From Achromobacter seleniivolatilans (GTDB lineage Bacteria > Pseudomonadota > Gammaproteobacteria > Burkholderiales > Burkholderiaceae_B): DNA of 64,000 nucleotides. A program made the position numbers and the translations under genes. This document shows, piece after piece, positions 1 through 64,000 of this stretch (within the stretch, counting starts at the first letter, position 1; each line of letters opens with the position of its first letter). Where the stretch lies: positions 4,526,001 through 4,590,000 of the forward strand of contig NZ_CP132976.1 of NCBI RefSeq assembly GCF_030864005.1, given 5' to 3'. A model generated the notes under the pieces. That model saw nothing but the letters and a program-made list of their open reading frames with translations, was not told the DNA's origin and made no database searches.

Positions 1-526
1 TGATGACGCTGCAACCGGCGGCCAGCGCCGCCGCAAGCTTGCGCGCTGGCGTAATCGCCGGGAAATTCCACGGTGTGAAAGCGGCCACCGGGCCGATGGG
101 CTGACGCTTTACCAGCTGCTGTACACCGGGACGATTTGCCGGCACGACTCGTCCCTCTATGCGCCTCGCTTCTTCTGCAAACCACTCGAAGTACTCTGCG
201 GCACGGGACACTTCATCGCGGCTTTCGGCCAAGGGCTTGCCCTCTTCAAGCGTCATCAAGGTGGCGATGTGCTCGGCGCGTTCGCGCATCAGGTCCGCTG
301 CGCGTTTCAGAATCCGGGCCCGCTCGATGGGAAATGCAGCGCGCCAGACGTTGAAGGCCTGCTGTGTGGCTTGCAGCGCGCGATCCAGATCCGCGGCCGT
401 CGCCAACGGCACCCGGCCCAATTCTTTGCGGGTGGCGGGATCGACCACGCTTGCCGTGCCGCGTTCGCTCGCGCCTATCCATTCACCGTTAATAAATAGA
501 TAAAGCGGATCATAGTTGCCATTCAT
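1..526 (-). CDS. NAD(P)-dependent aldehyde dehydrogenase, N-terminal part (gabD-like)
   Basis: The frame is open from an ATG at 526 to the left window edge, so about 175 N-terminal residues are present and the catalytic Cys and Glu lie outside. The translation starts MNGNYDPLYLFINGEW and contains the typical EWxGA, VVDPATxxELG, LMTLEEGKPLAESRDE and FTPWNFP segments of succinate-semialdehyde/aldehyde dehydrogenases. FTPWNFP is the cofactor-side Asn motif of the family. The enzyme oxidises an aldehyde to an acid in the cytoplasm; the substrate cannot be told, but the succinate-semialdehyde subfamily (LEEGKP) is the best match. A GGAGTG ribosome site lies 7-12 bases before the ATG. The gene is divergent from the LysR gene at 807, which suggests control by that regulator. 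Confidence 0.9.
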   Translation of the reverse strand, partial: MNGNYDPLYLFINGEWIGASERGTASVVDPATRKELGRVPLATAADLDRALQATQQAFNVWRAAFPIERARILKRAADLMRERAEHIATLMTLEEGKPLAESRDEVSRAAEYFEWFAEEARRIEGRVVPANRPGVQQLVKRQPIGPVAAFTPWNFPAITPARKLAAALAAGCSVI

Positions 527-806
527 CACTGCACACTCCGACTAGGGTGACCGGCACATGCCGGGGTCAATTCTGCTTGGCGGAACTGCCGGCGACTGAC
601 CATGGACCAAAGTCTAGGCGCGAGCCGCGCGGGGATTTAGCCCTATACGAAGGAATGACTTTTCTTTCAGGAGGAAAAGTCGTCTGATGCAGGGGTGTGC
701 TGGACTGCGCCACAGGGCGGCCAGCCGCGCAGGAGATGGGATCTCCATAATCGGCATGCCCATGTAGCGGGCAAGCGCCGCAGAATGACCACCATGGACT
801 CAGGCG
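527..806. promoter_or_regulatory. Divergent promoter region between aldehyde dehydrogenase and LysR gene
   Basis: This 280-base gap separates two divergent genes and must hold both promoters. It contains a perfect 8-base inverted repeat, GACTTTTC at 657-664 and GAAAAGTC at 674-681 with a 9-base spacer. The repeat includes the T-N11-A spacing typical of LysR-type operators. Assignment as the LysR binding site is inference from position and symmetry. Confidence 0.5.
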
Positions 807-1751
807 ATGGACAAGCTATACAACATGTCAGTGTTTACGAAAGTCGTGGAAATGGGCAGCTTCACCGCCGTCGCCAACCACCTCAGCACCACGGTCGGCA
901 ACATCTCCCGCGCGGTCACTGTGCTTGAAGAAGGGGTCAATGCCCGCCTGCTTCAGCGTTCCACGCGGCGCTTGGCCGTCACGGACGCCGGCCGCCGCTT
1001 CTATGAGCGTTGCGTCGCCATCCTGGGCGACGTCGAGCGCGCCGAAGCCGAAGCGGGCGACGCACTGATCGCACCCCGGGGCGTCTTGCGCGTCCATGCG
1101 GTGCCTGGTTTGGGGAGGCAGCTTGTCGCACGCGCAGCGATGGCGTACCGGCAAATCTATCCCGACGTATCAGTAGACCTGCTGCTCTCTCAACGCATGC
1201 CGAATCTGCTTGAAGAACAATTGGATGTCGGCATCGTGATTGCCCGCTCGCTGCCAGACTCAAATTACGTTACGCAGAAAATCGGTGTCAGCCACTGCAT
1301 TCTGGCGGCGTCCCCTGCCTATCTTGAACAACACTCCGCCCCACGCTCGCCCCAGGATCTTGCCCGCCACAGTTGCGTGTTACTCAGCACGGTGGACTAC
1401 GCCCCGGATGCGTGGCATCTGGAAGGACCCGAAGGCGCTTTCACCCACTGCCCAACAGGGGCTCATCTGGGCGTCAATGATATGGATGCCATGGCAACAG
1501 CGTTGCGAGATGGAGCAGGCCTGGGCCTGATCGCTGGATTCTCGGCCATCGAAGACTTGCGCAAGGGCACATTGGTGCGCGTGCTGCCCGGGTACTACAC
1601 CAACGCGCGCAACGTGTACGCGCTTTACCCCTCACGTCAATTCGTCGATGCGAAGACCAAACTATTCGTCGATGCGCTCAAACTGCACGTGGGCGACCAG
1701 CTCGCAAGCTATGCCGCCGAGCTGGGGATTGCTTGGGATGAAAAGGCCTGA
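807..1751 (+). CDS. LysR-family transcriptional regulator
   Basis: The product is 314 residues, the normal length for this family. An N-terminal winged helix-turn-helix spans about residues 10-65 (FTKVVEMGSFTAVANHLS, then the recognition-helix stretch and RSTRRLAVTDAGRRFYERC). It is followed by a periplasmic-binding-protein-like effector domain to the C terminus. Many relatives with this LLQRSTRRL sequence regulate a divergent oxidoreductase gene. The divergent neighbour here is an aldehyde dehydrogenase, so it is the likely target. The inducer is unknown. An alternative in-frame ATG is at 825. No strong ribosome site decides between the two; 807 keeps the full family N terminus. Confidence 0.9.
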   Translation: MDKLYNMSVFTKVVEMGSFTAVANHLSTTVGNISRAVTVLEEGVNARLLQRSTRRLAVTDAGRRFYERCVAILGDVERAEAEAGDALIAPRGVLRVHAVPGLGRQLVARAAMAYRQIYPDVSVDLLLSQRMPNLLEEQLDVGIVIARSLPDSNYVTQKIGVSHCILAASPAYLEQHSAPRSPQDLARHSCVLLSTVDYAPDAWHLEGPEGAFTHCPTGAHLGVNDMDAMATALRDGAGLGLIAGFSAIEDLRKGTLVRVLPGYYTNARNVYALYPSRQFVDAKTKLFVDALKLHVGDQLASYAAELGIAWDEKA

Positions 1752-1761
1752 CCACACGGTG

Positions 1762-2970
1762 TCAACGCGTGCAACCCGACCCCGTCTGTGACCCTGGCAA
1801 CGGCGTATCGCCAGCGGTATTCCCGGCGAACTTACGAATTTTCTCCGCCAGGTCGGGCGTCGGACGTTCGTAGCCGTAGCAATACGGCGGCGTCGGAGCC
1901 GATTCAGGGCGGTAGTCTTGCAGCACCGGTTTCGCGTCGCCCAGATACAGATTGTCTTTCAGCCGCAGGAAGGCCTTGTAGTCGCGCGTGTAGCCATGCT
2001 GCGTCTTCAACTTTTCATAGGCGCCGCGATCTGATTCGCCATTGTCCAGCGCACTGCGTTGGGCGGCGATGGGGATATAACGGCAGTAGTTCACGTTGAT
2101 TCCTTCCACTGTCGGGAAGAATTCGGGCTCCACGCATTTGCGCTGCGTGGTGTTGTTGAATATGTTCCCTTCGACCAGCGCGCGGGCCTCCAGGCTGAAA
2201 CTCATGCCGTAGAAATCCCAGTTCTCCAGCAGGTTGTTGAACAAATGGAACGTGCCGAATTGCCCTCTTGGATTGCGCTGCACGGTATTGAAGAAATAGT
2301 TGTGGTGCAGCGTTACCCGCGCGATCGAATCGCGGTCGTAGTTTTCGAACAGATTCTTCGAGGTTATGTTGTTGAGCAACATGACCTTGTTCGAGTTATG
2401 GAATTTCGTCCATGAAATCGTGACGTCGGTCGAGCCGTTCTTCACGTTCAGCAGCCTGTCCGACATCCGCGAAAGATCCATATGATCCACCCACACGTCG
2501 CGGCTGCCATTGGCCACATTCACCGCTTGCGTCAGCCGGTTCAAGCGCCCGTCTATCGTGAGATGGGTCAGGATGACGTTTTTGCTGCCATACACGCCCA
2601 GCCCATCGTCAATCAAGGTGACCTGCTTGCCGCGTCCATCGATTGTTATGTTCGACGGCACACGCAGCTGTGAATCCAGGACGATCGTCATGTCGGAAGC
2701 GAAGCGGACCCATGTGGGTCCTTTCTTGGCTTGCGCCAGCGCGTCCCGCAACGTACCCGGCCCCGCGTCCTTGTCGGACGTAACCTCGATAAACTTTCCG
2801 CCCAAGCCGCCGGTAGCCTTCGCGCCATAGCCTTCGCGTTGAGCAAGCAGCGCGGAGACAAACGGGCAGTGTTCATCCGGGCTTTTGCACGACTCGCTCG
2901 CGGCCGCCGCGCCGCCATACAAGGTGGCCAAGGCAAGCAGCCAACGTATCGCAGTGGTTCCTGACTTCAT
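1762..2970 (-). CDS. vexL: Pectate-lyase-family (PL1) periplasmic polysaccharide lyase, VexL-like
   Basis: The 402-residue product has a signal peptide of about 24 residues ending in AAAA. A PL1 parallel beta-helix follows, with GGKFIEVTSDKDAGPGTLRDAL at the start, the vWiDH-type motif VWVDH at 159-163 and RNPRGQFG at 232-239. The family cleaves alpha-1,4-linked uronic acid polymers by beta-elimination. It is the last gene of a Vi-antigen-like capsule operon, and its ATG overlaps the stop of the vexE-like gene (ATGA). From memory, Achromobacter Vi loci encode a periplasmic Vi lyase of this fold, VexL, and this gene fits by fold, signal peptide and position. One oddity: the family pattern RxPxxR reads RNPRGQ here, so the second Arg is Gln. 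A general secreted pectate lyase is the alternative. Confidence 0.85.
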   Translation of the reverse strand: MKSGTTAIRWLLALATLYGGAAAASESCKSPDEHCPFVSALLAQREGYGAKATGGLGGKFIEVTSDKDAGPGTLRDALAQAKKGPTWVRFASDMTIVLDSQLRVPSNITIDGRGKQVTLIDDGLGVYGSKNVILTHLTIDGRLNRLTQAVNVANGSRDVWVDHMDLSRMSDRLLNVKNGSTDVTISWTKFHNSNKVMLLNNITSKNLFENYDRDSIARVTLHHNYFFNTVQRNPRGQFGTFHLFNNLLENWDFYGMSFSLEARALVEGNIFNNTTQRKCVEPEFFPTVEGINVNYCRYIPIAAQRSALDNGESDRGAYEKLKTQHGYTRDYKAFLRLKDNLYLGDAKPVLQDYRPESAPTPPYCYGYERPTPDLAEKIRKFAGNTAGDTPLPGSQTGSGCTR

Positions 2971-4880
2971 CGATCACTCCCCAACGCCGACCGGTCAGCC
3001 GATGTCACGTGCCGCCAGATGCCGCCGCTCAGGCGCAGGTTCTCCGGGGGGCCTGCCACATGGTCGCGCAGCCTGTCGAAATAAGCCTTCTGCCAACGCA
3101 ATGAATACGCTTCGGCATCCTCGCCGGGATTGACTGCTGGCAGCATCTCCAGCGTATACGCCATATGGCCGTTTTCCCAGCGAGGCGCGTAGAACACCGA
3201 TGGCACGCCAAGACGATGTGCCAAATGGGACGCAAAGCTGGAGTAGGTCACTTCCTGCCCTTCGAAAGTCGTGCGCGGCGCGGCCGGGTTCGCCGCGCCG
3301 TCGATGGCCAGGCACAGCACGTTGCCCGCTCCAAGCGCACGCAGGCAGGACTTGGCAACCTGCGCCTCGGTCTGATCCGCAGTGGAAATCAAGGCCGCAG
3401 AATAGCTGCTTTTGGCGATGCTGGGCGCGGTTGCAAGCCAGCGCGAAGGTATGCCCAGCAATTCCAACGCCATCAGCCCGGCGTACATAGGACCGACGTG
3501 AGCAGTAGCCACCACAACGCCCCGGCCGGATGCCAACAGCGGCGCAAAGAAACGTTCGCCGGTATCCAGCTCACCCAGCACCTGCATGGCCTCTTCGACG
3601 TTGTCTTCGCGGCACTCAAGCCAATCGAACAAAAGATGATCCACCAGGTGACCCCAACGCGCCCGCCGTTCCCACTGCACGCGATCGGCGCCGGCATCAC
3701 CGCGCAACGACCACGCCCAGTCCAGCCGGGCCTGCGGTATGGGAGCCGTATCCAGCCGTTCGTCCAACTGGCTCAGGGCCTCCTGGAAAGTCTTGGGAAG
3801 ATGGCTGCTGCGCTTTGCGACGTATTGATCGTACAGCGCTTCGGCCTCTTGCTTGCGGCCCGCTTGAGACAGCGCGCCGATAGCCGAGCGCTGCCAAAGC
3901 ATTTTCTCCGGTGATTTTTCGACCAGTTTCATCATTTGATCGGCGGCCTGGTCATACTGCAACGTGTATCGCAAGGCACGCGCATACAGGGCCCGGGTCT
4001 GCTCCAAATCCGGCGCCAGTTCAGTGGCCTGCGTCAGCGGCGCCACGGCTTCCTTGTAGCGCCCGGCGCGCAACAACGTTTCGCCATACAGCGAAAGCAG
4101 TCTTACGTCCGCGGGCGCCGCACTCAAGCCGGCCTTGAAGTGTTCCAACGCATGTACCTTGCGGTCGTCTTCGTTGCCGCGACGAAGGTGCGATATGCCG
4201 AGCGATGAGCGCAGCGCAGCGCTATCGTGGCCAGCGCTCAACGCCGCCGCGCCAAACCGGATCGCCGCTTCCACCCTGCCATCTTCGGTCAAGGCACGAA
4301 TAGCCATCGTCGCCAAGCGTTCGTTTTGCAGCTTTTCCGGCTCCAGAACCGCCGCAATGCTTGCCGCTTCGGCCACATCGCCATTGCGCGCAAAGGCCAA
4401 CATCCAGAAGTACGCTTCGCCGGGTTCCCCCTTCGCAACAGCTATGGTTGCGCGGGCCACCTCAGCCGCATCGGCGACCCGTCCGGCCTGCACCCGCAAT
4501 TGAATTCTCGCCCCATGCAGCGCCGCAGAATCCGGCTCAATGCGGGCGGCGGCATCCGCCTGGGCGATGGCCTGCTCCCATTGCTCCGTACGCCCCAGCA
4601 GGCTCGCGAGCAGCCGGCGATCGTCGGCGCGCGCCGGATATGCGGCGGCAAGACTCTCAAGCGCGGCGATCGCAGGCGCGAATTTGCTCTCTCGCACGTA
4701 CGGCGAAACCAGCAATCGGCGTACGTCCCGCCAGCCTTCGTCAACCTGCACCAGCGCCGGTGCAAGCATGGCCATGGCGCGTACGGGGTCCTGCGCGCCA
4801 TGGATTTCTTGGATGACATCGCGTAGCCGGGTGGCAGCGCCGGCATCAGCGCGACGCGTTTCAATCACCGTATCAACCAT
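2967..4880 (-). CDS. vexE: TPR plus LpxL-like acyltransferase-fold protein, VexE-like
   Basis: The 637-residue product has an N-terminal helical TPR-type array to about residue 375. A C-terminal domain follows with the look of the LpxL/HtrB lysophospholipid acyltransferase family (VVVATAH at 455-461, then an LLxIPSRW-like stretch, and VPSVFYAPRWENG further on). In the Salmonella Vi locus the last vex gene, vexE (about 660 residues), encodes such a protein and is needed for the acylated end of the capsule chain. Size and gene position agree. The family HX4(D/E) motif reads H461-V-G-P-M-Y466 here, so the acidic residue is not in its usual place. It overlaps vexD by 8 bases and vexL by 4. No signal peptide is seen; it is probably cytoplasmic or peripheral to the inner membrane. 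Confidence 0.8.
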   Translation of the reverse strand: MVDTVIETRRADAGAATRLRDVIQEIHGAQDPVRAMAMLAPALVQVDEGWRDVRRLLVSPYVRESKFAPAIAALESLAAAYPARADDRRLLASLLGRTEQWEQAIAQADAAARIEPDSAALHGARIQLRVQAGRVADAAEVARATIAVAKGEPGEAYFWMLAFARNGDVAEAASIAAVLEPEKLQNERLATMAIRALTEDGRVEAAIRFGAAALSAGHDSAALRSSLGISHLRRGNEDDRKVHALEHFKAGLSAAPADVRLLSLYGETLLRAGRYKEAVAPLTQATELAPDLEQTRALYARALRYTLQYDQAADQMMKLVEKSPEKMLWQRSAIGALSQAGRKQEAEALYDQYVAKRSSHLPKTFQEALSQLDERLDTAPIPQARLDWAWSLRGDAGADRVQWERRARWGHLVDHLLFDWLECREDNVEEAMQVLGELDTGERFFAPLLASGRGVVVATAHVGPMYAGLMALELLGIPSRWLATAPSIAKSSYSAALISTADQTEAQVAKSCLRALGAGNVLCLAIDGAANPAAPRTTFEGQEVTYSSFASHLAHRLGVPSVFYAPRWENGHMAYTLEMLPAVNPGEDAEAYSLRWQKAYFDRLRDHVAGPPENLRLSGGIWRHVTSADRSALGSDR

Positions 4881-6162
4881 GACGCAACCCCCTCAACAAT
4901 GCCATCGCCACACGAGAAATAAACATCAAAACAAAGCCCAGCGCCAGTGCCTGGAGCAGCAGAATTCCGGTGCGCGGGCTGCTCGGGCGGTCCGTGGGAA
5001 CTGGCTGCGCGATGATGGACAAGTACCGCTGCAATCGCAGGGTATCCGTCACGGCCTGCTGATACGACTGCTGCGCCAAAGTCAGATTCGAATCCGCGAA
5101 CGCCTGGGTATTCCTCAGCGCCTCATAGGACTTGAGCTGTGTCGCTTCGGTATTACCTTCGCCACTCAAGCGGCGGCGCACGGCGCTGATCCGCTTGTTC
5201 AGGGCCGCGACCTGAAGCTCGGCAGGTTTCAGCATGAAGTGATCCTTATTGCCCAGCGCTCGAATCTTGTCGAGATTGATTTGCGCGCTGCTGAGTTCTC
5301 CCTCAAGTTGGCTGGACAGGTTCAACAGCATGGCCACCGTCGCCGTCGGATCGATGTTGCCGTGGGTGGTCCGCCACGCCGTCAACGCATCCCGGGCCGC
5401 AAGCGCCTTTTTTTCTGCCCGCTTGACCGACTCCTCGCTCACCTTCAATTTGTCGGCCACGCCTTTTTCGTTCATCGTGCTGACAAACTCTTCCGCCAAG
5501 CCGATAAGCGCCTTCGACAATATCGCGGCGTGCTCCGAGGAAAATGCGCTCACGCGCAGTACATCGATCTGCTCCAAGGCGTTGAACGACACTTGAACCG
5601 ACGCTTTGTACGCGCGATACAGATCGTCTTCGCTCGAATCTTCGGAAAGATGGTTGAGCGGGTCCATGCCGGTATGGATCAGGTACTGGCGCAGGCCCAC
5701 TTTCTGATCAAGCTGCTGCATGGCGTCGCGCGATTGGAGGAAATCCCTGACCGCCCAGCCGTCCACAAAGCCGCCCAGCATGCCGCCCATGTTCCCGGTG
5801 GTAAGCAGGCTGGCTGCGCCGCCACCGCCGCCTTGCTGCCCCGAGCCCGACTGCACGAAAAACCGCGACTCCGCTTCGTAGCGTGGCGTCGCGATGCAAA
5901 GCACATAGACCAGCGCAAACGCGACCGGTGCGATCACGATAAGCGCATTGATCCAGCGATGGCGGCGGCGCTCGCGCATCAACGACTGCCGCTCGCGGCG
6001 GCGGCGTTCGATCTCGGACCCGCCGTCAGAGCCCGACGCCGTCCTCGAAGCCGCCTCCGAAGCCGTCGTCGCCTGTGCCGGATTCGCTCCTAGATCGTCT
6101 CGGGGGGAATTTGCTGATGCACTGGTCGAGGTCGTCTTCGATGCTGAGAGCACTTCGTTCAT
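4873..6162 (-). CDS. vexD: Capsule export inner-membrane protein, KpsE/VexD family
   Basis: The product is 429 residues, close to VexD length. It has a Ser/Thr/Ala-rich cytoplasmic N terminus and a basic RERRRHRW stretch. A first membrane helix spans about 70-90 and ends in CIATPRYEAES, the family's first periplasmic motif. A long periplasmic coiled-coil section follows, then a second helix at about 395-418. It is a polysaccharide co-polymerase-type protein that links the inner-membrane ABC exporter to the outer-membrane VexA channel. The 6162 start has an AAAGG site 8 bases upstream, but it overlaps the vexC reading frame by 137 bases. An ATG at 5979 would remove the overlap but lacks a visible ribosome site. 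I keep 6162. Confidence 0.85.
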   Translation of the reverse strand: MNEVLSASKTTSTSASANSPRDDLGANPAQATTASEAASRTASGSDGGSEIERRRRERQSLMRERRRHRWINALIVIAPVAFALVYVLCIATPRYEAESRFFVQSGSGQQGGGGGAASLLTTGNMGGMLGGFVDGWAVRDFLQSRDAMQQLDQKVGLRQYLIHTGMDPLNHLSEDSSEDDLYRAYKASVQVSFNALEQIDVLRVSAFSSEHAAILSKALIGLAEEFVSTMNEKGVADKLKVSEESVKRAEKKALAARDALTAWRTTHGNIDPTATVAMLLNLSSQLEGELSSAQINLDKIRALGNKDHFMLKPAELQVAALNKRISAVRRRLSGEGNTEATQLKSYEALRNTQAFADSNLTLAQQSYQQAVTDTLRLQRYLSIIAQPVPTDRPSSPRTGILLLQALALGFVLMFISRVAMALLRGLRHG

Positions 6163-6739
6163 AGATCAAGCCTTTGAGGCAGTAGTCCGCCATCTGATTC
6201 TGGCGGTAACTGGAAAGAATAAGTGTCCGGCCAATCAGCCGCTCTTCAAACAGAGCCAGCCAGAGGCGGGTGAAACGGCAAGGTTCGAAAGGAATCGCCC
6301 CTTCGATGACGTAGACATCGAACGCGGGAGCCAGCGCCAGCGCAAACGAAAACTCTTGCCGTGCGTAGAGCGGCCAATGCTCCATGGGCTTGGCCAGGCA
6401 TTTGGGATCACTGACCAGGTCCGCGACCAATTCGTACGTCTCGTCCGCATCGATCTCATACATCTCGCACACGAAATCGATGATGCTCAGGCCATCTGCC
6501 TTGCCACGGATGAAGCCTTGCCGGCCGATGGCCCACGAAACATTGCCATCGTGTTTGACGAAACCCTGGCGCGGCGGACGCAGGCAGCACAACACGTCGA
6601 CAATCTGACGATGCAGTTCCGGCGACTGCGAGAGCAAGGCATAGCGCCCGACCGGAATTTCAAGCGTGGCGTTGAGCAACAGCGGTTGCCTGCTACCAAA
6701 TGCGTAAGGTTCGTCAGTGACGCCATTGAGATGAATCAT
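6026..6739 (-). CDS. vexC: Degenerate ABC ATPase-like protein, KpsT/VexC position
   Basis: The product is 237 residues, the normal length for KpsT/VexC, and sits between vexB and vexD. The overall layout follows KpsT: GRYALL before the nucleotide loop, VSWAIG, FVCEMY, and an Asp-rich end. All motifs for ATP use are altered. The Walker A position (36-43) reads LSQSPELH with no GxGK; the signature position (121-127) reads HWPLYAR; the Walker B end (142-147) reads VYVIEG with Gly at the catalytic Glu; the switch His position reads Y178. The frame is open and co-directional, so this is not an obvious frameshift pseudogene. It may be a structural subunit or a non-hydrolysing partner of an ATPase encoded elsewhere. 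The last 45 residues overlap the vexD frame. Confidence 0.75.
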   Translation of the reverse strand: MIHLNGVTDEPYAFGSRQPLLLNATLEIPVGRYALLSQSPELHRQIVDVLCCLRPPRQGFVKHDGNVSWAIGRQGFIRGKADGLSIIDFVCEMYEIDADETYELVADLVSDPKCLAKPMEHWPLYARQEFSFALALAPAFDVYVIEGAIPFEPCRFTRLWLALFEERLIGRTLILSSYRQNQMADYCLKGLIYERSALSIEDDLDQCISKFPPRRSRSESGTGDDGFGGGFEDGVGL

Positions 6740-6748
6740 CGTCTTTCC

Positions 6749-8095
6749 TCACATGGGCTGGACATTGGGGCGGGCAAGACGCTCTGCCGCCAAGGCGACC
6801 ACCATCATGAACACCAACGACGTCAGGAAATAGCCCAGGCTCGCATCCTGCGAATCGTAGGCCTCGAAGTAGGCGGAGCGCAGAAGCTGCATGCCGTGCG
6901 CGAATGGAGACCAGAGTATCCAAGGCCGCAAATGCTCCGGTAACTGCTCCGACACAAAGAAGACGCTTGAGAAAATCTGAAGAAATCGCTCGATAACCGG
7001 CGCGAGCCTTAGAAAGAAGTGCCAGAAGGTGGCAATAGAACCGAACAGCACACCCATCGCAGCGCCGCAGCATCCCATCAGCACCACATACAGAATGAAT
7101 CCTGCCCAGCTTTGCGGCAGCGTGATGAGCCCGAGCGCGTGACCGGCGCTGATCAGTACCGCGAACACCACCAGATACACCGATACATAGATGAACGCCT
7201 GTACCAACGCACACATCAATGGCGTGACGCCCTGGAAATTCAGCATGCCACGGGCCGATATATAGGCCGTGCTGCTTCTGAAGACGATCTGCCGGAACAT
7301 GATCCACGTCGTTGCCCCCAGCAGCGAGAACGTCTGCACATCCATGCCCAGGATGAAATGCGTTCCCATCAGGATGTACAGCGACGAAATCAGCGTCAAC
7401 AGCACCACGGGGCCAACCAGAGCCCACAGCAATGCAATCCGGCTCTCGCCGTGTATCACGCGCAACTGATAGACGAACAACGCCAACAACGTGCGCCCGA
7501 CCGGCCGGCCTTTGCCTGCGTTGAGCGGGTGATGGCCTTCATGCAGCGCGTGCAAACGCTCCCGCAGAATCGTGAGATCGCCTGCCTCGCCCTGCGGCAG
7601 CTCAATTTCAAACGCAATGTCGTTGCGGGAGGCATGACGGCGCGCTTCGCGCGCCTCGTCCTGCTTACGGCGATCAACCCGCCGTGCATGCGCCGCGGCC
7701 AGGCGTTCGTCTTCCGCCACCAGTTTGACCGGCATGTAGCCCGGCGCAAACACCTGTGCGCCCGCGCGGATGTCCTGTTCAAGCAGGCGAACGATGAGAC
7801 GCAGCCGCCGCCGGGAAAAATCGGCAAGCGTCTCGTCGATCTCGCTGCGCGTAATCTCCGCATCCAACTCCGCCTGCACGGCTTCGTACACCGCTCGCCG
7901 GGCGGCCACAGAGTCGTGCGGTTCGCCTTGCAGGCGCGCGAGCAAGGGCTTGAGCAAGACGGCTGGAGTCGCCTTTGCTTCAAACAGCGCGGCCGGGTCC
8001 AGACGCCAATCGGCGACGCCTGTTCCCACCGCGTAGTTACTGTCCTTGCGGCGCGAGCGCCAGCCCTTTATCCGGTCCTCGTTGCTCATCGACAC
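6749..8095 (-). CDS. vexB: Capsule ABC exporter membrane subunit with N-terminal extension, KpsM/VexB family
   Basis: The C-terminal part from about residue 210 is a typical six-helix ABC-2 permease of capsule exporters. It contains YQLRVIHGESRIALLWALVGP, IMFRQIV and the loop ending in FAHGMQLLRSAYFEAY. KpsM and VexB are about 260 residues, while this protein is 448. The extra 200 N-terminal residues are charged and helical, with no signal peptide or membrane segment. Together with VexC it should move the lipid-linked polymer across the inner membrane. The gene starts one base after vexA ends and stops 9 bases before vexC. The extension matches no domain I recognise. Confidence 0.88.
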   Translation of the reverse strand: MSMSNEDRIKGWRSRRKDSNYAVGTGVADWRLDPAALFEAKATPAVLLKPLLARLQGEPHDSVAARRAVYEAVQAELDAEITRSEIDETLADFSRRRLRLIVRLLEQDIRAGAQVFAPGYMPVKLVAEDERLAAAHARRVDRRKQDEAREARRHASRNDIAFEIELPQGEAGDLTILRERLHALHEGHHPLNAGKGRPVGRTLLALFVYQLRVIHGESRIALLWALVGPVVLLTLISSLYILMGTHFILGMDVQTFSLLGATTWIMFRQIVFRSSTAYISARGMLNFQGVTPLMCALVQAFIYVSVYLVVFAVLISAGHALGLITLPQSWAGFILYVVLMGCCGAAMGVLFGSIATFWHFFLRLAPVIERFLQIFSSVFFVSEQLPEHLRPWILWSPFAHGMQLLRSAYFEAYDSQDASLGYFLTSLVFMMVVALAAERLARPNVQPM

Positions 8096-8096
8096 G

Positions 8097-9251
8097 CTAT
8101 TGAGACACGCCCGAGCTGGAGCCCGAATCGCTGTCGATCGCTCGCGTGGCGCTGAAACCGGCGCTCATCGTGACGCGGAATGCCGAAAGAACCTTCTGCA
8201 CCTGCGTAAATGGCGCGTCCGAAATATAGATGGCCTGACCTTCATGCACGGTGAATTCACGAGCCAACGCCACCTGTTCCGGGCGAGTCAGGTCAAATTG
8301 GTAAACCACCGGCAGCATGTCCGGCTTTCCTTCGACGCCAGCCTTTGCGGGCGTGAACAGGAACACGGAACGCGGGTCCGCCGTCTTGTCATCAAGACCC
8401 TTGGAATCAGCCAGCGCATCCAGCACCGTGTAGTTGCGCTTGCTGATGGCCACGCGGCCTTGATTCCCTGCCGCGCCCAATACGGTCAGATACTCTCGCG
8501 AGTCATAGGCGGTAATGACGTCGCCCGGGCGCAGCAGGATGTCATTGTTCTGATTGCGGTAAACATCCGACAGCCGCACCGACGCCACCTGATTATCGCG
8601 GCGCAGGCTGATGACGAGCTGCTCGGGATTCGTCTGCACCGGCGCTGCCTGCGCCAACGCGCTGCTCAGGCGTTGAGCTGTCTGCGTGATGGGAAACATG
8701 CCGGGCTTGGTCAAATTGCCCTGAACCGTCACCATCTGCCCGCGTGCATCGGCCGCGCGCGTCACACTCACGTCAGCACCCACGACAAGCTTGGCCAAGC
8801 GCGCAACGATGGCGTCATGCAGCTTGCCCAGCGTCAGGCCTTCGGCCCTGAATTTTCCCAGGATGGGGAAATTAACGTTCCCCGCCCGGTCTATCTCCTG
8901 ATTTCCCAGGTCGCTCACGCCAGAAGGGTCTGCTGCAAAAACGCCCAGCCCGCCACGCTCCCACACCTTTACATTGATGCCGTCGCCGGGAACCAGACTG
9001 TCGAATCCCGCTTGCGTGAGATCACGATAGCGCACGGGAAAATCGGCAACTTCGGGAACCCTGCTTGCCTGCGCGAGTTGGCGCGAGACGGGCATCACGA
9101 TGACATCCTTGTCATCGTGTGCGCCCGTCATCTCGCTCAACATCGGGCCGGAGCGCGGCAGTTGGCATCCAGAGAGTGAAAGCGCAGCAAGCAGCACCGT
9201 GGCCAAGCCTGCTTTGCGCCACGGGCCCGAAGCTGGGACATTCATTTGCAT
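8097..9251 (-). CDS. vexA: Polysaccharide export outer-membrane lipoprotein, Wza/KpsD/VexA family
   Basis: The product is a polysaccharide biosynthesis/export (OPX) lipoprotein of 384 residues from the start chosen here. The lipobox is LSGC with Cys29. PES and SLBB domains follow, visible as LVPGDGINVKVWERGG, FPILGKFRAEGLTLGKLHDAI and, later, LLRPGDVITAYD. It forms the periplasmic and outer-membrane channel for capsule release. An ATG at 9251 is preceded by AAAGG at good spacing. A further in-frame start lies at 9284 but would put the lipobox at residue 40. The gene ends one base before vexB, consistent with a tight export operon. Confidence 0.88.
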   Translation of the reverse strand: MQMNVPASGPWRKAGLATVLLAALSLSGCQLPRSGPMLSEMTGAHDDKDVIVMPVSRQLAQASRVPEVADFPVRYRDLTQAGFDSLVPGDGINVKVWERGGLGVFAADPSGVSDLGNQEIDRAGNVNFPILGKFRAEGLTLGKLHDAIVARLAKLVVGADVSVTRAADARGQMVTVQGNLTKPGMFPITQTAQRLSSALAQAAPVQTNPEQLVISLRRDNQVASVRLSDVYRNQNNDILLRPGDVITAYDSREYLTVLGAAGNQGRVAISKRNYTVLDALADSKGLDDKTADPRSVFLFTPAKAGVEGKPDMLPVVYQFDLTRPEQVALAREFTVHEGQAIYISDAPFTQVQKVLSAFRVTMSAGFSATRAIDSDSGSSSGVSQ

Positions 9252-9305
9252 AAGAACCTTTATTTTTGAACCTCGGAAAGACAAGCCAGAAGTGGGGCTT
9301 GACGA

Positions 9306-11363
9306 TCAGGCGGTCATCCTGCGCATGGCCGGGACATCGATGCGTTCATCGTTCTCGGACATGGACATGACGGGCATGCACAAACCCAGGAACTTGGTCA
9401 GCATTGCGTCGAGCGAAAACAGCTTCTGAGCGCGATGACGGCTTTGCTCTCGCAATTGCTCATTGCTGCGGACCTGATCCACCATTGACGCGACTTTCTC
9501 GCATGCCTCGTGCAGATCGGGGTGATCGACGCTGGTAAGCAAGTGACCGGTCTCGTTTTCCACAAAGCACTCGCCCGCGCCGCCCGCAGGTGTGGAGATC
9601 ACTGGAACGCCCAGCAACTGAGCCTCGATCAGCACGTTCGGCAGGCCCTCGTACCGGGACAGCAGCACACTGGCATCCATCTGCGAATACCAGTAGCCAA
9701 CGTGGTTGGACAGCCCGACCAACAACAACCTGTCAGTCACACTCAGCTCTTCTGCCAACGCCTCAATGATCTCGCGCAAGCGGCCGTCGCCCACGATGAC
9801 AAAGCGCGCTAGCGGACGATCTTTCAGATACAGGGCGGCAAGCTTGATCCACAGTTGCGGCCGCTTGTCCGGTTCCAGCCGGAATACCCCGCCGATTGTT
9901 TCGGTGGCGTCCGTCGTGCTTTCTTGGAAAGCCTTCCACTTTTCCTCGTCGGCGGCCGACGCGTCAGTCGCCAGGTCCGGCACGCCGTTGTACAGAATGT
10001 GAAAGCGCATGATGGGAATGTCCAGCCACTCCGAATAGGCCTCTGCGGCCTTGCGGCTGTTGCTCACGAAGACCACCCCTGGCACTTGAGCCAAGGCCTG
10101 GTACAGCTCGGGGTACTCTTCGCGGAAACGGTCTTTGCGGATATTCGGCGGAAGTCCGCGAAACACCAGATGTATGGTCGGAGCGCCTGCCAGTAGCGCA
10201 GCCAGCGCGCCAAACAGGCAAGTGCCGTCTTGCCACAGACTCACCACGTCAAACGGATCGGCTCGCAAGACTGGCGCCAGCCGCGTCACGCCGTAGTGAA
10301 CGGGCGGCGGCAATTGTTCCAGCAGGCGGCCCAAGCTTCCCTCGGGCACGGTTTGATGCGATACGGAAATAGCGGGCAGTCGGTTGATTTCCGTCACCGG
10401 GATCTGCGCCTTGATCAGCACAGGCAGGAAAAAATCCTCCTGCTTCTTTGGCGCGCCCGAAGGCTCGGTGTGCTGTTTAACCAGCACTTCGACCTTCTTG
10501 GGTCGCATGAGCACATCGGCCAACTGCTGATCGGGAGACTCCGCCAGGCGAGTCAGTTCGCCAGCAAGCCGCGTCAGCTGACGCTCGGCGCCGCCAGGCC
10601 CCAAGCTGCCGGTCACAAGCGCCACCGATACCGGCTTATCCGGTGAGTTCTCGGCAACCTGCCGATCGCGAAAGTGCAGGATCGCGTGTTTCATCGACAC
10701 GATCCTGATGTCTTTTCCCGCCAGCCCTTCTTCGGACTCGAAACGCTGGTAGAACGCATAGTCGCTTGCCAACCCCTCGGCAAGCTCCGCCGCCTTGCTG
10801 CCCGGCGCCAGATGTTTCGCAACGGGCGCAATCGCCTCGAACGCATCCGCCAGCAAGCCGCGCTTACGCAGGCGCTTGGCGAATTCGACACGCATGTTCC
10901 GATCCGTGTATTGCGAGATCAGCCGGCGAAAAAGCTCGTCCGACTGCTTGTGTGCACGGATGTCACTAAGCAGTTTGGCCCTGGCAAACAAACGGTCGGG
11001 GCTCTCGGCGGACTCGGGCAGGTGGCGGTCGACCAAGGACAACGCCTCGTCGACATGCCGTTCCTTCACCAGGCGAGTCGCGCAATAGCGCACGATCTGA
11101 AGATCATCCGGGCACTCCTGCAACAGCGTTGCCCACTGTTCAGACAAGCCCTCGTTCAGGCCCGCCGACTCCTGCAACCGGAGCAGAAGAAAGCGGACCT
11201 TTGAATCTGCCACATGATTGCGAGCCAGCACTTTCGCGCGAGTCAGGTTTTCGAGTGCAACTTGTACCCGTCCCGATGCCGCGACTATCTCCTCCAATTG
11301 AGCTTGCACCCATTGAAGATCGGACTTGGCGTCCGCCTGCTCGGAAATCAGCGGCGGATTCAT
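9306..11363 (-). CDS. tviE: TPR-containing GT4 glycosyltransferase, TviE-like
   Basis: The N-terminal third is a helical TPR-like array. The C-terminal part is a GT4 family retaining glycosyltransferase with LGPGGAERQ near the start, a nucleotide-sugar site around FVIVGDGRLRE, and the EX7E motif in YEGLPNVLIEAQ. In the Vi locus TviE is the GT4 polymerase that joins GalNAcA units, and TviD and TviE are both TPR-rich. Start choice: ATG at 11363 overlaps the upstream stop as ATGA, the coupling used throughout this operon; an in-frame ATG at 11405 lies inside the previous gene. At 685 residues it is longer than Salmonella TviE (about 578). It is the only glycosyltransferase in the operon, which fits a homopolymer. 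Confidence 0.8.
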   Translation of the reverse strand: MNPPLISEQADAKSDLQWVQAQLEEIVAASGRVQVALENLTRAKVLARNHVADSKVRFLLLRLQESAGLNEGLSEQWATLLQECPDDLQIVRYCATRLVKERHVDEALSLVDRHLPESAESPDRLFARAKLLSDIRAHKQSDELFRRLISQYTDRNMRVEFAKRLRKRGLLADAFEAIAPVAKHLAPGSKAAELAEGLASDYAFYQRFESEEGLAGKDIRIVSMKHAILHFRDRQVAENSPDKPVSVALVTGSLGPGGAERQLTRLAGELTRLAESPDQQLADVLMRPKKVEVLVKQHTEPSGAPKKQEDFFLPVLIKAQIPVTEINRLPAISVSHQTVPEGSLGRLLEQLPPPVHYGVTRLAPVLRADPFDVVSLWQDGTCLFGALAALLAGAPTIHLVFRGLPPNIRKDRFREEYPELYQALAQVPGVVFVSNSRKAAEAYSEWLDIPIMRFHILYNGVPDLATDASAADEEKWKAFQESTTDATETIGGVFRLEPDKRPQLWIKLAALYLKDRPLARFVIVGDGRLREIIEALAEELSVTDRLLLVGLSNHVGYWYSQMDASVLLSRYEGLPNVLIEAQLLGVPVISTPAGGAGECFVENETGHLLTSVDHPDLHEACEKVASMVDQVRSNEQLREQSRHRAQKLFSLDAMLTKFLGLCMPVMSMSENDERIDVPAMRRMTA

Positions 11364-13840
11364 GCTGCCTTCCTCCGGTTCATCTTCTCGATCCACACCT
11401 GGCACCGTTCGATGTAGTGATCGAACTGCGCCGGGTTCTCGGAACGTTCCTGTAGTTTTTTCCAGTACGGCAAGGCTTGCTCAAAGCGATGCAGACGCAT
11501 GGCGCCGACAGCAGCCAGACGCAGGCCGATGGCATCGTCGGGCACGAGTTGCACGATCCGCTCGCCAAGCGCCAGACGTTCCGTAGTGCTCGACGGTTCC
11601 AGCGCACGGGCTTCGGCATACAAGACGGCGATGATGCGGCGCTTTTCGTGGTCGACTTCGGTCATCTCCGGCCACGACTGCGCGACACGATCCAACAAGG
11701 TCCATGCCTTCAACGGATCGCCAGCGGACAAGATTTCGCGAGCGCCGCGAATCGCACGAGGTCCGAGTCTGCCCAGCTGACGCTCGGCTTCTTCTTTTGC
11801 GCTCTGGTCAGCCGCCGCATTAGCCAGCACCATCTTGTAGGCGTCGATGGCTTCACCGAACCAGCCGCCGTTGAATGCCACCCGCGCAAAGTACAGCTGC
11901 GTGCTGAATGGGGCGGACTCATTCGCGGCCGCCTGCTCAAGGTGCCGCATGGCGGTTTGCTTGTCTCCCAACGCATCGGCAGCCCGGCCGCGCATGGCGT
12001 CAAGCTCAGGAAAGTCGACCTGGGTATCCAGTGCGATATCCGTCAGGTCCATCACTTCCTTGTGGTTGCCGGCCAGAAGCGCGGCGCGCACGCCAAGACG
12101 CATCGCTCGCTCGAATGCGCGCTGGGCGCGTATGCCAGCCAGTGCGTCGGGGTTGAGCAGACGGTGCGCGCAGATTCTTTCAGCCGCGTCACGCAAGCGT
12201 CCTTCTTCCAGTGCGCGATTGCCTTCTTCGGCCCACGCCGACGACTGCGCAAGCAGCCACGCACGAATATCTTCTTGCTCACTATTTGCCAGGTCGCAAG
12301 ACACGGCCAGCGCGGCGCCTGCCATGATGCAACCGCGCCACGACGCTTCTTTGACGAGTTCAAGCGCATCAGCGTCTTCAAGGGCAGGAGACTCAGAGGC
12401 CAAGGCGCGCAGGCCCGCGCGATCGCCGGCTAACAGGCGATCACGCCACAGCACCGCGAATCCGCGGCCATATGCAGGGTTGGCGGCACGAACCTCATGC
12501 ACCCAACGGATGGCGGCTTCCATGTCGCCGCTTGCCTGCAACAGCGAGAGCACCGTGTCTGCTGCTTCCACTGCCCCGGCATCAGCGGGGGACGAGATGC
12601 GGAACAGCTGCTTCCAGTTGCCCAGAGCCTCGTCCGCGTGACCCAATTGCCCTGCGGAAACGGCGGCGATCCGTACGATTTCAGGCGTCTCGATCTCATC
12701 GCCCAGCAGACCGGCGGCAAGCGAGTACGCCACATCATGGCGCCCCAGCTTGAACTGATTGCGCATCAGGATCTGCTCGGCCTTGCTGCCGGAAGCCAGC
12801 GCGCCATCCGCGCTTTCCAGCAGCGCGAGCGAACCTTCGTAATCGCCCAGCTCTTCCTGGATTTTCGCGAACAGCAACATGTGCTCGGGCAGGCCGGGGT
12901 AACGGCGCAGCACATCGCGCACGCGGCGCGAGGCCTCGCGCAACTGACCCGAATCCCAAACCTTTTCAATGCGTTCGGCGCTTTCGTCGGAGCCCAGCTT
13001 GGGCACGGCGGGCTGCACCGTGGTGGCGCTCATCCGCGGACGCATGAAGTTCTTGAACCAATCTGCGCACAGGCGCTCGGCAAAGCTCTGCGTATAGTGG
13101 GTCAGGTCGAGCCCGCCGTCTTCCATCGCATCGCTCTGCCCCAACTTGTTCATGAGCGGCGTCGGATCGTAGCAAGGCGCGCCGATGCGCTGCGCCGCCG
13201 CAGCTACTGCGGCAATCAACTGCTCTCGCTGTTCAATCGGAACGTTGTCCGGCGTCAAGGCATTGACGTGCGTAACGAACACCACTTTGTCCCGGCCGAG
13301 CAGATCGACGATCTGGCGCATTTCGCCCTCGATCTCGTCGTCTGCCAGATCGCGCTTGACGATACGTGCAAGCAGCTCCCGGTCATCCGAAGACAGACTC
13401 TTGAAGAGCGGGTCTTGATCCAACAAGGTGCGGCGCTCGGCTAGCCGGTCAGCGCTGGCCAGGGACCAGAACATCCGGGTTCGCGTACGATCCGCGAAGA
13501 ACTCGCTGAAGTAGCGCACCAGATAGTTGGACTGGATGGGATAACCGTCGATGGTCAGCAGCTTGCGCGAAGACAGTTCGACCATGTACAGGTCTGCCGG
13601 CTTATGCGCCGCAAGGCGAGCCTGCTCGCCATTGGACGGCCGGAAAATCAGGCGTTGCACGTCGGCGGGAATGTCTCCCTGCCCGTACATGAAACGCGCC
13701 TGTTGCAGCGCCTCTGCGCTGGTATGCACGAAACCGTAGTTGCGGCCGAGTTGCAGCTTGATCGGGTAGCGTCCCACGGCATCACGCAGCGGCGTATGGA
13801 TGCGGCAGGTTCCAATCGGAGCGATAGTAAAAGCAGTCAT
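11360..13840 (-). CDS. tviD: SGNH-like plus TPR protein, TviD-like (capsule O-acetylation/synthesis)
   Basis: The 826-residue product is close to Salmonella TviD (about 830). Residues 1-270 look like an SGNH/GSCFA-type hydrolase or acyltransferase domain. The early motif is IGTCR at 9-13, a central VVFVTHVNAL strand lies at 186-195, and a late D245-L-T-H248 resembles the block-V DxxH pair. From about 290 to the end it is a continuous TPR-like helical repeat array. TviD is tied to O-acetylation of the Vi polymer and lies between the precursor genes and tviE, as here. The assignment rests on size, order and layout. The SGNH reading is my inference. It follows tviB after a 39-base gap. Confidence 0.75.
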   Translation of the reverse strand: MTAFTIAPIGTCRIHTPLRDAVGRYPIKLQLGRNYGFVHTSAEALQQARFMYGQGDIPADVQRLIFRPSNGEQARLAAHKPADLYMVELSSRKLLTIDGYPIQSNYLVRYFSEFFADRTRTRMFWSLASADRLAERRTLLDQDPLFKSLSSDDRELLARIVKRDLADDEIEGEMRQIVDLLGRDKVVFVTHVNALTPDNVPIEQREQLIAAVAAAAQRIGAPCYDPTPLMNKLGQSDAMEDGGLDLTHYTQSFAERLCADWFKNFMRPRMSATTVQPAVPKLGSDESAERIEKVWDSGQLREASRRVRDVLRRYPGLPEHMLLFAKIQEELGDYEGSLALLESADGALASGSKAEQILMRNQFKLGRHDVAYSLAAGLLGDEIETPEIVRIAAVSAGQLGHADEALGNWKQLFRISSPADAGAVEAADTVLSLLQASGDMEAAIRWVHEVRAANPAYGRGFAVLWRDRLLAGDRAGLRALASESPALEDADALELVKEASWRGCIMAGAALAVSCDLANSEQEDIRAWLLAQSSAWAEEGNRALEEGRLRDAAERICAHRLLNPDALAGIRAQRAFERAMRLGVRAALLAGNHKEVMDLTDIALDTQVDFPELDAMRGRAADALGDKQTAMRHLEQAAANESAPFSTQLYFARVAFNGGWFGEAIDAYKMVLANAAADQSAKEEAERQLGRLGPRAIRGAREILSAGDPLKAWTLLDRVAQSWPEMTEVDHEKRRIIAVLYAEARALEPSSTTERLALGERIVQLVPDDAIGLRLAAVGAMRLHRFEQALPYWKKLQERSENPAQFDHYIERCQVWIEKMNRRKAA

Positions 13841-13879
13841 TCAGGGCCTCTCCTGGATTGTTGGATGACGCGACCGGAC

Positions 13880-15157
<1,278 letters not shown>

Positions 15158-15569
15158 TGGGGACCTCACTGTTTTCGTCGTGTTGCGAACACTAGAAATT
15201 GACGCCCAGAGACAAGAAATCGACGCGAAATCGAAATACGATTGTGCTATTTGGGCGGGCGTATTACTAAAGAATTATTACCACTAGATACTCAATCAAA
15301 CGTGTGAGTTGATGAGCCAACGAATGGTAGAGGGCGTACACAGCAAACTTTTTTTCTAAAAATGTTTATTGCTGTGGAAATAAATCAGAGCCGCCCCGTA
15401 ATAAACCCGGGAAATCCCTCAAATAATTACATTCATTACACAAACCGCAACACAGCACCGCTGTCCGGTTGTTAATAAATATTAATAAACGTATATCTTA
15501 TTTTTGTTTAACCAAACTGAAAAAATATAATAGCAAGCCAGAGGTTATTAATTAATGCTGTAGCGGAAT

Positions 15570-15587
15570 TTACGCATCCATGCGTAA
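15570..15587. promoter_or_regulatory. Inverted repeat, possible operator
   Basis: TTACGCAT at 15570-15577 and ATGCGTAA at 15580-15587 form a perfect palindrome with a 2-base spacer. It lies in AT-rich DNA about 410 bases upstream of tviB. The symmetry suits a dimeric regulator, but no regulator can be assigned. Confidence 0.35.
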
Positions 15588-15614
15588 CGCTTTGCGTGAA
15601 AATTGCAGCGCAAA

Positions 15615-15646
15615 AAAAACAGCTGCCATGAATGGCAGCTGTTTTT
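15615..15646 (-). terminator. Rho-independent terminator of the heme oxygenase/DUF454 unit
   Basis: A near-perfect palindrome with the core CAGCTGCCAT-GA-ATGGCAGCTG is flanked by A-runs on the left and T-runs on the right. Read on the minus strand it gives a GC-rich stem followed by eight Ts, 74 bases after the DUF454 stop. The symmetric A/T flanks would also allow termination on the plus strand. Confidence 0.8.
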
Positions 15647-15719
15647 GGTCAGTTGGAATGCCGGACATCCAGATTCGGCCACTCCGCTCATGCGCCTAAT
15701 AGGAACTCCGCGAAGAACA

Positions 15720-16154
15720 TCAAGATCGCGGCGCGTTGCTGAATCCGGCTACGGCAGGCGTTGCAAGGTCCCGCCCGTCTGCCGGTTCGGGACGCCGCCA
15801 CAACCACGCCAGCACTACTGCCATACAGGCGCATGCGGGCCACACGACCCACGCATGCGGAATCGTATACACCATCACTACCGCGCAGACCGTCATCGAC
15901 ACCGTCGCCATGTACTTGGATCGGCGTGCAATGCGGCGCCCGTTGTTCCAGTTGTGCAGCATAGGGCCGAACCACTTGTGCTCGTGTAGCCAGCGATGCA
16001 GGCGCGGCGAACTACGCGCCGCCGCCCACGAGGCCAGCAACACGAATTCGGTGCTGGGCAGGCCCGGCAGAAATACGCCGGCGATTGCGACCCCGATACT
16101 AACAATCGCCAGCACCAGGTACAGCGCGCGTACCCAGGATTTGCGTGGCGTCAT
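15720..16154 (-). CDS. YbaN-family (DUF454) inner-membrane protein
   Basis: The product is 144 residues with three to four hydrophobic segments. It carries the DUF454 signature: LGLPSTEF-like FLPGLPSTEFVLLASWAAARSSPRLHRWLHEHKWFGP near residues 28-64, then NWNNGRRI. The family is small inner-membrane proteins of unknown role. It overlaps the heme oxygenase stop by 4 bases (ATGA), so the two are co-translated. DUF454 genes often sit beside heme-utilisation genes, which suggests a role in heme or iron handling but does not prove it. Confidence 0.88.
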   Translation of the reverse strand: MTPRKSWVRALYLVLAIVSIGVAIAGVFLPGLPSTEFVLLASWAAARSSPRLHRWLHEHKWFGPMLHNWNNGRRIARRSKYMATVSMTVCAVVMVYTIPHAWVVWPACACMAVVLAWLWRRPEPADGRDLATPAVAGFSNAPRS

Positions 16155-16744
16155 GCGCCGAGATCGAAGTGCCGTTCAAGCAATTCGCCAAACCGGTCAT
16201 AAGCAGCGTTGGCGCCAGCGATGACCGCATCGTGGGTCTCGGGGCTGAGGGCGTCGCTGTCCAAAGACGCCACAAAGCGGCGCCACACGACAGCGCGGCC
16301 ATCCGGATAGGCAGCCAGGTTGCGGGCGCCAAACTCGGCCGACAAGCCCAGGTCCGATTGCGCCTGCTTGAACAGGAAGGCGGCGCCCAGGGTCGACCCT
16401 TCGGACACATACAGCCAGCCCAGCGCTTCAGGCATGCCCACACCCACGCTCGCAATGCCATCTTCAGGCGCGCTGGCGCCCAGATCGCGCAAGTCGGCCA
16501 ACGACGCGTCTTCCCGGCCGCGCGCTTCCAGGTCCGGTACCGCTTGTTTAATAGCGTCGTTCTGGAACAGGTGTTCGACATCGCGCTGGAACAAGTACTG
16601 CGCGGCGACGAAGCGGGCATAGGACTCCCGGCTTGAGAACGGGGCGCCACGTTCCATCAAGCGATGCATGCGCTCGTGCTGGTCCGCGGTTTCGTGCTTT
16701 AGGCGCTGCGACAGCGACGGGCGTTCGAGAATTTCGGTGGTCAT
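16151..16744 (-). CDS. Biliverdin-producing heme oxygenase
   Basis: The product is 197 residues, the usual size of bacterial heme oxygenases. LKHETADQHERMH at residues 16-28 matches the helix that carries the proximal heme ligand, most likely His23. The distal helix segment ALGWLYVSEGSTLGAAFLF lies near 110-128, with the Gly-rich family sequence. The enzyme opens heme to biliverdin, CO and iron in the cytoplasm. The usual partner genes (heme receptor, TonB, ECF sigma factor or phytochrome) are not adjacent. It is translationally coupled to the DUF454 gene. No clear Fur box was found in the 99-base gap upstream. Confidence 0.9.
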   Translation of the reverse strand: MTTEILERPSLSQRLKHETADQHERMHRLMERGAPFSSRESYARFVAAQYLFQRDVEHLFQNDAIKQAVPDLEARGREDASLADLRDLGASAPEDGIASVGVGMPEALGWLYVSEGSTLGAAFLFKQAQSDLGLSAEFGARNLAAYPDGRAVVWRRFVASLDSDALSPETHDAVIAGANAAYDRFGELLERHFDLGA

Positions 16745-16843
16745 TGTGGATGTGTGTTCTTGGATGATGATGCGTCTTATTATTTCTTAGCGGGTCGCAA
16801 TTGACACGTTAAAGTTGCTTAAGAAATCCGCCTCACCACGCTG

Positions 16844-19087
16844 CTAAAAGCCCAGTTCACGCACGGCAATCGCCGCTCCGCGCCGCCACACTCGCAACAA
16901 CAAGCTTTCGGCTTGTCCATCCACCACCGTGATACCGCGCATCGCCTGCAAGCGGGGCAATGCAGCGTTACCGGAATCGGCGGGACGCAGAGTCAGGCGA
17001 TACACGGCCCGTTCCGGCACCAGACCCTGCGACTCGGGGTCCGGCCGCGCGCTGTTATTCGGCGCCTGCATTGCGGGCACGGCCCCGCCGTGCGTGGAGC
17101 TCAATTCGGGAGCAGCGCTCAAGCGCCGGGTCGCCGTGGCGGCAATGTCCGATATCACCAGCGCTATCGATTCCTGGCCTGGGTCTTCCGGCAGGAAACG
17201 AGCATGGCCGCCCGCCTGCAAACGATGCAGATCCTCTTCCGACACATAGGCTTCCACAACGGCCTGCGAGGGGTCTGCCAGCGATGCCAGCCACTCCCCT
17301 TCGCCGACCCATTCCCCCGTCGCCAACGGTTCAGCCAGTTCGGCAATCACACCGCCAAACGGCGCCCGAACTGTCAGTTGATCGTACTGACGCATCAACA
17401 CCTCATGGCGTTCACGCGCCGCGTGCAGTTCGCCCACGGCAACGGGCACGGCCCCCGCAGTGACGCGATTCATGGCCTGGAAGGATTGCTGCCATTGCAA
17501 CAGCCGGATGCGACGCGCCAGCGTCTCGATCTCGTGCGTCATGTCTGGCGCGCTCAGCACGAACAACGGCGCACCTGCACGGACCGCCTGGCCCGGCGCC
17601 ACCGCGATCTGCTGAATCTGCGCACCCACGGGCGCCACGATGCGCGCTTGATTCGCCGCCCGCAGCAGAGCGGGCGCTTCAACGCGGGTGCGCCAGGGCA
17701 CAACGGCGGCAATAGCGAACAACAGTGCGACGCAGGCCGTAAGCCGGCTGCGGCGGTTCCAGCCCGCGCCGGGCTTGCCCAAAAGGCGCTCGCGCCAGGC
17801 GCGCAGTTCGGTATAGATCGGGCGCAGCACGAACGCCACGATCTCGATGGCGAACAAGACAATGCCCAGCAGTTTGAAAGCCATGTGATACACCAGCAGG
17901 GCAATGCCAAGAAACAGGAAGAAGCGGTAAATCCAGACGCTGAACGCGTAGATGATCAGCGCCCGCTCGCGCCACGGCGCGAAGACCTCTGGCTTGTCTT
18001 CGCCCAGTCCAAACAGCCATTCGCGCAGCCGCCACCGGGCCAACGCAAACGACCGGTTTTGCAGATTGGGCACATTCAGCACATCGGTCAGCAGGAAGTA
18101 GCCGTCAAAGCGCATCAGCGGATTCAGGTTCACGGCCAGCGTCAACAACCACGTCGTAGTGGCCAACGTAAACGCCGCGCTGCGCAGCATGCCGTCGGGC
18201 AGGAAGCTCCACGCCAACGTCGCCCAGGCGGCCAACGCCGTTTCAGCCAGCATTCCTGCCGCGCCGATAGACATGCGCTTACGGCGGCTGGAAAGACGCC
18301 AGGCGCCGGACGAGTCGGTGTACAGCACGGGCCACATCACCATGAAAGCCACACCCATCGTCGCCACGCGGCAACCATGGTGCTTGGCCGCATAGGCATG
18401 CCCCAATTCGTGCAGCACCTTGGCCGCGCCCAGCGTGACGCCGGCAGCCAGCGCGCCTTCCAACGTGAAGAAGTGCAGAAACGTGTGCACGAACTGGTCC
18501 CACTGGCGTGCTGCCAGGTACAGCCCCAGCAAGCCCGCCGCCAACGTCAATCGCGCGAACGTGCGCGTCAGGAACAACCGCCGCACCATCGGCAAGGTGC
18601 GGGCCAGAAAGGCGTCGGGCCGCACCAGCGGAATGCGAAAAAACAAATATTGGTGCACCAGGCTTTTCAGCCAATGGCTGCTGCGGCGCGCATCGGCCTC
18701 TTTGCCATAACGCGCGATGGCGTCGGGGCCACGCATCTGCACGAGGCTATTGGCCTGTAGAAATTGCGCAAAGTCTTTGACGTCCTCCGCGCCGATCGGC
18801 AGCGTGGTCGCTTTGCCCGCAGCGCTGGCGATGGCTTCGGCGCTGCCCAGCCGCCAGCGGGCGAGCATCTCCGCTTCGGCCCAGCCAATCTGAAAGAACA
18901 GACCGCGCCCCGGGTCTTCCAGCGTCCATGCAGGCGAGCCGTCGTGATTGGGCGGTGCGCGATGCAACAGCAGCTCTTCGCGCAGCGCAGGCAGGTCCGC
19001 CGCCGGGCGCTCGCCGGCAGCCAACGCGCCAGGCAATGCGGCAGGGCTGACCGCCTGTGACGGCACGCCGCTCACATTCCCAGCCAT
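16844..19087 (-). CDS. Site-2-protease (M50) / HlyD-type adaptor fusion, export cassette
   Basis: The 747-residue product has several parts. Residues about 55-120 resemble a small PqqD/RRE-like winged helix (GRGLFFQIG, then a DVKDFAQFL stretch). A polytopic M50 metalloprotease core follows, with HELGH at 226-230 and N322-PLMRF-D328-G, the two zinc-site motifs. After helices at about 380-425 and 455-475 comes a biotinyl-lipoyl/HlyD adaptor with a hairpin (about 480-660). It is the last gene of the giant-protein export cassette and overlaps the GAF/HlyD gene by 16 bases. The zinc-site residues are intact, so it may be an active intramembrane protease. No ABC ATPase is nearby. Its role in processing or moving the giant protein is inference. 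Confidence 0.85.
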   Translation of the reverse strand: MAGNVSGVPSQAVSPAALPGALAAGERPAADLPALREELLLHRAPPNHDGSPAWTLEDPGRGLFFQIGWAEAEMLARWRLGSAEAIASAAGKATTLPIGAEDVKDFAQFLQANSLVQMRGPDAIARYGKEADARRSSHWLKSLVHQYLFFRIPLVRPDAFLARTLPMVRRLFLTRTFARLTLAAGLLGLYLAARQWDQFVHTFLHFFTLEGALAAGVTLGAAKVLHELGHAYAAKHHGCRVATMGVAFMVMWPVLYTDSSGAWRLSSRRKRMSIGAAGMLAETALAAWATLAWSFLPDGMLRSAAFTLATTTWLLTLAVNLNPLMRFDGYFLLTDVLNVPNLQNRSFALARWRLREWLFGLGEDKPEVFAPWRERALIIYAFSVWIYRFFLFLGIALLVYHMAFKLLGIVLFAIEIVAFVLRPIYTELRAWRERLLGKPGAGWNRRSRLTACVALLFAIAAVVPWRTRVEAPALLRAANQARIVAPVGAQIQQIAVAPGQAVRAGAPLFVLSAPDMTHEIETLARRIRLLQWQQSFQAMNRVTAGAVPVAVGELHAARERHEVLMRQYDQLTVRAPFGGVIAELAEPLATGEWVGEGEWLASLADPSQAVVEAYVSEEDLHRLQAGGHARFLPEDPGQESIALVISDIAATATRRLSAAPELSSTHGGAVPAMQAPNNSARPDPESQGLVPERAVYRLTLRPADSGNAALPRLQAMRGITVVDGQAESLLLRVWRRGAAIAVRELGF

Positions 19088-20442
19088 ACGCGCAATGTTG
19101 CCAGGGGTTTGCGCAACAGATAACCCACGAGCGGCGTGCGTTCACCGTAGAGTTTGGCTGTACCCTTCAACCCCACGCGCGGCTGCACTTCCTGCGCGCC
19201 GGCCTCGTCAAACCGGGCACGCACGCGATAGGCCATGGCGCCGTCGGCCGTTGGCGCGGCGCGATAACCCACGCGCAGCAAGGTGGCGGACAAAGGCGCG
19301 ACGGGCGCAGTGTTCAAGAACAACTGCACCGGCGCCTGGGCGGGAAGTTCGATGGCATCGCCAACCGGCAAGTGGATCTCTAGCTCGACATCCGCAGGGT
19401 CAGCCACCATCATGATGCGTTCACCCAACGCGACCGGCTTGCCGATCCAATCTGCCGGGTCATCGAACAAGGCAATGCCAGCGCGTTCAGCGCGCAACTG
19501 CGCGCGCGCCACCGCCTTGGCGTAGAAATCCATGTCGCTCGCGGCTTGTTCGCGCTTACCTTGCGCCAAAGCCAGCGTCGCTTTGCTGCGGTCATCCACC
19601 AGCGCTTGCTGCTGGTTTTGCCGCAGCTCTGTTTCGGCCACCGCCAGCGCCTGACGCGCGCTTTCCAACCGTCCTTCCAGGTCGCGCACATCCAGCGCTG
19701 CCAGCAACTGGCCTTTCTCCACCGCTTGATTCGGCGTGACAGCAATGCGGTCGACCACGCCTTGCAGCGGCGCACGCACCGCCATGGGCGCGCGCGCCAC
19801 GACTTCAGCAGGCGCCAGAACGGATTGACGCACGGGCACGCACATCAACACCGCCACGGCCGCGCCCAGGCCCAGCCACCAGCGCGTACGACGCTCACCG
19901 TGGCGCAGCCGGCCCCACCAGGCGGACGCACGCCTGCGTCGCGCCACGGGCGTCAATGCACGCCATGCGTGAGCGTAGGCATCGGCCAGCAGTCCCAGCA
20001 TTGTTGATTCCGAGCCTGGCCAGGGCGTGTCGCGCCACAAGGCCAACAGCGCGTCACCAGGCTTCTTGCTATCTTGCGCGGTCAACGGCAGGCGCAACAA
20101 CAGACCATGGGCCGGCAGATGCTCTGCCCACATGGCCTGCTCGTCCGGCTGCGGCAGCAGGACGCCGCTTGCGCCATCCCGCGCACGGTCTGCCAGCACG
20201 CTGGCCAGCCACACGGTGTAAGGCGCGTTCTTATCCGGCACGGCCAGCCCCGACAGCGCGGCAATCTCGCCATCACCGCCCGTGCCCGGCATCCACAGCG
20301 CCGCCTGCCGATACGGCGCCAGCGCGTGGGTGTCGTTGACCATCAAGAAGGCCAGCTCTTGCGTATTGGCGCAGGCGCGTGCGCGCTTTTCCAGCTGCAA
20401 CAACGTGGCCAGCAGCTTGTCTCGCGATACGGCTTCTGTCAC
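19072..20442 (-). CDS. HlyD-family adaptor with N-terminal GAF-like domain
   Basis: The 456-residue product has a cytoplasmic N-terminal domain (about 1-165) that looks GAF-like: LLQLEKRARACANTQELAF, then ALAPYRQAALW. A basic linker and one membrane helix (about 188-204) follow. The periplasmic adaptor part then has barrel-sandwich halves (APLQGVVDRIAVTPNQAVEKGQ), a coiled-coil hairpin and a beta-barrel. A sensor-type domain fused to an adaptor suggests that export is tuned by a cytoplasmic signal. It overlaps the M50 fusion gene by 16 bases and the preceding adaptor gene by 4, so the four export proteins are made together. Confidence 0.85.
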   Translation of the reverse strand: MTEAVSRDKLLATLLQLEKRARACANTQELAFLMVNDTHALAPYRQAALWMPGTGGDGEIAALSGLAVPDKNAPYTVWLASVLADRARDGASGVLLPQPDEQAMWAEHLPAHGLLLRLPLTAQDSKKPGDALLALWRDTPWPGSESTMLGLLADAYAHAWRALTPVARRRRASAWWGRLRHGERRTRWWLGLGAAVAVLMCVPVRQSVLAPAEVVARAPMAVRAPLQGVVDRIAVTPNQAVEKGQLLAALDVRDLEGRLESARQALAVAETELRQNQQQALVDDRSKATLALAQGKREQAASDMDFYAKAVARAQLRAERAGIALFDDPADWIGKPVALGERIMMVADPADVELEIHLPVGDAIELPAQAPVQLFLNTAPVAPLSATLLRVGYRAAPTADGAMAYRVRARFDEAGAQEVQPRVGLKGTAKLYGERTPLVGYLLRKPLATLRVWLGM

Positions 20443-21254
20443 GGCGCGCCTGAGCCGGGAAGATCCACGCGGACGCTGCCGCTCATGCCAGGCAGAAGAT
20501 CCACCGACGCGCTCTGCTTGTCCTCGAGACGGCCGATGATCTTGACCGACTGGCTGACTGGATCCACTGCGCCCGCAATGTGCGACACGGCAGCCTCGTA
20601 AGTACGGCCCGTCTCATCAACGGTAATGCGCAGCGGCGAACCGGGCGTGAGCCACGCCAGCCAGCGTGAGGGCACAATCGCTTCCAGCTCGAAGGCGGAG
20701 TCGTCGTAGATGCTGACGAGTTTTTCACCTTCGGCCACGCTTTCTGCCGCGCGCGCATAGGTTTCCCCGACCCGGCCCGCGAACGGCGCGGTAATAGTGC
20801 AGCGGTCCACCAGCACGCGTTCAGCACTGCTTTCGGCGCGAGCGACGGCCACCGTCGCCCGCGCCTGTTCGACATCGGACCTGCTGATGGATTTCAAAAC
20901 CTCCAACTGCTCGGCCACTGCCTGCTTTTTGCGGGCGGCGGACTCCGCCAGCACGGCACGTTCCAGGCGAGCGCGATTCAGCGCGCAGTCGTAGGCCACC
21001 AGCACATCGCCCTTCTTGAAGCGGTCGCCTTCGCGAAACGGCAACGTGTCGATCTTGCCGGACAGTCCGCTTGAAATAACCGCGCGGCGCGCCGCCACCA
21101 ATTGCGCCCGGGCGCTGTCCACGGCGGGCGTCGCCGACAGCGCCTGCCCAGGCGGGATTGGCGCTTCTGCATACGCTATCGTCGATACACCCATCCACGC
21201 GGCCAGCATCAAGCCGGCGCGCGGACGCAAAGCAGGAAAAATCAACGAAGCCAT
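20439..21254 (-). CDS. Periplasmic HlyD/RND-type adaptor
   Basis: The product is 271 residues with a signal peptide or anchor (LMLAAWMGVSTIAYA). A short adaptor follows: VISSGLSGKIDTLPFREGDRFKKGDVL for the lipoyl half, a hairpin from about 95 to 145, and APFAGRVGE for the second half. It should bridge the inner-membrane components to the TolC-like protein. The ATG at 21254 comes 1 base after the TolC stop; a TTG at 21266 is the upstream alternative. It lacks the membrane-proximal domain of full RND adaptors, as in short adaptors of type I-like systems. Confidence 0.85.
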   Translation of the reverse strand: MASLIFPALRPRAGLMLAAWMGVSTIAYAEAPIPPGQALSATPAVDSARAQLVAARRAVISSGLSGKIDTLPFREGDRFKKGDVLVAYDCALNRARLERAVLAESAARKKQAVAEQLEVLKSISRSDVEQARATVAVARAESSAERVLVDRCTITAPFAGRVGETYARAAESVAEGEKLVSIYDDSAFELEAIVPSRWLAWLTPGSPLRITVDETGRTYEAAVSHIAGAVDPVSQSVKIIGRLEDKQSASVDLLPGMSGSVRVDLPGSGAP

Positions 21255-21255
21255 A

Positions 21256-23004
21256 TCAGCGCACAACTACAGGCAAGGATTCCACTGGGGCGGTCGCCGC
21301 GACCTGGCTGGAGCCTGCCACCGATCCCAGGTGGCTCCACATACTGCCCGAGACGGTACGCAACGCAGGCAGCGGGGCCGGAGCGGGCTCGCTTGCAACC
21401 GCCTGCGCCACCGATTCGGCCACGGCTTGCCCGGCCGCAGCGACCGCCGCCGGTTCCGCCACAGCCAGCCGCGGCACTTCCACATGGCCACTTTCGATCT
21501 TCCGGTTGGTCTCGGCGATATCGCGCGCCAGGCTCATCAGGGTTTCGTCGGCAATACGCTCGGGCAGCGGATCGATGCCCGCAGCTTGGTAGATCGTGTT
21601 CTGCGCGTTGACGAGTTCCGCATAACTCAGGTCCCGGGCACGTGTGGCCAGCAGTGTTTCGACCTTGGCGCGCACCACTTCCAGATGCGTTTCGGCGCTG
21701 CTGCGCGCGGCGTTTTCAGTCTGCACCTGAATCGCATCCTGCAAGCGGCTCAATTCATTGGCGCGACGGAAAGCGATCTCGGCGCGCTGGCGTTCCAGCC
21801 ACGCAATATGCACCTGACTAAGCACGGTCATACGCAGCGCCTGACGCCGCAACTCGGCCACCTGCTCGCGCGATTCGCCCGCGCGGCTGATCGCAGGCCA
21901 CGACAGCACGTTCAACAGGTTCCAGCTGACCTGCACGCCCGCATCCGCCCAGTTGTTGTTAGCCAGATATTTGTTGCTGTCGTAGCTCAGGCCGCCAAAG
22001 AGCGACGCATTGGGAAACAGGCGCAGCAGGGACATGCGCGTCTCCAGCACTGCATTGCGCGCCAGATAGCTTTCTTCTCGCAGCTCGGGGCGGCGAACCA
22101 TGGCCAGCGCTTCCAGATCCGCCAGCTCATAGGCCAGATTGGGCGACGTCAGCGTAGAAGCGTCCGGCGCGGCCAGCGTGAAGTCTGTCGTCAGCGGCAG
22201 ATTCATCAATGTGGCCAGACGGGCCTTGGCTTGCGCCAGCTCGTTGTCCAGCGCTTCGGTCTGACGCACCATGTTCAGCAAGTCCCGCTGATAGCGCAGC
22301 GCCAGGATGGGCGCTACCAGGCGCTTCTGTTCGGTCTGACGCGCGTATTCCAGCGTTTGGCGGGCTTCGGCCAAAGTCGACGTCACTCGGTCTTTCAGGC
22401 GTTCGGCCGTGACCGCGTTCCAGTATGCAGTGCGCGTCTGGCGGATGATGTCGGCCACCACGCGGCGGCGGCGCTCTTCGGCCGCCAACGCCTTGTTGCC
22501 CTGCGCCTTGGCGCCGAAATAGCTCAAGCCAAAGTCCAGCACGTTCCACGTCATCTGCAAGTCGGCGGTGTGGGTGTCGCGTTCCTGGCTTGTCGACGGC
22601 ACCAAAGACTGCACGCCCGTGGCCAGCGATTCGCTTGACGAACCATAGTCATTGTTGCGGGCACGCATGCCAGCGCGCGCCGTCAGCTTGGGCAGCATGC
22701 CCTGTTTCTGCACATCCACCAGATCGTCTTCCAGCGCACGCTCCATCAAGGCCAGGCGCTGCTGAAGGTTGTACTTGACCGCGCGTGCAATGGCCTCGTC
22801 CAGCGTAATCGGACCCGTCACCGGCTCTTGCTGCGCAAACATGACGCTGCGGTCGGTCTGGTCAAGCTTGAGCAGATCTTGCGTGCTCAACGTCTCGGGC
22901 GGGGCGACTGCGCAACCCGCAAGGACGGCAGTGGCAAGCGCCGTCAGCGCAAAACGGCGGGCGCGGTGTGTCATGGGCGGCTTGGATTGGGAAGAGAGAT
23001 TCAT
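21256..23004 (-). CDS. TolC-family outer-membrane lipoprotein
   Basis: The 582-residue product has the lipobox LAGC with Cys31. Two OEP (outer-membrane efflux protein) repeats follow: ITLDEAIARAVKYNLQQRLALMERAL near 65-90, and long helical hairpins later. It forms the outer-membrane exit duct. It starts 7 bases after the stop of the 3362-residue gene, so it is likely co-transcribed with that gene and serves as its exporter. It is longer than TolC (about 490) because of an extended C terminus rich in Ala, Pro and Val. A start at 22974 (second ATG) is possible. Confidence 0.88.
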   Translation of the reverse strand: MNLSSQSKPPMTHRARRFALTALATAVLAGCAVAPPETLSTQDLLKLDQTDRSVMFAQQEPVTGPITLDEAIARAVKYNLQQRLALMERALEDDLVDVQKQGMLPKLTARAGMRARNNDYGSSSESLATGVQSLVPSTSQERDTHTADLQMTWNVLDFGLSYFGAKAQGNKALAAEERRRRVVADIIRQTRTAYWNAVTAERLKDRVTSTLAEARQTLEYARQTEQKRLVAPILALRYQRDLLNMVRQTEALDNELAQAKARLATLMNLPLTTDFTLAAPDASTLTSPNLAYELADLEALAMVRRPELREESYLARNAVLETRMSLLRLFPNASLFGGLSYDSNKYLANNNWADAGVQVSWNLLNVLSWPAISRAGESREQVAELRRQALRMTVLSQVHIAWLERQRAEIAFRRANELSRLQDAIQVQTENAARSSAETHLEVVRAKVETLLATRARDLSYAELVNAQNTIYQAAGIDPLPERIADETLMSLARDIAETNRKIESGHVEVPRLAVAEPAAVAAAGQAVAESVAQAVASEPAPAPLPALRTVSGSMWSHLGSVAGSSQVAATAPVESLPVVVR

Positions 23005-23011
23005 GTCGGGA

Positions 23012-26000
23012 TCAGCTTGCTACATTGATGGAAGTGAACGGCCGGGCGCCAGCGTTCGTATGAATGGAGTCGCCCGCCGCGGCGTCATCGTCCAGGGAAG
23101 CGAGAAACTGCTGGGCTTGCGCCAGCACATCTTGTGCAGCGCTCATGCGCAGTTGTTGGGACAGCGCTGGCTTATCGGCAGCAGCCGGTGCGTCGTCACG
23201 CGCCGCAACGTTGCCATGGCGCCAAGCACCCAGGCGATCGGCGGACACGGTCACGGGTACCACCTTGACCTCGCCGCTGACGGTGCGCGCCACCAGTTGC
23301 AGGGCTAGCGTCTGGGCGCCCGCAAGCCCCGGGGCGACGATAAGTCCGCGCGCGGCATCCAGCCGCACGCCCGGTGGCAATTCGGTGCCATCAGCCATGC
23401 GCAGGACCAATGTCGCAACCGGGCTGCTGCTGCGGATCAGACCCGCTGGCAAGGCATAGACGTGCCGGTTGCCCGCCGCGTCGGCGCGCCAATAACCCGT
23501 GAACGCGGCTGCGGCAAATGACAGGCCGGGCGCATCGGGGCTGGCCAGCACCGCGAGCGGCGTGCGTATTCCGTTTGGCGCGTCCATCGTGAACGGCCGT
23601 ACCGCATCCGAATCGCGCCGTTCCAGCGAATCTGCCAGCAAGGCATCCAGCAGCGACGACGATGTCCACGGTTCTTGCGGCGTCAGCCCGTCGCGCGGCG
23701 AAACACCGAACTCCAGCGCTGGCGCTATCGGCGCACGCTCAACCGCCTGTTGCGCACGCTGTTGCAAGGCGTCTTCCTCGGCGCCGGCTTGCGCGTCCCC
23801 AGTGAAGAAGACAGGACGCTGCTGCGTGCTCAGGTCAGGCGGAGGAAAGATTGCCGGTGTGCCGGGATTCGGATTGGCGTTGGGATCGGGATTGGCGCCG
23901 GGGCTTGTACCAGGATTCGTCCCAGGATTCGTACCCGGGCTGGGTTCGGCGCTGACTGCGGCCACCGTCAGCGTCACGATGCGCGACACGCTGGCGCCCG
24001 ATGGATCGGTTGCGCTGATCACCAGCGCAACGCTGCCCGCCGTGCTTGCCGTGCCGCGTATCGTCAACGTTTCCGGATCGAAGACCAGGCCTTCGGGTAA
24101 GCCGCTGACCTGCCACGTCAGCGCATCACCGTCCGCGTCAGTGAACAGCCCGGCAGGCAGGGTGTAGACGTAGGCTACACCGACGCGTACCGTATCCGGA
24201 GCCAGCGGAATACCGCTGTCCACCGGCAGCGTGTTGGGCGGCAGGGCAGCGTCCAGCGTCAGCTCGCGCGAGGCCGAAAGGCCATCAGGGTCCGTCACGG
24301 TGACGACCAACGTGAACTGACCCGTCACGGTCACTCTGCCCGAGATCGTGCGTGTTTCCGCGTTGAAGACCAGCCCGTCAGGCAGGCCGCTGATACTCCA
24401 CGCCAACTTGTCGCCATCGGGATCGCTGAACAGCGACTCCGGCAGCACAACGGAATAGGGCCGGCCCGCCAGCGCCGCATCTGGCGTGTAAGTCGTGTTG
24501 CCTTCTACGGGCGCTTGATTGGGCAGGGCCAGCGTGACATCCACGCCATAACCCGTGCTGGCCGTTTGGCCATCGTTCAGGCTGATGGTGATGCTGCGTG
24601 CGCCCGGCGTCGCATCCGTGCTGGCGTAGGTCACGCGATGCAGCAGCGCATTGGCGTCGGCCCTGCTGATCGCCGCCGTGAACCGTAGCGTCGCCACGCC
24701 GTTGGCTTGCGTCAACGTGGCAATGGCTTGACCGTTGAACAAGATGACGTCGCCATTGCGCGTGTAGCCGTCACCGGTCTGCACCGCATAGCGGTCCCCA
24801 GCCTGGCCCGTGAAGGTCAGGCTGGCGCCTTGGTAGTTATCGGCGGCGTCCAGCTCCGCGTCGCTCAACGTCAAGACCGGCGCCAGCAACACCGGCTCGC
24901 CATCAATCACATAGACGGGCGAAGCGGCGGGCGGCGCATTCAAGACGTCCAGCGCGTTGCCCACCACGATGACGCCGCCATCTGCCGACACAACGATCTG
25001 GCCTGCGCCATCCAGTCCGCTCCGGGACCCGACCAGGCTGAGGTTGGCCGTGGCGTAGTAGTTCAACGTGCCATCGGCCAAGGTGACAAACAGCGCCTTG
25101 CCGTCTGCGGACAACGCAATGCCTTCCACTGTCTTGTCGCCGGTCAACGTGCCCAGATGGGTCAATGCGCCGGTCGCGGCATTCAGCCGGAACGCGTCGA
25201 TGACTTGCGTGTTCTCATGCACCTCGTATTCGCCCGTCCAGCCATTGAAACTCGAAGTTCGGCTGTTGGAGACGAAGATTGTGCTGCCATCGGCGCTGAC
25301 GGCAATGTGTTGCAGGTTGGCAAGCGACACCGCCTGCCCCGCCGCATCGGTATCGTTGGCGTAGAGGTGCGCCAGCGCCGTGAGCATACCGTTGCCGTCC
25401 CGGCGATAGACAATCAAGGCCGAGCCGTTGCTGGCATGGGTCACGACAAAAACCAGGTCGCCGCGCGACACCATATCGGTGGCTGCCCACAGATAGGGTT
25501 CGGCCGACATATCGCCGGCGACCGCACCCACATAGGTCAGCGCGCCCGTCTCTGCGTTGCGGCTGAAATACGCCAGGTTGTAGTTGTTGACCAGGTACAG
25601 ATTCTTGCCGTCTTGCGACAGTGTGATGCCCTTGATGTCGTTCAGATTGCCGGCATCCACCGCATAGTTGCTGGTGAGGGTGGACTGATGCGTCAGCGCG
25701 CCGTCTGCGGCGATGCTGAACACGCCGATGGCGTTGCTGTCCGCGCGCAGGGCGTACAAGCTCTTGCCGTCGACGGACATCACCAACTGACTGATGCCCG
25801 TCAGGCTGCCCACGCCTGCAAAGACGCCGGTGTAGGTCAGCGCCCCGGTTTGGCCATCGCGGCTGAACACGGCGATGGCGCCCCTGCCATCCGCGACATA
25901 GACGCGGGACCCATCCGCAGACACAACGCTAGAGGTCAGCGTGCCCAGCCCCGAAATCGTGGCCAGTTCCTGCACATGCGTCAGGTCGCCCAAGGACAAC

Positions 26001-29000
26001 ACCGGATCGGCGCCGACCACAGGCGCATCATTGATGGCGGCAATGTCGATCTCAAACTGCATCACCGATGAGGTCAGCCCGCGCTGGTCGGTCATCGTCA
26101 CGCTGACCTGGACGCTCTCGGCGGGTGCGTGGCTGCTGTTGGCGTAGGTGATTTGACGCAAGGTGTTCTGCACATCAGCGGTGGTCGGAATCGAACCCGC
26201 CGCATCGCTAAAGCGTATGACCAACACGCCGTTGGCTTGGGACACGGAGCCGATGGTCACGCCATCTTTCTTCAGACTGCCGTTTTCCAGCGTCAAGCCA
26301 TTGTCCGCCAGGAAGCCAATCGTATCCGACGCGCTCTTGCCTGCACCCAGCTCGATGGTCAGCACGCTGCCGTCATAATTTCCCGCGCCGCCGTTGAAGG
26401 CATCCATCTGGGCATCGGCAATGACTGCTCCCGGGGCAATTTGAACGGCGTCTGCACGCTCCGTGTAATCCACGGTGGCTCCGCCGCCCAGCGAGGGCGG
26501 CGTATTGACGCCAGTTGCGGCCGCCAACGTCACAGTCGCCTCCTTGGCGAGCTGTGTGGAAGCGTTCTCGCTGCCGAATTCCTGCACCGTCAGGCTGATC
26601 GTGCGCGTACCGGTAACCGAGCTGCCGGTGTTGCGGTAGGTCAGGCTGTTGATGACCTCGGCCGCACGCGCAGGCGATGCGTTCAGGTAAATGGTGACGG
26701 TCGCAACGCCATTGGACAGGGTCACCATGTATTCCAGGCCTGTCGCGGTGCGCTGCGGTCCGTTGGAGTCCTTGTCCAGCGCAATCCGGCCGCCATCCGC
26801 GCCCAGGATGTCCTGCGCGCCCGAAGGGCTGATTGTCACGATCACCCGCGCCACATTCTGACCCGCTTCAACGGTATCAATGGTGGTGTTCTCAAACAGC
26901 TTGACCGCTTCACCCTCGGCGTGGAATGTCGGATTCAACGGCGTCGTGTCAGCGATGGGCGCATCGTTGACACCTTCCAGATCAACTCCGGTCAGCAGCT
27001 CATCGCTGTGGCCATCACCGTCATTCAACACGGTGCGCAAGGTAATGGCGTTACCGTCGCGGGTCGGGTCGCTGCTGGCATTGCTATAGGCGATACGGCG
27101 CAATACGTTCTGCGCATCGGCCTGGCTGATGGCAGCGGTAAAACGCAACGTCAGTTCGCCACCGCTCTGCGCAAACGTTGCTACCGCCATGCCGTTCAGC
27201 AAAATCACGCCATTGGCCGCATCCAGCTGCAAGTTGCCGCCGTCGATAAAGCTGAACCGGTCGTCACCATGAGCGCCTTCGGCCCGTGCGATCGTGATGC
27301 TGGCGCCCTGGTAGTTGCCCTGGCCATTGTTCAATGCGTCCAGCTGCGGATCTGACAGCGTCCCAACCGGCAGAACGGCAACCGGATCGGTGCCTTCCTT
27401 GTAATGCGCCGATGCCGGTTTCAAGTCCAGCACCAGCACGCCCGCGTCGTATGAAAACTCGCCCGTCAGATACAGCTTCGTGCCGTCGGCGCTCAGGGTC
27501 GCGCTGCGTATCTCGGTGAAGTCCAAGCCGTCATAACTCGTGATTTCACTCACCAGCAATGGCACACCATCCGCGCCACGGCTGTAGACGCCGATCTTGT
27601 CGGCGCTGATCACAAACACGCCAGACCCATCAGGCGACACGATGACTTGTTTGACGTCGCCGCCGGGCAGGATGGCGCCAAGCGCTGTCAGCTGTCCATC
27701 CGCGCTGATGGACAGCGTGTGCACACGGTACTCATTGTTGTCGTAGTCAACGACATACAAACTCTTGCCGTCCGCGGAAACCGTCATCGACGTCGTGTAG
27801 TAGTACTGCTCCGAGGCCGCCGGGTCTTTGCCCTGGGCCGCCATCACGAAAGCAGGAACGCCGTTGGCGTCCAAACGGAACACGCTGACCAGTGTGCTGC
27901 CGCCCGACGTACCCACGAACAAGTAGCGGCCATCAGCCGACAACGTCAAGGCATTGGCGCCATCGAGTTGCAGGCCGCTATCACCGGCGTCCGCATACGT
28001 GTGCGCCAGCGTCAACGTGGCGCCGTCCTGTTTGAAGACGAGCAGATTGTCGCCCGCCGTCACATAGACGTTTCCATTGCTGGACAGCACATCGCGGATC
28101 ATGCCGTAGTCGGCCACGACGTTCGCGCCAAAGCTTCCGAGTGTGGTGAGCGCACCCGTGGCGGCATCACGCGAGAACAGCACGACGCCCTGATTGCCGA
28201 TCACATACAAGGATTTTCCGTCTGCCGATACACGCAGATCCGACGCACCCGCCAGCGCGCTTACGTCACCGTTGCCGAAGGACTGCACGATACTCAGCGT
28301 GCCATCTGCCCCTCGTTGCAAGACAAACAACGTGTTGACTTCAATGTCCTCGAACACTTCCGAGTTCCATTCGGTCGTGGTGCGCAACACGTAGAATTTT
28401 CCGTCTACGTTCGCCACGTCCAGAATGCCTTCCAGCAAATTGGTCCAGTTATCTTCGCCAAGCAGCTTGATCAGTTCGGCCATCGCAAGAGAGTCGATGG
28501 GCGTGTTGAGAACGGGCGCTTCAAACTGCACGTTCACCTTGGCGCTCAGGTCCGGTTCGGCCGTGTCGTGCCCTCCATTGCTGGTGCCGCCGCTATCGCG
28601 CACGGCGGTCAATGTGATGCTGCGTTCCCCCACCGTCGGCGCGGCGCTGCTGTTGGCGTAACCCAGCCCGTTGATCAACGCTGCGGCGTCGGCGCCTGTC
28701 AGGCCTGCCGTCGACGTCACGACCACCGTGACGGTTCCGCCGCTAACGGTAACGGTGTAGGCATGGCCTGCGGCCGTCACTCCCTGGCCTGCGGCAAGCG
28801 CAATGGCAACGCCATCAACGGTCAGCGTTTCGCTGGCGCCGTTGGCGACGCCCGACACCACCACAGTCAGGCTGGTGATGGTCTGGCCGCTTTCCACGGT
28901 AGAAACTGTAGTGCCGTTGAACAGGCCGACGGCCGCGCCACCCGGACTGTACGTTGTGTTGGCGGGAGTAGAGACAACGACCGGCGCGTCGTTCACTTGA

Positions 29001-32000
29001 GTCACGGCCAGGGCCACCACCGCGCTGTCAGTACCGCTGGCGAACTGATCCTGCACCTGGATCTTCAGACGAATCATGGCGCCGGGGTCCTTGCCATCGT
29101 GCGTATAGCTGACTTGATGCAGCACCGCATTGGCCGTCGCCGTGCTCACCTGCGCGGTAAAGGCGATAGTCAGCACGCCACCCGCATTCGTAAAGTCGGC
29201 AATCTTGATGCCGTTGTATCGAATCTCCGAGCCCACCAGGCTCAAGTCATTGCCATCAACAAAACCGAAACGGTCGCCAGTATTGGCGGCAACATCACGT
29301 CCGATGGTGATCGTGGCGCCGTGGTAGTCGCCTGCGCCGTTGGCCAGCGCGTCATAGTCGGCATCAGACAATGTGATGCTCGACGCAGGCGTTGTTGTTG
29401 CACCCTCGGTATATGCGCCGCGGCTGTCACTCCCAGCGCTCAGCATGCTGAGGGTGATCGTACTAAAGAAGCGATGCTTGCCTCCATAGATGGACTGGCC
29501 GTCAGCGCTGACGACCACGCGCGACATCCCGCCCGCCGTGCCGATCGTTTCCGAGAATGTCGGCAGGCCATCCGCGCCCACGGAATAGAGACTGATGCCA
29601 GTGCCTGCCGCAGTAACCAGATACAGAACCTTGCCATCGTCCGACAGCGTGAGTCCGTATGCCGTCTGGCCACCGATGGAAACGCTGGTCGTACCGGCCA
29701 GGCTCAACTTGCCGGCCGCGCTGTCGTAGCGCAACGTGGTCAAAAAGAAGTTATCGGTGGTGATATAGATGTTGCCCGTTTTCGACACAACAAAAGCATT
29801 GGCGCCACTGAACGCGTTGCTATTGCCCAGCGTTGCAATCTGGGTAGCCGCGCCCGTCGCGTCCGTCCAAGTCAACACCAAGGCGCTGCGTGTCAGCTGA
29901 CCCGAATAAGACAGGCTGCCATCGGCCGAGGCTGCAAAGATGGTCAGACGGCCGCCGCTCAGTGCATAGACCGTGCCGTCTTCGCCCAACTGAAGCGACA
30001 CCGCCGTACCAAACCCCGCAGCAGGCGCATACGTACCCAGCAACGTCAATGCGCCATCCGCGTCCGTGCCATAGGCTCGCAACGTGGTGGCGGTCAACAC
30101 GTACAACGCATCGCGGTCCTGGCCGGCCTTGATTTCCAGCACCTTCTCCGTCAGGTTGGCAACGGTGCCAATCTTGGTCAAGCCGCCGTTGTCCTCAACA
30201 TGAAAGACCGCAATCGAATACGCCGTTCCGCTGCCCGTGGCCACATACATCAGGCTGCCATCGTCGGTGTACGACACTGACGTGATGCCGGGCAGGACGA
30301 AGCTTTGCAGCAGCGTCAGGGCGCCTGTGGCGGTATCACGGCTGTAGACATAAAGCGTGCCGTCGCCGCCAGCGAGCTGCCCGCTGCTGCCTGCAATCAC
30401 TAGCGTGCTGCCATCATGCGACAGCGTCAGGCTGTTGACGTAGCTGTTGAAGCCGCTCAGGGAGCCGTCGCTGGTGTAGCCCAACGTGTCGGCCCCTGGC
30501 GTCAAGGCTGGCGCGCTGTTGCTGGCCTCGGCTTCCGAGATCACGCGCAGCGTCATCGTGTGCTCGGCGGTTGCGCCGTCTTCGTCGGTAACGGTGACGG
30601 TGATCTGGTATGCGCCCGCCGTAACCGGCGTTCCGCTCAGGGTTCGGCTGGCTGCGTCGAACACCAGACCCGCCGGCAGCGTCCCAACGCTCCACGTCAA
30701 CGTGCTGCCCGCGTACAGGCTGTCCGGATCGTGGAACATACCGGCGTCCAGCGTCACGCTGTAGCCCGGCTTGCCTGCGGGCGCCAGCGGCAACGTATCG
30801 GGCGCGTTCACGCTGACCTCGGGCGCACGATTGGCGATCTGGTCCACGTCCAGCGTCAGCGTGTGCTCTGCAGTGGCGCCGTACGCATCGGTGACCGTTA
30901 TGGTGACGGTGAAACTGCCAGTCGCCTGTGTCGTGCCCGACAGCGTGCGGGTATCGGCGTTGAAGCTCAGGCCTGCGGGCAGGCCGGTCACGCTCCAGCG
31001 TAACGTGTCGCCATCTGCGTCTTTGAAGAGGTCGGCAGGCAGCGAGACGCTATAACTGGTCTCGCTGGTGGCCTTGTCCAGGACATAACCGGCCGCCACG
31101 CCGGTGTCGATCTGCGGCGCATGATTCACGGGCAGGACCACGACAATGGCGTTGCTATCCAGCGCCCCGTCATTGCCACGCACCGTCAAGGTGATCTGGC
31201 TGCCGGCGGCAGCGTCAGTGTTGGCGTAAGTGAGCTGACGCAGCACCTGGTTGGCGGTCGCCGCCGTGGTTGACGCGGTGAACGTGATCGTCAGCGTATC
31301 GCCGCTAGCGGCAAACGTGGCAATGGCCACGCCATCCCGCTTGATCACGCCGCCCGACAGTTCAAGACCGTTGCCAACGGCAAAACCGAACGTGCCGGTA
31401 CTGACCCCCGCGCCAATAACGATGCGAGTGCCGTTGTAGTCGCCCGCTCCATTGGCCAACGGATCAGCGTTGACGTCAGACAGAGACAGGTTGCCGGCAA
31501 AGCGGATCGGATCACCGCCCACCGTGTAAGCCTGAGTCATGCTCAGACGGGTGACGCCGTTGCCCGCCACCGCGATGTTCTCGCCGTCGGGCGACAAGGC
31601 CAGCGCCGCGCCGCCGCTGACGCCGGTCAAGGTGCCGGTCAGCGTCAGCGCGCCCGTGGCCGAGATGCTGTAGATGGCCATCGACCCGTTGCTGGACGTT
31701 GCGTATAGCCGCGAGCCATCCTGGGACACGGCCAGCGCACTGACGCCGTTCAGCGTCAAAGTGCCGCGCGCTTCCAGAGCGCCATCACGCAGGGCATAGA
31801 TGCGGATGGTGGAGCCGTCGCCAATGAATGCCATGCTGCCATTGGCCGACACAGCCAGCGACGGCTCCGTGCCAACAGAGATACCGGTTATTTGCGACCC
31901 CGCATCCAGCTTGGCCAACGTGCCGTCAGCATTGCGGTGCAAGGTCACCAGATTGTTGCCCGACGCCACAAACACATAGTCGCCTGCGCTCGTCACTGTC

Positions 32001-33100
32001 CGGCTGCGCCCGCCGCCCAGCGAACCCTCATCCAGATTTTGTAGGTGCGTCAGATTCCCGGTTGCGGGGTCGCGGTTGAACACCGCCATGCCGTTGTACT
32101 GCATGGTGACGTAAACCTGCTTGCCGTCATCCGACAGCGCAATATTGCGCACACTGTCGCCAGTGGCCGTTGAACGCGCATTGGACAACGTGCCATCCAC
32201 GCCAATATCCAGGGCCACGATATTGCCGCCCGTGATGGCATACAGCTGCTTGCCGTCCGCGCTCAAAGCAAGGTCTGCGATATTGCTCAGGCCATTGATA
32301 CCCGCGTGGATCGTCTTGAACGTCAGCTCGTCGTGCTCGCCCACGGCAAACACCGCGATCGCCCCGGATGCGTTGGCGGCATACAGATACTTGCCGTCAC
32401 TGGAATAGGCGATCTCGCGGCTGCTGCCCAAGTCCGCCAGCGTGAACGTTTGCGCCACGCTGGGTACACCCGTATCCGACAGCACCGGTGCAACGTTGAT
32501 GTTGTTTCGGATCTCGACCTGGGCGCCGATATCCAACACCGCTGTCTCTTCGCCGGAATCGCTCAAGCTCGCCAACCGCACATGGATGGTGCCGCTTTCA
32601 ACCTTTGTGTCGAGCGCGCGGTAAGCAATGCCGTCGATCATTGAGGAGACATTGGCCGTGCTGTTGGCCGCCGACGAATCGATGGACAAGGTAATGGTGG
32701 TGATATTGCCGCTGACCGTCACCGAGTAGGAGTAGTCGTTATTCGCGGTGCTGCCGGCGGCGGATGTTGATTGCAGCTTGATCTCGGTGCCGTCGATGAC
32801 CAGCGCATGGCTGGCGCCGGTACGATCCACCGTAATGACCAGGTTCGTCAACTCTTGACTGCTGTTATCCAGCGACACATGCACGCTGTTGAACAGATCC
32901 ACATCGGGAATGCTGTCCGTGCTGTCGGTGATGGTGACCGTGGCGTGGTTCGGCGTCGCTTCCACTCCTGGCGCCGTGTCGGTGGGCGCCACATTCTTGG
33001 CAACGTCCGCCGCTGTTGCGACGGCGGCCGCATCAAGCAGGAAACGGGGTTCTAAAGCCAGTGCCTGGCGGCGGAGCGTAGAGAGTCGACGGGAAGTCAT
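23012..33100 (-). CDS. Giant LEPRxLL surface protein with four beta-propellers and cadherin/Ig-like modules
   Basis: A single open frame of 3362 residues. The N terminus holds ALEPRFLLDAA (LEPRFLL at 16-22), a motif seen at the start of very large secreted proteins. Four beta-propeller blocks at about 217-520, 874-1217, 1534-1894 and 2371-2724 are built from repeats of the type LSADGKxLYV-GxIxVFxRDxxTGALT. They alternate with cadherin-like modules (xLSDxxxDALANGAGDYxG), and with putative Ig/He_PIG domains at about 664-855 and 2861-3047. A Pro/Gly/Asn linker (3050-3087) precedes a 275-residue C-terminal domain. There are no RTX repeats and no autotransporter barrel. An AGGA site lies 7 bases before the ATG. 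It is probably a secreted adhesin or matrix protein exported by the downstream genes; the function is inferred. Confidence 0.9.
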   Translation of the reverse strand: MTSRRLSTLRRQALALEPRFLLDAAAVATAADVAKNVAPTDTAPGVEATPNHATVTITDSTDSIPDVDLFNSVHVSLDNSSQELTNLVITVDRTGASHALVIDGTEIKLQSTSAAGSTANNDYSYSVTVSGNITTITLSIDSSAANSTANVSSMIDGIAYRALDTKVESGTIHVRLASLSDSGEETAVLDIGAQVEIRNNINVAPVLSDTGVPSVAQTFTLADLGSSREIAYSSDGKYLYAANASGAIAVFAVGEHDELTFKTIHAGINGLSNIADLALSADGKQLYAITGGNIVALDIGVDGTLSNARSTATGDSVRNIALSDDGKQVYVTMQYNGMAVFNRDPATGNLTHLQNLDEGSLGGGRSRTVTSAGDYVFVASGNNLVTLHRNADGTLAKLDAGSQITGISVGTEPSLAVSANGSMAFIGDGSTIRIYALRDGALEARGTLTLNGVSALAVSQDGSRLYATSSNGSMAIYSISATGALTLTGTLTGVSGGAALALSPDGENIAVAGNGVTRLSMTQAYTVGGDPIRFAGNLSLSDVNADPLANGAGDYNGTRIVIGAGVSTGTFGFAVGNGLELSGGVIKRDGVAIATFAASGDTLTITFTASTTAATANQVLRQLTYANTDAAAGSQITLTVRGNDGALDSNAIVVVLPVNHAPQIDTGVAAGYVLDKATSETSYSVSLPADLFKDADGDTLRWSVTGLPAGLSFNADTRTLSGTTQATGSFTVTITVTDAYGATAEHTLTLDVDQIANRAPEVSVNAPDTLPLAPAGKPGYSVTLDAGMFHDPDSLYAGSTLTWSVGTLPAGLVFDAASRTLSGTPVTAGAYQITVTVTDEDGATAEHTMTLRVISEAEASNSAPALTPGADTLGYTSDGSLSGFNSYVNSLTLSHDGSTLVIAGSSGQLAGGDGTLYVYSRDTATGALTLLQSFVLPGITSVSYTDDGSLMYVATGSGTAYSIAVFHVEDNGGLTKIGTVANLTEKVLEIKAGQDRDALYVLTATTLRAYGTDADGALTLLGTYAPAAGFGTAVSLQLGEDGTVYALSGGRLTIFAASADGSLSYSGQLTRSALVLTWTDATGAATQIATLGNSNAFSGANAFVVSKTGNIYITTDNFFLTTLRYDSAAGKLSLAGTTSVSIGGQTAYGLTLSDDGKVLYLVTAAGTGISLYSVGADGLPTFSETIGTAGGMSRVVVSADGQSIYGGKHRFFSTITLSMLSAGSDSRGAYTEGATTTPASSITLSDADYDALANGAGDYHGATITIGRDVAANTGDRFGFVDGNDLSLVGSEIRYNGIKIADFTNAGGVLTIAFTAQVSTATANAVLHQVSYTHDGKDPGAMIRLKIQVQDQFASGTDSAVVALAVTQVNDAPVVVSTPANTTYSPGGAAVGLFNGTTVSTVESGQTITSLTVVVSGVANGASETLTVDGVAIALAAGQGVTAAGHAYTVTVSGGTVTVVVTSTAGLTGADAAALINGLGYANSSAAPTVGERSITLTAVRDSGGTSNGGHDTAEPDLSAKVNVQFEAPVLNTPIDSLAMAELIKLLGEDNWTNLLEGILDVANVDGKFYVLRTTTEWNSEVFEDIEVNTLFVLQRGADGTLSIVQSFGNGDVSALAGASDLRVSADGKSLYVIGNQGVVLFSRDAATGALTTLGSFGANVVADYGMIRDVLSSNGNVYVTAGDNLLVFKQDGATLTLAHTYADAGDSGLQLDGANALTLSADGRYLFVGTSGGSTLVSVFRLDANGVPAFVMAAQGKDPAASEQYYYTTSMTVSADGKSLYVVDYDNNEYRVHTLSISADGQLTALGAILPGGDVKQVIVSPDGSGVFVISADKIGVYSRGADGVPLLVSEITSYDGLDFTEIRSATLSADGTKLYLTGEFSYDAGVLVLDLKPASAHYKEGTDPVAVLPVGTLSDPQLDALNNGQGNYQGASITIARAEGAHGDDRFSFIDGGNLQLDAANGVILLNGMAVATFAQSGGELTLRFTAAISQADAQNVLRRIAYSNASSDPTRDGNAITLRTVLNDGDGHSDELLTGVDLEGVNDAPIADTTPLNPTFHAEGEAVKLFENTTIDTVEAGQNVARVIVTISPSGAQDILGADGGRIALDKDSNGPQRTATGLEYMVTLSNGVATVTIYLNASPARAAEVINSLTYRNTGSSVTGTRTISLTVQEFGSENASTQLAKEATVTLAAATGVNTPPSLGGGATVDYTERADAVQIAPGAVIADAQMDAFNGGAGNYDGSVLTIELGAGKSASDTIGFLADNGLTLENGSLKKDGVTIGSVSQANGVLVIRFSDAAGSIPTTADVQNTLRQITYANSSHAPAESVQVSVTMTDQRGLTSSVMQFEIDIAAINDAPVVGADPVLSLGDLTHVQELATISGLGTLTSSVVSADGSRVYVADGRGAIAVFSRDGQTGALTYTGVFAGVGSLTGISQLVMSVDGKSLYALRADSNAIGVFSIAADGALTHQSTLTSNYAVDAGNLNDIKGITLSQDGKNLYLVNNYNLAYFSRNAETGALTYVGAVAGDMSAEPYLWAATDMVSRGDLVFVVTHASNGSALIVYRRDGNGMLTALAHLYANDTDAAGQAVSLANLQHIAVSADGSTIFVSNSRTSSFNGWTGEYEVHENTQVIDAFRLNAATGALTHLGTLTGDKTVEGIALSADGKALFVTLADGTLNYYATANLSLVGSRSGLDGAGQIVVSADGGVIVVGNALDVLNAPPAASPVYVIDGEPVLLAPVLTLSDAELDAADNYQGASLTFTGQAGDRYAVQTGDGYTRNGDVILFNGQAIATLTQANGVATLRFTAAISRADANALLHRVTYASTDATPGARSITISLNDGQTASTGYGVDVTLALPNQAPVEGNTTYTPDAALAGRPYSVVLPESLFSDPDGDKLAWSISGLPDGLVFNAETRTISGRVTVTGQFTLVVTVTDPDGLSASRELTLDAALPPNTLPVDSGIPLAPDTVRVGVAYVYTLPAGLFTDADGDALTWQVSGLPEGLVFDPETLTIRGTASTAGSVALVISATDPSGASVSRIVTLTVAAVSAEPSPGTNPGTNPGTSPGANPDPNANPNPGTPAIFPPPDLSTQQRPVFFTGDAQAGAEEDALQQRAQQAVERAPIAPALEFGVSPRDGLTPQEPWTSSSLLDALLADSLERRDSDAVRPFTMDAPNGIRTPLAVLASPDAPGLSFAAAAFTGYWRADAAGNRHVYALPAGLIRSSSPVATLVLRMADGTELPPGVRLDAARGLIVAPGLAGAQTLALQLVARTVSGEVKVVPVTVSADRLGAWRHGNVAARDDAPAAADKPALSQQLRMSAAQDVLAQAQQFLASLDDDAAAGDSIHTNAGARPFTSINVAS

Positions 33101-33136
33101 GGCAGTCCTGGGGAATGGGATGGTGCGTAGATGGGC

Positions 33137-34687
33137 TTATTCGACTAGCGTGGTCAGCGCGGCAAGCTGACGCAGTTCGTCGACGATGTCGTCAAGACGG
33201 CTTTGAATGCGGCCTTCCGAGGCCACGAAATCCTTGCCCGACAGATAGACCTGATCCGAACCCTTTTCGGCGCAAACCAATAAGCCAGGGCCGGCAATAC
33301 GGCGGAACGCGGACGCGCTGAGAATCTGGCCGTCTTCGTCGGTGGCTTCGTCGTTGCCGGTGACGATCAGGTAGAACTTCAGTCCACGGGCGCGGAAGCT
33401 GCTGCACAGGCGGGAAAAGCGTTCCGTCACAACGCTGGCTTCGCCTCCGCCCGTATCTGAATCGCCATCGATCTTCTGACCGGTGTAGGCGTTGTACGAG
33501 TCCGTGTCGAACCACCGCTGGTCGCTGGAATTCACCAGGAACACAATGGCCTTGACCCGGTCGCCCGTGCCGTCGTCGAAGTCCTTGGGCAAGTCGTCGT
33601 CCAACCCCCAGCCCGAACCGCCACGGAATGACGGCGCCAAGGCCATCGCGCTCCAGCCCATAGCAATCGCGTAATTCACGTTAAAGCGCGTGGACATCTG
33701 GTCCAGCCGTTCGCCGATATCGTTCAGATTTTTGGACAGCGGCAGCAAGGCGGCTTGCGGGCAGCCTCGGTCAGCCACCATAAAGCGCGTATCGTTCACG
33801 CCGTTTGCCAGGCCGAAGTCCGGGTTGGGGCCGATCCAGCGGATGGGCGTAGCACCCGGACTGCCGTTGATGGGCAGGTCATGGCGGTAATGAACACCGA
33901 ATTGACCCGAAGGCGGGTCCGTCCAGAAATAGTTGTTGCCGCGGTTCAGGCCGCGATACATGCACAGCAGGTTGGCGCGCCGGTCGGGAATACGGCGGTC
34001 AGCCAGGCTGGCGTAGCCGGTGCGGAACAGCGAGGTCAACTCCACCGGATTCAGCGCGCCCGGTGAGCTCCACAGCCGGATGCGGTTGTCATGCGCCGGG
34101 TCATAAATATTGACGGACTGGCTGTAGGGAACCAGCGCGAGCCACGCGCTCTCAGCGTCTTCGATCAACCGGGACGCGAACGACTTACCCAAGCGGCGCA
34201 GCACAGCCAGGTTGGCGGCGTCTTCGCCCAGCGTGTTGGGCAATGCCAGCGCCACCTCTAGCGATCGTTGACGCGATACCGCCGCGGACGCCACCGTGAC
34301 GGATTCGGCCGGCGTCTGGGACAACATGCTGGACGCCTCGAAAATGGCCGTCACGCGCGTACCCGGCATGTCGTTCTTCGTGATGGTCTCGACCTTGACG
34401 GACAACGCCCGGCTCAATTGCGAACGGTCCATGCCCAGATTGACGGCCACGTATCGCTCGGCAATCTCCTGAAGATCCGCATCACGCGACTTGGCGTAGG
34501 CGGCGGCAGAAGCCAGCGCCGCAGCATCGGTTGCGCGTTTCATCTGCGCAGCATCCGCCGTCATGCGGGTGCCGTCCGACGCAAACGCGGCCAGCACAGC
34601 AACCGCAGCGATCAGCAATAACAGAAACACGGCGGACGCGCCGCGTTGCCGCGCTAGCGATGGGACCCTATTGGAACGTTTCTTCAT
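33137..34687 (-). CDS. tadG: Tad pilus minor-pilin/anchor protein TadG
   Basis: The 516-residue product has a basic start, then RQRGASAVFLLLLIAAVAVLAAFASDG, the TadG/TadE-type N-terminal membrane helix. A von Willebrand-like region follows, with FYLIVTGND and VKAIVFLVNSSDQ. TadG proteins are pseudopilin-like or envelope-anchoring subunits of Flp pili. It overlaps tadF by 4 bases (ATGA). It is the last tad gene, and the giant LEPRxLL gene begins 36 bases after its stop. The length is in the TadG range. Confidence 0.88.
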   Translation of the reverse strand: MKKRSNRVPSLARQRGASAVFLLLLIAAVAVLAAFASDGTRMTADAAQMKRATDAAALASAAAYAKSRDADLQEIAERYVAVNLGMDRSQLSRALSVKVETITKNDMPGTRVTAIFEASSMLSQTPAESVTVASAAVSRQRSLEVALALPNTLGEDAANLAVLRRLGKSFASRLIEDAESAWLALVPYSQSVNIYDPAHDNRIRLWSSPGALNPVELTSLFRTGYASLADRRIPDRRANLLCMYRGLNRGNNYFWTDPPSGQFGVHYRHDLPINGSPGATPIRWIGPNPDFGLANGVNDTRFMVADRGCPQAALLPLSKNLNDIGERLDQMSTRFNVNYAIAMGWSAMALAPSFRGGSGWGLDDDLPKDFDDGTGDRVKAIVFLVNSSDQRWFDTDSYNAYTGQKIDGDSDTGGGEASVVTERFSRLCSSFRARGLKFYLIVTGNDEATDEDGQILSASAFRRIAGPGLLVCAEKGSDQVYLSGKDFVASEGRIQSRLDDIVDELRQLAALTTLVE

Positions 34688-35310
34688 GGTTCGGAATAAG
34701 CCAGGCCAGTTGCAATGCTTTCAGCGCGCAGCGCTTCGTCTAGCGTGATGGTTCTGGAGGTAGCGCGGAAAATGCCGGTGGTTTCCAGCACTTCGGGCAG
34801 CGGGATACCCGCCCACAAGGAAATATCGGTGGTGTCGCGGCACGCCTTGACCACAATCATCGACATGGTGCTGTTGTCGACGTTGCTTTGACCGGTATCG
34901 GGCCGATCTTCCGGCAAGGTGCCCGTGTAGCGGCCGCCGGCAGCGGGCGCCTCGCACAGCGCGCGCGCCCCGCCGCGCTGCAACGCCCAGGCGATGCGCC
35001 CGGACTGCAATACATTCAGAATGATGAGCTGCTGCATATTGGTATGCCCTTGCATCGCGAGCTCTGCCAGCGCATCGACGCCGCCCGCAGTCAGCTTGGG
35101 CTGCGCGGCCAGGTTCAACGCCATCGCACCCGCCGCGTTTTCAACACGGATGCGCTCGCTGTGAATGCGCTGCATGTCGGCGCCGATCATGCCAACGCCC
35201 AATAAAATAGGCAGCGCAATCGCGGCTTCAACGGCCAGAGCCCCGCGTTGCCGGCGGCGGGACGAAGCCGCAGGCACGGCACGGCGAAAGGGCCTTGGCA
35301 GCATCCTCAC
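34684..35310 (-). CDS. tadF: Tad pilus pseudopilin TadF
   Basis: The 208-residue product has a basic N terminus and RQRGALAVEAAIALPILLGVGMI, the TadE/TadF transmembrane pseudopilin segment with Glu at the fifth position after the Gly. TadE and TadF are minor pilins processed by the TadV peptidase. The order tadE-tadF-tadG, with 4-base overlaps at both ends, shows translational coupling. The E/F naming follows order only. Confidence 0.85.
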   Translation of the reverse strand: MRMLPRPFRRAVPAASSRRRQRGALAVEAAIALPILLGVGMIGADMQRIHSERIRVENAAGAMALNLAAQPKLTAGGVDALAELAMQGHTNMQQLIILNVLQSGRIAWALQRGGARALCEAPAAGGRYTGTLPEDRPDTGQSNVDNSTMSMIVVKACRDTTDISLWAGIPLPEVLETTGIFRATSRTITLDEALRAESIATGLAYSEP

Positions 35311-35831
35311 GGGCGCGATTCCTCGGCGCGTTGCGGCAGATAAGCCAGCACTTGCTGATAGCGGTATCGGAACGCGCCGCTGTCCACGCCCAGCAAGCGC
35401 GGCAAAGGCGTAATGAAGTCCTTGCGCACGTCCACCTCAATCCGCCATGCGGGCACGTTGGTCAGCGCCTTGGATGCCGTCTCATCTTCCGCCGCGCCGC
35501 CGCCCATCGCATCCAGCGACGCGAAGCGTTCCACCTCGACGGTCGCGATGTTCTCATCGTCCAGATAATTGTGCGAAGCCGCCACCATGCGCTGGCGCAC
35601 CAGCGATTCCATCGAGCCGCCGTCCAGCGCAGCAGCCCCGTCCTGACGAAACTGCTGCACTGCGCGTTCCAGTGCGCTGGCGCCCATATTGATGGTGAGG
35701 CCGATGTTGGCCAGCTCCATGAACATCATTGCCGCAGCGATGACAACGGGCAGCACATAGGCAGCTTCCACCGACAGCGACCCGCGCTGACTGCGCAGGA
35801 AGCGCTGCTTTCGTTCAATGAGATCAGCCAT
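35307..35831 (-). CDS. tadE: Tad pilus pseudopilin TadE
   Basis: The 174-residue product has RSQRGSLSVEAAYVLPVVIAAAMMFMELANIGL near residues 14-46, the classic TadE processing site (Gly then Ser-Leu-Ser-Val-Glu) and helix. It is a minor pilin of the Flp pilus. It is coupled to tadF by ATGA and overlaps tadD by 8 bases. A conserved VDVRKDFITPLPRLLG segment lies near the C terminus. Confidence 0.87.
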   Translation of the reverse strand: MADLIERKQRFLRSQRGSLSVEAAYVLPVVIAAAMMFMELANIGLTINMGASALERAVQQFRQDGAAALDGGSMESLVRQRMVAASHNYLDDENIATVEVERFASLDAMGGGAAEDETASKALTNVPAWRIEVDVRKDFITPLPRLLGVDSGAFRYRYQQVLAYLPQRAEESRP

Positions 35832-36792
35832 TGTTGCTGGCCTCTTTTTCGCGCAGCCGCAATACGTGACGGCTGGCGGCCATCAGTTCAGCGGCAACCG
35901 CAGCGCCATCGCGGATGCGCTGACGGCGCTGCGCGAAGTCTTCCAGCGCCAGCGGCACCAGCGCGGGCGCCATGATGGTTTCCAGCGTCTTGCGCGCGCT
36001 GCCTTCATCGCCTTGCAATACTTGCGCAAACGCCAGGTTCAGTTTGAGCGTAGGCAGTTGCGCCGCATCGGCCTGGGACAGCAGGCGTATGGCCTGCTGC
36101 GCATCGCCGCTGGCCAGGTGCGACAACGCCAGGTTGTTCAGCACCCGGAAGTCGGACGGGTCCAACTCCCAAGCCTGACCCAGCAGTTTGCGAGCCTGTT
36201 CGTGATCGCCGCCTGCGTCGAGCAACACGCCCTTGGCGTTCAGCGCGGCCACATTGTTGGCGTCCGCCGTCAGCGTGCAATCGAAATCCGTCATGGCCGC
36301 GTCGCGCTGGCCCAGCGACATGCGAGCGCGACCAAGACCATTGCACAACGTGACCGTCGCCGCCGGTGTCAGCTTGATGCTTGCCTCGGTCAGGGCGCGG
36401 CGAGCGCGGCCGAACAATGCGAGATTGTCACGGGGAGACTGCGTGGGCGCCGCCACGCTGGCGTATTCCAACAGTTCAAGGGGCTTCAAGCTCCCGCGCT
36501 GTTCCAGCTGTGCGTAGACGCCAGCCGCGCCTTCGTAGCGGCCCTGGTCCCGCAACAGCCGCGCAAGCTTCAGACCTTCGGCCACGGTATCGCCGCTGCT
36601 CACTGGCGGACGCGGCGACGCATTGGCCCCGCTGGATTGCGTCAGCAAATTGCGGCTGCTGGGCGCGGCAGCGGAATCGGGCTTGCTGGAGAAGGCGCTG
36701 CATGCGCTCAACATGGCCAGCATCAACAGCATGCCGGCGCTTTTACCAACGCGCACGACGGGCATCGGAAACAGAGTAAGGGTTGCGTTCAT
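35824..36792 (-). CDS. tadD: TPR lipoprotein TadD
   Basis: The 322-residue product has a signal peptide with lipobox LSAC (Cys31) and about four to five TPR repeats (GLGRARMSLGQRDAAM, NAKGVLLDAGGDHEQA, NLALSHLASGDAQQA). TadD is a pilotin-like outer-membrane lipoprotein that helps the RcpA secretin assemble. It overlaps tadC by 4 bases and tadE by 8 bases. The first ATG at 36792 gives an N-region of about 20 residues. A start at 36765 is possible. Confidence 0.88.
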   Translation of the reverse strand: MNATLTLFPMPVVRVGKSAGMLLMLAMLSACSAFSSKPDSAAAPSSRNLLTQSSGANASPRPPVSSGDTVAEGLKLARLLRDQGRYEGAAGVYAQLEQRGSLKPLELLEYASVAAPTQSPRDNLALFGRARRALTEASIKLTPAATVTLCNGLGRARMSLGQRDAAMTDFDCTLTADANNVAALNAKGVLLDAGGDHEQARKLLGQAWELDPSDFRVLNNLALSHLASGDAQQAIRLLSQADAAQLPTLKLNLAFAQVLQGDEGSARKTLETIMAPALVPLALEDFAQRRQRIRDGAAVAAELMAASRHVLRLREKEASNNG

Positions 36793-37733
36793 TGCATCAG
36801 GGTCCGGATAACGCGCATGAGCGCGGGCGTGGCCACAATGGCGACCACAGGCGGCAGAATCAACGTCATAAGCGGCACGCTTAACTGCGCGGGCAGCTTG
36901 CCGGCCTTCTCTTCCAATTCAAGAATCAGACGGCTGCGGCTTTCTTCGGCAATGGTGCGCAACGCCTGCGCCAGCGGCGTGCCGTAGCGTTCAGCCTGTA
37001 CCAGAGAGCCCACCATGCTTTCGATGGTCGGCACGCGGGTACGGTCGGCCAGATGGCGCAACGCGGCGGCGCGGTCGGGCAGCAATTGCAATTCGGCGCT
37101 GGTGTAGGCCAGTTCGTCAGCCATGGCCGGTGCGCTGAACGCGAGTTCACGCGACACCACTTTCAGAATTCTCGGAAACGGCAAACCAGCTTCGGCGCAG
37201 ATCACCATCAGGTCCAAGGCGTCGGGCATGCTGCGCGACAGGGCTTCGTGGCGGCGGCCGGCACGAAGCTTGACCAGCAGCTCCGGCAAGGTGGTGCCCA
37301 CGAACAACGAGATCAGACCCACAGCCAGTCCCGTCAGACCGAAGCGGGTTTGCGGGCTGGTCAGCCACCACAGCGCCAGGCCGCACAACAGCACGCCGCT
37401 GCCATACTTGGCCGCCATGAACAGGCCGCTTGCCTCTGTGCGGCGCCAGCCGGCTTGCGCCAGCAGCCGTTCAATGGCGCGTTTGTCCTGCTCGGTTCCC
37501 GCCAGCTTCATTCCGAAGGCGGCCAGGCTTTGCGCCAGCGGCGAAAGCGGCGTGTTGTCGTCAAGCGCAATGGACACCGTGGTTTGCGTGGCGCTTTCGC
37601 CACCGCGACGGCCAAGCCGCTCGTGCAATGGGTTGCGCCGCGCTTCAGCGCGCAGCAGCCAGGCAACCAGTGCCAGTCCGGCAAGAAAGGCCAGCAACAG
37701 AATCGGCACTAAGGGGTCAGATAGGAATGGCAT
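36789..37733 (-). CDS. tadC: Tad inner-membrane platform protein TadC
   Basis: The 314-residue product has N-terminal and C-terminal helix pairs and the T2SSF-type cytoplasmic domain between them (SRSMPDALDLMVICAEAGLPFPRILKVV, with the AGL-type signature). TadB and TadC form the platform that the TadA ATPase drives. The C-terminal helix pair IPLMTLILPPVVAIVATPAL is typical of the family. It follows tadB after 18 bases. Confidence 0.9.
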   Translation of the reverse strand: MPFLSDPLVPILLLAFLAGLALVAWLLRAEARRNPLHERLGRRGGESATQTTVSIALDDNTPLSPLAQSLAAFGMKLAGTEQDKRAIERLLAQAGWRRTEASGLFMAAKYGSGVLLCGLALWWLTSPQTRFGLTGLAVGLISLFVGTTLPELLVKLRAGRRHEALSRSMPDALDLMVICAEAGLPFPRILKVVSRELAFSAPAMADELAYTSAELQLLPDRAAALRHLADRTRVPTIESMVGSLVQAERYGTPLAQALRTIAEESRSRLILELEEKAGKLPAQLSVPLMTLILPPVVAIVATPALMRVIRTLMQ

Positions 37734-37751
37734 GTCGATGTGTCGTGCAGG

Positions 37752-38735
37752 TCAGCGGATACGCTTGACCATCAGATGTGTGATGAACAGGCCCAGGCCC
37801 ACGCTGGCGGCCGCATAGATCATGACTTTGACGCCCGCCGCATCGTTGAACATGAAGCGGAAGTCCTCGGGAGAATTCGCGTACATGTAGAGCAGCACGC
37901 CCGGCACCAGCATGGCGACGATCTTGGCCGATGCACGAGCCTCGGAAGTCTTGGCCTGTACCTTCATGCCCAGCTCGGCGCGGGCGCGCAGCGTGGCCGA
38001 CAGGCGTTCGAGCGTGTCGCCCAGACGGCCACCGGATTCCTGGCTGATGATCAGAATGACGGCAAAAAAGCGGTATTCGGGCAGCGGCACCCGCTCGGCC
38101 GACGACTGCATCGCTTGCTTCAACGGCACACCCAGCTTCAACCAGTTTTCTATTTCACGCAGCTCGGGCGCCAGCGGTCCATGCAGGTGGTCGGCGGCAA
38201 TCCCGAACGCGCTGTGCAGCGGCACGCCAGACCGGCAGATACGCGTAATGCCATCGATGGCTTCGGGCAGGCTGCGCGCCAGCGCGGCAAGATGCTTGCC
38301 CATGGCCTGCTGGTATAGCAAGGTGCACAACGTCACCCACAACACCGGCGCTACCAGCAGCGCCAGCGCAATCGGCGTGCCGGTCATGCGCACCAGCGCC
38401 AGGGCGCCAATCAGTGCCACGGCGGCAGACACCAGAATCCGCTGGCGCAACGTCCGCAACCAGCCCAGCGACCGCAACCCGCCGCGCAATCGCGTCAGGC
38501 GTTGACCCAGCCAGCGCCAGCGCAACACCAGATCGTCCTGTCCAGGAAGCGCGATCGAATCGGCTGATTGCAGAACGGCGGCCGCCATTCCGCTTTCCCG
38601 CTGCATCTGCAAGCGCAGCGCAGCCAGGCGGGCGGCCATGGCATCTTCCCGCCGTTGACGGCGGCTATTGGCGCGCAGAGCGTAGAAGCCCACAAACACC
38701 AGCAGAAAAACCAGCAGAGTGAAAAGATCGAGCAT
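37752..38735 (-). CDS. tadB: Tad inner-membrane platform protein TadB
   Basis: The 327-residue product has a leading membrane helix (LFTLLVFLLVFVGFYAL), two central helices, a T2SSF domain (LARSLPEAIDGITRICRSGVPLHSAF, with GDTLERLSATLRARAELG later) and a C-terminal pair (IVAMLVPGVLLYMYA and VMIYAAASVGLGLFITHLM). It is the partner of TadC in the Flp pilus platform. It lies between tadA and tadC, as in known tad loci. Confidence 0.9.
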   Translation of the reverse strand: MLDLFTLLVFLLVFVGFYALRANSRRQRREDAMAARLAALRLQMQRESGMAAAVLQSADSIALPGQDDLVLRWRWLGQRLTRLRGGLRSLGWLRTLRQRILVSAAVALIGALALVRMTGTPIALALLVAPVLWVTLCTLLYQQAMGKHLAALARSLPEAIDGITRICRSGVPLHSAFGIAADHLHGPLAPELREIENWLKLGVPLKQAMQSSAERVPLPEYRFFAVILIISQESGGRLGDTLERLSATLRARAELGMKVQAKTSEARASAKIVAMLVPGVLLYMYANSPEDFRFMFNDAAGVKVMIYAAASVGLGLFITHLMVKRIR

Positions 38736-38756
38736 GTCAGGGTAGCCTTATCGCTG

Positions 38757-40190
38757 TCAGGCGATGTCCTGATCGAAAAGGTGAGATTTCTCGGTGTAGA
38801 AATTCGGACGCAGGCCGCTGCCAGTGTGTTCACCGATCACTTGCGTAGCGGTTGATCCTGCCCGCGACCGGAAGACAAACAGCTCTTGCGACTGGATGAC
38901 TTCTTCTTCCATGCCGCAGATTTCCATGATGGACACCACGCGCCGCGCGCCGTCGCGCATGCGTTCGATCTGCACGATCAAGTCCACGGCGCTGGCGATC
39001 TGGCGGCGTATGGCAGCAAGCGGCAGCTGCATATTGGCCATCATCACCATGTTTTCCAGACGCATCAGCGCGTCGCGAGGCGTATTGGCGTGCACGGTGC
39101 ACAGCGAGCCGTCGTGGCCGGTGTTCATCGCTTGCAGCATGTCAAAGCACTCGCCGCCGCGCACTTCGCCCAGGATGATCCGGTCGGGCCGCATACGCAG
39201 CGCGTTCTTCATCAGGTCGCGCTGGTCAACGCGGCCGCCGCCTTCGGCGCTTTCCGGCCGGGTTTCCAGACGGATGACGTGCTCCTGTTGCAGTTGCAGT
39301 TCGGCTGCATCTTCAATGGTGATGATGCGTTCAAACGGACTGATGTTTTGCGACAGCGCATTGAGCAGCGTCGTCTTGCCCGCGCCTGTGCCGCCAGACA
39401 CGACGACATTCAGCCGCGCTTCCATCGCGCGGCGCAGCAGCACGGCCATGTCCATCGACATCGCGCCACGCTGCGCCAGCGACTCCAGCGACAGATCGCG
39501 GCGCATGAATTTGCGAATCGAGATCGTGGTGCCGTCCAGCGCCAGCGGGTGCGTGATGACGTTGACCCGGCTGCCGTCTGGCAGACGCGCGTCGACCATG
39601 GGGTTGGCTTCGTCGATGCGGCGTCCGACGCGCGCGGCGATGCGCTGCGCCGTATTGAAGACGTGCTCTTCATCGATGAATGTGATGGACGACCGTTCCA
39701 GCTTGCCGAAACGCTCAACGAAGATCTGGCCGGCGCCGTTGACCAGGATGTCGTTGATCGTATCGTCGGCCAGCAGCGGTTCGATGGGGCCCACGCCAAC
39801 CATTTCATCGAGCATCTGGCGCGAGATGAGTTCTTCTTCCTGACCCGACAACTGCAAGCGCTGCTCGTCGCAGATGCGCCGGATCAGCGCATCGATCTGC
39901 GCTTGCAGCCGGTCGCGCGGCATCGCCGAGGCCTTGAGCGGATCGATTTGCGTGAACAGCTCATCGCGGATGACACGGCGCTGCGTGTTGCTTTCCGCCG
40001 TCTGCTGGGCCGTGGGGGCAACAACCGGCCGGGGTGCGGGCGGCGGCATGCGCGGCGCGGCAACCGGCGCTTGCACTGGCTGCGCGGCCAGCGGCGGCGC
40101 AGGTTGCGCCAACGCAGCCGTCACAGGAGCCGCCGGCGCATGAGTCACCGGCAGGGAGGAAGAAGTAGCGGTCTTGCGGCGTGGCAGCAT
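38757..40190 (-). CDS. tadA: Tad pilus assembly ATPase TadA (CpaF)
   Basis: The 477-residue product has a proline/alanine-rich N terminus (about 1-70), then the T2SS/T4SS ATPase core. Walker A is GGTGAGKTTLLNAL near residue 267, the Asp box follows at ITIEDAAELQ, and the His box has LCTVHANTPRDALMRLENMV. It is the motor for both assembly and retraction in Tad systems. All catalytic motifs are intact. It follows tadZ after a 27-base gap. Confidence 0.95.
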   Translation of the reverse strand: MLPRRKTATSSSLPVTHAPAAPVTAALAQPAPPLAAQPVQAPVAAPRMPPPAPRPVVAPTAQQTAESNTQRRVIRDELFTQIDPLKASAMPRDRLQAQIDALIRRICDEQRLQLSGQEEELISRQMLDEMVGVGPIEPLLADDTINDILVNGAGQIFVERFGKLERSSITFIDEEHVFNTAQRIAARVGRRIDEANPMVDARLPDGSRVNVITHPLALDGTTISIRKFMRRDLSLESLAQRGAMSMDMAVLLRRAMEARLNVVVSGGTGAGKTTLLNALSQNISPFERIITIEDAAELQLQQEHVIRLETRPESAEGGGRVDQRDLMKNALRMRPDRIILGEVRGGECFDMLQAMNTGHDGSLCTVHANTPRDALMRLENMVMMANMQLPLAAIRRQIASAVDLIVQIERMRDGARRVVSIMEICGMEEEVIQSQELFVFRSRAGSTATQVIGEHTGSGLRPNFYTEKSHLFDQDIA

Positions 40191-40217
40191 GATGTCGGTC
40201 GTGTGTGGCGTAACGGA

Positions 40218-41489
40218 TCAGGCGCGCGCGGTGCGTCGGGCCGGCGCCGGGCGGTTCAACCAGGAGCGCAGCCGGCGCAGCGCGCCCTCGTCCTTAGTGG
40301 CTGCTGCCGATGGCAGGCCCAGAATGCGTGTGCCCAGTTGCGCAACGGCTTGCGCGTAGACGGGCGCCGCTTGCAAAGACAACGGGCCTTTCAGCAGGCT
40401 GGCTGCCAGCGCGGGGCCTGCATACGGCAGATGCTGGTCGATACGGCGGCCCACAAAATCTTCGAACTGCGCCAGCTCCAACGGGGCGTGCTGTGCATGG
40501 CGCGCTTCGCTGGCCACCAGCACCAGGCGCTGGCTACCCCCACTGTCGCCCAGCTCGGCCAGCACGCGATGGGTATTGCGGGCGCCTTGCACGGTCAGCT
40601 CGGTCAGCACGACGCGTATGTCAGCGTGCGCCAGCACTTCGTCGGCCCCGGCAGGGCGGTGCGAAGGCAGATCCCACAACGACAGCGAAAACCATTGGCA
40701 CAGCGCGCCGCCGATTTCCAGCGCGCGTTCCGGATCAAATGGCGTCTCGGGTCCCGGCCGCTGCGCCAGCAGCTGCAAGCGCGCGGACGGCTGGTCAGGC
40801 GTTTGAGATTCAACGTGGCCCGCCGCCAGCAACGTGCGCTGCAACAGGCGCGGGTCGATATCCGGCGCGGAAAGCAGGCTGGCCAGACCCGCGTCCGCCT
40901 CCAGCCCCAGCAGCAGCGGCAGATCGCCCTTGCGGCGGTCAAAGTCCACCAGCACCGTGGGCGTCTGGCGCGAGTGCGCCAGCCACAGACCCAGCGCTGC
41001 CGTCAGCGTGCTGACGCCCAGTCCGCCCGCTGCGCCCACGATGGCCGCGGACCGTCCGGCGCGCGCATTGCCCCCCTGGCCCAGCGGCGCGTCGTCGTCG
41101 GCGCGGGCCAGGGTATCCGTCAGCAGGTCCAGCCTGGGCGGCTTCATCAGGTAGTCGAAAATGCCGGCTTGCAGCAACTGGCGGTACAGATCCACGTCTT
41201 GCTTATCGCCCAACGCCACGATGCGGCAGGCCGGGCCGGTCAGGGCCGCCAATTCCAGCAGCGCGGCGATGGGATGCGCATGGCCGCTGATGTCTACCAA
41301 CAGCACGCTGGGCAACTCGTTCGCGGCGCACCAGGCGGCCGCGGCATCCGGACCGCCCGCTTGCAACGAAACGGCGGGGCGTTGCAGGCGGATAAGCTGG
41401 TCGCCAATGACGGCCAGGTCGGCCTGCGCGGCAAAGACGGCCGGGCCGTTGGAAGGCGCGCCGCTGCGTGTCGATGTCGTGTTGCTCAT
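40218..41489 (-). CDS. tadZ: Tad localisation protein TadZ (CpaE)
   Basis: The 423-residue product has an N-terminal atypical receiver-like region (LLVDISGHAHPIAALLELA, later FDYLMKPPRLDLL). A MinD/ParA-type ATPase follows, with the deviant Walker A VGAAGGLGVSTLTAALGLWLA and VDFDRRKGDLP. TadZ places the pilus machinery at the cell pole. The ATG at 41489 (MSNTTSTRSG) is the true start; the upstream extension of the frame shows no protein-like sequence. The deviant Walker Lys pattern is normal for CpaE. Confidence 0.9.
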   Translation of the reverse strand: MSNTTSTRSGAPSNGPAVFAAQADLAVIGDQLIRLQRPAVSLQAGGPDAAAAWCAANELPSVLLVDISGHAHPIAALLELAALTGPACRIVALGDKQDVDLYRQLLQAGIFDYLMKPPRLDLLTDTLARADDDAPLGQGGNARAGRSAAIVGAAGGLGVSTLTAALGLWLAHSRQTPTVLVDFDRRKGDLPLLLGLEADAGLASLLSAPDIDPRLLQRTLLAAGHVESQTPDQPSARLQLLAQRPGPETPFDPERALEIGGALCQWFSLSLWDLPSHRPAGADEVLAHADIRVVLTELTVQGARNTHRVLAELGDSGGSQRLVLVASEARHAQHAPLELAQFEDFVGRRIDQHLPYAGPALAASLLKGPLSLQAAPVYAQAVAQLGTRILGLPSAAATKDEGALRRLRSWLNRPAPARRTARA

Positions 41490-41494
41490 GGCGG

Positions 41495-42196
41495 TCAATT
41501 GTCGAAGTCGATGTCGATCAGATCGCGAATCTCGCCGGTCTGATATCGGTCCACGGCGCCAGCGGCAGCCTTGCCGTCCGCGCCTTCCAAGGTGCGCGGA
41601 CGCGTCAGGTCGCGCGGGTCGCTGACCATGCGTGCCAGATTGGCGCGATTGGCGCAGCCCAATGTGCCAACGCCGTAGTAGGGGTGAATGGTCCAATCGT
41701 CGGGCTTGGCAATACCGCAACGCGTCGTCTGCACCGTCAACGCTTCGGATTGCAGCTCCAGGTCCCAACCCGCCTGCGACGCTTGCTCCAGGCGTTGCGC
41801 ATCCACCGGCACGGACTCCACGCGCGGCGCGCGCGCGCCGCTCCGAGCCAGCGCTTTGGCCAGCCGCTGTGCCAGTTCTTCGCCGCGGGCGTTAAACGGG
41901 GTAAGCGTCAGCACCTGCGCTTCAATGCGGCCTTGACGCGTGAGCATCTCGTTGGCGGCGCTCAGCGATTCGGGTGTCAGGCCATTGCCATCCGGCGCGG
42001 CCTGCAACGCCAACGCCACGGCGCGCGGCGCCACGGCGGGCGCCTTGGCCGGTTCGCCCGCGCCGAAACGCTTGGAGCGTAGGTCGTTCAGTTGGGTGCC
42101 GCATCCGCTCAACAGCAGCGCCAACGCCAGCGGCGCCAGCGACAGCATGCGCCAGGGCGCCGGCTTTTTCGTGGGGAGAGTCTTGTCGTAGTGCAT
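41495..42196 (-). CDS. cpaD: Tad pilus lipoprotein CpaD family
   Basis: The 233-residue product has a lipobox LSGC with Cys32, then a mixed periplasmic domain. Near the C terminus lies the CpaD-type signature GCANRANLARMVSDPRDLTRPR (about 180-201). It is an outer-membrane lipoprotein of the pilus secretin complex. It sits directly after the rcpA/cpaC secretin gene, as in typical loci. The gene is called rcpB in some species, but the motif is CpaD. Confidence 0.88.
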   Translation of the reverse strand: MHYDKTLPTKKPAPWRMLSLAPLALALLLSGCGTQLNDLRSKRFGAGEPAKAPAVAPRAVALALQAAPDGNGLTPESLSAANEMLTRQGRIEAQVLTLTPFNARGEELAQRLAKALARSGARAPRVESVPVDAQRLEQASQAGWDLELQSEALTVQTTRCGIAKPDDWTIHPYYGVGTLGCANRANLARMVSDPRDLTRPRTLEGADGKAAAGAVDRYQTGEIRDLIDIDFDN

Positions 42197-42217
42197 GGCG
42201 TGTCTCGTAAGCGGCGG

Positions 42218-43729
42218 TCAGTACAGGTAGCCGATAGGGGCTTGTGGGGGCAGCAGATCGTCAATGCCGGACAGGCCTTGACCCGGCACCTGTAGTTCGC
42301 CCGCCGCCACCGGATCGACCACGTTGGCCGTCACCAGAATCACAAGTTCGGTTTCGTCTTTGGCCGAGACCTCGTGTTCAAACAGCCGTCCAAACAACGG
42401 AATGCTGCTCAAGCCCGGCACGCCGGACACGGTCTGTGCCTGCGTTGAACGCAACATGCCGGCCAGCGCAAAACTCTGGCCGCTCGCCAGTTCCACCGTG
42501 GTGTCGGCGCGGCGCACCTTCAATGCCGGAATCGAAATGCCTTGCAGCGTCACGGCGCCGTCTTCCGTCAATTCGCTGACTTCCGGCGCAATGTGCAGAC
42601 TGATGCGGTTGGCCGACAGCAGCGTCGGCGTCATGCGCAGAATCACGCCATAGGACTTGAAGTCGATCTGGACGTTGTTGTTGGTGATGATGACGATGGG
42701 CACTTCGCCGCCCGCCGCGAATGCAGCGCTTTCGCCCGACATGGCGGTCAGGTTGGGTTCGGCCAGGACCGAAGCAAAACCTTCAGCCGACAGCGCTGAG
42801 ATCAGGCCGCCCATGGTGAAGCGTCCACGCGTCGTCATGCCCCCAGCCGCAAAACGCGATGTGGTCCGGCCCGGGATCAGGCTGGAGAAGTTCTTGCCCG
42901 TCACCGAATCAAACAGCGACGGATTGATGGTTTCGGTGGAAGGCGCAAACCCGCCCGCCGCGCTGCCGCTCATGATCCCCCAGGCTCCGCTGCTTGAATT
43001 CAGCGTGGCGGCCCAGTCAAAGCCCAGCTCGTGCGACAAGGTTCGCGACACCTCAACCACACGAACCTGAATGTTGATCTGCGACGACAGCTCGACCTTG
43101 AGCTGGTTGATGACGCCTTCACGCGCACCACGTGCACCGCCGCCACCGCCACCGCCCTGTGCGCCAGCCGACACGCCGTCCAGATAGGCTTGGACCTGAT
43201 CGGCAATCTGACGCGCTTCGATCGGGGTACGCACATTGCCGCGCACGATGATGCGGTTGTTCAGCGATGGTTCCAGCTCGATGTCCGCACCTGGCACGGA
43301 TCGCAGGATCTGCTGGCGCAGCGTCGACAGATCATGTTCGGCCACGACGCGGACGGCGGCAATGACCTTGTCTTGCGCATCCAGCGCGTACAACGTTGTC
43401 GTGCCGACGGACTGCGCGAACACGAAGATGTTGTTTGGCGATGGCACCTGGAAACTGGCGACGCGCGGGTCAGCGACCAGCACCTTCGCGGCATCCGATT
43501 TCAGCTTCAGCAGCTGGCCTTCACGCACATGCAAGGTGATCTCGCCGGTCGGCGCAATCTTCTGCAAACTGCTGGGTAGCGACGTCGGTGTGTTCTTGAC
43601 TTCTACGGCCGGGCGTACAGCCGCAGACTGTGCCAGCGCATTGGCGCTGCCCAGCAGGCACAGCAACGCGGACAGGCCAAGCCGGGACAATAAAGGGGCG
43701 GCTCCCAGTCGGGGCTTATGGTGAATCAT
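42218..43729 (-). CDS. rcpA: Tad secretin RcpA (CpaC)
   Basis: The 503-residue product has a signal peptide ending in ALA, a pilus-type N-terminal domain (LHVREGQLLKLKSDAAKVLVADPRVASFQ), a BON-like/N-domain (IIVRGNVRTPIEARQIADQVQAYL) and a C-terminal secretin domain with VEVSRTLSHELGFDW and VLAEPNLTAMSGESAAFAAGGEVPI. It forms the outer-membrane pore for the Flp pilus. The ATG at 43729 gives a normal signal peptide. An ATG at 43795, three bases after the rcpC stop, would add 22 residues. Neither has a good ribosome site, so the start is open. Confidence 0.92.
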   Translation of the reverse strand: MIHHKPRLGAAPLLSRLGLSALLCLLGSANALAQSAAVRPAVEVKNTPTSLPSSLQKIAPTGEITLHVREGQLLKLKSDAAKVLVADPRVASFQVPSPNNIFVFAQSVGTTTLYALDAQDKVIAAVRVVAEHDLSTLRQQILRSVPGADIELEPSLNNRIIVRGNVRTPIEARQIADQVQAYLDGVSAGAQGGGGGGGARGAREGVINQLKVELSSQINIQVRVVEVSRTLSHELGFDWAATLNSSSGAWGIMSGSAAGGFAPSTETINPSLFDSVTGKNFSSLIPGRTTSRFAAGGMTTRGRFTMGGLISALSAEGFASVLAEPNLTAMSGESAAFAAGGEVPIVIITNNNVQIDFKSYGVILRMTPTLLSANRISLHIAPEVSELTEDGAVTLQGISIPALKVRRADTTVELASGQSFALAGMLRSTQAQTVSGVPGLSSIPLFGRLFEHEVSAKDETELVILVTANVVDPVAAGELQVPGQGLSGIDDLLPPQAPIGYLY

Positions 43730-43798
43730 GTCGTGTTCGAGGGGGAGGGCAGTAGGAAACGCGGGCTGCGCCGCAGGCTGGCGGTGGGGTCGCATCAG

Positions 43799-44773
43799 TT
43801 ATCGGGCGGCCGAGGCCAAAGATTGCTCATCGTTCGGCTGCGGCGGCGACCTGAAGACTTGCGCTGTCTCCCTGTCGCCGCGAAAGGTCTGCACGATGAT
43901 GGGCGGACGGGCGGGCTTCTTGAAAATGTCCGTGGCGTCATAAACACGAGTAACGCTTTTGTCTTCGTCAGACACTTGCGCAACGCTATCGGCTTGCACG
44001 CTGCGCAGGGCGAGTTGCAGCAAGCCCACTTCGCGGGACAGCGCCAATCGCTCGGCATCCTTCGGAGACACTTCCAGCGTGATGCTTTCGTAGTAGTTGC
44101 GTGGCGGTGCGGATTTTTTGTCCGCAACACCGGCTTCGGCGGGGCCGCTGGCAGCGGGGGCAATGCCTGATGGGTTGCCGTTCAACCCCAGCACTCGCGC
44201 ATTGCGCACGATGGTTTGGGACGCCAGAGCGGTGTAGGACGCGTCGGGCTGTCCGATTGTCTGCGGCTGTGTCTCGTCGCGCTCCAGATGCAGAATCACA
44301 TCCACCCGGTCACCGGCGCTCACCAGCCCGGAATTACTTGTCACAGCGCTGGTCGGTATGGATACCGCCCGCAGCTCGGGTTTCAGCACAGCGGCCACAA
44401 AACCGTGGTCGCCGTTGAACACCAGCCCCTCGCGCGTCAGCGGTTCGCCATCTTGCAGCGCACGGCGCGGCGTGGAGCCAGCCACGGCGCGCTCGGCCAC
44501 GCGGCGCTCTTCGTCCGTCGTAGCGGCGTAATACCCGGCCCGGATCTCGCCTGCGGGCAACTCGCGCCAGACCAGCGAACGGCCAACAACGAATTCGCCG
44601 GGCGCGAGTGTTCCCGCGACAGACAGCACTTGGCGCACGGGCGCACGCGGCGCTTCGACCTGCTTGACGATCGTCACGGGCGGCGGCGGGCGCATCAGGG
44701 CGCGGCCCACCAGGGCGGCTCCAGCGGCCAAGGTGATCGCCGAGGCAAGCAGGATCAATGATCGGGTTTTCAT
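43799..44773 (-). CDS. rcpC: Tad assembly protein RcpC (CpaB), SAF domain
   Basis: The 324-residue product has an N-terminal signal anchor (LILLASAITLAAGAALVGRALM). A SAF/AFP-like segment follows (VAGTLAPGEFVVGRSLVWRELPAGEI, then VSIPTSAVTSNSGLVSAGDRVDVILH). CpaB proteins are periplasmic factors needed for Flp pilus assembly, probably helping the secretin bind peptidoglycan. It lies between tadV and the secretin gene, the usual place. Confidence 0.9.
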   Translation of the reverse strand: MKTRSLILLASAITLAAGAALVGRALMRPPPPVTIVKQVEAPRAPVRQVLSVAGTLAPGEFVVGRSLVWRELPAGEIRAGYYAATTDEERRVAERAVAGSTPRRALQDGEPLTREGLVFNGDHGFVAAVLKPELRAVSIPTSAVTSNSGLVSAGDRVDVILHLERDETQPQTIGQPDASYTALASQTIVRNARVLGLNGNPSGIAPAASGPAEAGVADKKSAPPRNYYESITLEVSPKDAERLALSREVGLLQLALRSVQADSVAQVSDEDKSVTRVYDATDIFKKPARPPIIVQTFRGDRETAQVFRSPPQPNDEQSLASAAR

Positions 44774-44868
44774 ATTAAATGAGATTGATTTGGCTTTTTA
44801 TTTACGATCAAGGCAGGACGTCGCCTTGACTGCACGCGAATCGGGTGCGGGGTCCTGCGCGATAGAAG
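44774..44868 (-). promoter_or_regulatory. Gap between tadV and rcpC with a stem-loop
   Basis: This gap of 95 bases separates the pilin-maturation genes from the rest of the tad operon. It contains TCAAGGC (44808-44814) and GCCTTGA (44823-44829), a 7-base stem with an 8-base loop. On the minus strand no T-run follows, so it is not a simple terminator. It may slow transcription or stabilise the upstream pilin message. This is inference from position. Confidence 0.3.
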
Positions 44869-45399
44869 CTAGCTGTTGCTCCAGAGCACAAAGATGGCGC
44901 CGCAGGCAATGGCCAACCCGTACGGGATGCCTTGCATGGGTTCTTCGCCCAGCGCGTGCGGCGTGGGAATGACCAGCCCGGACAGCCAGACGTTGAGCCG
45001 GACCAGGCTTAACGCCAATGCGCGTTCCAGCGCACGCAAGAGCGGCAGCGCCAGCGCCATCACCCCGCCCGCCAAGGCGGTCACGATCAGGAACACGAAC
45101 GTGTGCTCACCCAGCCACAGGCACAGCACCGCCATCAATTTGGCGTCGCCCGCGCCCATCCAGCGCATGGCGAACAGACAATAACCCGCCACCAATACGC
45201 CGGCGCTGGCCAGCACACCGGTCAGCAGCGACGAGCGCATCGCGGCGTTGCCCTGCATCAGCGTCCAGCCGGCATAGATCGCCCACATCAACAGCAACGC
45301 TAATACCAAACGGTTGCTGATGCGGCGATAGAGCAGATCGGACACGACCACCCATGCCAGGGCTGGCAATAGGATGATGCTGGGCAGAGAGAACGCCAC
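44869..45399 (-). CDS. tadV: Prepilin peptidase TadV (CpaA)
   Basis: The product is an A24-type aspartic prepilin peptidase with five to six membrane helices. The first catalytic Asp lies in SDLLYRRISNRL. The second lies in the GxGD motif of RWMGAGDAKLMAV. It cleaves the Flp pilin and TadE/TadF. It starts most likely at GTG 45399, 13 bases after the flp stop. The in-frame extension to 45462 would overlap flp and reads like non-coding sequence. It lacks the methyltransferase domain of full-length PilD enzymes, as usual for TadV. Confidence 0.88.
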   Translation of the reverse strand: MAFSLPSIILLPALAWVVVSDLLYRRISNRLVLALLLMWAIYAGWTLMQGNAAMRSSLLTGVLASAGVLVAGYCLFAMRWMGAGDAKLMAVLCLWLGEHTFVFLIVTALAGGVMALALPLLRALERALALSLVRLNVWLSGLVIPTPHALGEEPMQGIPYGLAIACGAIFVLWSNS

Positions 45400-45412
45400 G
45401 GAAATCAGTGGA

Positions 45413-45616
45413 TCAGCCGCCGGAGCGGGAGTCGGTGCCCGCTTCGGTGATGTCGTTGGCAATAGCGCCGAATTTCTCGCGCAACGCCGTAATGAAGGCG
45501 CCGTCCGAACCGAAGATCACGCCGACTGCGGCCGCCATGGCGGCGGCCAGAATGCCGTATTCAATTGCGGTCACGCCGCTTTCGTCACGAAGGAATTGTT
45601 GGATGCGGGAAGTCAC
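45413..45616 (-). CDS. flp: Flp/Fap-type major pilin
   Basis: The product is a short prepilin of 67 residues from the GTG at 45616, MTSRIQQFLRDESG-VTAIEYG. The cleavage site is Gly14/Val15, with Glu at +5 and Tyr at +6, the Flp hallmark. The following AILAAAMAAAVGVIF-type helix forms the pilus core. A TTG at 45628 would add four residues and is less typical. It is the first gene of the tad operon. Only one pilin gene is present here, whereas many tad loci carry two. Confidence 0.9.
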   Translation of the reverse strand: MTSRIQQFLRDESGVTAIEYGILAAAMAAAVGVIFGSDGAFITALREKFGAIANDITEAGTDSRSGG

Positions 45617-45738
45617 GGAAAAGTCCAAAAAATAAATCGTCGTGAAAGAAAATCGAGGGCTGCATGAGCCTTCAGTGCACAGACGATATTAGGATTCATT
45701 TGCAGCTGGCGAGCAACGAGCGAATCATTAAGAGTCGT
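45617..45738 (-). promoter_or_regulatory. Presumed tad promoter region
   Basis: The 122-base gap between the kinase stop and flp is AT-rich near the pilin start (TTTATTTTTTGGAC). It is the largest gap in the minus-strand run upstream of the tad genes, so the tad promoter is probably here. No exact -35/-10 pair could be assigned. Confidence 0.4.
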
Positions 45739-47292
45739 TCAGGAACCCATGCCAGCCGGGGGTTTACAGGGCAGCCGCAGCACCGCCAGCAGGCCGCGCA
45801 AGGTGCGCGGCGCATCCTGTTGCGGGTCGGCCAGATCGTTGTCGGCAAGCACCAAAGTGCCGCCGTGCAGAGCGGCCACCGCATGCACCAGCGCCAGGCC
45901 CAAACCATGACCAGCAATCGTTCTGTCACGTGTCAGGCGGTGAAATCGCTGCACGGCCTGGCCGCGCTGGCCGGCATCGATGCCGGGCCCCTGGTCGGCA
46001 ACACCCAGCTCCAACCACGCCCCCTGCCGGCGCGCCAGCAGCGTGATGGTCGTACCTGCAGGGGCGTACTTGATGGCGTTGTCGAGCAGATTGACGAGTG
46101 CCTGGAACAACAAGGCGCGGTCGCCAAGCAGCGGCGTGTCTTCTTGGATGCGGGTCAGCAGAGTCAGGGCGCGTTGTTCGGCCAGGACGTCGTAGTACTC
46201 ATGCAGATCGGCCAGCAGGGCGTGCACGTCCAGCTCTGCCGGTGAATGATGGCAGCGCCCCGTTTCGATTTCGCTGATGCGCATGACGGCGCGGAACAGG
46301 TACAGGATGCGCCGGACCTCATCTTCAGCCAACGCCATCTCGGCTTCCGCGGCGGGATTGTCGCGTATCGAGTCAGCCGCATTGCTCAGGCGCTGCTGCA
46401 AGCGGGTCAGCGGCGTGCGCAGTTCGTGGGCAATGTGATTGGTCGCATTGCGGACCTCTTCCATCAGGAAGTCGATGCGCTCCAACGCCTGATTCACGTC
46501 TTTGCCCAACTGGTCGAATTCATCCTGGCGGCCATGCAGCATGACGCGCGCTTCCAGGTCGCCCCGCGCAAAACGCGCCATGGTCTGCCGTATCCGCGTA
46601 ATGCGATTGGCTGCGCCAATGCTGAAAAACAGGCCTGCGCCCAGACTCAGCAACAGCGCCGTGAACACGCTCAAACCCACCACCAGCGGCACGGGATAGA
46701 TCCGGTTGAGCATAGGCAAAATGTCATAGGCGATGACGTAGCGCCCGCCGTCAGGCAGCAGCGACGCGTGCCCCAGCCATTCACTTTGCCCGTCTTCCGT
46801 GTTCAACGTGGCGCGCAACCAGCCGCGGCAAGGCTGCAAGCCGCCCTGGCACATCGCAGGCGACAGCAGCTCCGCCGCGCCATACAACAGGTTGCCGTCG
46901 GACCCCTGCACCGAAATCGCACGCTCACGGCGCGCCACGGTGGCTTCACGCAGACTCAATGCGCGCGCCAATTGCGATGCGCTGTCGCGGCTGCTCAGGG
47001 TCTGGTGCGCGCGCAGTTCCGCCGCCACCATGTCCTTCACGTGACGGACCATCACATGTTCCAGCAAGTTCTGGCCCCAGGCGATCGAACCCAGCGTCAC
47101 CAGCAGAAAGATAAATGCGAAGCAGGCGGTGTGGCGGAAGTGGCTCGTGGTCTGCGTCGGCGGCAACGCGGCTGTGGGCTCGTGGGCGCGCCCATCGCGC
47201 CAGAACGACTGCCAGGAGCGCGACAGGCCGGCCAGCGGCCCACGCTTGAGCGCCCGCAGCGACTCGGGAATATCAAATGGCGCAGTACTCAT
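45739..47292 (-). CDS. Sensor histidine kinase
   Basis: The 517-residue product has a cytoplasmic N terminus of about 55 residues, a first membrane helix (56-74), a periplasmic sensor of about 125 residues, a second helix (201-226) and HAMP. The HisKA H-box is HELRTPLTR with His289. The HATPase_c N-box is NLLDNAIKYAP, followed by DQGPGID and HGLGLALVHAV. All catalytic boxes are present. The signal is unknown. It starts one base after the regulator gene ends, so the two form a pair, and it lies just before the tad operon, which suggests it controls pilus expression. Confidence 0.9.
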   Translation of the reverse strand: MSTAPFDIPESLRALKRGPLAGLSRSWQSFWRDGRAHEPTAALPPTQTTSHFRHTACFAFIFLLVTLGSIAWGQNLLEHVMVRHVKDMVAAELRAHQTLSSRDSASQLARALSLREATVARRERAISVQGSDGNLLYGAAELLSPAMCQGGLQPCRGWLRATLNTEDGQSEWLGHASLLPDGGRYVIAYDILPMLNRIYPVPLVVGLSVFTALLLSLGAGLFFSIGAANRITRIRQTMARFARGDLEARVMLHGRQDEFDQLGKDVNQALERIDFLMEEVRNATNHIAHELRTPLTRLQQRLSNAADSIRDNPAAEAEMALAEDEVRRILYLFRAVMRISEIETGRCHHSPAELDVHALLADLHEYYDVLAEQRALTLLTRIQEDTPLLGDRALLFQALVNLLDNAIKYAPAGTTITLLARRQGAWLELGVADQGPGIDAGQRGQAVQRFHRLTRDRTIAGHGLGLALVHAVAALHGGTLVLADNDLADPQQDAPRTLRGLLAVLRLPCKPPAGMGS

Positions 47293-47293
47293 G

Positions 47294-47962
47294 TCAGCTA
47301 AGCACGTATCCCATGGCCCGCACGGTCTTCAGCAGGGGTTGGGCAAAATCCTTGTCGATCTTGGAACGCAGCTTGGAGACATGGACATCGATCAGGTTGG
47401 TTTGCGGGTCGAACTGCAGGCCCCAGACTTTTTCCAACAACATGCCGCGCGGCACGGTCTGGCCTGCGTGTTCAGCCAGTGTGCACAGCAACAGGAATTC
47501 CTTATCGGTCAGGTTGATGTCGCGCCCCGACCGGGTGACTTTGCGGCGCAGCAGGTCAATCTGCAGATCACGCACGCACAGGCGGGCGGTGTTGCTGGGC
47601 GTGTCGCCATTGCGTTGCACCAGCAGCCCCATGCGCACCATCAGCTCGGAGAAATCAAAGGGTTTGCCGACATAGTCCTGAGCGCCGGCGCGCAGGCCCT
47701 CGACGCGGTCGGACGCCTGATCCACGGCGGACAGAATGATGACAGGCGGGTGCGGACGCCCTTGCAGGCGGCGCAGCACTTCTATGCCGTCAATCCCCGG
47801 CAGCATGCGATCCAGCACGACGATATCAAACGCCTGCCGGTCCAGCGCCAATAGCGCCTGCTCCCCGGAATCGACGGACACGCAATGGTGACCGCTAGCC
47901 TGGAATTTGCTCGCCAGCCAGTAGCTGACTTTGCTGTCGTCCTCGATTAGCAGTATTCGCAT
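47294..47962 (-). CDS. OmpR/PhoB-family response regulator
   Basis: The 222-residue product has a receiver domain with the acidic pair EDD at 7-9, phosphoacceptor Asp51 (VVLDRMLPG) and the KPF motif (YVGKPF near 98-103). A winged-helix output domain spans about 125-222 (LTDKEFLLLCTLAEHAGQTVPR, then VDVHVSKLRSKID and RAMGYVLS). It is transcribed with the kinase. The tad operon downstream on the same strand is the likely target. Confidence 0.92.
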   Translation of the reverse strand: MRILLIEDDSKVSYWLASKFQASGHHCVSVDSGEQALLALDRQAFDIVVLDRMLPGIDGIEVLRRLQGRPHPPVIILSAVDQASDRVEGLRAGAQDYVGKPFDFSELMVRMGLLVQRNGDTPSNTARLCVRDLQIDLLRRKVTRSGRDINLTDKEFLLLCTLAEHAGQTVPRGMLLEKVWGLQFDPQTNLIDVHVSKLRSKIDKDFAQPLLKTVRAMGYVLS

Positions 47963-48145
47963 GCATTCCCTCGCTCGCGTTTCACTTCATTCCGCCAGCG
48001 TTTTTCGCCGAACCCGTCATGCCGCATGCGCCTCAAACCCAAACCCCCAAGCCGATCGGCTTGCGCCAGGCTACGTATTTACGGGATCACGATTCGTCTG
48101 GCAACGGGCAGGGGCTGAAAATTAACAAGATTTAATTCTATTCTA

Positions 48146-48164
48146 AATAATAATGATTGTCATT
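48146..48164 (+). promoter_or_regulatory. Fur-box-like site upstream of the lytic transglycosylase
   Basis: The 19 bases AATAATAATGATTGTCATT match the NATWAT hexamer pattern of Fur boxes in most positions. A possible -10 (TAAGAT at 48169-48174) lies just downstream, so bound Fur would block transcription. The site is 75 bases before the ATG at 48239 and about 185 bases from the divergent response-regulator gene. The 47963-48238 gap holds no gene. Confidence 0.6.
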
Positions 48165-48238
48165 CTTGTAAGATACGGTTCGATCTTCTGACCCTGGCCT
48201 GGCGGCAACATTCGCCTTGCCCGCCACCCGTTTCGACC

Positions 48239-49015
48239 ATGTCCTCTCTTCTTGCACGAACCAGCTGTTGGCTGGGCGCGGCCCTTTTGCTGCACGCGGT
48301 CCCCGCTTGGGCAGCCGATGTCTACGTCTCTTTCGATGCGGACGGCATCGCGCGTTTTGCCCCCACCGCCATCGACGACAGTTATCGGCTGCTATTTCGC
48401 GACATGTCTTCCGGGGCGCGCGGCGCACGCCGCTCAGCGGAACCCACGCCCGAAATCAGAAAGGCGCTGCAACTGGCCGCGGACCGCCACAAGCTGGACT
48501 ACGGGCTATTGCATGCGGTGGCAGAGGCCGAATCAGGTTTTGACACCGAGGCCGTGTCACCCAAGGGCGCGGTCGGGCTGATGCAGCTGATGCCGGCCAC
48601 AGCCAGCCAGTACGGCGTGCCGGGCAGCCATGCCACGCTGCAATCCAATTTGAGGAAGCTGGATCTGAACGTCGATGCCGGCAGCCGCTACCTGCGCGCG
48701 CTGATGGACCGCTACGACGGAAATCTGGAGCTGACGCTGGCCGCCTACAACGCCGGCGAAGGCGCAGTCCAACGCGCCGGCAACCGCATCCCCGACTACG
48801 AGGAAACGCGCAACTACGTGCGCCGGATCATGGCGGCGTACCGCCCTGGCGCGTTGACAAGCGTGGCTTCATCGGCTCCCCCTGTCACCAGCGCTCCTCC
48901 CGCCATCGCCGCCAACCAAAGCACCGGCCCCGCCATGTGGACGCTGCAAGGCAACACCAAAGAAGTCCGGCAATTCGAACAAGGCTTCATGGTGGTGCCG
49001 CCTCGAAAACGGTAG
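48239..49015 (+). CDS. Lytic transglycosylase, SLT domain
   Basis: The 258-residue product has a signal peptide ending AWA (about residue 25). A short DUF4124-like segment follows (DVYVSFDADGIARFAP), then a soluble-lytic-transglycosylase domain from about 75. The catalytic Glu is E98 in AEAESGF, followed by GLMQLMPATA and the family NLELTLAAYNAGEGAV block. It cleaves peptidoglycan in the periplasm. Such enzymes often open the wall for trans-envelope machines, and the nearby Tad operon is divergent. The Fur-like site upstream suggests iron-dependent expression. Confidence 0.92.
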   Translation: MSSLLARTSCWLGAALLLHAVPAWAADVYVSFDADGIARFAPTAIDDSYRLLFRDMSSGARGARRSAEPTPEIRKALQLAADRHKLDYGLLHAVAEAESGFDTEAVSPKGAVGLMQLMPATASQYGVPGSHATLQSNLRKLDLNVDAGSRYLRALMDRYDGNLELTLAAYNAGEGAVQRAGNRIPDYEETRNYVRRIMAAYRPGALTSVASSAPPVTSAPPAIAANQSTGPAMWTLQGNTKEVRQFEQGFMVVPPRKR

Positions 49016-49022
49016 GGGCGGA

Positions 49023-49346
49023 TTACGCGAAAAAGGCCGCTCTGCGTTGCACTCCGCGCGAACATGCGCTGTTCGTGTCGAAGATGACAGTCTGTTGCAC
49101 GTCCTCAAATGAATATTCCATGAAGCGCAACGGCTGCAAAACGATGCCTAACTGCTCGTGTTTGAACGCCTCGCCTTCGCGCGTAGTTTTGGGCGTGACA
49201 AAGTCCAGTGTGAATCCGGGCATGTCAGGGATGACCCATGACCCAGCACCGCCGCCCCCTGTCTGCGCCCTTAGCTGGAGGGGGTCAAAATACTCTTTTA
49301 GGTCAAGCGCGGGAGTGTCCGCTTTGTTGTACCTTAAACATGTAAC
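49023..49346 (-). pseudogene. Truncated nucleotidyltransferase-fold remnant (GSU2403-type)
   Basis: A minus frame without stops runs from just after a TAA at 49349-49347 to a stop at 49023. It reads LRYNKADTPALDLKEYF, then GSWVIPDMPGFTLDFVTPKTT and LGIVLQPLRFMEYSFEDVQQ. This resembles the middle of nucleotidyltransferase-fold proteins with QPLRFxEF and GFxxDFLTP segments. The usual N terminus and the later VNVPxPERYAxHKL part are missing, and the sequence after VIFD reads unrelated. No start codon with a ribosome site is seen before 49223. It looks like a decayed fragment. Confidence 0.55.
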
Positions 49347-49647
49347 TTAGGTACAGCACGCCAAGCATTCCCAACCTCACAGATCTGCCAGTCCGCCCCC
49401 AACTGCCTAGGCTCGCACTAGCACTGACGAACAACGTAATCTCGTGGATGCCGTACAAAGTACCTCGTACTCCGAATTGATGCGGCACGCGCCTACAAGA
49501 GATTGACTCAAAAGCTAAGGGCCGCAATCGCGGCCCTTAGAGAAAGTCATGGGGATCTGAACTTAACGAAGTTCGTGAGCGAATGGCAGTATCCGTCAGC
49601 GACCCGCGCTATTGTTCCCATTCAGAAACACCGCCCATCCCCCCACA
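49347..49647. other. Intergenic stretch, no gene seen
   Basis: About 300 bases between the remnant and the end of glmS. The only clear structure is the 11-base-stem hairpin at 49515-49540. The short frames here have no protein-like composition. Part of it may be the lost 5' end of the remnant gene, but the frame is broken. Confidence 0.5.
49515..49540 (-). terminator. Hairpin, possible glmS terminator
   Basis: CTAAGGGCCGC (49515-49525) pairs perfectly with GCGGCCCTTAG (49530-49540) around a 4-base loop. On the minus strand it is followed by CTTTTGAG, a short T-run. It lies 108 bases beyond the glmS stop. The T-run is weak, so termination is likely but not certain. Confidence 0.6.
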
Positions 49648-51480
49648 TCACTCCACCGTCACGCTCTTCGCTAGGTTCCGCGGCTTATCCACATCCGTAC
49701 CGCGCACGCATGCCGTGTGATACGACAGCAGTTGCAGCGGAATCGTGTGCAGGATCGGTGACAGCTTGCCGTAGTTTTCGGGCATGCGGATCACGTGCAC
49801 GCCATCCACGCTTTGGATCTTGCTGTCGGCATCGGCAAACACATACAGCTCGCCGCCACGCGCGCGCACTTCCTGCATGTTGGACTTCAGCTTTTCCAGC
49901 AGCTCGTCCTTGGGCGCAATCACGACGACAGGCATGTGCTCCGTCACCAGCGCCAGCGGGCCGTGCTTGAGTTCGCCAGCCGGGTAGGCTTCGGCGTGGA
50001 TGTAGCTGATTTCCTTTAACTTCAGCGCGCCTTCCAGCGCGATCGGGTAGTGCATGCCACGGCCCAGGAACAGGGCGTTTTCCTTGGATGCGAAGCGATC
50101 GGCCCAAGCGATGATCTGCGGTTCCAGCGCCAGCACCGAACCAATCGCGACGGGCAGGTGGCGCAGCGCCTTCAGGTGATCGGCTTCCTGCTCTTCCGTC
50201 AGGCGGCCGCGCACTTGCGCCAGCGTCAGGGTCAACAGGAACAGCGCGGTCAGCTGGGTCGTGAAAGCCTTGGTCGATGCCACGCCAATTTCAACCCCGG
50301 CGCGCGTGATGTACGACAGCTTGCACTCACGCACCATGGCGCTGGTAGACACGTTGCAGATGGTCAGCGTGTTGTCCATGCCCAGCGAACGCGCGTGCTT
50401 CAGCGCGGCCAGCGTGTCGGCGGTTTCGCCGGATTGCGAGATGGTCACCACCAGCGAGCGCGGATTGGGCACGCTGTCGCGGTAGCGGTATTCGCTGGCG
50501 ATTTCGACCGCAACCGGGATCTTGGCAACCGACTCGATCCAATACTTGGCCGTCAGACCCGCGTAGTAGCTGGTGCCGCAAGCCAGGATCAACAGCGAAT
50601 CGATGTCCTTGAAGATCTTGTAGGCCTGGTCGCCGAACAATTCGGGCGTGATGGCTTCGATGTCTTGCAGCGTGTCGCCAACGGCGCGCGGCTGCTCGAA
50701 GATTTCCTTTTGCATGTAGTGACGGTACGGGCCCAGCTCGGCAGCGCCGGTGTGCACGTGCACCGTGTGCACTTCGCGATTCACGTTCTTGCCGTCAGCG
50801 TCCACAATCCACACGCGCGACAGCTGCAGATCGACGACGTCGCCATCTTCCAGGTAGATGATCTGGTCGGTCGTGCCGGCCAGAGCCAGCGCGTCAGAGG
50901 CCAGGAAATTCTCATTCTGGCCCACGCCCACCACCAGCGGCGAGCCTTGGCGAGCGCCCACCACGCGATGCGGTTCATCGCGGCAGAACACGGCAATGGC
51001 GTATGCGCCATGCAGACGGCGCACGGCATTCTGCACGGTTTCAAACAGATCGCCAGCGTACAGGTGGTTGACCAGATGCGCGATCACTTCGGTGTCGGTC
51101 TGGCTTTCAAACACATAACCCACGGCCTGCAGCTCGGCGCGCAGTTCGTCGTGGTTTTCAATGATGCCGTTGTGGACCAGCGCAATGCGCGGTTCCTCGT
51201 TGCCCAGGTGCGAGAAGTGCGGATGGGCGTTGTGCGTGGCCGGCACGCCATGGGTGGCCCAACGCGTGTGGGCGATACCCGTAAAACCCTGCACCTTGTC
51301 TTGCGCGACCTGCTCGGCCAATTCGGCCACACGCTGCGTGCTGCGCGTGCGGCGCAGCTTGCCGTCGGCGTAAACGGCGACGCCGCAAGAATCGTAGCCG
51401 CGATACTCCAGGCGCTTCAGGCCTTCAACAAGAATCGGGGTGATGTCGCGCTGGGCGACGGCGCCAACAATGCCGCACAT
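49648..51480 (-). CDS. glmS: Glutamine-fructose-6-phosphate aminotransferase GlmS
   Basis: The 610-residue product starts [12 protein letters not shown], so the N-terminal nucleophile Cys is exposed after Met removal. The glutaminase half carries [11 protein letters not shown] and HTRWATHG. Two SIS domains follow, with ACGTSYYAG and [13 protein letters not shown]. The C terminus ends [12 protein letters not shown], the family's conserved closing sequence. It makes glucosamine-6-phosphate for peptidoglycan, LPS and, here, the Vi-like capsule. It is divergent from the Lrp/AsnC gene at 51631. Confidence 0.97.
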
Positions 51481-51630
51481 AGGAGAGACTCCGGTAAGTT
51501 CGTGTACCGGTGCATTGTGCGCGACCCCGTAAGAAATTTGATTTCTTAATATAGCTATTTTTGTAAGTTAATTCCCTTACATATTTGTGATTAAATAATC
51601 TTTCATCAAAGATAGATTTTTGGATTATTT
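51481..51630. promoter_or_regulatory. AT-rich divergent promoter region, glmS / Lrp-type regulator
   Basis: 150 bases between divergent genes. The part 51535-51630 is strongly AT-rich (TTAATATAGC, TTACATATTTGTGATTAAATAAT) and contrasts with the GC-rich coding DNA. Lrp/AsnC regulators bind AT-rich sites and often control their own gene, so this may be an autoregulatory site. That link is inference. Confidence 0.5.
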
Positions 51631-52119
51631 ATGCAAAATCCGCCGATTCCGCTGCCAGACTTGGATGATCTGGACTTGCGCATTCTTGAACAGTTACAAG
51701 AAGACAGCTCGCTGACCAATCAGGATCTGGCGGGGCGCGTGCACGCATCGCCGCCAACCTGCCTGCGCCGGGTGCGCCGATTGGTGGACGAGGGCGTGAT
51801 CGACAGACAGGTCGCCATCCTGGCGGCCGAAAAGCTGGGCAGCACGTTAACGGCGATTGTTGAGATCACGCTGGATGTGCAGGCGGCGGAAAGCCTGGAT
51901 ATCTTCGAGCAAAGCATGCTGGACGAACCCGCCGTGCTGCAATGCTACCGGGTGTCGCCCGGCCCGGATTTCGTGGTGATTGCGCAGGTGAAAGACATGC
52001 CGGCCTATCACGCGCTGGTGCATCGCGCGTTCACCGCGCAAGCCAACGTGCGCAATGTGCGCACGTTCTTCTCGGTGCATCGCGCCAAGTTTGAAACGCG
52101 GATAGCTGTGCGGGGCTAG
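51631..52119 (+). CDS. Lrp/AsnC-family transcriptional regulator
   Basis: The 162-residue product has an N-terminal helix-turn-helix (LDDLDLRILEQLQEDSSLTNQDLAGRVHASPPTCLRRVRRL, about 11-51) and a C-terminal RAM/ligand-binding domain (VLQCYRVSPGPDFVVIAQVKDM). Members sense amino acids and regulate metabolism or transport. The target is unknown. It converges with the glycosyltransferase gene, their stops 6 bases apart, and is divergent from glmS. Confidence 0.92.
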   Translation: MQNPPIPLPDLDDLDLRILEQLQEDSSLTNQDLAGRVHASPPTCLRRVRRLVDEGVIDRQVAILAAEKLGSTLTAIVEITLDVQAAESLDIFEQSMLDEPAVLQCYRVSPGPDFVVIAQVKDMPAYHALVHRAFTAQANVRNVRTFFSVHRAKFETRIAVRG

Positions 52120-52125
52120 TCGGGC

Positions 52126-53184
52126 CTAACCGCGCCCTAACAAGCGCTCAAACTGCGCCAGATACCGGTTTCCCATCTTCTGCACATCATGTTCGTTGCG
52201 CACGTACTCATACGCGCGTTCCGTAACGTCCTGGCGGAACGCCGCGTCGTCCAGGCAGCGCGCCATGCCGGCCGCCATCGCCTGATGGTCTCCCACCGCG
52301 ACCAGCACCCCGCGTCCATCGGCCAGGCTTTCCTTCAGGCCGCCAGCATCCGTGGATACCACAGGCACGCGTTGCAGGAAGGCGTCCAGCACACTGCTGC
52401 CCAGGGCTTCTTCCTCGGAGCTCATGACGAATACGTCCAGGATGCTGTAGAAGTCCTCGACGCCTTTGCGAAAACCGGCAAAACGATAAACGTCTTCGAT
52501 GCCGAGTTTCGCGGCTTCGTCTTTGGCCTGTTGCTCGCGGTCGCCACCGGCGCCGAAATGCAGAAAAACAAAATCGCGGCGCGTCTTGGCCAATTCCCCG
52601 ATCGCGCGCACCAGCGTTACCGGATCTTTGTCGCGGATCAGCGCGGCGGACGTTGCCATCACCTTCTTGCCGGCCAGGTCGAATTCCCGCACCAGGCTGG
52701 CGACGTTCTCGGTGTTTATCGTGTGGGGTTCCACCGCGCTGCGGATGATGACGGGCTCGATTCCCAGGCGGCGCGGCTCGCCCGCCGCCATCTCGCTGAT
52801 GGCAACGAACAGGTTGGCATGACGCCACTTGAAACCGGTCTTCCATTCGTCGCCCGGCTTCACGACGAAAGAGGTACGGCGTGAAAAGGCAACCGGACTT
52901 CGATGCAGCCACTTGGTCAGCACCGCCCACGTAATGGTGTTGGCGGTCTGCGCGTGGATGATGTCGTAACGGCCGGCGCCGGCCAGGAACGCCAACTGGC
53001 CGGGCACGTTGCGGCAGGTATGGGCCACAAAGCCCTCCTGGCGCGCACGTTCGGCCAGCGGCGCGCCTTCACGGCACATCACTTCGACATCATGGCCCGC
53101 CTTGCGGAAGGCGCGCATGCAATACAGCGTCTGCCGCTCACCGCCGCGCCAGCCTTTCTCGAAGTTCAGTTGCAGGATCTTCAT
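52126..53184 (-). CDS. GT4-family glycosyltransferase
   Basis: The 352-residue product has the GT-B layout. The N-terminal acceptor half has [15 protein letters not shown], and [11 protein letters not shown] follows. The C-terminal donor half has [17 protein letters not shown] and [31 protein letters not shown], which fits the GT4 EX7E region. It is likely cytoplasmic or membrane-associated and involved in LPS core, O-antigen or lipid glycosylation. It overlaps the UDP-glucose dehydrogenase gene by 4 bases (ATGA), which suggests it uses or accompanies UDP-glucuronic acid. The sugar is not determined by sequence. Confidence 0.9.
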
Positions 53185-54503
53185 GCGCGCCCGATGCCCG
53201 AATACTCAAAGCCCAGACCACGCACGTCAGCGGGCGTGTACAGATTGCGACCGTCGATGATCAAGGGGGTCTTGAGCAGCGCTTTGACACGATCAAAGTC
53301 GGGCGCGCGGAATACCTTCCATTCCGTGGCGATCAGCAGCGCATCGGCGCCATCCAGCGCGTCATACATGTCGGTGGCAAAGCTGATGCCAGGCTGGCCG
53401 ACCAGCATACGCGCGGCCTCGTGCATGGCAACCGGGTCGTAGGCGCGGACTTCGGCGCCACGGCGCGTCAGCTCGGCAATAACCGTCAGGCTGGGGGCTT
53501 CACGCATATCGTCGGTGTTGGGCTTGAAAGACAGGCCCCACAGCGCGATCTTGCGACCACGCAGGTCGTCGCCAAACCGCGCCACAACTTTTTCGGACAA
53601 GCGGAATTTCTGCGCGTGGTTGGCGGCTTCTGCGGCCTCGATCACGCGCATGGGCAGCGAGTTTTCGGCAGCGGTATTGACCAGCGCCTGGACGTCCTTG
53701 GGGAAGCAGGAGCCGCCGTAGCCCGCGCCGGGATACAGAAAATGATAACCAATGCGCGGGTCCGCGCCGATGCCACGGCGCACCTGCTCGATGTCGGCGC
53801 CCAGTGCTTCGGCCAGATTCGCCATCTCGTTCATGAACGAGATGCGCGTGGCCAGCATGGCGTTGGCGGCGTACTTGGTAAGTTCAGCCGAACGCACATC
53901 CATCACCATCAGACGGTCGTGGGTGCGCTGGAACGGTTCATAGATGCGGCGCATCACGCTGACCGTGTAGTCGTCATCAGCGCCCACCACCACGCGGTCG
54001 GGGCTCATGAAGTCGTTGATGGCCGCGCCTTCTTTCAGGAACTCGGGGTTGGATGCCACGCTGAAAGGAATATCCACACCGCGAGCAGCCAGTTCCTTGA
54101 CCACCACGGCACGCACCTTGTCGGCCGTGCCCACAGGCACTGTCGACTTGTCCACGATCAGCTTGCGCGACGTCATGTGCCGCGCGATGTTCAGCGCGGC
54201 GGCCAGCACGTACTTCAGATCGGCGGAGCCGTCTTCGCCGGGCGGCGTGCCCACGGCGATGAATTGCACGTCGCCAAAGGCCACGCTTTGCGCCACATCG
54301 TCCGTGAAATGCAGGCGGCCCGCCTGCACGTTGCGGCGGACCAGATCTTCCAGGCCGGGCTCATAGATGGGGATGCCGCCTTGGCGCAACAGGGCGATTT
54401 TCGCCGCGTCCACGTCCAGGCACATGACATCGTTACCCATGTCGGCCAGGCACGCACCCGACACCAACCCAACGTAACCGGTACCCACGACCGTGATTTT
54501 CAT
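53181..54503 (-). CDS. ugd: UDP-glucose 6-dehydrogenase
   Basis: The 440-residue product has the Rossmann start [24 protein letters not shown], the [10 protein letters not shown] segment, [20 protein letters not shown], and the catalytic Cys in [14 protein letters not shown] (about residue 261). It oxidises UDP-glucose to UDP-glucuronate with two NAD. It is distinct from the TviB-type enzyme at 13880, which prefers UDP-N-acetylhexosamines. It is the first gene of a two-gene unit with the GT4 gene. Confidence 0.95.
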
Positions 54504-54535
54504 GCCTGCACGCCTTCAAAAATGGGGAATCTTTT

Positions 54536-54584
54536 GCGCCTGGTCTCTGGAACCAGGCGCCGGCCGCCATTATAGAAGCGGCCG
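54536..54584. terminator. Two hairpins downstream of the MFS gene
   Basis: GCGCCTGGT (54536-54544) pairs with ACCAGGCGC (54552-54560), and CGGCCGC (54561-54567) pairs with GCGGCCG (54578-54584). They lie between the MFS stop and the ugd start. No T-run follows on either strand, so they are stem-loops that could end or stabilise the glmU-MFS transcript. Termination is not proven. Confidence 0.35.
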
Positions 54585-54588
54585 GGGA

Positions 54589-55977
54589 CTAGGGCCGCAG
54601 CTTGCTGAAACGGACCGTATTTACCACCACCGCCAGGGCGGCGCAAAACGTCCCCAGCACCAGCGCCAGCCCCGGGCCATGCGCAACGCTGACGCTGAAG
54701 GCGATGGCCACCAGCGCCGTGCCAAAGCTCTGACCGAACACCCGGGTCGTGGCTTGCAAGCCGCCTGCGGCGCCACTGCGTGAGCGGGGCGCCGCCGACA
54801 GCATGGCGCGGTTATTCGGGGTTTGAAAGAAGCCAAAACCCACGCCCGCCACGAACATGCCCACCACGATGACCCCATTGGACGCCGTGGTGGGCAAGAG
54901 CGCCAACCACAACATGCCCGCCACCATGCCAGCCGCCCCCACGCCACTGAGGGTGGCGGCGGAATAACGGTCGGACAGGCGTCCGGCGAGCGGAGCGATG
55001 AGGGCCGTCCCCACGGGCCAGGCGCCCATCAGCAAGCCGACCTCAAGGTAGGGCCGGCCCAGCACCTGCTGAAAGTAGAAAGGCAGCGACACATACGACG
55101 CCATCTGCGCGGCAAAGGTGCAGGCTGATGCGCCCACGGCAAACGCCAGCGGGCGGATGCGAAGCAAGTCGACCGGTACCAAGGGAGCCGGCTGCTTGCT
55201 GGCCCGGCGCACCAGCGCCACGCCGACCACCGCTGCAATCGCCACCAGACCGATGCCGCGCAGCAGATCCTCGCCCATCATGTCCACGCCAGAAATGAAC
55301 ACGCCCAGCGTAATCATGCACAGCAGGGCGCTGAACCAATCCAGCTTGACGTCATTGCGCGGCACTTCGGGCAGATGACGCAGCCCGAACATGGCCAGAA
55401 TGCAGATCGGCAAGTTGACCGCGAAGATCCACGGCCACGGCGCCACTTCCAGAATGGCGGACCCGATAGTGGGGCCCAGGACCGACATCACGGCCACCGT
55501 GGTGGCGTTGATACTGATCCCGCGTCCCAGCATTTTCAGGGGATAGATGTTGCGCACCAGACCGCCGAACATACACATCAGGGTCGCGGCGCCCACGCCC
55601 TGGAACACGCGCGCTGCCGTCAACTGCCACAGCGTGCCAGCCAGCGCGCACCCCAGAGAAGCCAGGGTGAATAGCACGAGGCCAAACGTGAACATGCGGC
55701 GAAAGCCGATACGCTCGGCCAGCGCCGACAAGGGCAGCAGCATCATCACCACCGCCAGGTTGTAGGCGTTGACGACCCATACCGCCTGGGCAGGTGTTGC
55801 GTTCAGATCAACGGCAATCGTGGGCAGCGCCACGTTGGCGATGGTGGTGTCCAGCACAGACAGGCTGATGCCTATCATCACCGTCGCGGCCGCCCAGTAG
55901 CGGCGCGGCGTCGGCAGACCGTCGGGCGGGACGCACTTGGCGCCGCCGCCCTTGGCTGGGTCGTTCTCGGGCGTCAC
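54589..55977 (-). CDS. MFS transporter, DHA2 family
   Basis: The 462-residue product has about 14 membrane helices. Motif signatures of the DHA2 branch are [14 protein letters not shown] in helix 1 and [14 protein letters not shown] after helix 2. The family exports drugs by proton antiport in the inner membrane; the substrate here is unknown. The GTG at 55977 overlaps the glmU stop as GTGA, matching the coupling style of this genome; an in-frame start at 56001 adds eight residues. It is likely co-transcribed with glmU, an unusual pairing. Confidence 0.88.
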
Positions 55978-57347
55978 GATTTTTTGACCGGACGCTGCCA
56001 ACCCTCAACGGTGATTTGCTTGGCGCGCGACACCGTCAGCTTGTCAGCCGGCGCATCGCGGGTCAAAGTGGTGCCCGCGCCCAGCGTCGCACCGCGGCCC
56101 ACGCGCACCGGCGCCACCAGTTGCGTATCCGATCCAATGAAGGCGTCGTCTTCAATGACGGTGCGGTGCTTGTTCACGCCGTCGTAATTGCAGGTAATGG
56201 TGCCAGCGCCCACGTTCACGCGCGCGCCGATGTCGGCATCGCCGATGTAAGCCAGGTGATTGGCCTTGCTGTCCGCACCCAGCACGCTCTTCTTGATCTC
56301 GACGAAGTTGCCGACGTGGCTGCGGTCGCCCAGTTCAGCGCCCGGACGCAAGCGGGCATACGGACCAACGCGCGCGTCGCGGCCAACCTCGGCTTCGTGC
56401 AGATGACTGTAGGCTTCGATCTGCGTGCCCGCGCCAACCGATACGTCGCGCAACACGCAATGCGGGCCCACGCGCACGCCGTCAGCCAACGACACGTTGC
56501 CTTCAAATACGCAGCCCACGTCGATGAACACGTCGCGTCCGCACGTCAGCGAACCGCGCACGTCAAAGCGCGCCGGATCGGCCAGCGTCACGCCGGCTTC
56601 AAGCTGGCGGCGAGCCTGCTCGCCTTGCCAACGGCGTTCCAGTTCTGCTTGCTGCACGCGGCTGTTCACGCCCAGCGTTTCCCAGCCAGCGCCCGGTTGC
56701 GCAGCACCCACCGGCACGCCGTCGGTCACGGCCAGCCCGACCACATCGGTCAGGTAGTACTCGCCCTGCGCGTTCTTATTGTCGATGCGCGAGAGCCAGT
56801 CTTTCAGCTTCGCCGTCGGCGCGGTCAGGATGCCGGTGTTCACTTCTTTGATGGCGCGCTCGGCTTCAGAGGCGTCCTTGTGCTCGACGATGCGGCACAC
56901 GTTGCCCTTGTCGTCGCGCACAATGCGGCCATAGCCGGTGGAGTCCGCCAGCACTTCTGTCAGCACAGCGCTACCGGCGCCGCGGGCTTGCAGCAGGCGT
57001 TGCAGCGTCTCAGGCTGCACCAGCGGCACGTCGCCGTACAACACCAGCGTCACATCGTCCTTGCCGTCGCCATCCAGCAGCAGCGGCACGGCTTGCTGCA
57101 CGGCGTGGCCGGTGCCTTGCTGCGGCTGTTGCAATACAAAGTGCAGATCCTCCTGACCCTGGAACGCCTGTTTGACGCGGTCTGCTCCATGGCCCACGAC
57201 AACAATGATGCGCGCCGGTTTCAGTTGGCGCGCGCTGTCCAGCACGTGGGCCAGCATCGGTTTGCCCGCCAGGGTGTGCAGTACTTTAGGCAGGTCGGAC
57301 TGCATGCGTTTACCCAGTCCGGCGGCAAGAATCACTACATTAAGCAT
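55974..57347 (-). CDS. glmU: Bifunctional GlmU: GlcN-1-P acetyltransferase / GlcNAc-1-P uridyltransferase
   Basis: The 457-residue product has the N-terminal uridyltransferase with [26 protein letters not shown], and LYGDVPL for metal binding. The C-terminal left-handed beta-helix acetyltransferase has hexapeptide repeats ([28 protein letters not shown], then the [13 protein letters not shown] segment). It makes UDP-GlcNAc in the cytoplasm, the precursor for peptidoglycan and for the TviB substrate of the capsule locus. Confidence 0.97.
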
Positions 57348-57416
57348 AAGTTCTATCAGGTTTGAAGACGGCAGAGCGGCCTTGCGGCCGGCTCGCGTGT
57401 CGATTGAAAGAGAGGG

Positions 57417-58223
57417 TCAGGGCTTGCCGTCGGCAGGCCCGGTTTTCTTGGCGGCAGCCGTGCCGCGTTTAACTGCTGTCTTGGCGGCGCTCTTTGCGGC
57501 AGGCTTGGAAGCCTTGGCGCTGGTCTTGGCCGCAGCCTTGGATTCGCCCGGCTTGGCCTTGGAGGCAGATGCCGCGTCCGCGCCAGGCGCGGCAGGGCTT
57601 GCCGGCATGGATGCGGCCGTCGCCGTGGCAATCTGGGTGAACTGCTGCTGGAGCAGATCCCACCAGGCTTTGGACGCCGACTGCGCTGCGGCGCCCATTT
57701 GCTCGCTCATCGCCGCGGCGCCTGAATCCGGCGCAGCATTGGGATTTGCTTCCTGGCCAGCATCTTTGTTCGCAGAAGCGTCTTGCGACTTGTTTTCCTG
57801 AGCGCTCGCCGCCGGGGCAGACGTCTTGGGCGCGGGTTTCAAGCCCAGCACCACTTCCAGCGGCGAGGCGGCGCCGCTGTCGCGGACCGCGCCCAAATCC
57901 ATACTGGCTGCGCTATCCACAAAGGCGCGCAAAGTGCTGATGGTTGAACGCTGCACTTCCATGCCTTGAATGGTGGAAGACAGCATCGACAAGTTCATGC
58001 GCAGCCAGCTTTCCACCGAACGCAGCTCGGCGATGCGGCGATCCAGATCTTCCAGATTCATGGGCGGCGCCATGGGCAGGCTGCTGGCCAGCCCGCCCGG
58101 GCCGGTCAGGCCAGCCCAAGCCTGGCGCATCATTTCCATGCTGGCCAGCAGGGGGTTGCCCGACAGATCGGATTGCTGCCCCATGCCGGGCAGGACAAAC
58201 GGATTCGTGAATTGATCGCTCAT
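57417..58223 (-). CDS. phaM: PhaM-like polyhydroxyalkanoate granule regulatory protein
   Basis: The 268-residue product has an N-terminal part with MSDQFTNPFVLPGMG and a helical core (DLDRRIAELRSVESWLRMNLSMLSSTIQGMEVQRSTISTLRAF, about 58-100). A linker follows, then a C-terminal Lys/Ala/Pro-rich tail (AAKTSAKASKPAAKSAAKTAVKRG), which resembles histone H1. In PHA-storing betaproteobacteria PhaM activates the synthase and ties granules to the nucleoid through such a tail. The ATG at 58223 has GGGGAGA upstream; the frame extends to 58271 but without protein-like sequence. Confidence 0.8.
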   Translation of the reverse strand: MSDQFTNPFVLPGMGQQSDLSGNPLLASMEMMRQAWAGLTGPGGLASSLPMAPPMNLEDLDRRIAELRSVESWLRMNLSMLSSTIQGMEVQRSTISTLRAFVDSAASMDLGAVRDSGAASPLEVVLGLKPAPKTSAPAASAQENKSQDASANKDAGQEANPNAAPDSGAAAMSEQMGAAAQSASKAWWDLLQQQFTQIATATAASMPASPAAPGADAASASKAKPGESKAAAKTSAKASKPAAKSAAKTAVKRGTAAAKKTGPADGKP

Positions 58224-58267
58224 GCCAGGTCTCCCCAAAGACGGATGGTTACCGCTGGCTGCCGGGA

Positions 58268-58921
58268 TCAACCCGGCAGCAGCTGATTATTCTCCACACG
58301 CACATGATCGCCGGACGCGAAGGTGAACGGCTGTGCGCTACGGAACTGGCGTGCACTACCGTCGCGCATGCGGACTGTAAGCTCATAGTGCGTCACCGTT
58401 TGTTGCTGTCTGATATTACGCTCAACTTCACGGCCTGCCAAAGCGCCGCCCACAGCGCCCAGCACGGTCAACGCCGTCTTGCCGTTGCCTCCGCCAAACT
58501 GATTACCCACAACGCCCCCCACCACGCCGCCGCCAATGGTGCCGACCAGATGGTCGCTGTTGTCTTTGACCGGCACCTGCACCTGGCGGATGGTCTCAAC
58601 CACACCGCAGCTTTGGCAAGCTTGCTGCGCAGGCGGCGGGGCTTGGGGACGCGGGGCGGCGGCAGATGCCGGACGTGCCTGCTGGCCCTGCTGCGCCTGC
58701 GGTGCCTGCGCAGCAGCTTGCGGCGCGGGCGCCAGATTGGCGCTTTCCGGACCGGCCTCGGCCACAGGCTCATCGGCGTGCGGATTGGCCGACGGCGAGG
58801 GCAGCCAGCCCATGACGGCGGCAACACCAACCGCGCACATAACGATGACGGCAATCGCCGCGGCAGCCACCAGCGGGTGCAGGCCGCGGCGCGGGTTATC
58901 AATTCGGGTGGATGTATTCAT
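58268..58921 (-). CDS. Glycine-zipper 2TM-domain envelope protein
   Basis: The 217-residue product has one N-terminal membrane helix (about 17-40) and a Pro/Ala/Gln-rich linker. A glycine-zipper pair follows (GTIGGGVVGGVVGNQFGGGNGKTALTVLGAVGGALAG, about 127-163), then a C-terminal SH3-like segment (ELTVRMRDGSARQFRSAQPFTFASGDHVRV). This resembles SlyB/17-kDa-antigen family proteins anchored in the envelope. A CQSC pair lies at about 101-104. It is 44 bases upstream of the phaM start. Confidence 0.88.
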   Translation of the reverse strand: MNTSTRIDNPRRGLHPLVAAAAIAVIVMCAVGVAAVMGWLPSPSANPHADEPVAEAGPESANLAPAPQAAAQAPQAQQGQQARPASAAAPRPQAPPPAQQACQSCGVVETIRQVQVPVKDNSDHLVGTIGGGVVGGVVGNQFGGGNGKTALTVLGAVGGALAGREVERNIRQQQTVTHYELTVRMRDGSARQFRSAQPFTFASGDHVRVENNQLLPG

Positions 58922-59052
58922 GACGATGCTCCATCGTAACTAACCGGGTGTCGGTATAGCATTCAGGCGCGGTTTCGGCATGTTGCGATGGTGACGCTTC
59001 TTTGCAGGCAGAGGCAAGTGGACAGCGATGTTCTTTCGTGGACAATACGCAG

Positions 59053-59304
59053 ATGAATTCCATTTCTCTGCCCCAGCTTGAACAGGCAATCAACTATTGG
59101 CGCAATGTCTCGCCGTCTGTTGGCGACGAGTCTCGCCTGTGCCCCGAGGCCGCCGCACTGGCAACGCCCTATGCGCTGATGATCATGGCTCACCGCCACG
59201 ATATCCCGGTCGCCGAACTGAACGAAAAAGCACAGGCTGCATTGGCCGGCTGGCTGGCTGCCGCAGGCGCGCAACCCAGTGCGCAGCCCAAGGCCCAGCC
59301 CTGA
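59053..59304 (+). CDS. DUF3717-family small protein
   Basis: The 83-residue product starts MNSISLPQLEQAINYWR and contains LCPEAAALATPYALMIMAHRHDIPVAELNEKAQAALAGWL. DUF3717 is a small betaproteobacterial family of unknown function, with this conserved ALMIxxH segment. The start at 59053 fits the family better than the in-frame 59002, whose extra residues look non-coding. It converges with the sco1 gene. Confidence 0.85.
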   Translation: MNSISLPQLEQAINYWRNVSPSVGDESRLCPEAAALATPYALMIMAHRHDIPVAELNEKAQAALAGWLAAAGAQPSAQPKAQP

Positions 59305-59344
59305 TCAGCGCGCGTCGTGCGCGCGCCTGACCCACTGCAATTGA

Positions 59345-59950
59345 TTAATTCTTGAGCAACGCCTGGATGTCCTGCGTCAGGGCATCCACGCCAATATTGT
59401 TATTGGCCAGCACGCGCGACTCACCCTTGCCATCCAGCAGATAGAACGCCGCCGTGTGGTCCATGGTGTAGTTGCCGTCCTTGGTCGGCGCCTTGGCGTA
59501 GTACGCCTTGAACGACGCAGCCGTCTTTTTGACCTGGTCCGGCGTGCCGGTAAGACCCAGAAAACGCGGGTCAAATGCCGTCACATACTGCTTCAGTACT
59601 TCAGGCGTGTCGCGCTCCGGGTCCACCGAGATCAGCAGCACCTGCACGCGGTCCGCATCCGGGCCCAGCTTCTTCATGACCTCGGTCAGCTCGGCCAGTG
59701 AGGTCGGGCACACGTCGGGGCACTGCGTGAACCCAAAGAACACCACCACCACCTTGCCGGCAAAGTCAGACAATTGACGCGTCTTGCCGTTGTAGTCGGA
59801 CAGTTCCATGCCGCGGCCCAACTGGGTGCCGCTGATGTCGCTGCCCTTGAATTTGGGAGCGCTATCGCCGCATGCAGCCAGAGCGGCGGTGAAAGCAGCG
59901 GCAACGCCCAGGCGCAGGGCCAGGCGGCGGGTGGCGGAAAACATGGACAT
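59345..59950 (-). CDS. sco1: SCO1/SenC-family cytochrome oxidase copper chaperone
   Basis: The 201-residue product has a lipoprotein-type signal (LAAC, Cys27) and a thioredoxin fold. The copper-binding CPDVCP is at 77-82 (Cys77, Cys81), and the third ligand His lies in YTMDHTAAF near 168. It delivers copper to the Cu(A) site of cytochrome c oxidase in the periplasm. GGAGG lies 6 bases before the ATG at 59950, which fixes the start. It is the last gene of the ctaA-ctaB run, 17 bases after ctaB. Confidence 0.93.
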   Translation of the reverse strand: MSMFSATRRLALRLGVAAAFTAALAACGDSAPKFKGSDISGTQLGRGMELSDYNGKTRQLSDFAGKVVVVFFGFTQCPDVCPTSLAELTEVMKKLGPDADRVQVLLISVDPERDTPEVLKQYVTAFDPRFLGLTGTPDQVKKTAASFKAYYAKAPTKDGNYTMDHTAAFYLLDGKGESRVLANNNIGVDALTQDIQALLKN

Positions 59951-59967
59951 CAACAACCTCCAGGGGG

Positions 59968-60861
59968 TCAGCGCAACAGGCCGACCCAGTGGTCCACCAG
60001 CAGGGCTCCGAACAGCAACGCCAGGTAGAGAATGGAAAAACGGAACATGCTGCGCGCCAGCTCGTCGCTGTAGGCGCGATACAAACGCCACGCATACGAC
60101 ACGAACATGCCGCCCAGCACCAGGGCCGACAGCAGATAGAGCACGCCGCTCATGCGGATGATGTAGGGCAACAGCGTCGTCGCCACCAGCGCAATGCTGT
60201 AGAGCAGAATATGCAGGCGCGTGAACTGGTTGCCGTGCGTCACCGGCAACATGGGCAGTCCGGCCTTTGCGTAATCGTGGTTGCGGTATAGCGCCAGCGC
60301 CCAGAAATGCGGTGGCGTCCAGATGAAGATGATCAGCACCAGTATCCAGGCTTCAGCGGGTACGGAACCCGCAACGGCAGCCCAACCCAGCGCGGGCGGC
60401 ATCGCGCCCGACAAGCCGCCGATCACGATATTCTGCGGCGTGCGCGGCTTGAGGATGACGGTGTAGATGACGGCGTAACCCACAAAAGTGGCAAAGGTCA
60501 GCCACATGGTCAGCGGGTTCACCAGTGTGTACAGCACGAACATGCCCGCGCCGCCCAACAGGCCAGACAGGCTCAACACCTGAAACGCGGAAATGGTGCC
60601 TTGGGCGGTGCCGCGTCGCGCCGTGCGCAACATACGGGCGTCCACTTCCTGTTCGATCAGGCAGTTGATGGCGAAAGCGGCTGCGGCCAGCAGCCAGATG
60701 CCAACGGTGCCAAAGAGCACGTGGCGCATATCAGGAATACCCGGCGAGGCGAGAAACATGCCTATGACTGCGCAAAACACGGCCAGCTGCGTGACGCGCG
60801 GCTTGGTGAGTACGAAGTATTGGCGGAATAAACCGGGTTGAGGGGCGGCAAGACTGGTCAT
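59968..60861 (-). CDS. ctaB: Protoheme IX farnesyltransferase (heme O synthase)
   Basis: The 297-residue UbiA-family product has about nine helices. The first Asp-rich-type motif region is [18 protein letters not shown] (with the conserved N-x3-E/D-x3-D), and [28 protein letters not shown] is the family core. It transfers a farnesyl group to heme B to make heme O in the inner membrane. The start [10 protein letters not shown] at 60861 is 8 bases after the ctaA stop; the longer frame to 61014 has no family sequence. Confidence 0.95.
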
Positions 60862-60869
60862 AGTGGACC

Positions 60870-61910
60870 CTATTTTAAACGCGCACCGAATTGGGGCCAT
60901 AGCCCCCCGGCCGGCGCACATCCCGCCGTAGACAAACGCACCATCAGCACCACAGCAGCCAAGGTCAGGCCGGCGGCGCCCCCATTGTGCAGCACCGCGA
61001 TCAGCAACGGCCACTGGAAGAAGATCGTCGTCAGTCCGGTAAATAGCTGTGCCGCCAGCAAAGCCAGCATCAGCGTGGCCGGGCCGCGCAGGCCCGGTTC
61101 GGCCCGCAACCGCCAGGCCAGTATGCCCAGATACAAAAACACGACAAAGGCGAAATTGCGGTGGACCCAGTGTATGGCCGTCAGCGCGGGCTGCGAGATC
61201 ATTTCACCCGAAGGCAGTTCGCCCAATGCGCGTATCACCGAATAACCGCCATGAAAGTCCATGTCCGGCACCCACTGGCCGTGACACATCGGAAAGTCCA
61301 TGCAAGCCAGCGCGGCATAGTTGGTGCTGACCCAGCCGCCCAATGTCACCTGAACCAGCAGCAGGCCAAAACCCACGGCTACCCACGGTTTCCAGCGAGC
61401 CGCAGCAGCAGCCACGGCCAGATGCGGGCGCTCCCGGGCAGACAGCCATGTCATCAGCGCCAGCACCGACAAGCCAAACACCAGGTGCGACGTCACAACC
61501 ACCGGCATCAGCTTATGAGTGACGGTCCAAGCGCCAAACGCGCCCTGCACGCACACGGCGACAAGCGTGGTGATGGCAAGCGCCGGCGAGCGGCCCAGCT
61601 CACGCCGGTATCGCCACGCCATATACACAATGCCGATGATCAGCATGCCCAGGATGGTGCCGACGTAGCGGTGGATCATCTCGATCCAGGCTTTGGACAG
61701 CGTCACCGGGCCAAACGGCATGGCCTGGGATGCTTCGTGGATATCGCCCATGGCGCCCAGCGGCGTCACGCTACCGTAGCAGCCGGGCCAATCGGGGCAG
61801 CCCAAGCCCGAATCCGTCAGCCGCACAAAGGCGCCAAACATAATCAGGTCCAGGGTCAGGAACCAGGTGAAAAATACGAGCTTGCGATAACGCGCTTTGA
61901 TGCGTTCCAT
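60870..61910 (-). CDS. ctaA: Heme A synthase CtaA (COX15 type)
   Basis: The 346-residue product has eight membrane helices. It shows the COX15 motifs [22 protein letters not shown] (with the two Cys of the first loop), [12 protein letters not shown] (heme ligand His), [14 protein letters not shown] and [11 protein letters not shown] (second-half His). It oxidises heme O to heme A. The start at 61910 begins [10 protein letters not shown] just before helix 1; the in-frame 62000 start adds 30 residues with no homology. A hairpin and T-rich run lie right before the start. Confidence 0.94.
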
Positions 61911-61996
61911 ATCAACCAAAAAAAAGAAAATGCCCCCACGCTGCGCGCCCTTCGGGCGCTTGCTGCCCCCCAAAAAGTGGGAGCAAGTTTTGCAAC
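61911..61996 (-). promoter_or_regulatory. Intra-operon hairpin with T-rich run before ctaA
   Basis: GCGCCC (61945-61950) and GGGCGC (61954-61959) form a small GC stem. On the minus strand a T-rich run (61914-61930) follows and ends directly before the ctaA start. The layout is that of a terminator or attenuator inside the gene run. GC-rich motifs with CCCCC blocks of this kind recur between genes in this family, so it may be a repeat. Confidence 0.4.
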
Positions 61997-62626
61997 TCAA
62001 CCAATCCGGGAGTTATAGACCAGCTTGCTGATGTCTTTGCGGACTTTCACCCCATCCGCTTCGGCAGGGTACTGCATCATCAGGTTGCCCAACGGGTCGA
62101 TCACCCAGATCGGGTCCTGCAAGCCCGGCTGGCCGGCGGCGGTGTCGCGCGCCAGCAGGTAGCGCGCCAGTTGGTCCGGATTCACGCGCAGCATGACGGT
62201 GCCCTTGTAGGCTTCCAGTACCTTTTCCGGCACGGGCGCGTCATCGGTGATGAACCAAACCCGCGACAGGCGATCAACGTTCTTGCCCTGGCTGGCGTGG
62301 CTATTGCGCGCAATATAAAGCTTTCGGGCGCAACTTTCAGGGCATGCCGCGCCATCGGCCGCCACCAGCAGCCACTTGCCTTTCAGGCTTTGCAGATCAA
62401 AGGGCTTGCCATCCAGCGTCGTCAGCTTCAATTCGCTGGCCGCCGGCATGGGCCGCTGCGGCGTCACCAAGGTGCCGTAATTGCTGGAATCCGCCGGCCA
62501 CCACTGGGGATTCATATACACCACAAAAGCCGCCACGATCGGCGCCAGTGAACACAGAAACACCAGCAGCATGGGCGTCAATGAACGCTTGCCTGCAGGC
62601 CGGGTAGATGAAATGTCGCGAGCCAC
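61997..62626 (-). CDS. Sco-like transmembrane thioredoxin-fold protein, cytochrome oxidase assembly
   Basis: The 209-residue product has one N-terminal helix (about 18-37), then a thioredoxin-like periplasmic domain with CPESC at 95-99 (AADGAACPESCARKLYIAR). It lacks the Sco-family His in a DHT-type setting. It sits between surf1 and ctaA, the usual location of this Sco-related family in betaproteobacteria. It probably helps reduce or deliver copper during oxidase assembly. Confidence 0.85.
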   Translation of the reverse strand: MARDISSTRPAGKRSLTPMLLVFLCSLAPIVAAFVVYMNPQWWPADSSNYGTLVTPQRPMPAASELKLTTLDGKPFDLQSLKGKWLLVAADGAACPESCARKLYIARNSHASQGKNVDRLSRVWFITDDAPVPEKVLEAYKGTVMLRVNPDQLARYLLARDTAAGQPGLQDPIWVIDPLGNLMMQYPAEADGVKVRKDISKLVYNSRIG

Positions 62627-62663
62627 TTTATATCCTGAAAGAATCGTTTATTAACGCGCCGGA

Positions 62664-63515
62664 TCAGGTCTGGGACCCAGCCCGCGCGCGCTGGCGCATG
62701 CGCTTGATGGCGCCCCCCAGCACCACCAGCCATGCGATGGCGGCAATCAAACCAAACGCGAACCACTGCACGGCGTAAGACGTGTTCTTCTGAAAATCTA
62801 CCGACGGCTGAGGCCAATCTCGCACCAGTCCGTCGTCGGCGCCCTGCGCAGTCTGCACGGGTTGCGCACCAAGGGAAGACGGCGCAGTCTGCGTAGCGGC
62901 AAGCGTCTGGCTCAGCACCGTGGGCAATAGATTCAGCCCCGTGGCTCGCGCGTAAGCGTCCAGCGGCAGATTCTGCACCTGCGGCACGCGCCCGCCTTCC
63001 ACGGGCAAGGTTGCGGGCAAGCTGGACTGATCATGTCCGCCCATGGACCACAGTTCAAACATGCGCGGCACGCGTTCTGACAGCTCACCCGTAATGGTCA
63101 GTTCACCCGCCGGCGTGGCGGGAAGCGCGGGGTCACCCTGGCCCTGGATCACGCGCGGCAACCAGCCGCGCAATACCAGCACCGCCTGGCGTGACGACGT
63201 ATCCAGCAGCAGCGGCGTCGCCAGCCAATAACCCGGCCTGCCATCGTGGTTGCGATTATCCAGCAGTACACTGAACTGCGGCAGCCACGAACCGCGGGCC
63301 TGGGCTACGCGCCATGCGTTCAAGGTGTCGGAAGGCGTTGCCGGGGTCAAGACAAGCGGTGCTTGCTTGCGGCCTGCTTCGATAGCAGCCAGAATGGCGC
63401 GTCGCTCATCGCTGCGGCGCAATTGCCACTGCCCCAGCGACACCAGAATCACCACAGCGATGCCAAGCAGAAGTAGGGCGGCTACCGTGAGCCTGGTTGA
63501 ATGCGGTCTGGCCAT
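62664..63515 (-). CDS. SURF1-family cytochrome oxidase assembly protein
   Basis: The 283-residue product has two membrane helices, one at about 10-28 and one at about 250-270. The SURF1 signatures are SLGQWQLRRSDERRAIL after helix 1, LDNRNHDGRPGYWLATPLLL, VLVLRGWLPR and a C-terminal YAVQWFAFGLIAAIAW. SURF1 aids heme A insertion into subunit I. It is the first gene of the minus-strand oxidase assembly run and is divergent from the DUF2909 gene. Confidence 0.94.
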   Translation of the reverse strand: MARPHSTRLTVAALLLLGIAVVILVSLGQWQLRRSDERRAILAAIEAGRKQAPLVLTPATPSDTLNAWRVAQARGSWLPQFSVLLDNRNHDGRPGYWLATPLLLDTSSRQAVLVLRGWLPRVIQGQGDPALPATPAGELTITGELSERVPRMFELWSMGGHDQSSLPATLPVEGGRVPQVQNLPLDAYARATGLNLLPTVLSQTLAATQTAPSSLGAQPVQTAQGADDGLVRDWPQPSVDFQKNTSYAVQWFAFGLIAAIAWLVVLGGAIKRMRQRARAGSQT

Positions 63516-63551
63516 GTGTCTTTACTAACTCTGATTTGTCCGGAGACCACC

Positions 63552-63752
63552 ATGCGCGTTTTCGTCGTACTGGCCTTCATCGGTATTCTGGCCAGTCTGG
63601 CATCCGCCCTGGTCTACCTGATGCGGGACAAAGGTTCCACCAACCGCACCGTCAATGCGCTGACGATACGCATCGGGCTGTCGGTGGCCTTGTTCCTGTT
63701 TGTGCTGTTCGCCCATCACATGGGCTGGATCGAAAGCACCGGACTTAGATAG
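63552..63752 (+). CDS. DUF2909-family twin-transmembrane protein
   Basis: The 66-residue product has two membrane helices: one at about 2-22 (RVFVVLAFIGILASLASALVY) and one after TNRTVNALTIRIGLS (about 42-58). This is the conserved small gene found next to surf1 in betaproteobacteria. GGAG lies 6 bases before the ATG at 63552. The function is unknown; the position suggests a link to cytochrome oxidase assembly. Confidence 0.88.
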   Translation: MRVFVVLAFIGILASLASALVYLMRDKGSTNRTVNALTIRIGLSVALFLFVLFAHHMGWIESTGLR

Positions 63753-64000
63753 GCTGGCGGGACACTGGTTCCCGCTTGCCTCAAACGCGTGGCATGAACC
63801 CATCATCGTCTTGGGCCTGACTGCCGCCCATGAAGCGCAACAAGCCTTCAGGCAAGATGCCAGGGCAAAACACACACCTGTTGCAGCAACTACCGTGTAG
63901 CTGAGGCCGCCCATCGCCGCAGCGCTGCCTGATGGGTTACGCGCGCTGGCGCCGGGATTTTGCCCAGATGCTTTCGCGCGCCCCCATCCTGCAATTTCAG
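63753..64000. other. Window end, no assignable gene
   Basis: About 250 bases without recognisable coding sequence. A plus frame is open from ATG 63931 to the window edge, and a minus frame is open from the edge to a TAG near 63900. Neither has a recognised motif. In related genomes cytochrome oxidase subunit III usually lies close by on the surf1 strand, but its C terminus is not in these bases. Confidence 0.4.

Follow-up and report, generated by a model that had tools for sequence, protein, structure and literature searches.

Background

Type I secretion of the LapA type relies on an ABC ATPase, an HlyD-type adaptor and a TolC-type channel, and LapA-type adhesins carry an N-terminal retention plug. 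M50-type proteases serve for maturation in daptide and epipeptide systems. The SecA-type relative of the locus studied here is already published, as the secondary SecA_DEAD locus of Kamneva et al. (2015, PMC4452313). This locus holds genes for M50/HlyD, GAF/HlyD and HlyD proteins and sometimes an outer membrane channel (OEP), it has no ABC transporter, and its hosts include Proteobacteria and Nitrospirae. SecA was proposed as the ATPase and the M50 protein as the membrane pore. No client was found named for it, the words "LEPR" and "giant" being absent from the main text, and the available parts of the account gave no link to Tad genes and no client motif. Nykyri et al. (2013, PMC3767616) described a Tad/Flp pilus locus for Pectobacterium, Brenneria and Marinomonas, adjoined by a two-component system; in the available text of that account we found neither a giant protein nor an export cassette, and the words HlyD, hemolysin and downstream are absent from it.

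In the open-licence literature, two papers were found to mention LEPR-XLL in passing. We found there no account of how LEPR giants leave the cell and no secretion experiment for the locus described below. The present analysis adds a client for the 2015 locus, two classes of client label, a C-terminal box, a class of cassettes without SecA and a clade linked with Tad pilus genes, and none of these five additions was found in print in the open-licence literature.

Gene content of the cassette

The window, that is the whole analysed stretch of 64,000 nucleotides from Achromobacter seleniivolatilans, carries a block of five genes on the minus strand, which the initial annotation had proposed from the letters and which we confirmed as real genes. 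The first encodes a LEPR giant protein of 3362 aa (23012..33100) with lactonase-type beta-propeller stretches, He_PIG/Ig-like repeats and not a single cysteine. It is followed by genes for a TolC-like outer membrane channel (OEP, 21256..23004), a lipoprotein as read from its lipobox LAGC, and for an HlyD/RND-type periplasmic adaptor of 275 aa (20439..21266). The fourth gene encodes a GAF/HlyD adaptor of 456 aa (19072..20442), arranged as a GAF fold (about residues 6-169), a predicted helix (184-200) and an HlyD part (206-431), and the last encodes a fusion of an M50 intramembrane metalloprotease with HlyD of 747 aa (16844..19087).

The window shares the giant client, the HlyD-type adaptor and the TolC-type channel with LapA-type secretion. 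It differs by the two extra fused adaptors, by the N-terminal LEPR motif of the client and by the missing ABC ATPase: no dedicated ABC exporter was identified among the proteins of the five-gene block, as had been noticed before. The remark that the client lacks RTX repeats was likewise correct, with zero GGxGxD nonapeptide repeats in 3362 residues.

On the 3' side of the cassette (13880-16744) there are genes for a TviB-like nucleotide sugar dehydrogenase, a DUF454 protein and a heme oxygenase.

Recurrence of the cassette and co-occurrence with LEPR giants

A profile scan of GTDB genomes gave 591 related loci, and the best 80 of them were analyzed. The M50/HlyD gene was present in 80 of 80 by selection, accompanied by a GAF/HlyD relative in 78, by HlyD in 63 and by TolC in 58, many loci being cut by contig ends; the two loci without a GAF/HlyD relative had only about 1 kb of upstream DNA each. 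Isolates of Corticibacter populi and Methylomonas methanica are among the carriers of the cassette. It means that the gene set recurs elsewhere, which was the first check proposed in the initial annotation. The second check, co-occurrence of LEPR genes with M50/HlyD fusions, was followed at the level of genomes for 40 of the 80 loci, mostly those on longer contigs, in 39 genomes. LEPR-8K was over its cut-off in 31 of the 39 genomes (41 matches). After exclusion of one frame of 33 aa, 22 of 40 LEPR matches, in 21 genomes, were situated at most 33 kb from the M50 gene on the same strand of the matching contig.

An even draw of 299 Pseudomonadota genomes was then searched with residues 1-450 of the M50 fusion, and LEPR matches over the cut-off were counted. 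An M50 relative was detected in 74 genomes and LEPR in 66; both were present in 57, LEPR only in nine, M50 only in 17 and neither in 216 (Fisher p ~4e-36, not corrected for kinship). No LEPR match was thus obtained in 17 of the 74 M50-positive genomes. The nine genomes with LEPR only had frames of 64 to 1014 aa, and these matches are probably chance for a model of 24 residues. LEPR frames of at least 1500 aa occurred in 46 of the 299 genomes, so such giants are frequent; all 46 genomes were M50-positive, and none of the 225 M50-negative genomes had such a frame. With frames of at least 1000 aa, 49 of 50 genomes were M50-positive. The link between LEPR giants and M50/HlyD genes is strong. It names a likely export machine for the giants and makes the client labels open to mutation.

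Among the M50 matches listed, there were two groups, one at 304 bits or more (the class of the window) and one at 228 bits or less, which was taken as the putative SecA class by its scores. Frames of at least 1000 aa numbered 70, and 41 of them shared a contig with a listed M50 match at most 60 kb away. This match was of the window class for 21 frames, whose median length was 3374 aa, and of the other class for 20, with a median of about 10,080 aa. The remaining 29 were unlinked to a listed M50 match, some because of short contigs and some truly apart (as in genome G058). The longest LEPR frame seen had 19,427 aa (G100:C115:112865), and no listed M50 match was nearby on its contig.

A second cassette with a SecA paralogue

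The host genome (6.86 Mb, 2 contigs) was searched with the M50 fusion and LEPR-8K, and a second M50/LEPR pair was identified at C1:925-963 kb. The second cassette to which it belongs (C1:923248-963355) encodes a TolC-like lipoprotein, a LEPR protein of 10,527 aa, a GAF/HlyD protein, an M50/HlyD protein that shares about 30% identity with its window counterpart, a SecA paralogue and an HlyD adaptor. The SecA paralogue, with 660 aa, contains SecA_DEAD, the SecA P-loop domain and the preprotein cross-linking domain, and SecA_SW was not among its Pfam matches. Ten GGxGxD matches were present in the 10,527-aa protein, and a SapC-domain gene is situated slightly upstream.

The second cassette fits the secondary SecA_DEAD locus as far as its account is available (PMC4452313), including the SecA_DEAD paralogue without wing and scaffold. 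The window has M50/HlyD, GAF/HlyD and HlyD proteins together, as that locus does, but a SecA_DEAD paralogue without wing and scaffold was not found among its five genes. So the window cassette is a SecA-less sister of the SecA_DEAD/HlyD/M50 locus, and the pairing with LEPR giants offers a client for a locus that had no known role in the available account of 2015 (PMC4452313).

The window is not alone in this. No SecA paralogue was found in any of the 80 related loci within the locus DNA examined. In 35 of the 39 other genomes with a window-class cassette, SecA was found in one frame only, of 904 to 1098 aa, taken as the housekeeping SecA, and some of these 35 genomes are incomplete metagenome bins. 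Only four of the 39 (G025, G026, G035, G037) and the host had a SecA paralogue. In G025, G026 and G037 it was located together with a cassette of the SecA type and with a LEPR frame; in G035 there was a long LEPR frame on another contig. We therefore rejected the idea that window-class cassettes are in general driven by a SecA paralogue.

Client labels at the N-terminus and the C-terminus

The window giant carries the motif LEPRFLLDAAAVATA at residues 16-30 (33011..33055, minus strand), of A-type by its label pattern. The LEPR-XLL model (NF012209) matched there with 17.7 bits at a curated cut-off of 17 bits, which supports the earlier observation that the motif of the client is N-terminal. We compared the N-termini of 20 clients near each M50 class, the host's own being excluded. 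All 20 clients of the window-class sample were at most 60 kb from a window-class M50 gene. In the other sample 19 of 20 were linked to M50, and one (L217) came from a genome with a weak M50 match (G317). The A-type label, RxxxD[AG] after LEP, was present in 20 of 20 window-class clients. The other class had 16 B-type labels, Rx[LM]LS[AG][DE], one label of window type (L212) and three variants (LLNSD, LLFSA and IFLSAD). The split of 20:0 versus 1:19 gave a Fisher p of 3e-10, with both patterns written after an earlier look at client N-termini. Because all clients were retrieved with one LEPR model, their common core results from selection; the A/B split does not.

A basic stretch precedes the label in many clients, and an Ala-rich stretch comes after LEPR. 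The best 11-residue hydropathy at the N-terminus of the window giant was 1.76, in a segment that includes an Asp. The TolC and HlyD proteins of related loci had medians of 2.46 and 2.37, though the HlyD of the window itself had only 1.75 by the same measure. Judged from these values, the client N-terminus does not resemble a classical signal peptide.

At the other end, the window giant has a box with a following stretch, KPALSQQLRMSAAQDVLAQAQQFLASL, at residues 3310-3336 (23093..23173, minus strand). Its consensus is roughly [KR]PxLSxQLR followed by a brief segment, and its distance from the client end is 30 to 56 residues in most cases. Twenty-five tails were chosen by eye, and a tail profile was trained on 12 of these and that of the window (13 sequences). 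Among the 3085 ORF ends that the 80 loci provided, the profile recovered the 12 training tails and 20 further ORFs at E of 0.003 or less, some of the matches being close kin of training tails (L015, L016); the next match had E 0.035. Nine of the 13 eye-chosen tails outside the training passed this threshold and four failed (L021, L038, L072, L079), and 11 matches had never been chosen by eye. All 32 ORFs end at most 250 bases from the next cassette gene; 11 of them showed no BLAST similarity to the window giant, and eight are frames of less than 1000 aa cut by the DNA end. Among long client-like ORFs, 24 of 43 passed the profile (12 being training members). The other 19 failed, among them the Tad-linked L019, L023, L026, L027 and L038, so the box is common, not universal, among window-class clients. 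Of the other giants of the host, neither the SecA-class protein nor the second ABC client matched the tail profile at its end, and the first ABC client did so only at E 8.4.

The initial annotation stated that the client has no C-terminal signal of the LapA kind. This needs amendment in part, as the client does have a shared C-terminal box, which could be a type I-like signal.

In the LEPR-class or client-like ORFs L046, L049 and L060 a hydrophobic stretch replaces the C-terminal box, and such ends were seen in Nitrospira and Nitrosomonas loci (L046, L060). In two Nitrospira loci the client-like gene comes after the M50 gene.

ABC exporters in the host and related genomes

The cassette resembles type I systems in having HlyD and TolC parts. 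This, together with a C-terminal box common to many window-class clients, suggests another explanation, a type I system with its ABC ATPase encoded in trans, in which the box would be the type I signal and the LEPR region a retention plug. ABC exporter matches of some kind were indeed obtained in 40 of 40 genomes. However, LssB-type exporters were over the cut-off in just 18 of the 40. The PrtD and HlyB models were searched in the nine genomes with a best LssB match below 400 bits (G001, G008, G009, G017, G024, G027, G029, G032 and G038), with the host as the tenth. PrtD passed in six of the nine (G008, G009, G017, G024, G029, G032) and HlyB in none, while the LssB matches of G027 and G038 were too weak for listing. 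Three genomes, G001, G027 and G038, thus pass none of the LssB, PrtD and HlyB models, though other ABC exporters are present in them. G001 is a Corticibacter isolate with a Tad-linked cassette, and G027 and G038 are metagenome bins. In addition, a motif scan flagged an ABC protein in only eight of the 80 loci, at varied positions, and none was conserved near the cassette.

The host has two LssB-type ABC loci (C1:2631-2649 kb and 6525-6545 kb). In each of them the ABC gene has OEP and HlyD genes as neighbours and is accompanied by a giant frame, of 4086 aa in the first and at least 4940 aa in the second. It is unlikely that these ABC proteins are hidden partners of the window cassette, because each has its own client. 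With these two loci, the host genome has four giant-protein export loci. We consider an ABC ATPase in trans unlikely for the window class, but not negligible.

The M50/HlyD fusion

The zinc motif HELGH of the M50 fusion is at residues 226-230 (18398..18412, minus strand), and NPLMRFDGYF with the distal Asp ligand at residues 322-331 (18095..18124, minus strand). HExxH and a distal Asp, with predicted membrane helices, place the protein with the M50 (site-2) proteases. The 80 loci had HELGH in 56 cases, HEFGH in 15, HEMGH in three and HEIGH in two, and the remaining four had Ser or Ala instead of Gly. Across 67 relatives there is no variation at Lys223, His226, Glu227, His230, Asn320 and Asp328. 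It means that the active site is kept.

The best NCBIfam match of the fusion was a daptide intramembrane protease model (NF041824), with 146.5 bits against a cut-off of 300, and the YydH/LiaK model (NF058609) for another RiPP maturation protease reached 27.3 of 225 bits. The M50 region can be aligned with both, and the daptide model aligns also with most of the N-terminal half. No PDB chain was similar in sequence at E 0.001. The listed fold-search matches of the whole model were HlyD and biotinyl-domain chains with no S2P or PqqD chain, a search in which the N-terminal and M50 parts were barely probed.

The fusion might then be mainly a maturation protease, the giant going out by Sec and HlyD/TolC rather than being moved by the M50 protein. 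The daptide match, although below its cut-off, the invariant metal ligands and the Ala-rich stretch after LEPR agree with this explanation. On the other hand, the window M50 domain, unlike the daptide and YydH/LiaK proteases, is fused to an HlyD adaptor, and its partner is a protein of thousands of residues, not a peptide; this fusion and the GAF/HlyD relative alongside in 78 of 80 loci suggest a structural role too. A role mainly in maturation appears rather improbable to us.

The N-terminal part of the fusion was predicted to have three strands and three helices, the composition of PqqD-like leader-binding domains. PqqD was over the Pfam cut-off of 23.4 bits in the M50 proteins of two SecA-class loci (G037, G026), with 28.6 and 25.2 bits; against 67 window-class M50 proteins PqqD was weak, the best being one protein at E 0.16. 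When the M50 profiles were compared with one of 25 PqqD domains, the SecA class (five sequences) reached a probability of 88%. The window class (67 sequences) reached 41%, with a score of 26.7 against 16.8 for the best of 60 column shuffles. With E 0.16 and a profile probability of 41%, a firm RRE assignment for the window protein was not reached, and the PqqD/RRE-like domain at residues 32-112 (18752..18994, minus strand) is a candidate domain.

The initial annotation had let the M50 fusion take the place of the ATPase in a Sec-linked or protease-linked route. No nucleotide-binding domain is among the Pfam and NCBIfam matches of the fusion, and the SecA-type cassette has both an M50 protein and an ATPase, so M50 would be at most a membrane, recognition or processing part. 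The Sec-linked half of that proposal fares better, since it fits the SecA paralogue of the sister cassette in the same genome.

Proposed export route

We give an even chance to the explanation that the cassette forms a dedicated HlyD/TolC conduit without an ABC pump, in which the M50 fusion reads and may cut the client, a SecA-family motor drives it and the C-terminal box ends or anchors export. The cassette would serve for export and surface display of one giant protein. At the inner membrane, the M50 fusion would recognize the N-terminal LEPRxxxDAAA of the client, perhaps with its PqqD-like domain, and might also cut the client there. A SecA-family motor would push the unfolded chain across the inner membrane; the window class would rely on the general SecA/SecYEG for this, and the sister class on its dedicated SecA paralogue. 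The bridge to the TolC lipoprotein would be formed by the free HlyD and by the HlyD domains of the two fusions, M50 and GAF. The conduit across both membranes would consist of the intramembrane protease, three adaptors of the HlyD type and the outer channel. The C-terminal box might end export or anchor the giant.

The window class has no ATPase in the cassette and usually none to spare in the genome, so the general Sec motor is the simplest reading. It is carried over from the SecA-bearing sister class by analogy only, because most window-class genomes have no SecA paralogue. If this route is true, HlyD/TolC conduits extend to export without an ABC pump.

Linkage with the Tad pilus locus

A Tad/Flp pilus locus (33137..44773, minus strand) is located 36 bases upstream of the giant gene. 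A TPR protein, two T2SSF proteins, a T2SSE ATPase, a secretin and RcpC/CpaB were identified by Pfam; for TadG, TadZ and two small genes the assignment is based solely on position and synteny. A two-component system (45739..47962, minus strand) heads the Tad run, with the histidine kinase assigned by Pfam and the regulator by position. TadG is the last gene of the Tad locus, and the giant gene begins 36 bases past it.

Eighteen upstream regions of LEPR genes were usable for Tad counts, L254 and L257 being left out. A TadG relative was directly upstream of the LEPR gene in nine of them (seven with most of a Tad locus), from Bordetella ansorpii, Corticibacter, two Pectobacterium, Serratia, two Pseudomonas, Pantoea and Marinomonas. 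The other nine regions had no Tad genes; one of these (L244) belongs to a LEPR gene that is not situated at a cassette. In a FastTree tree of 67 window-class and four other-class proteins, the ten Tad-linked members present fell in one clade of 20 with support of 0.996. No member of this clade is known to lack Tad, and the remaining ten are of unknown context. The window belongs to this Tad-linked clade.

That the cassette is part of the Tad pilus, with a pilus-associated giant exported by the power of the neighbouring TadA ATPase, would agree with the 36-base spacing, the nine upstream TadG relatives and the single clade, but it is very improbable, and TadA was rejected as the general motor because the cassettes in regions without Tad genes keep the same parts.

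For the Tad-linked clade, the proposed HlyD/TolC route would operate with a cassette fused to a Tad locus, and because of this fusion the pilus and the giant are probably made together. A broader view, which we put forward as possible and rather doubtful, is that of a widespread pathway outside the numbered secretion types, in which a protease-adaptor would select giants by the LEPR label and pass them to a SecA-family motor, with two label-specific classes, and in which the merger with Tad would have given a joint attachment organelle.

The genera hosting the Tad/Flp locus in the available text of Nykyri et al. (PMC3767616) overlap with those of the Tad-linked cassettes. In a second Marinomonas locus (L027), TadG was found in the locus DNA.
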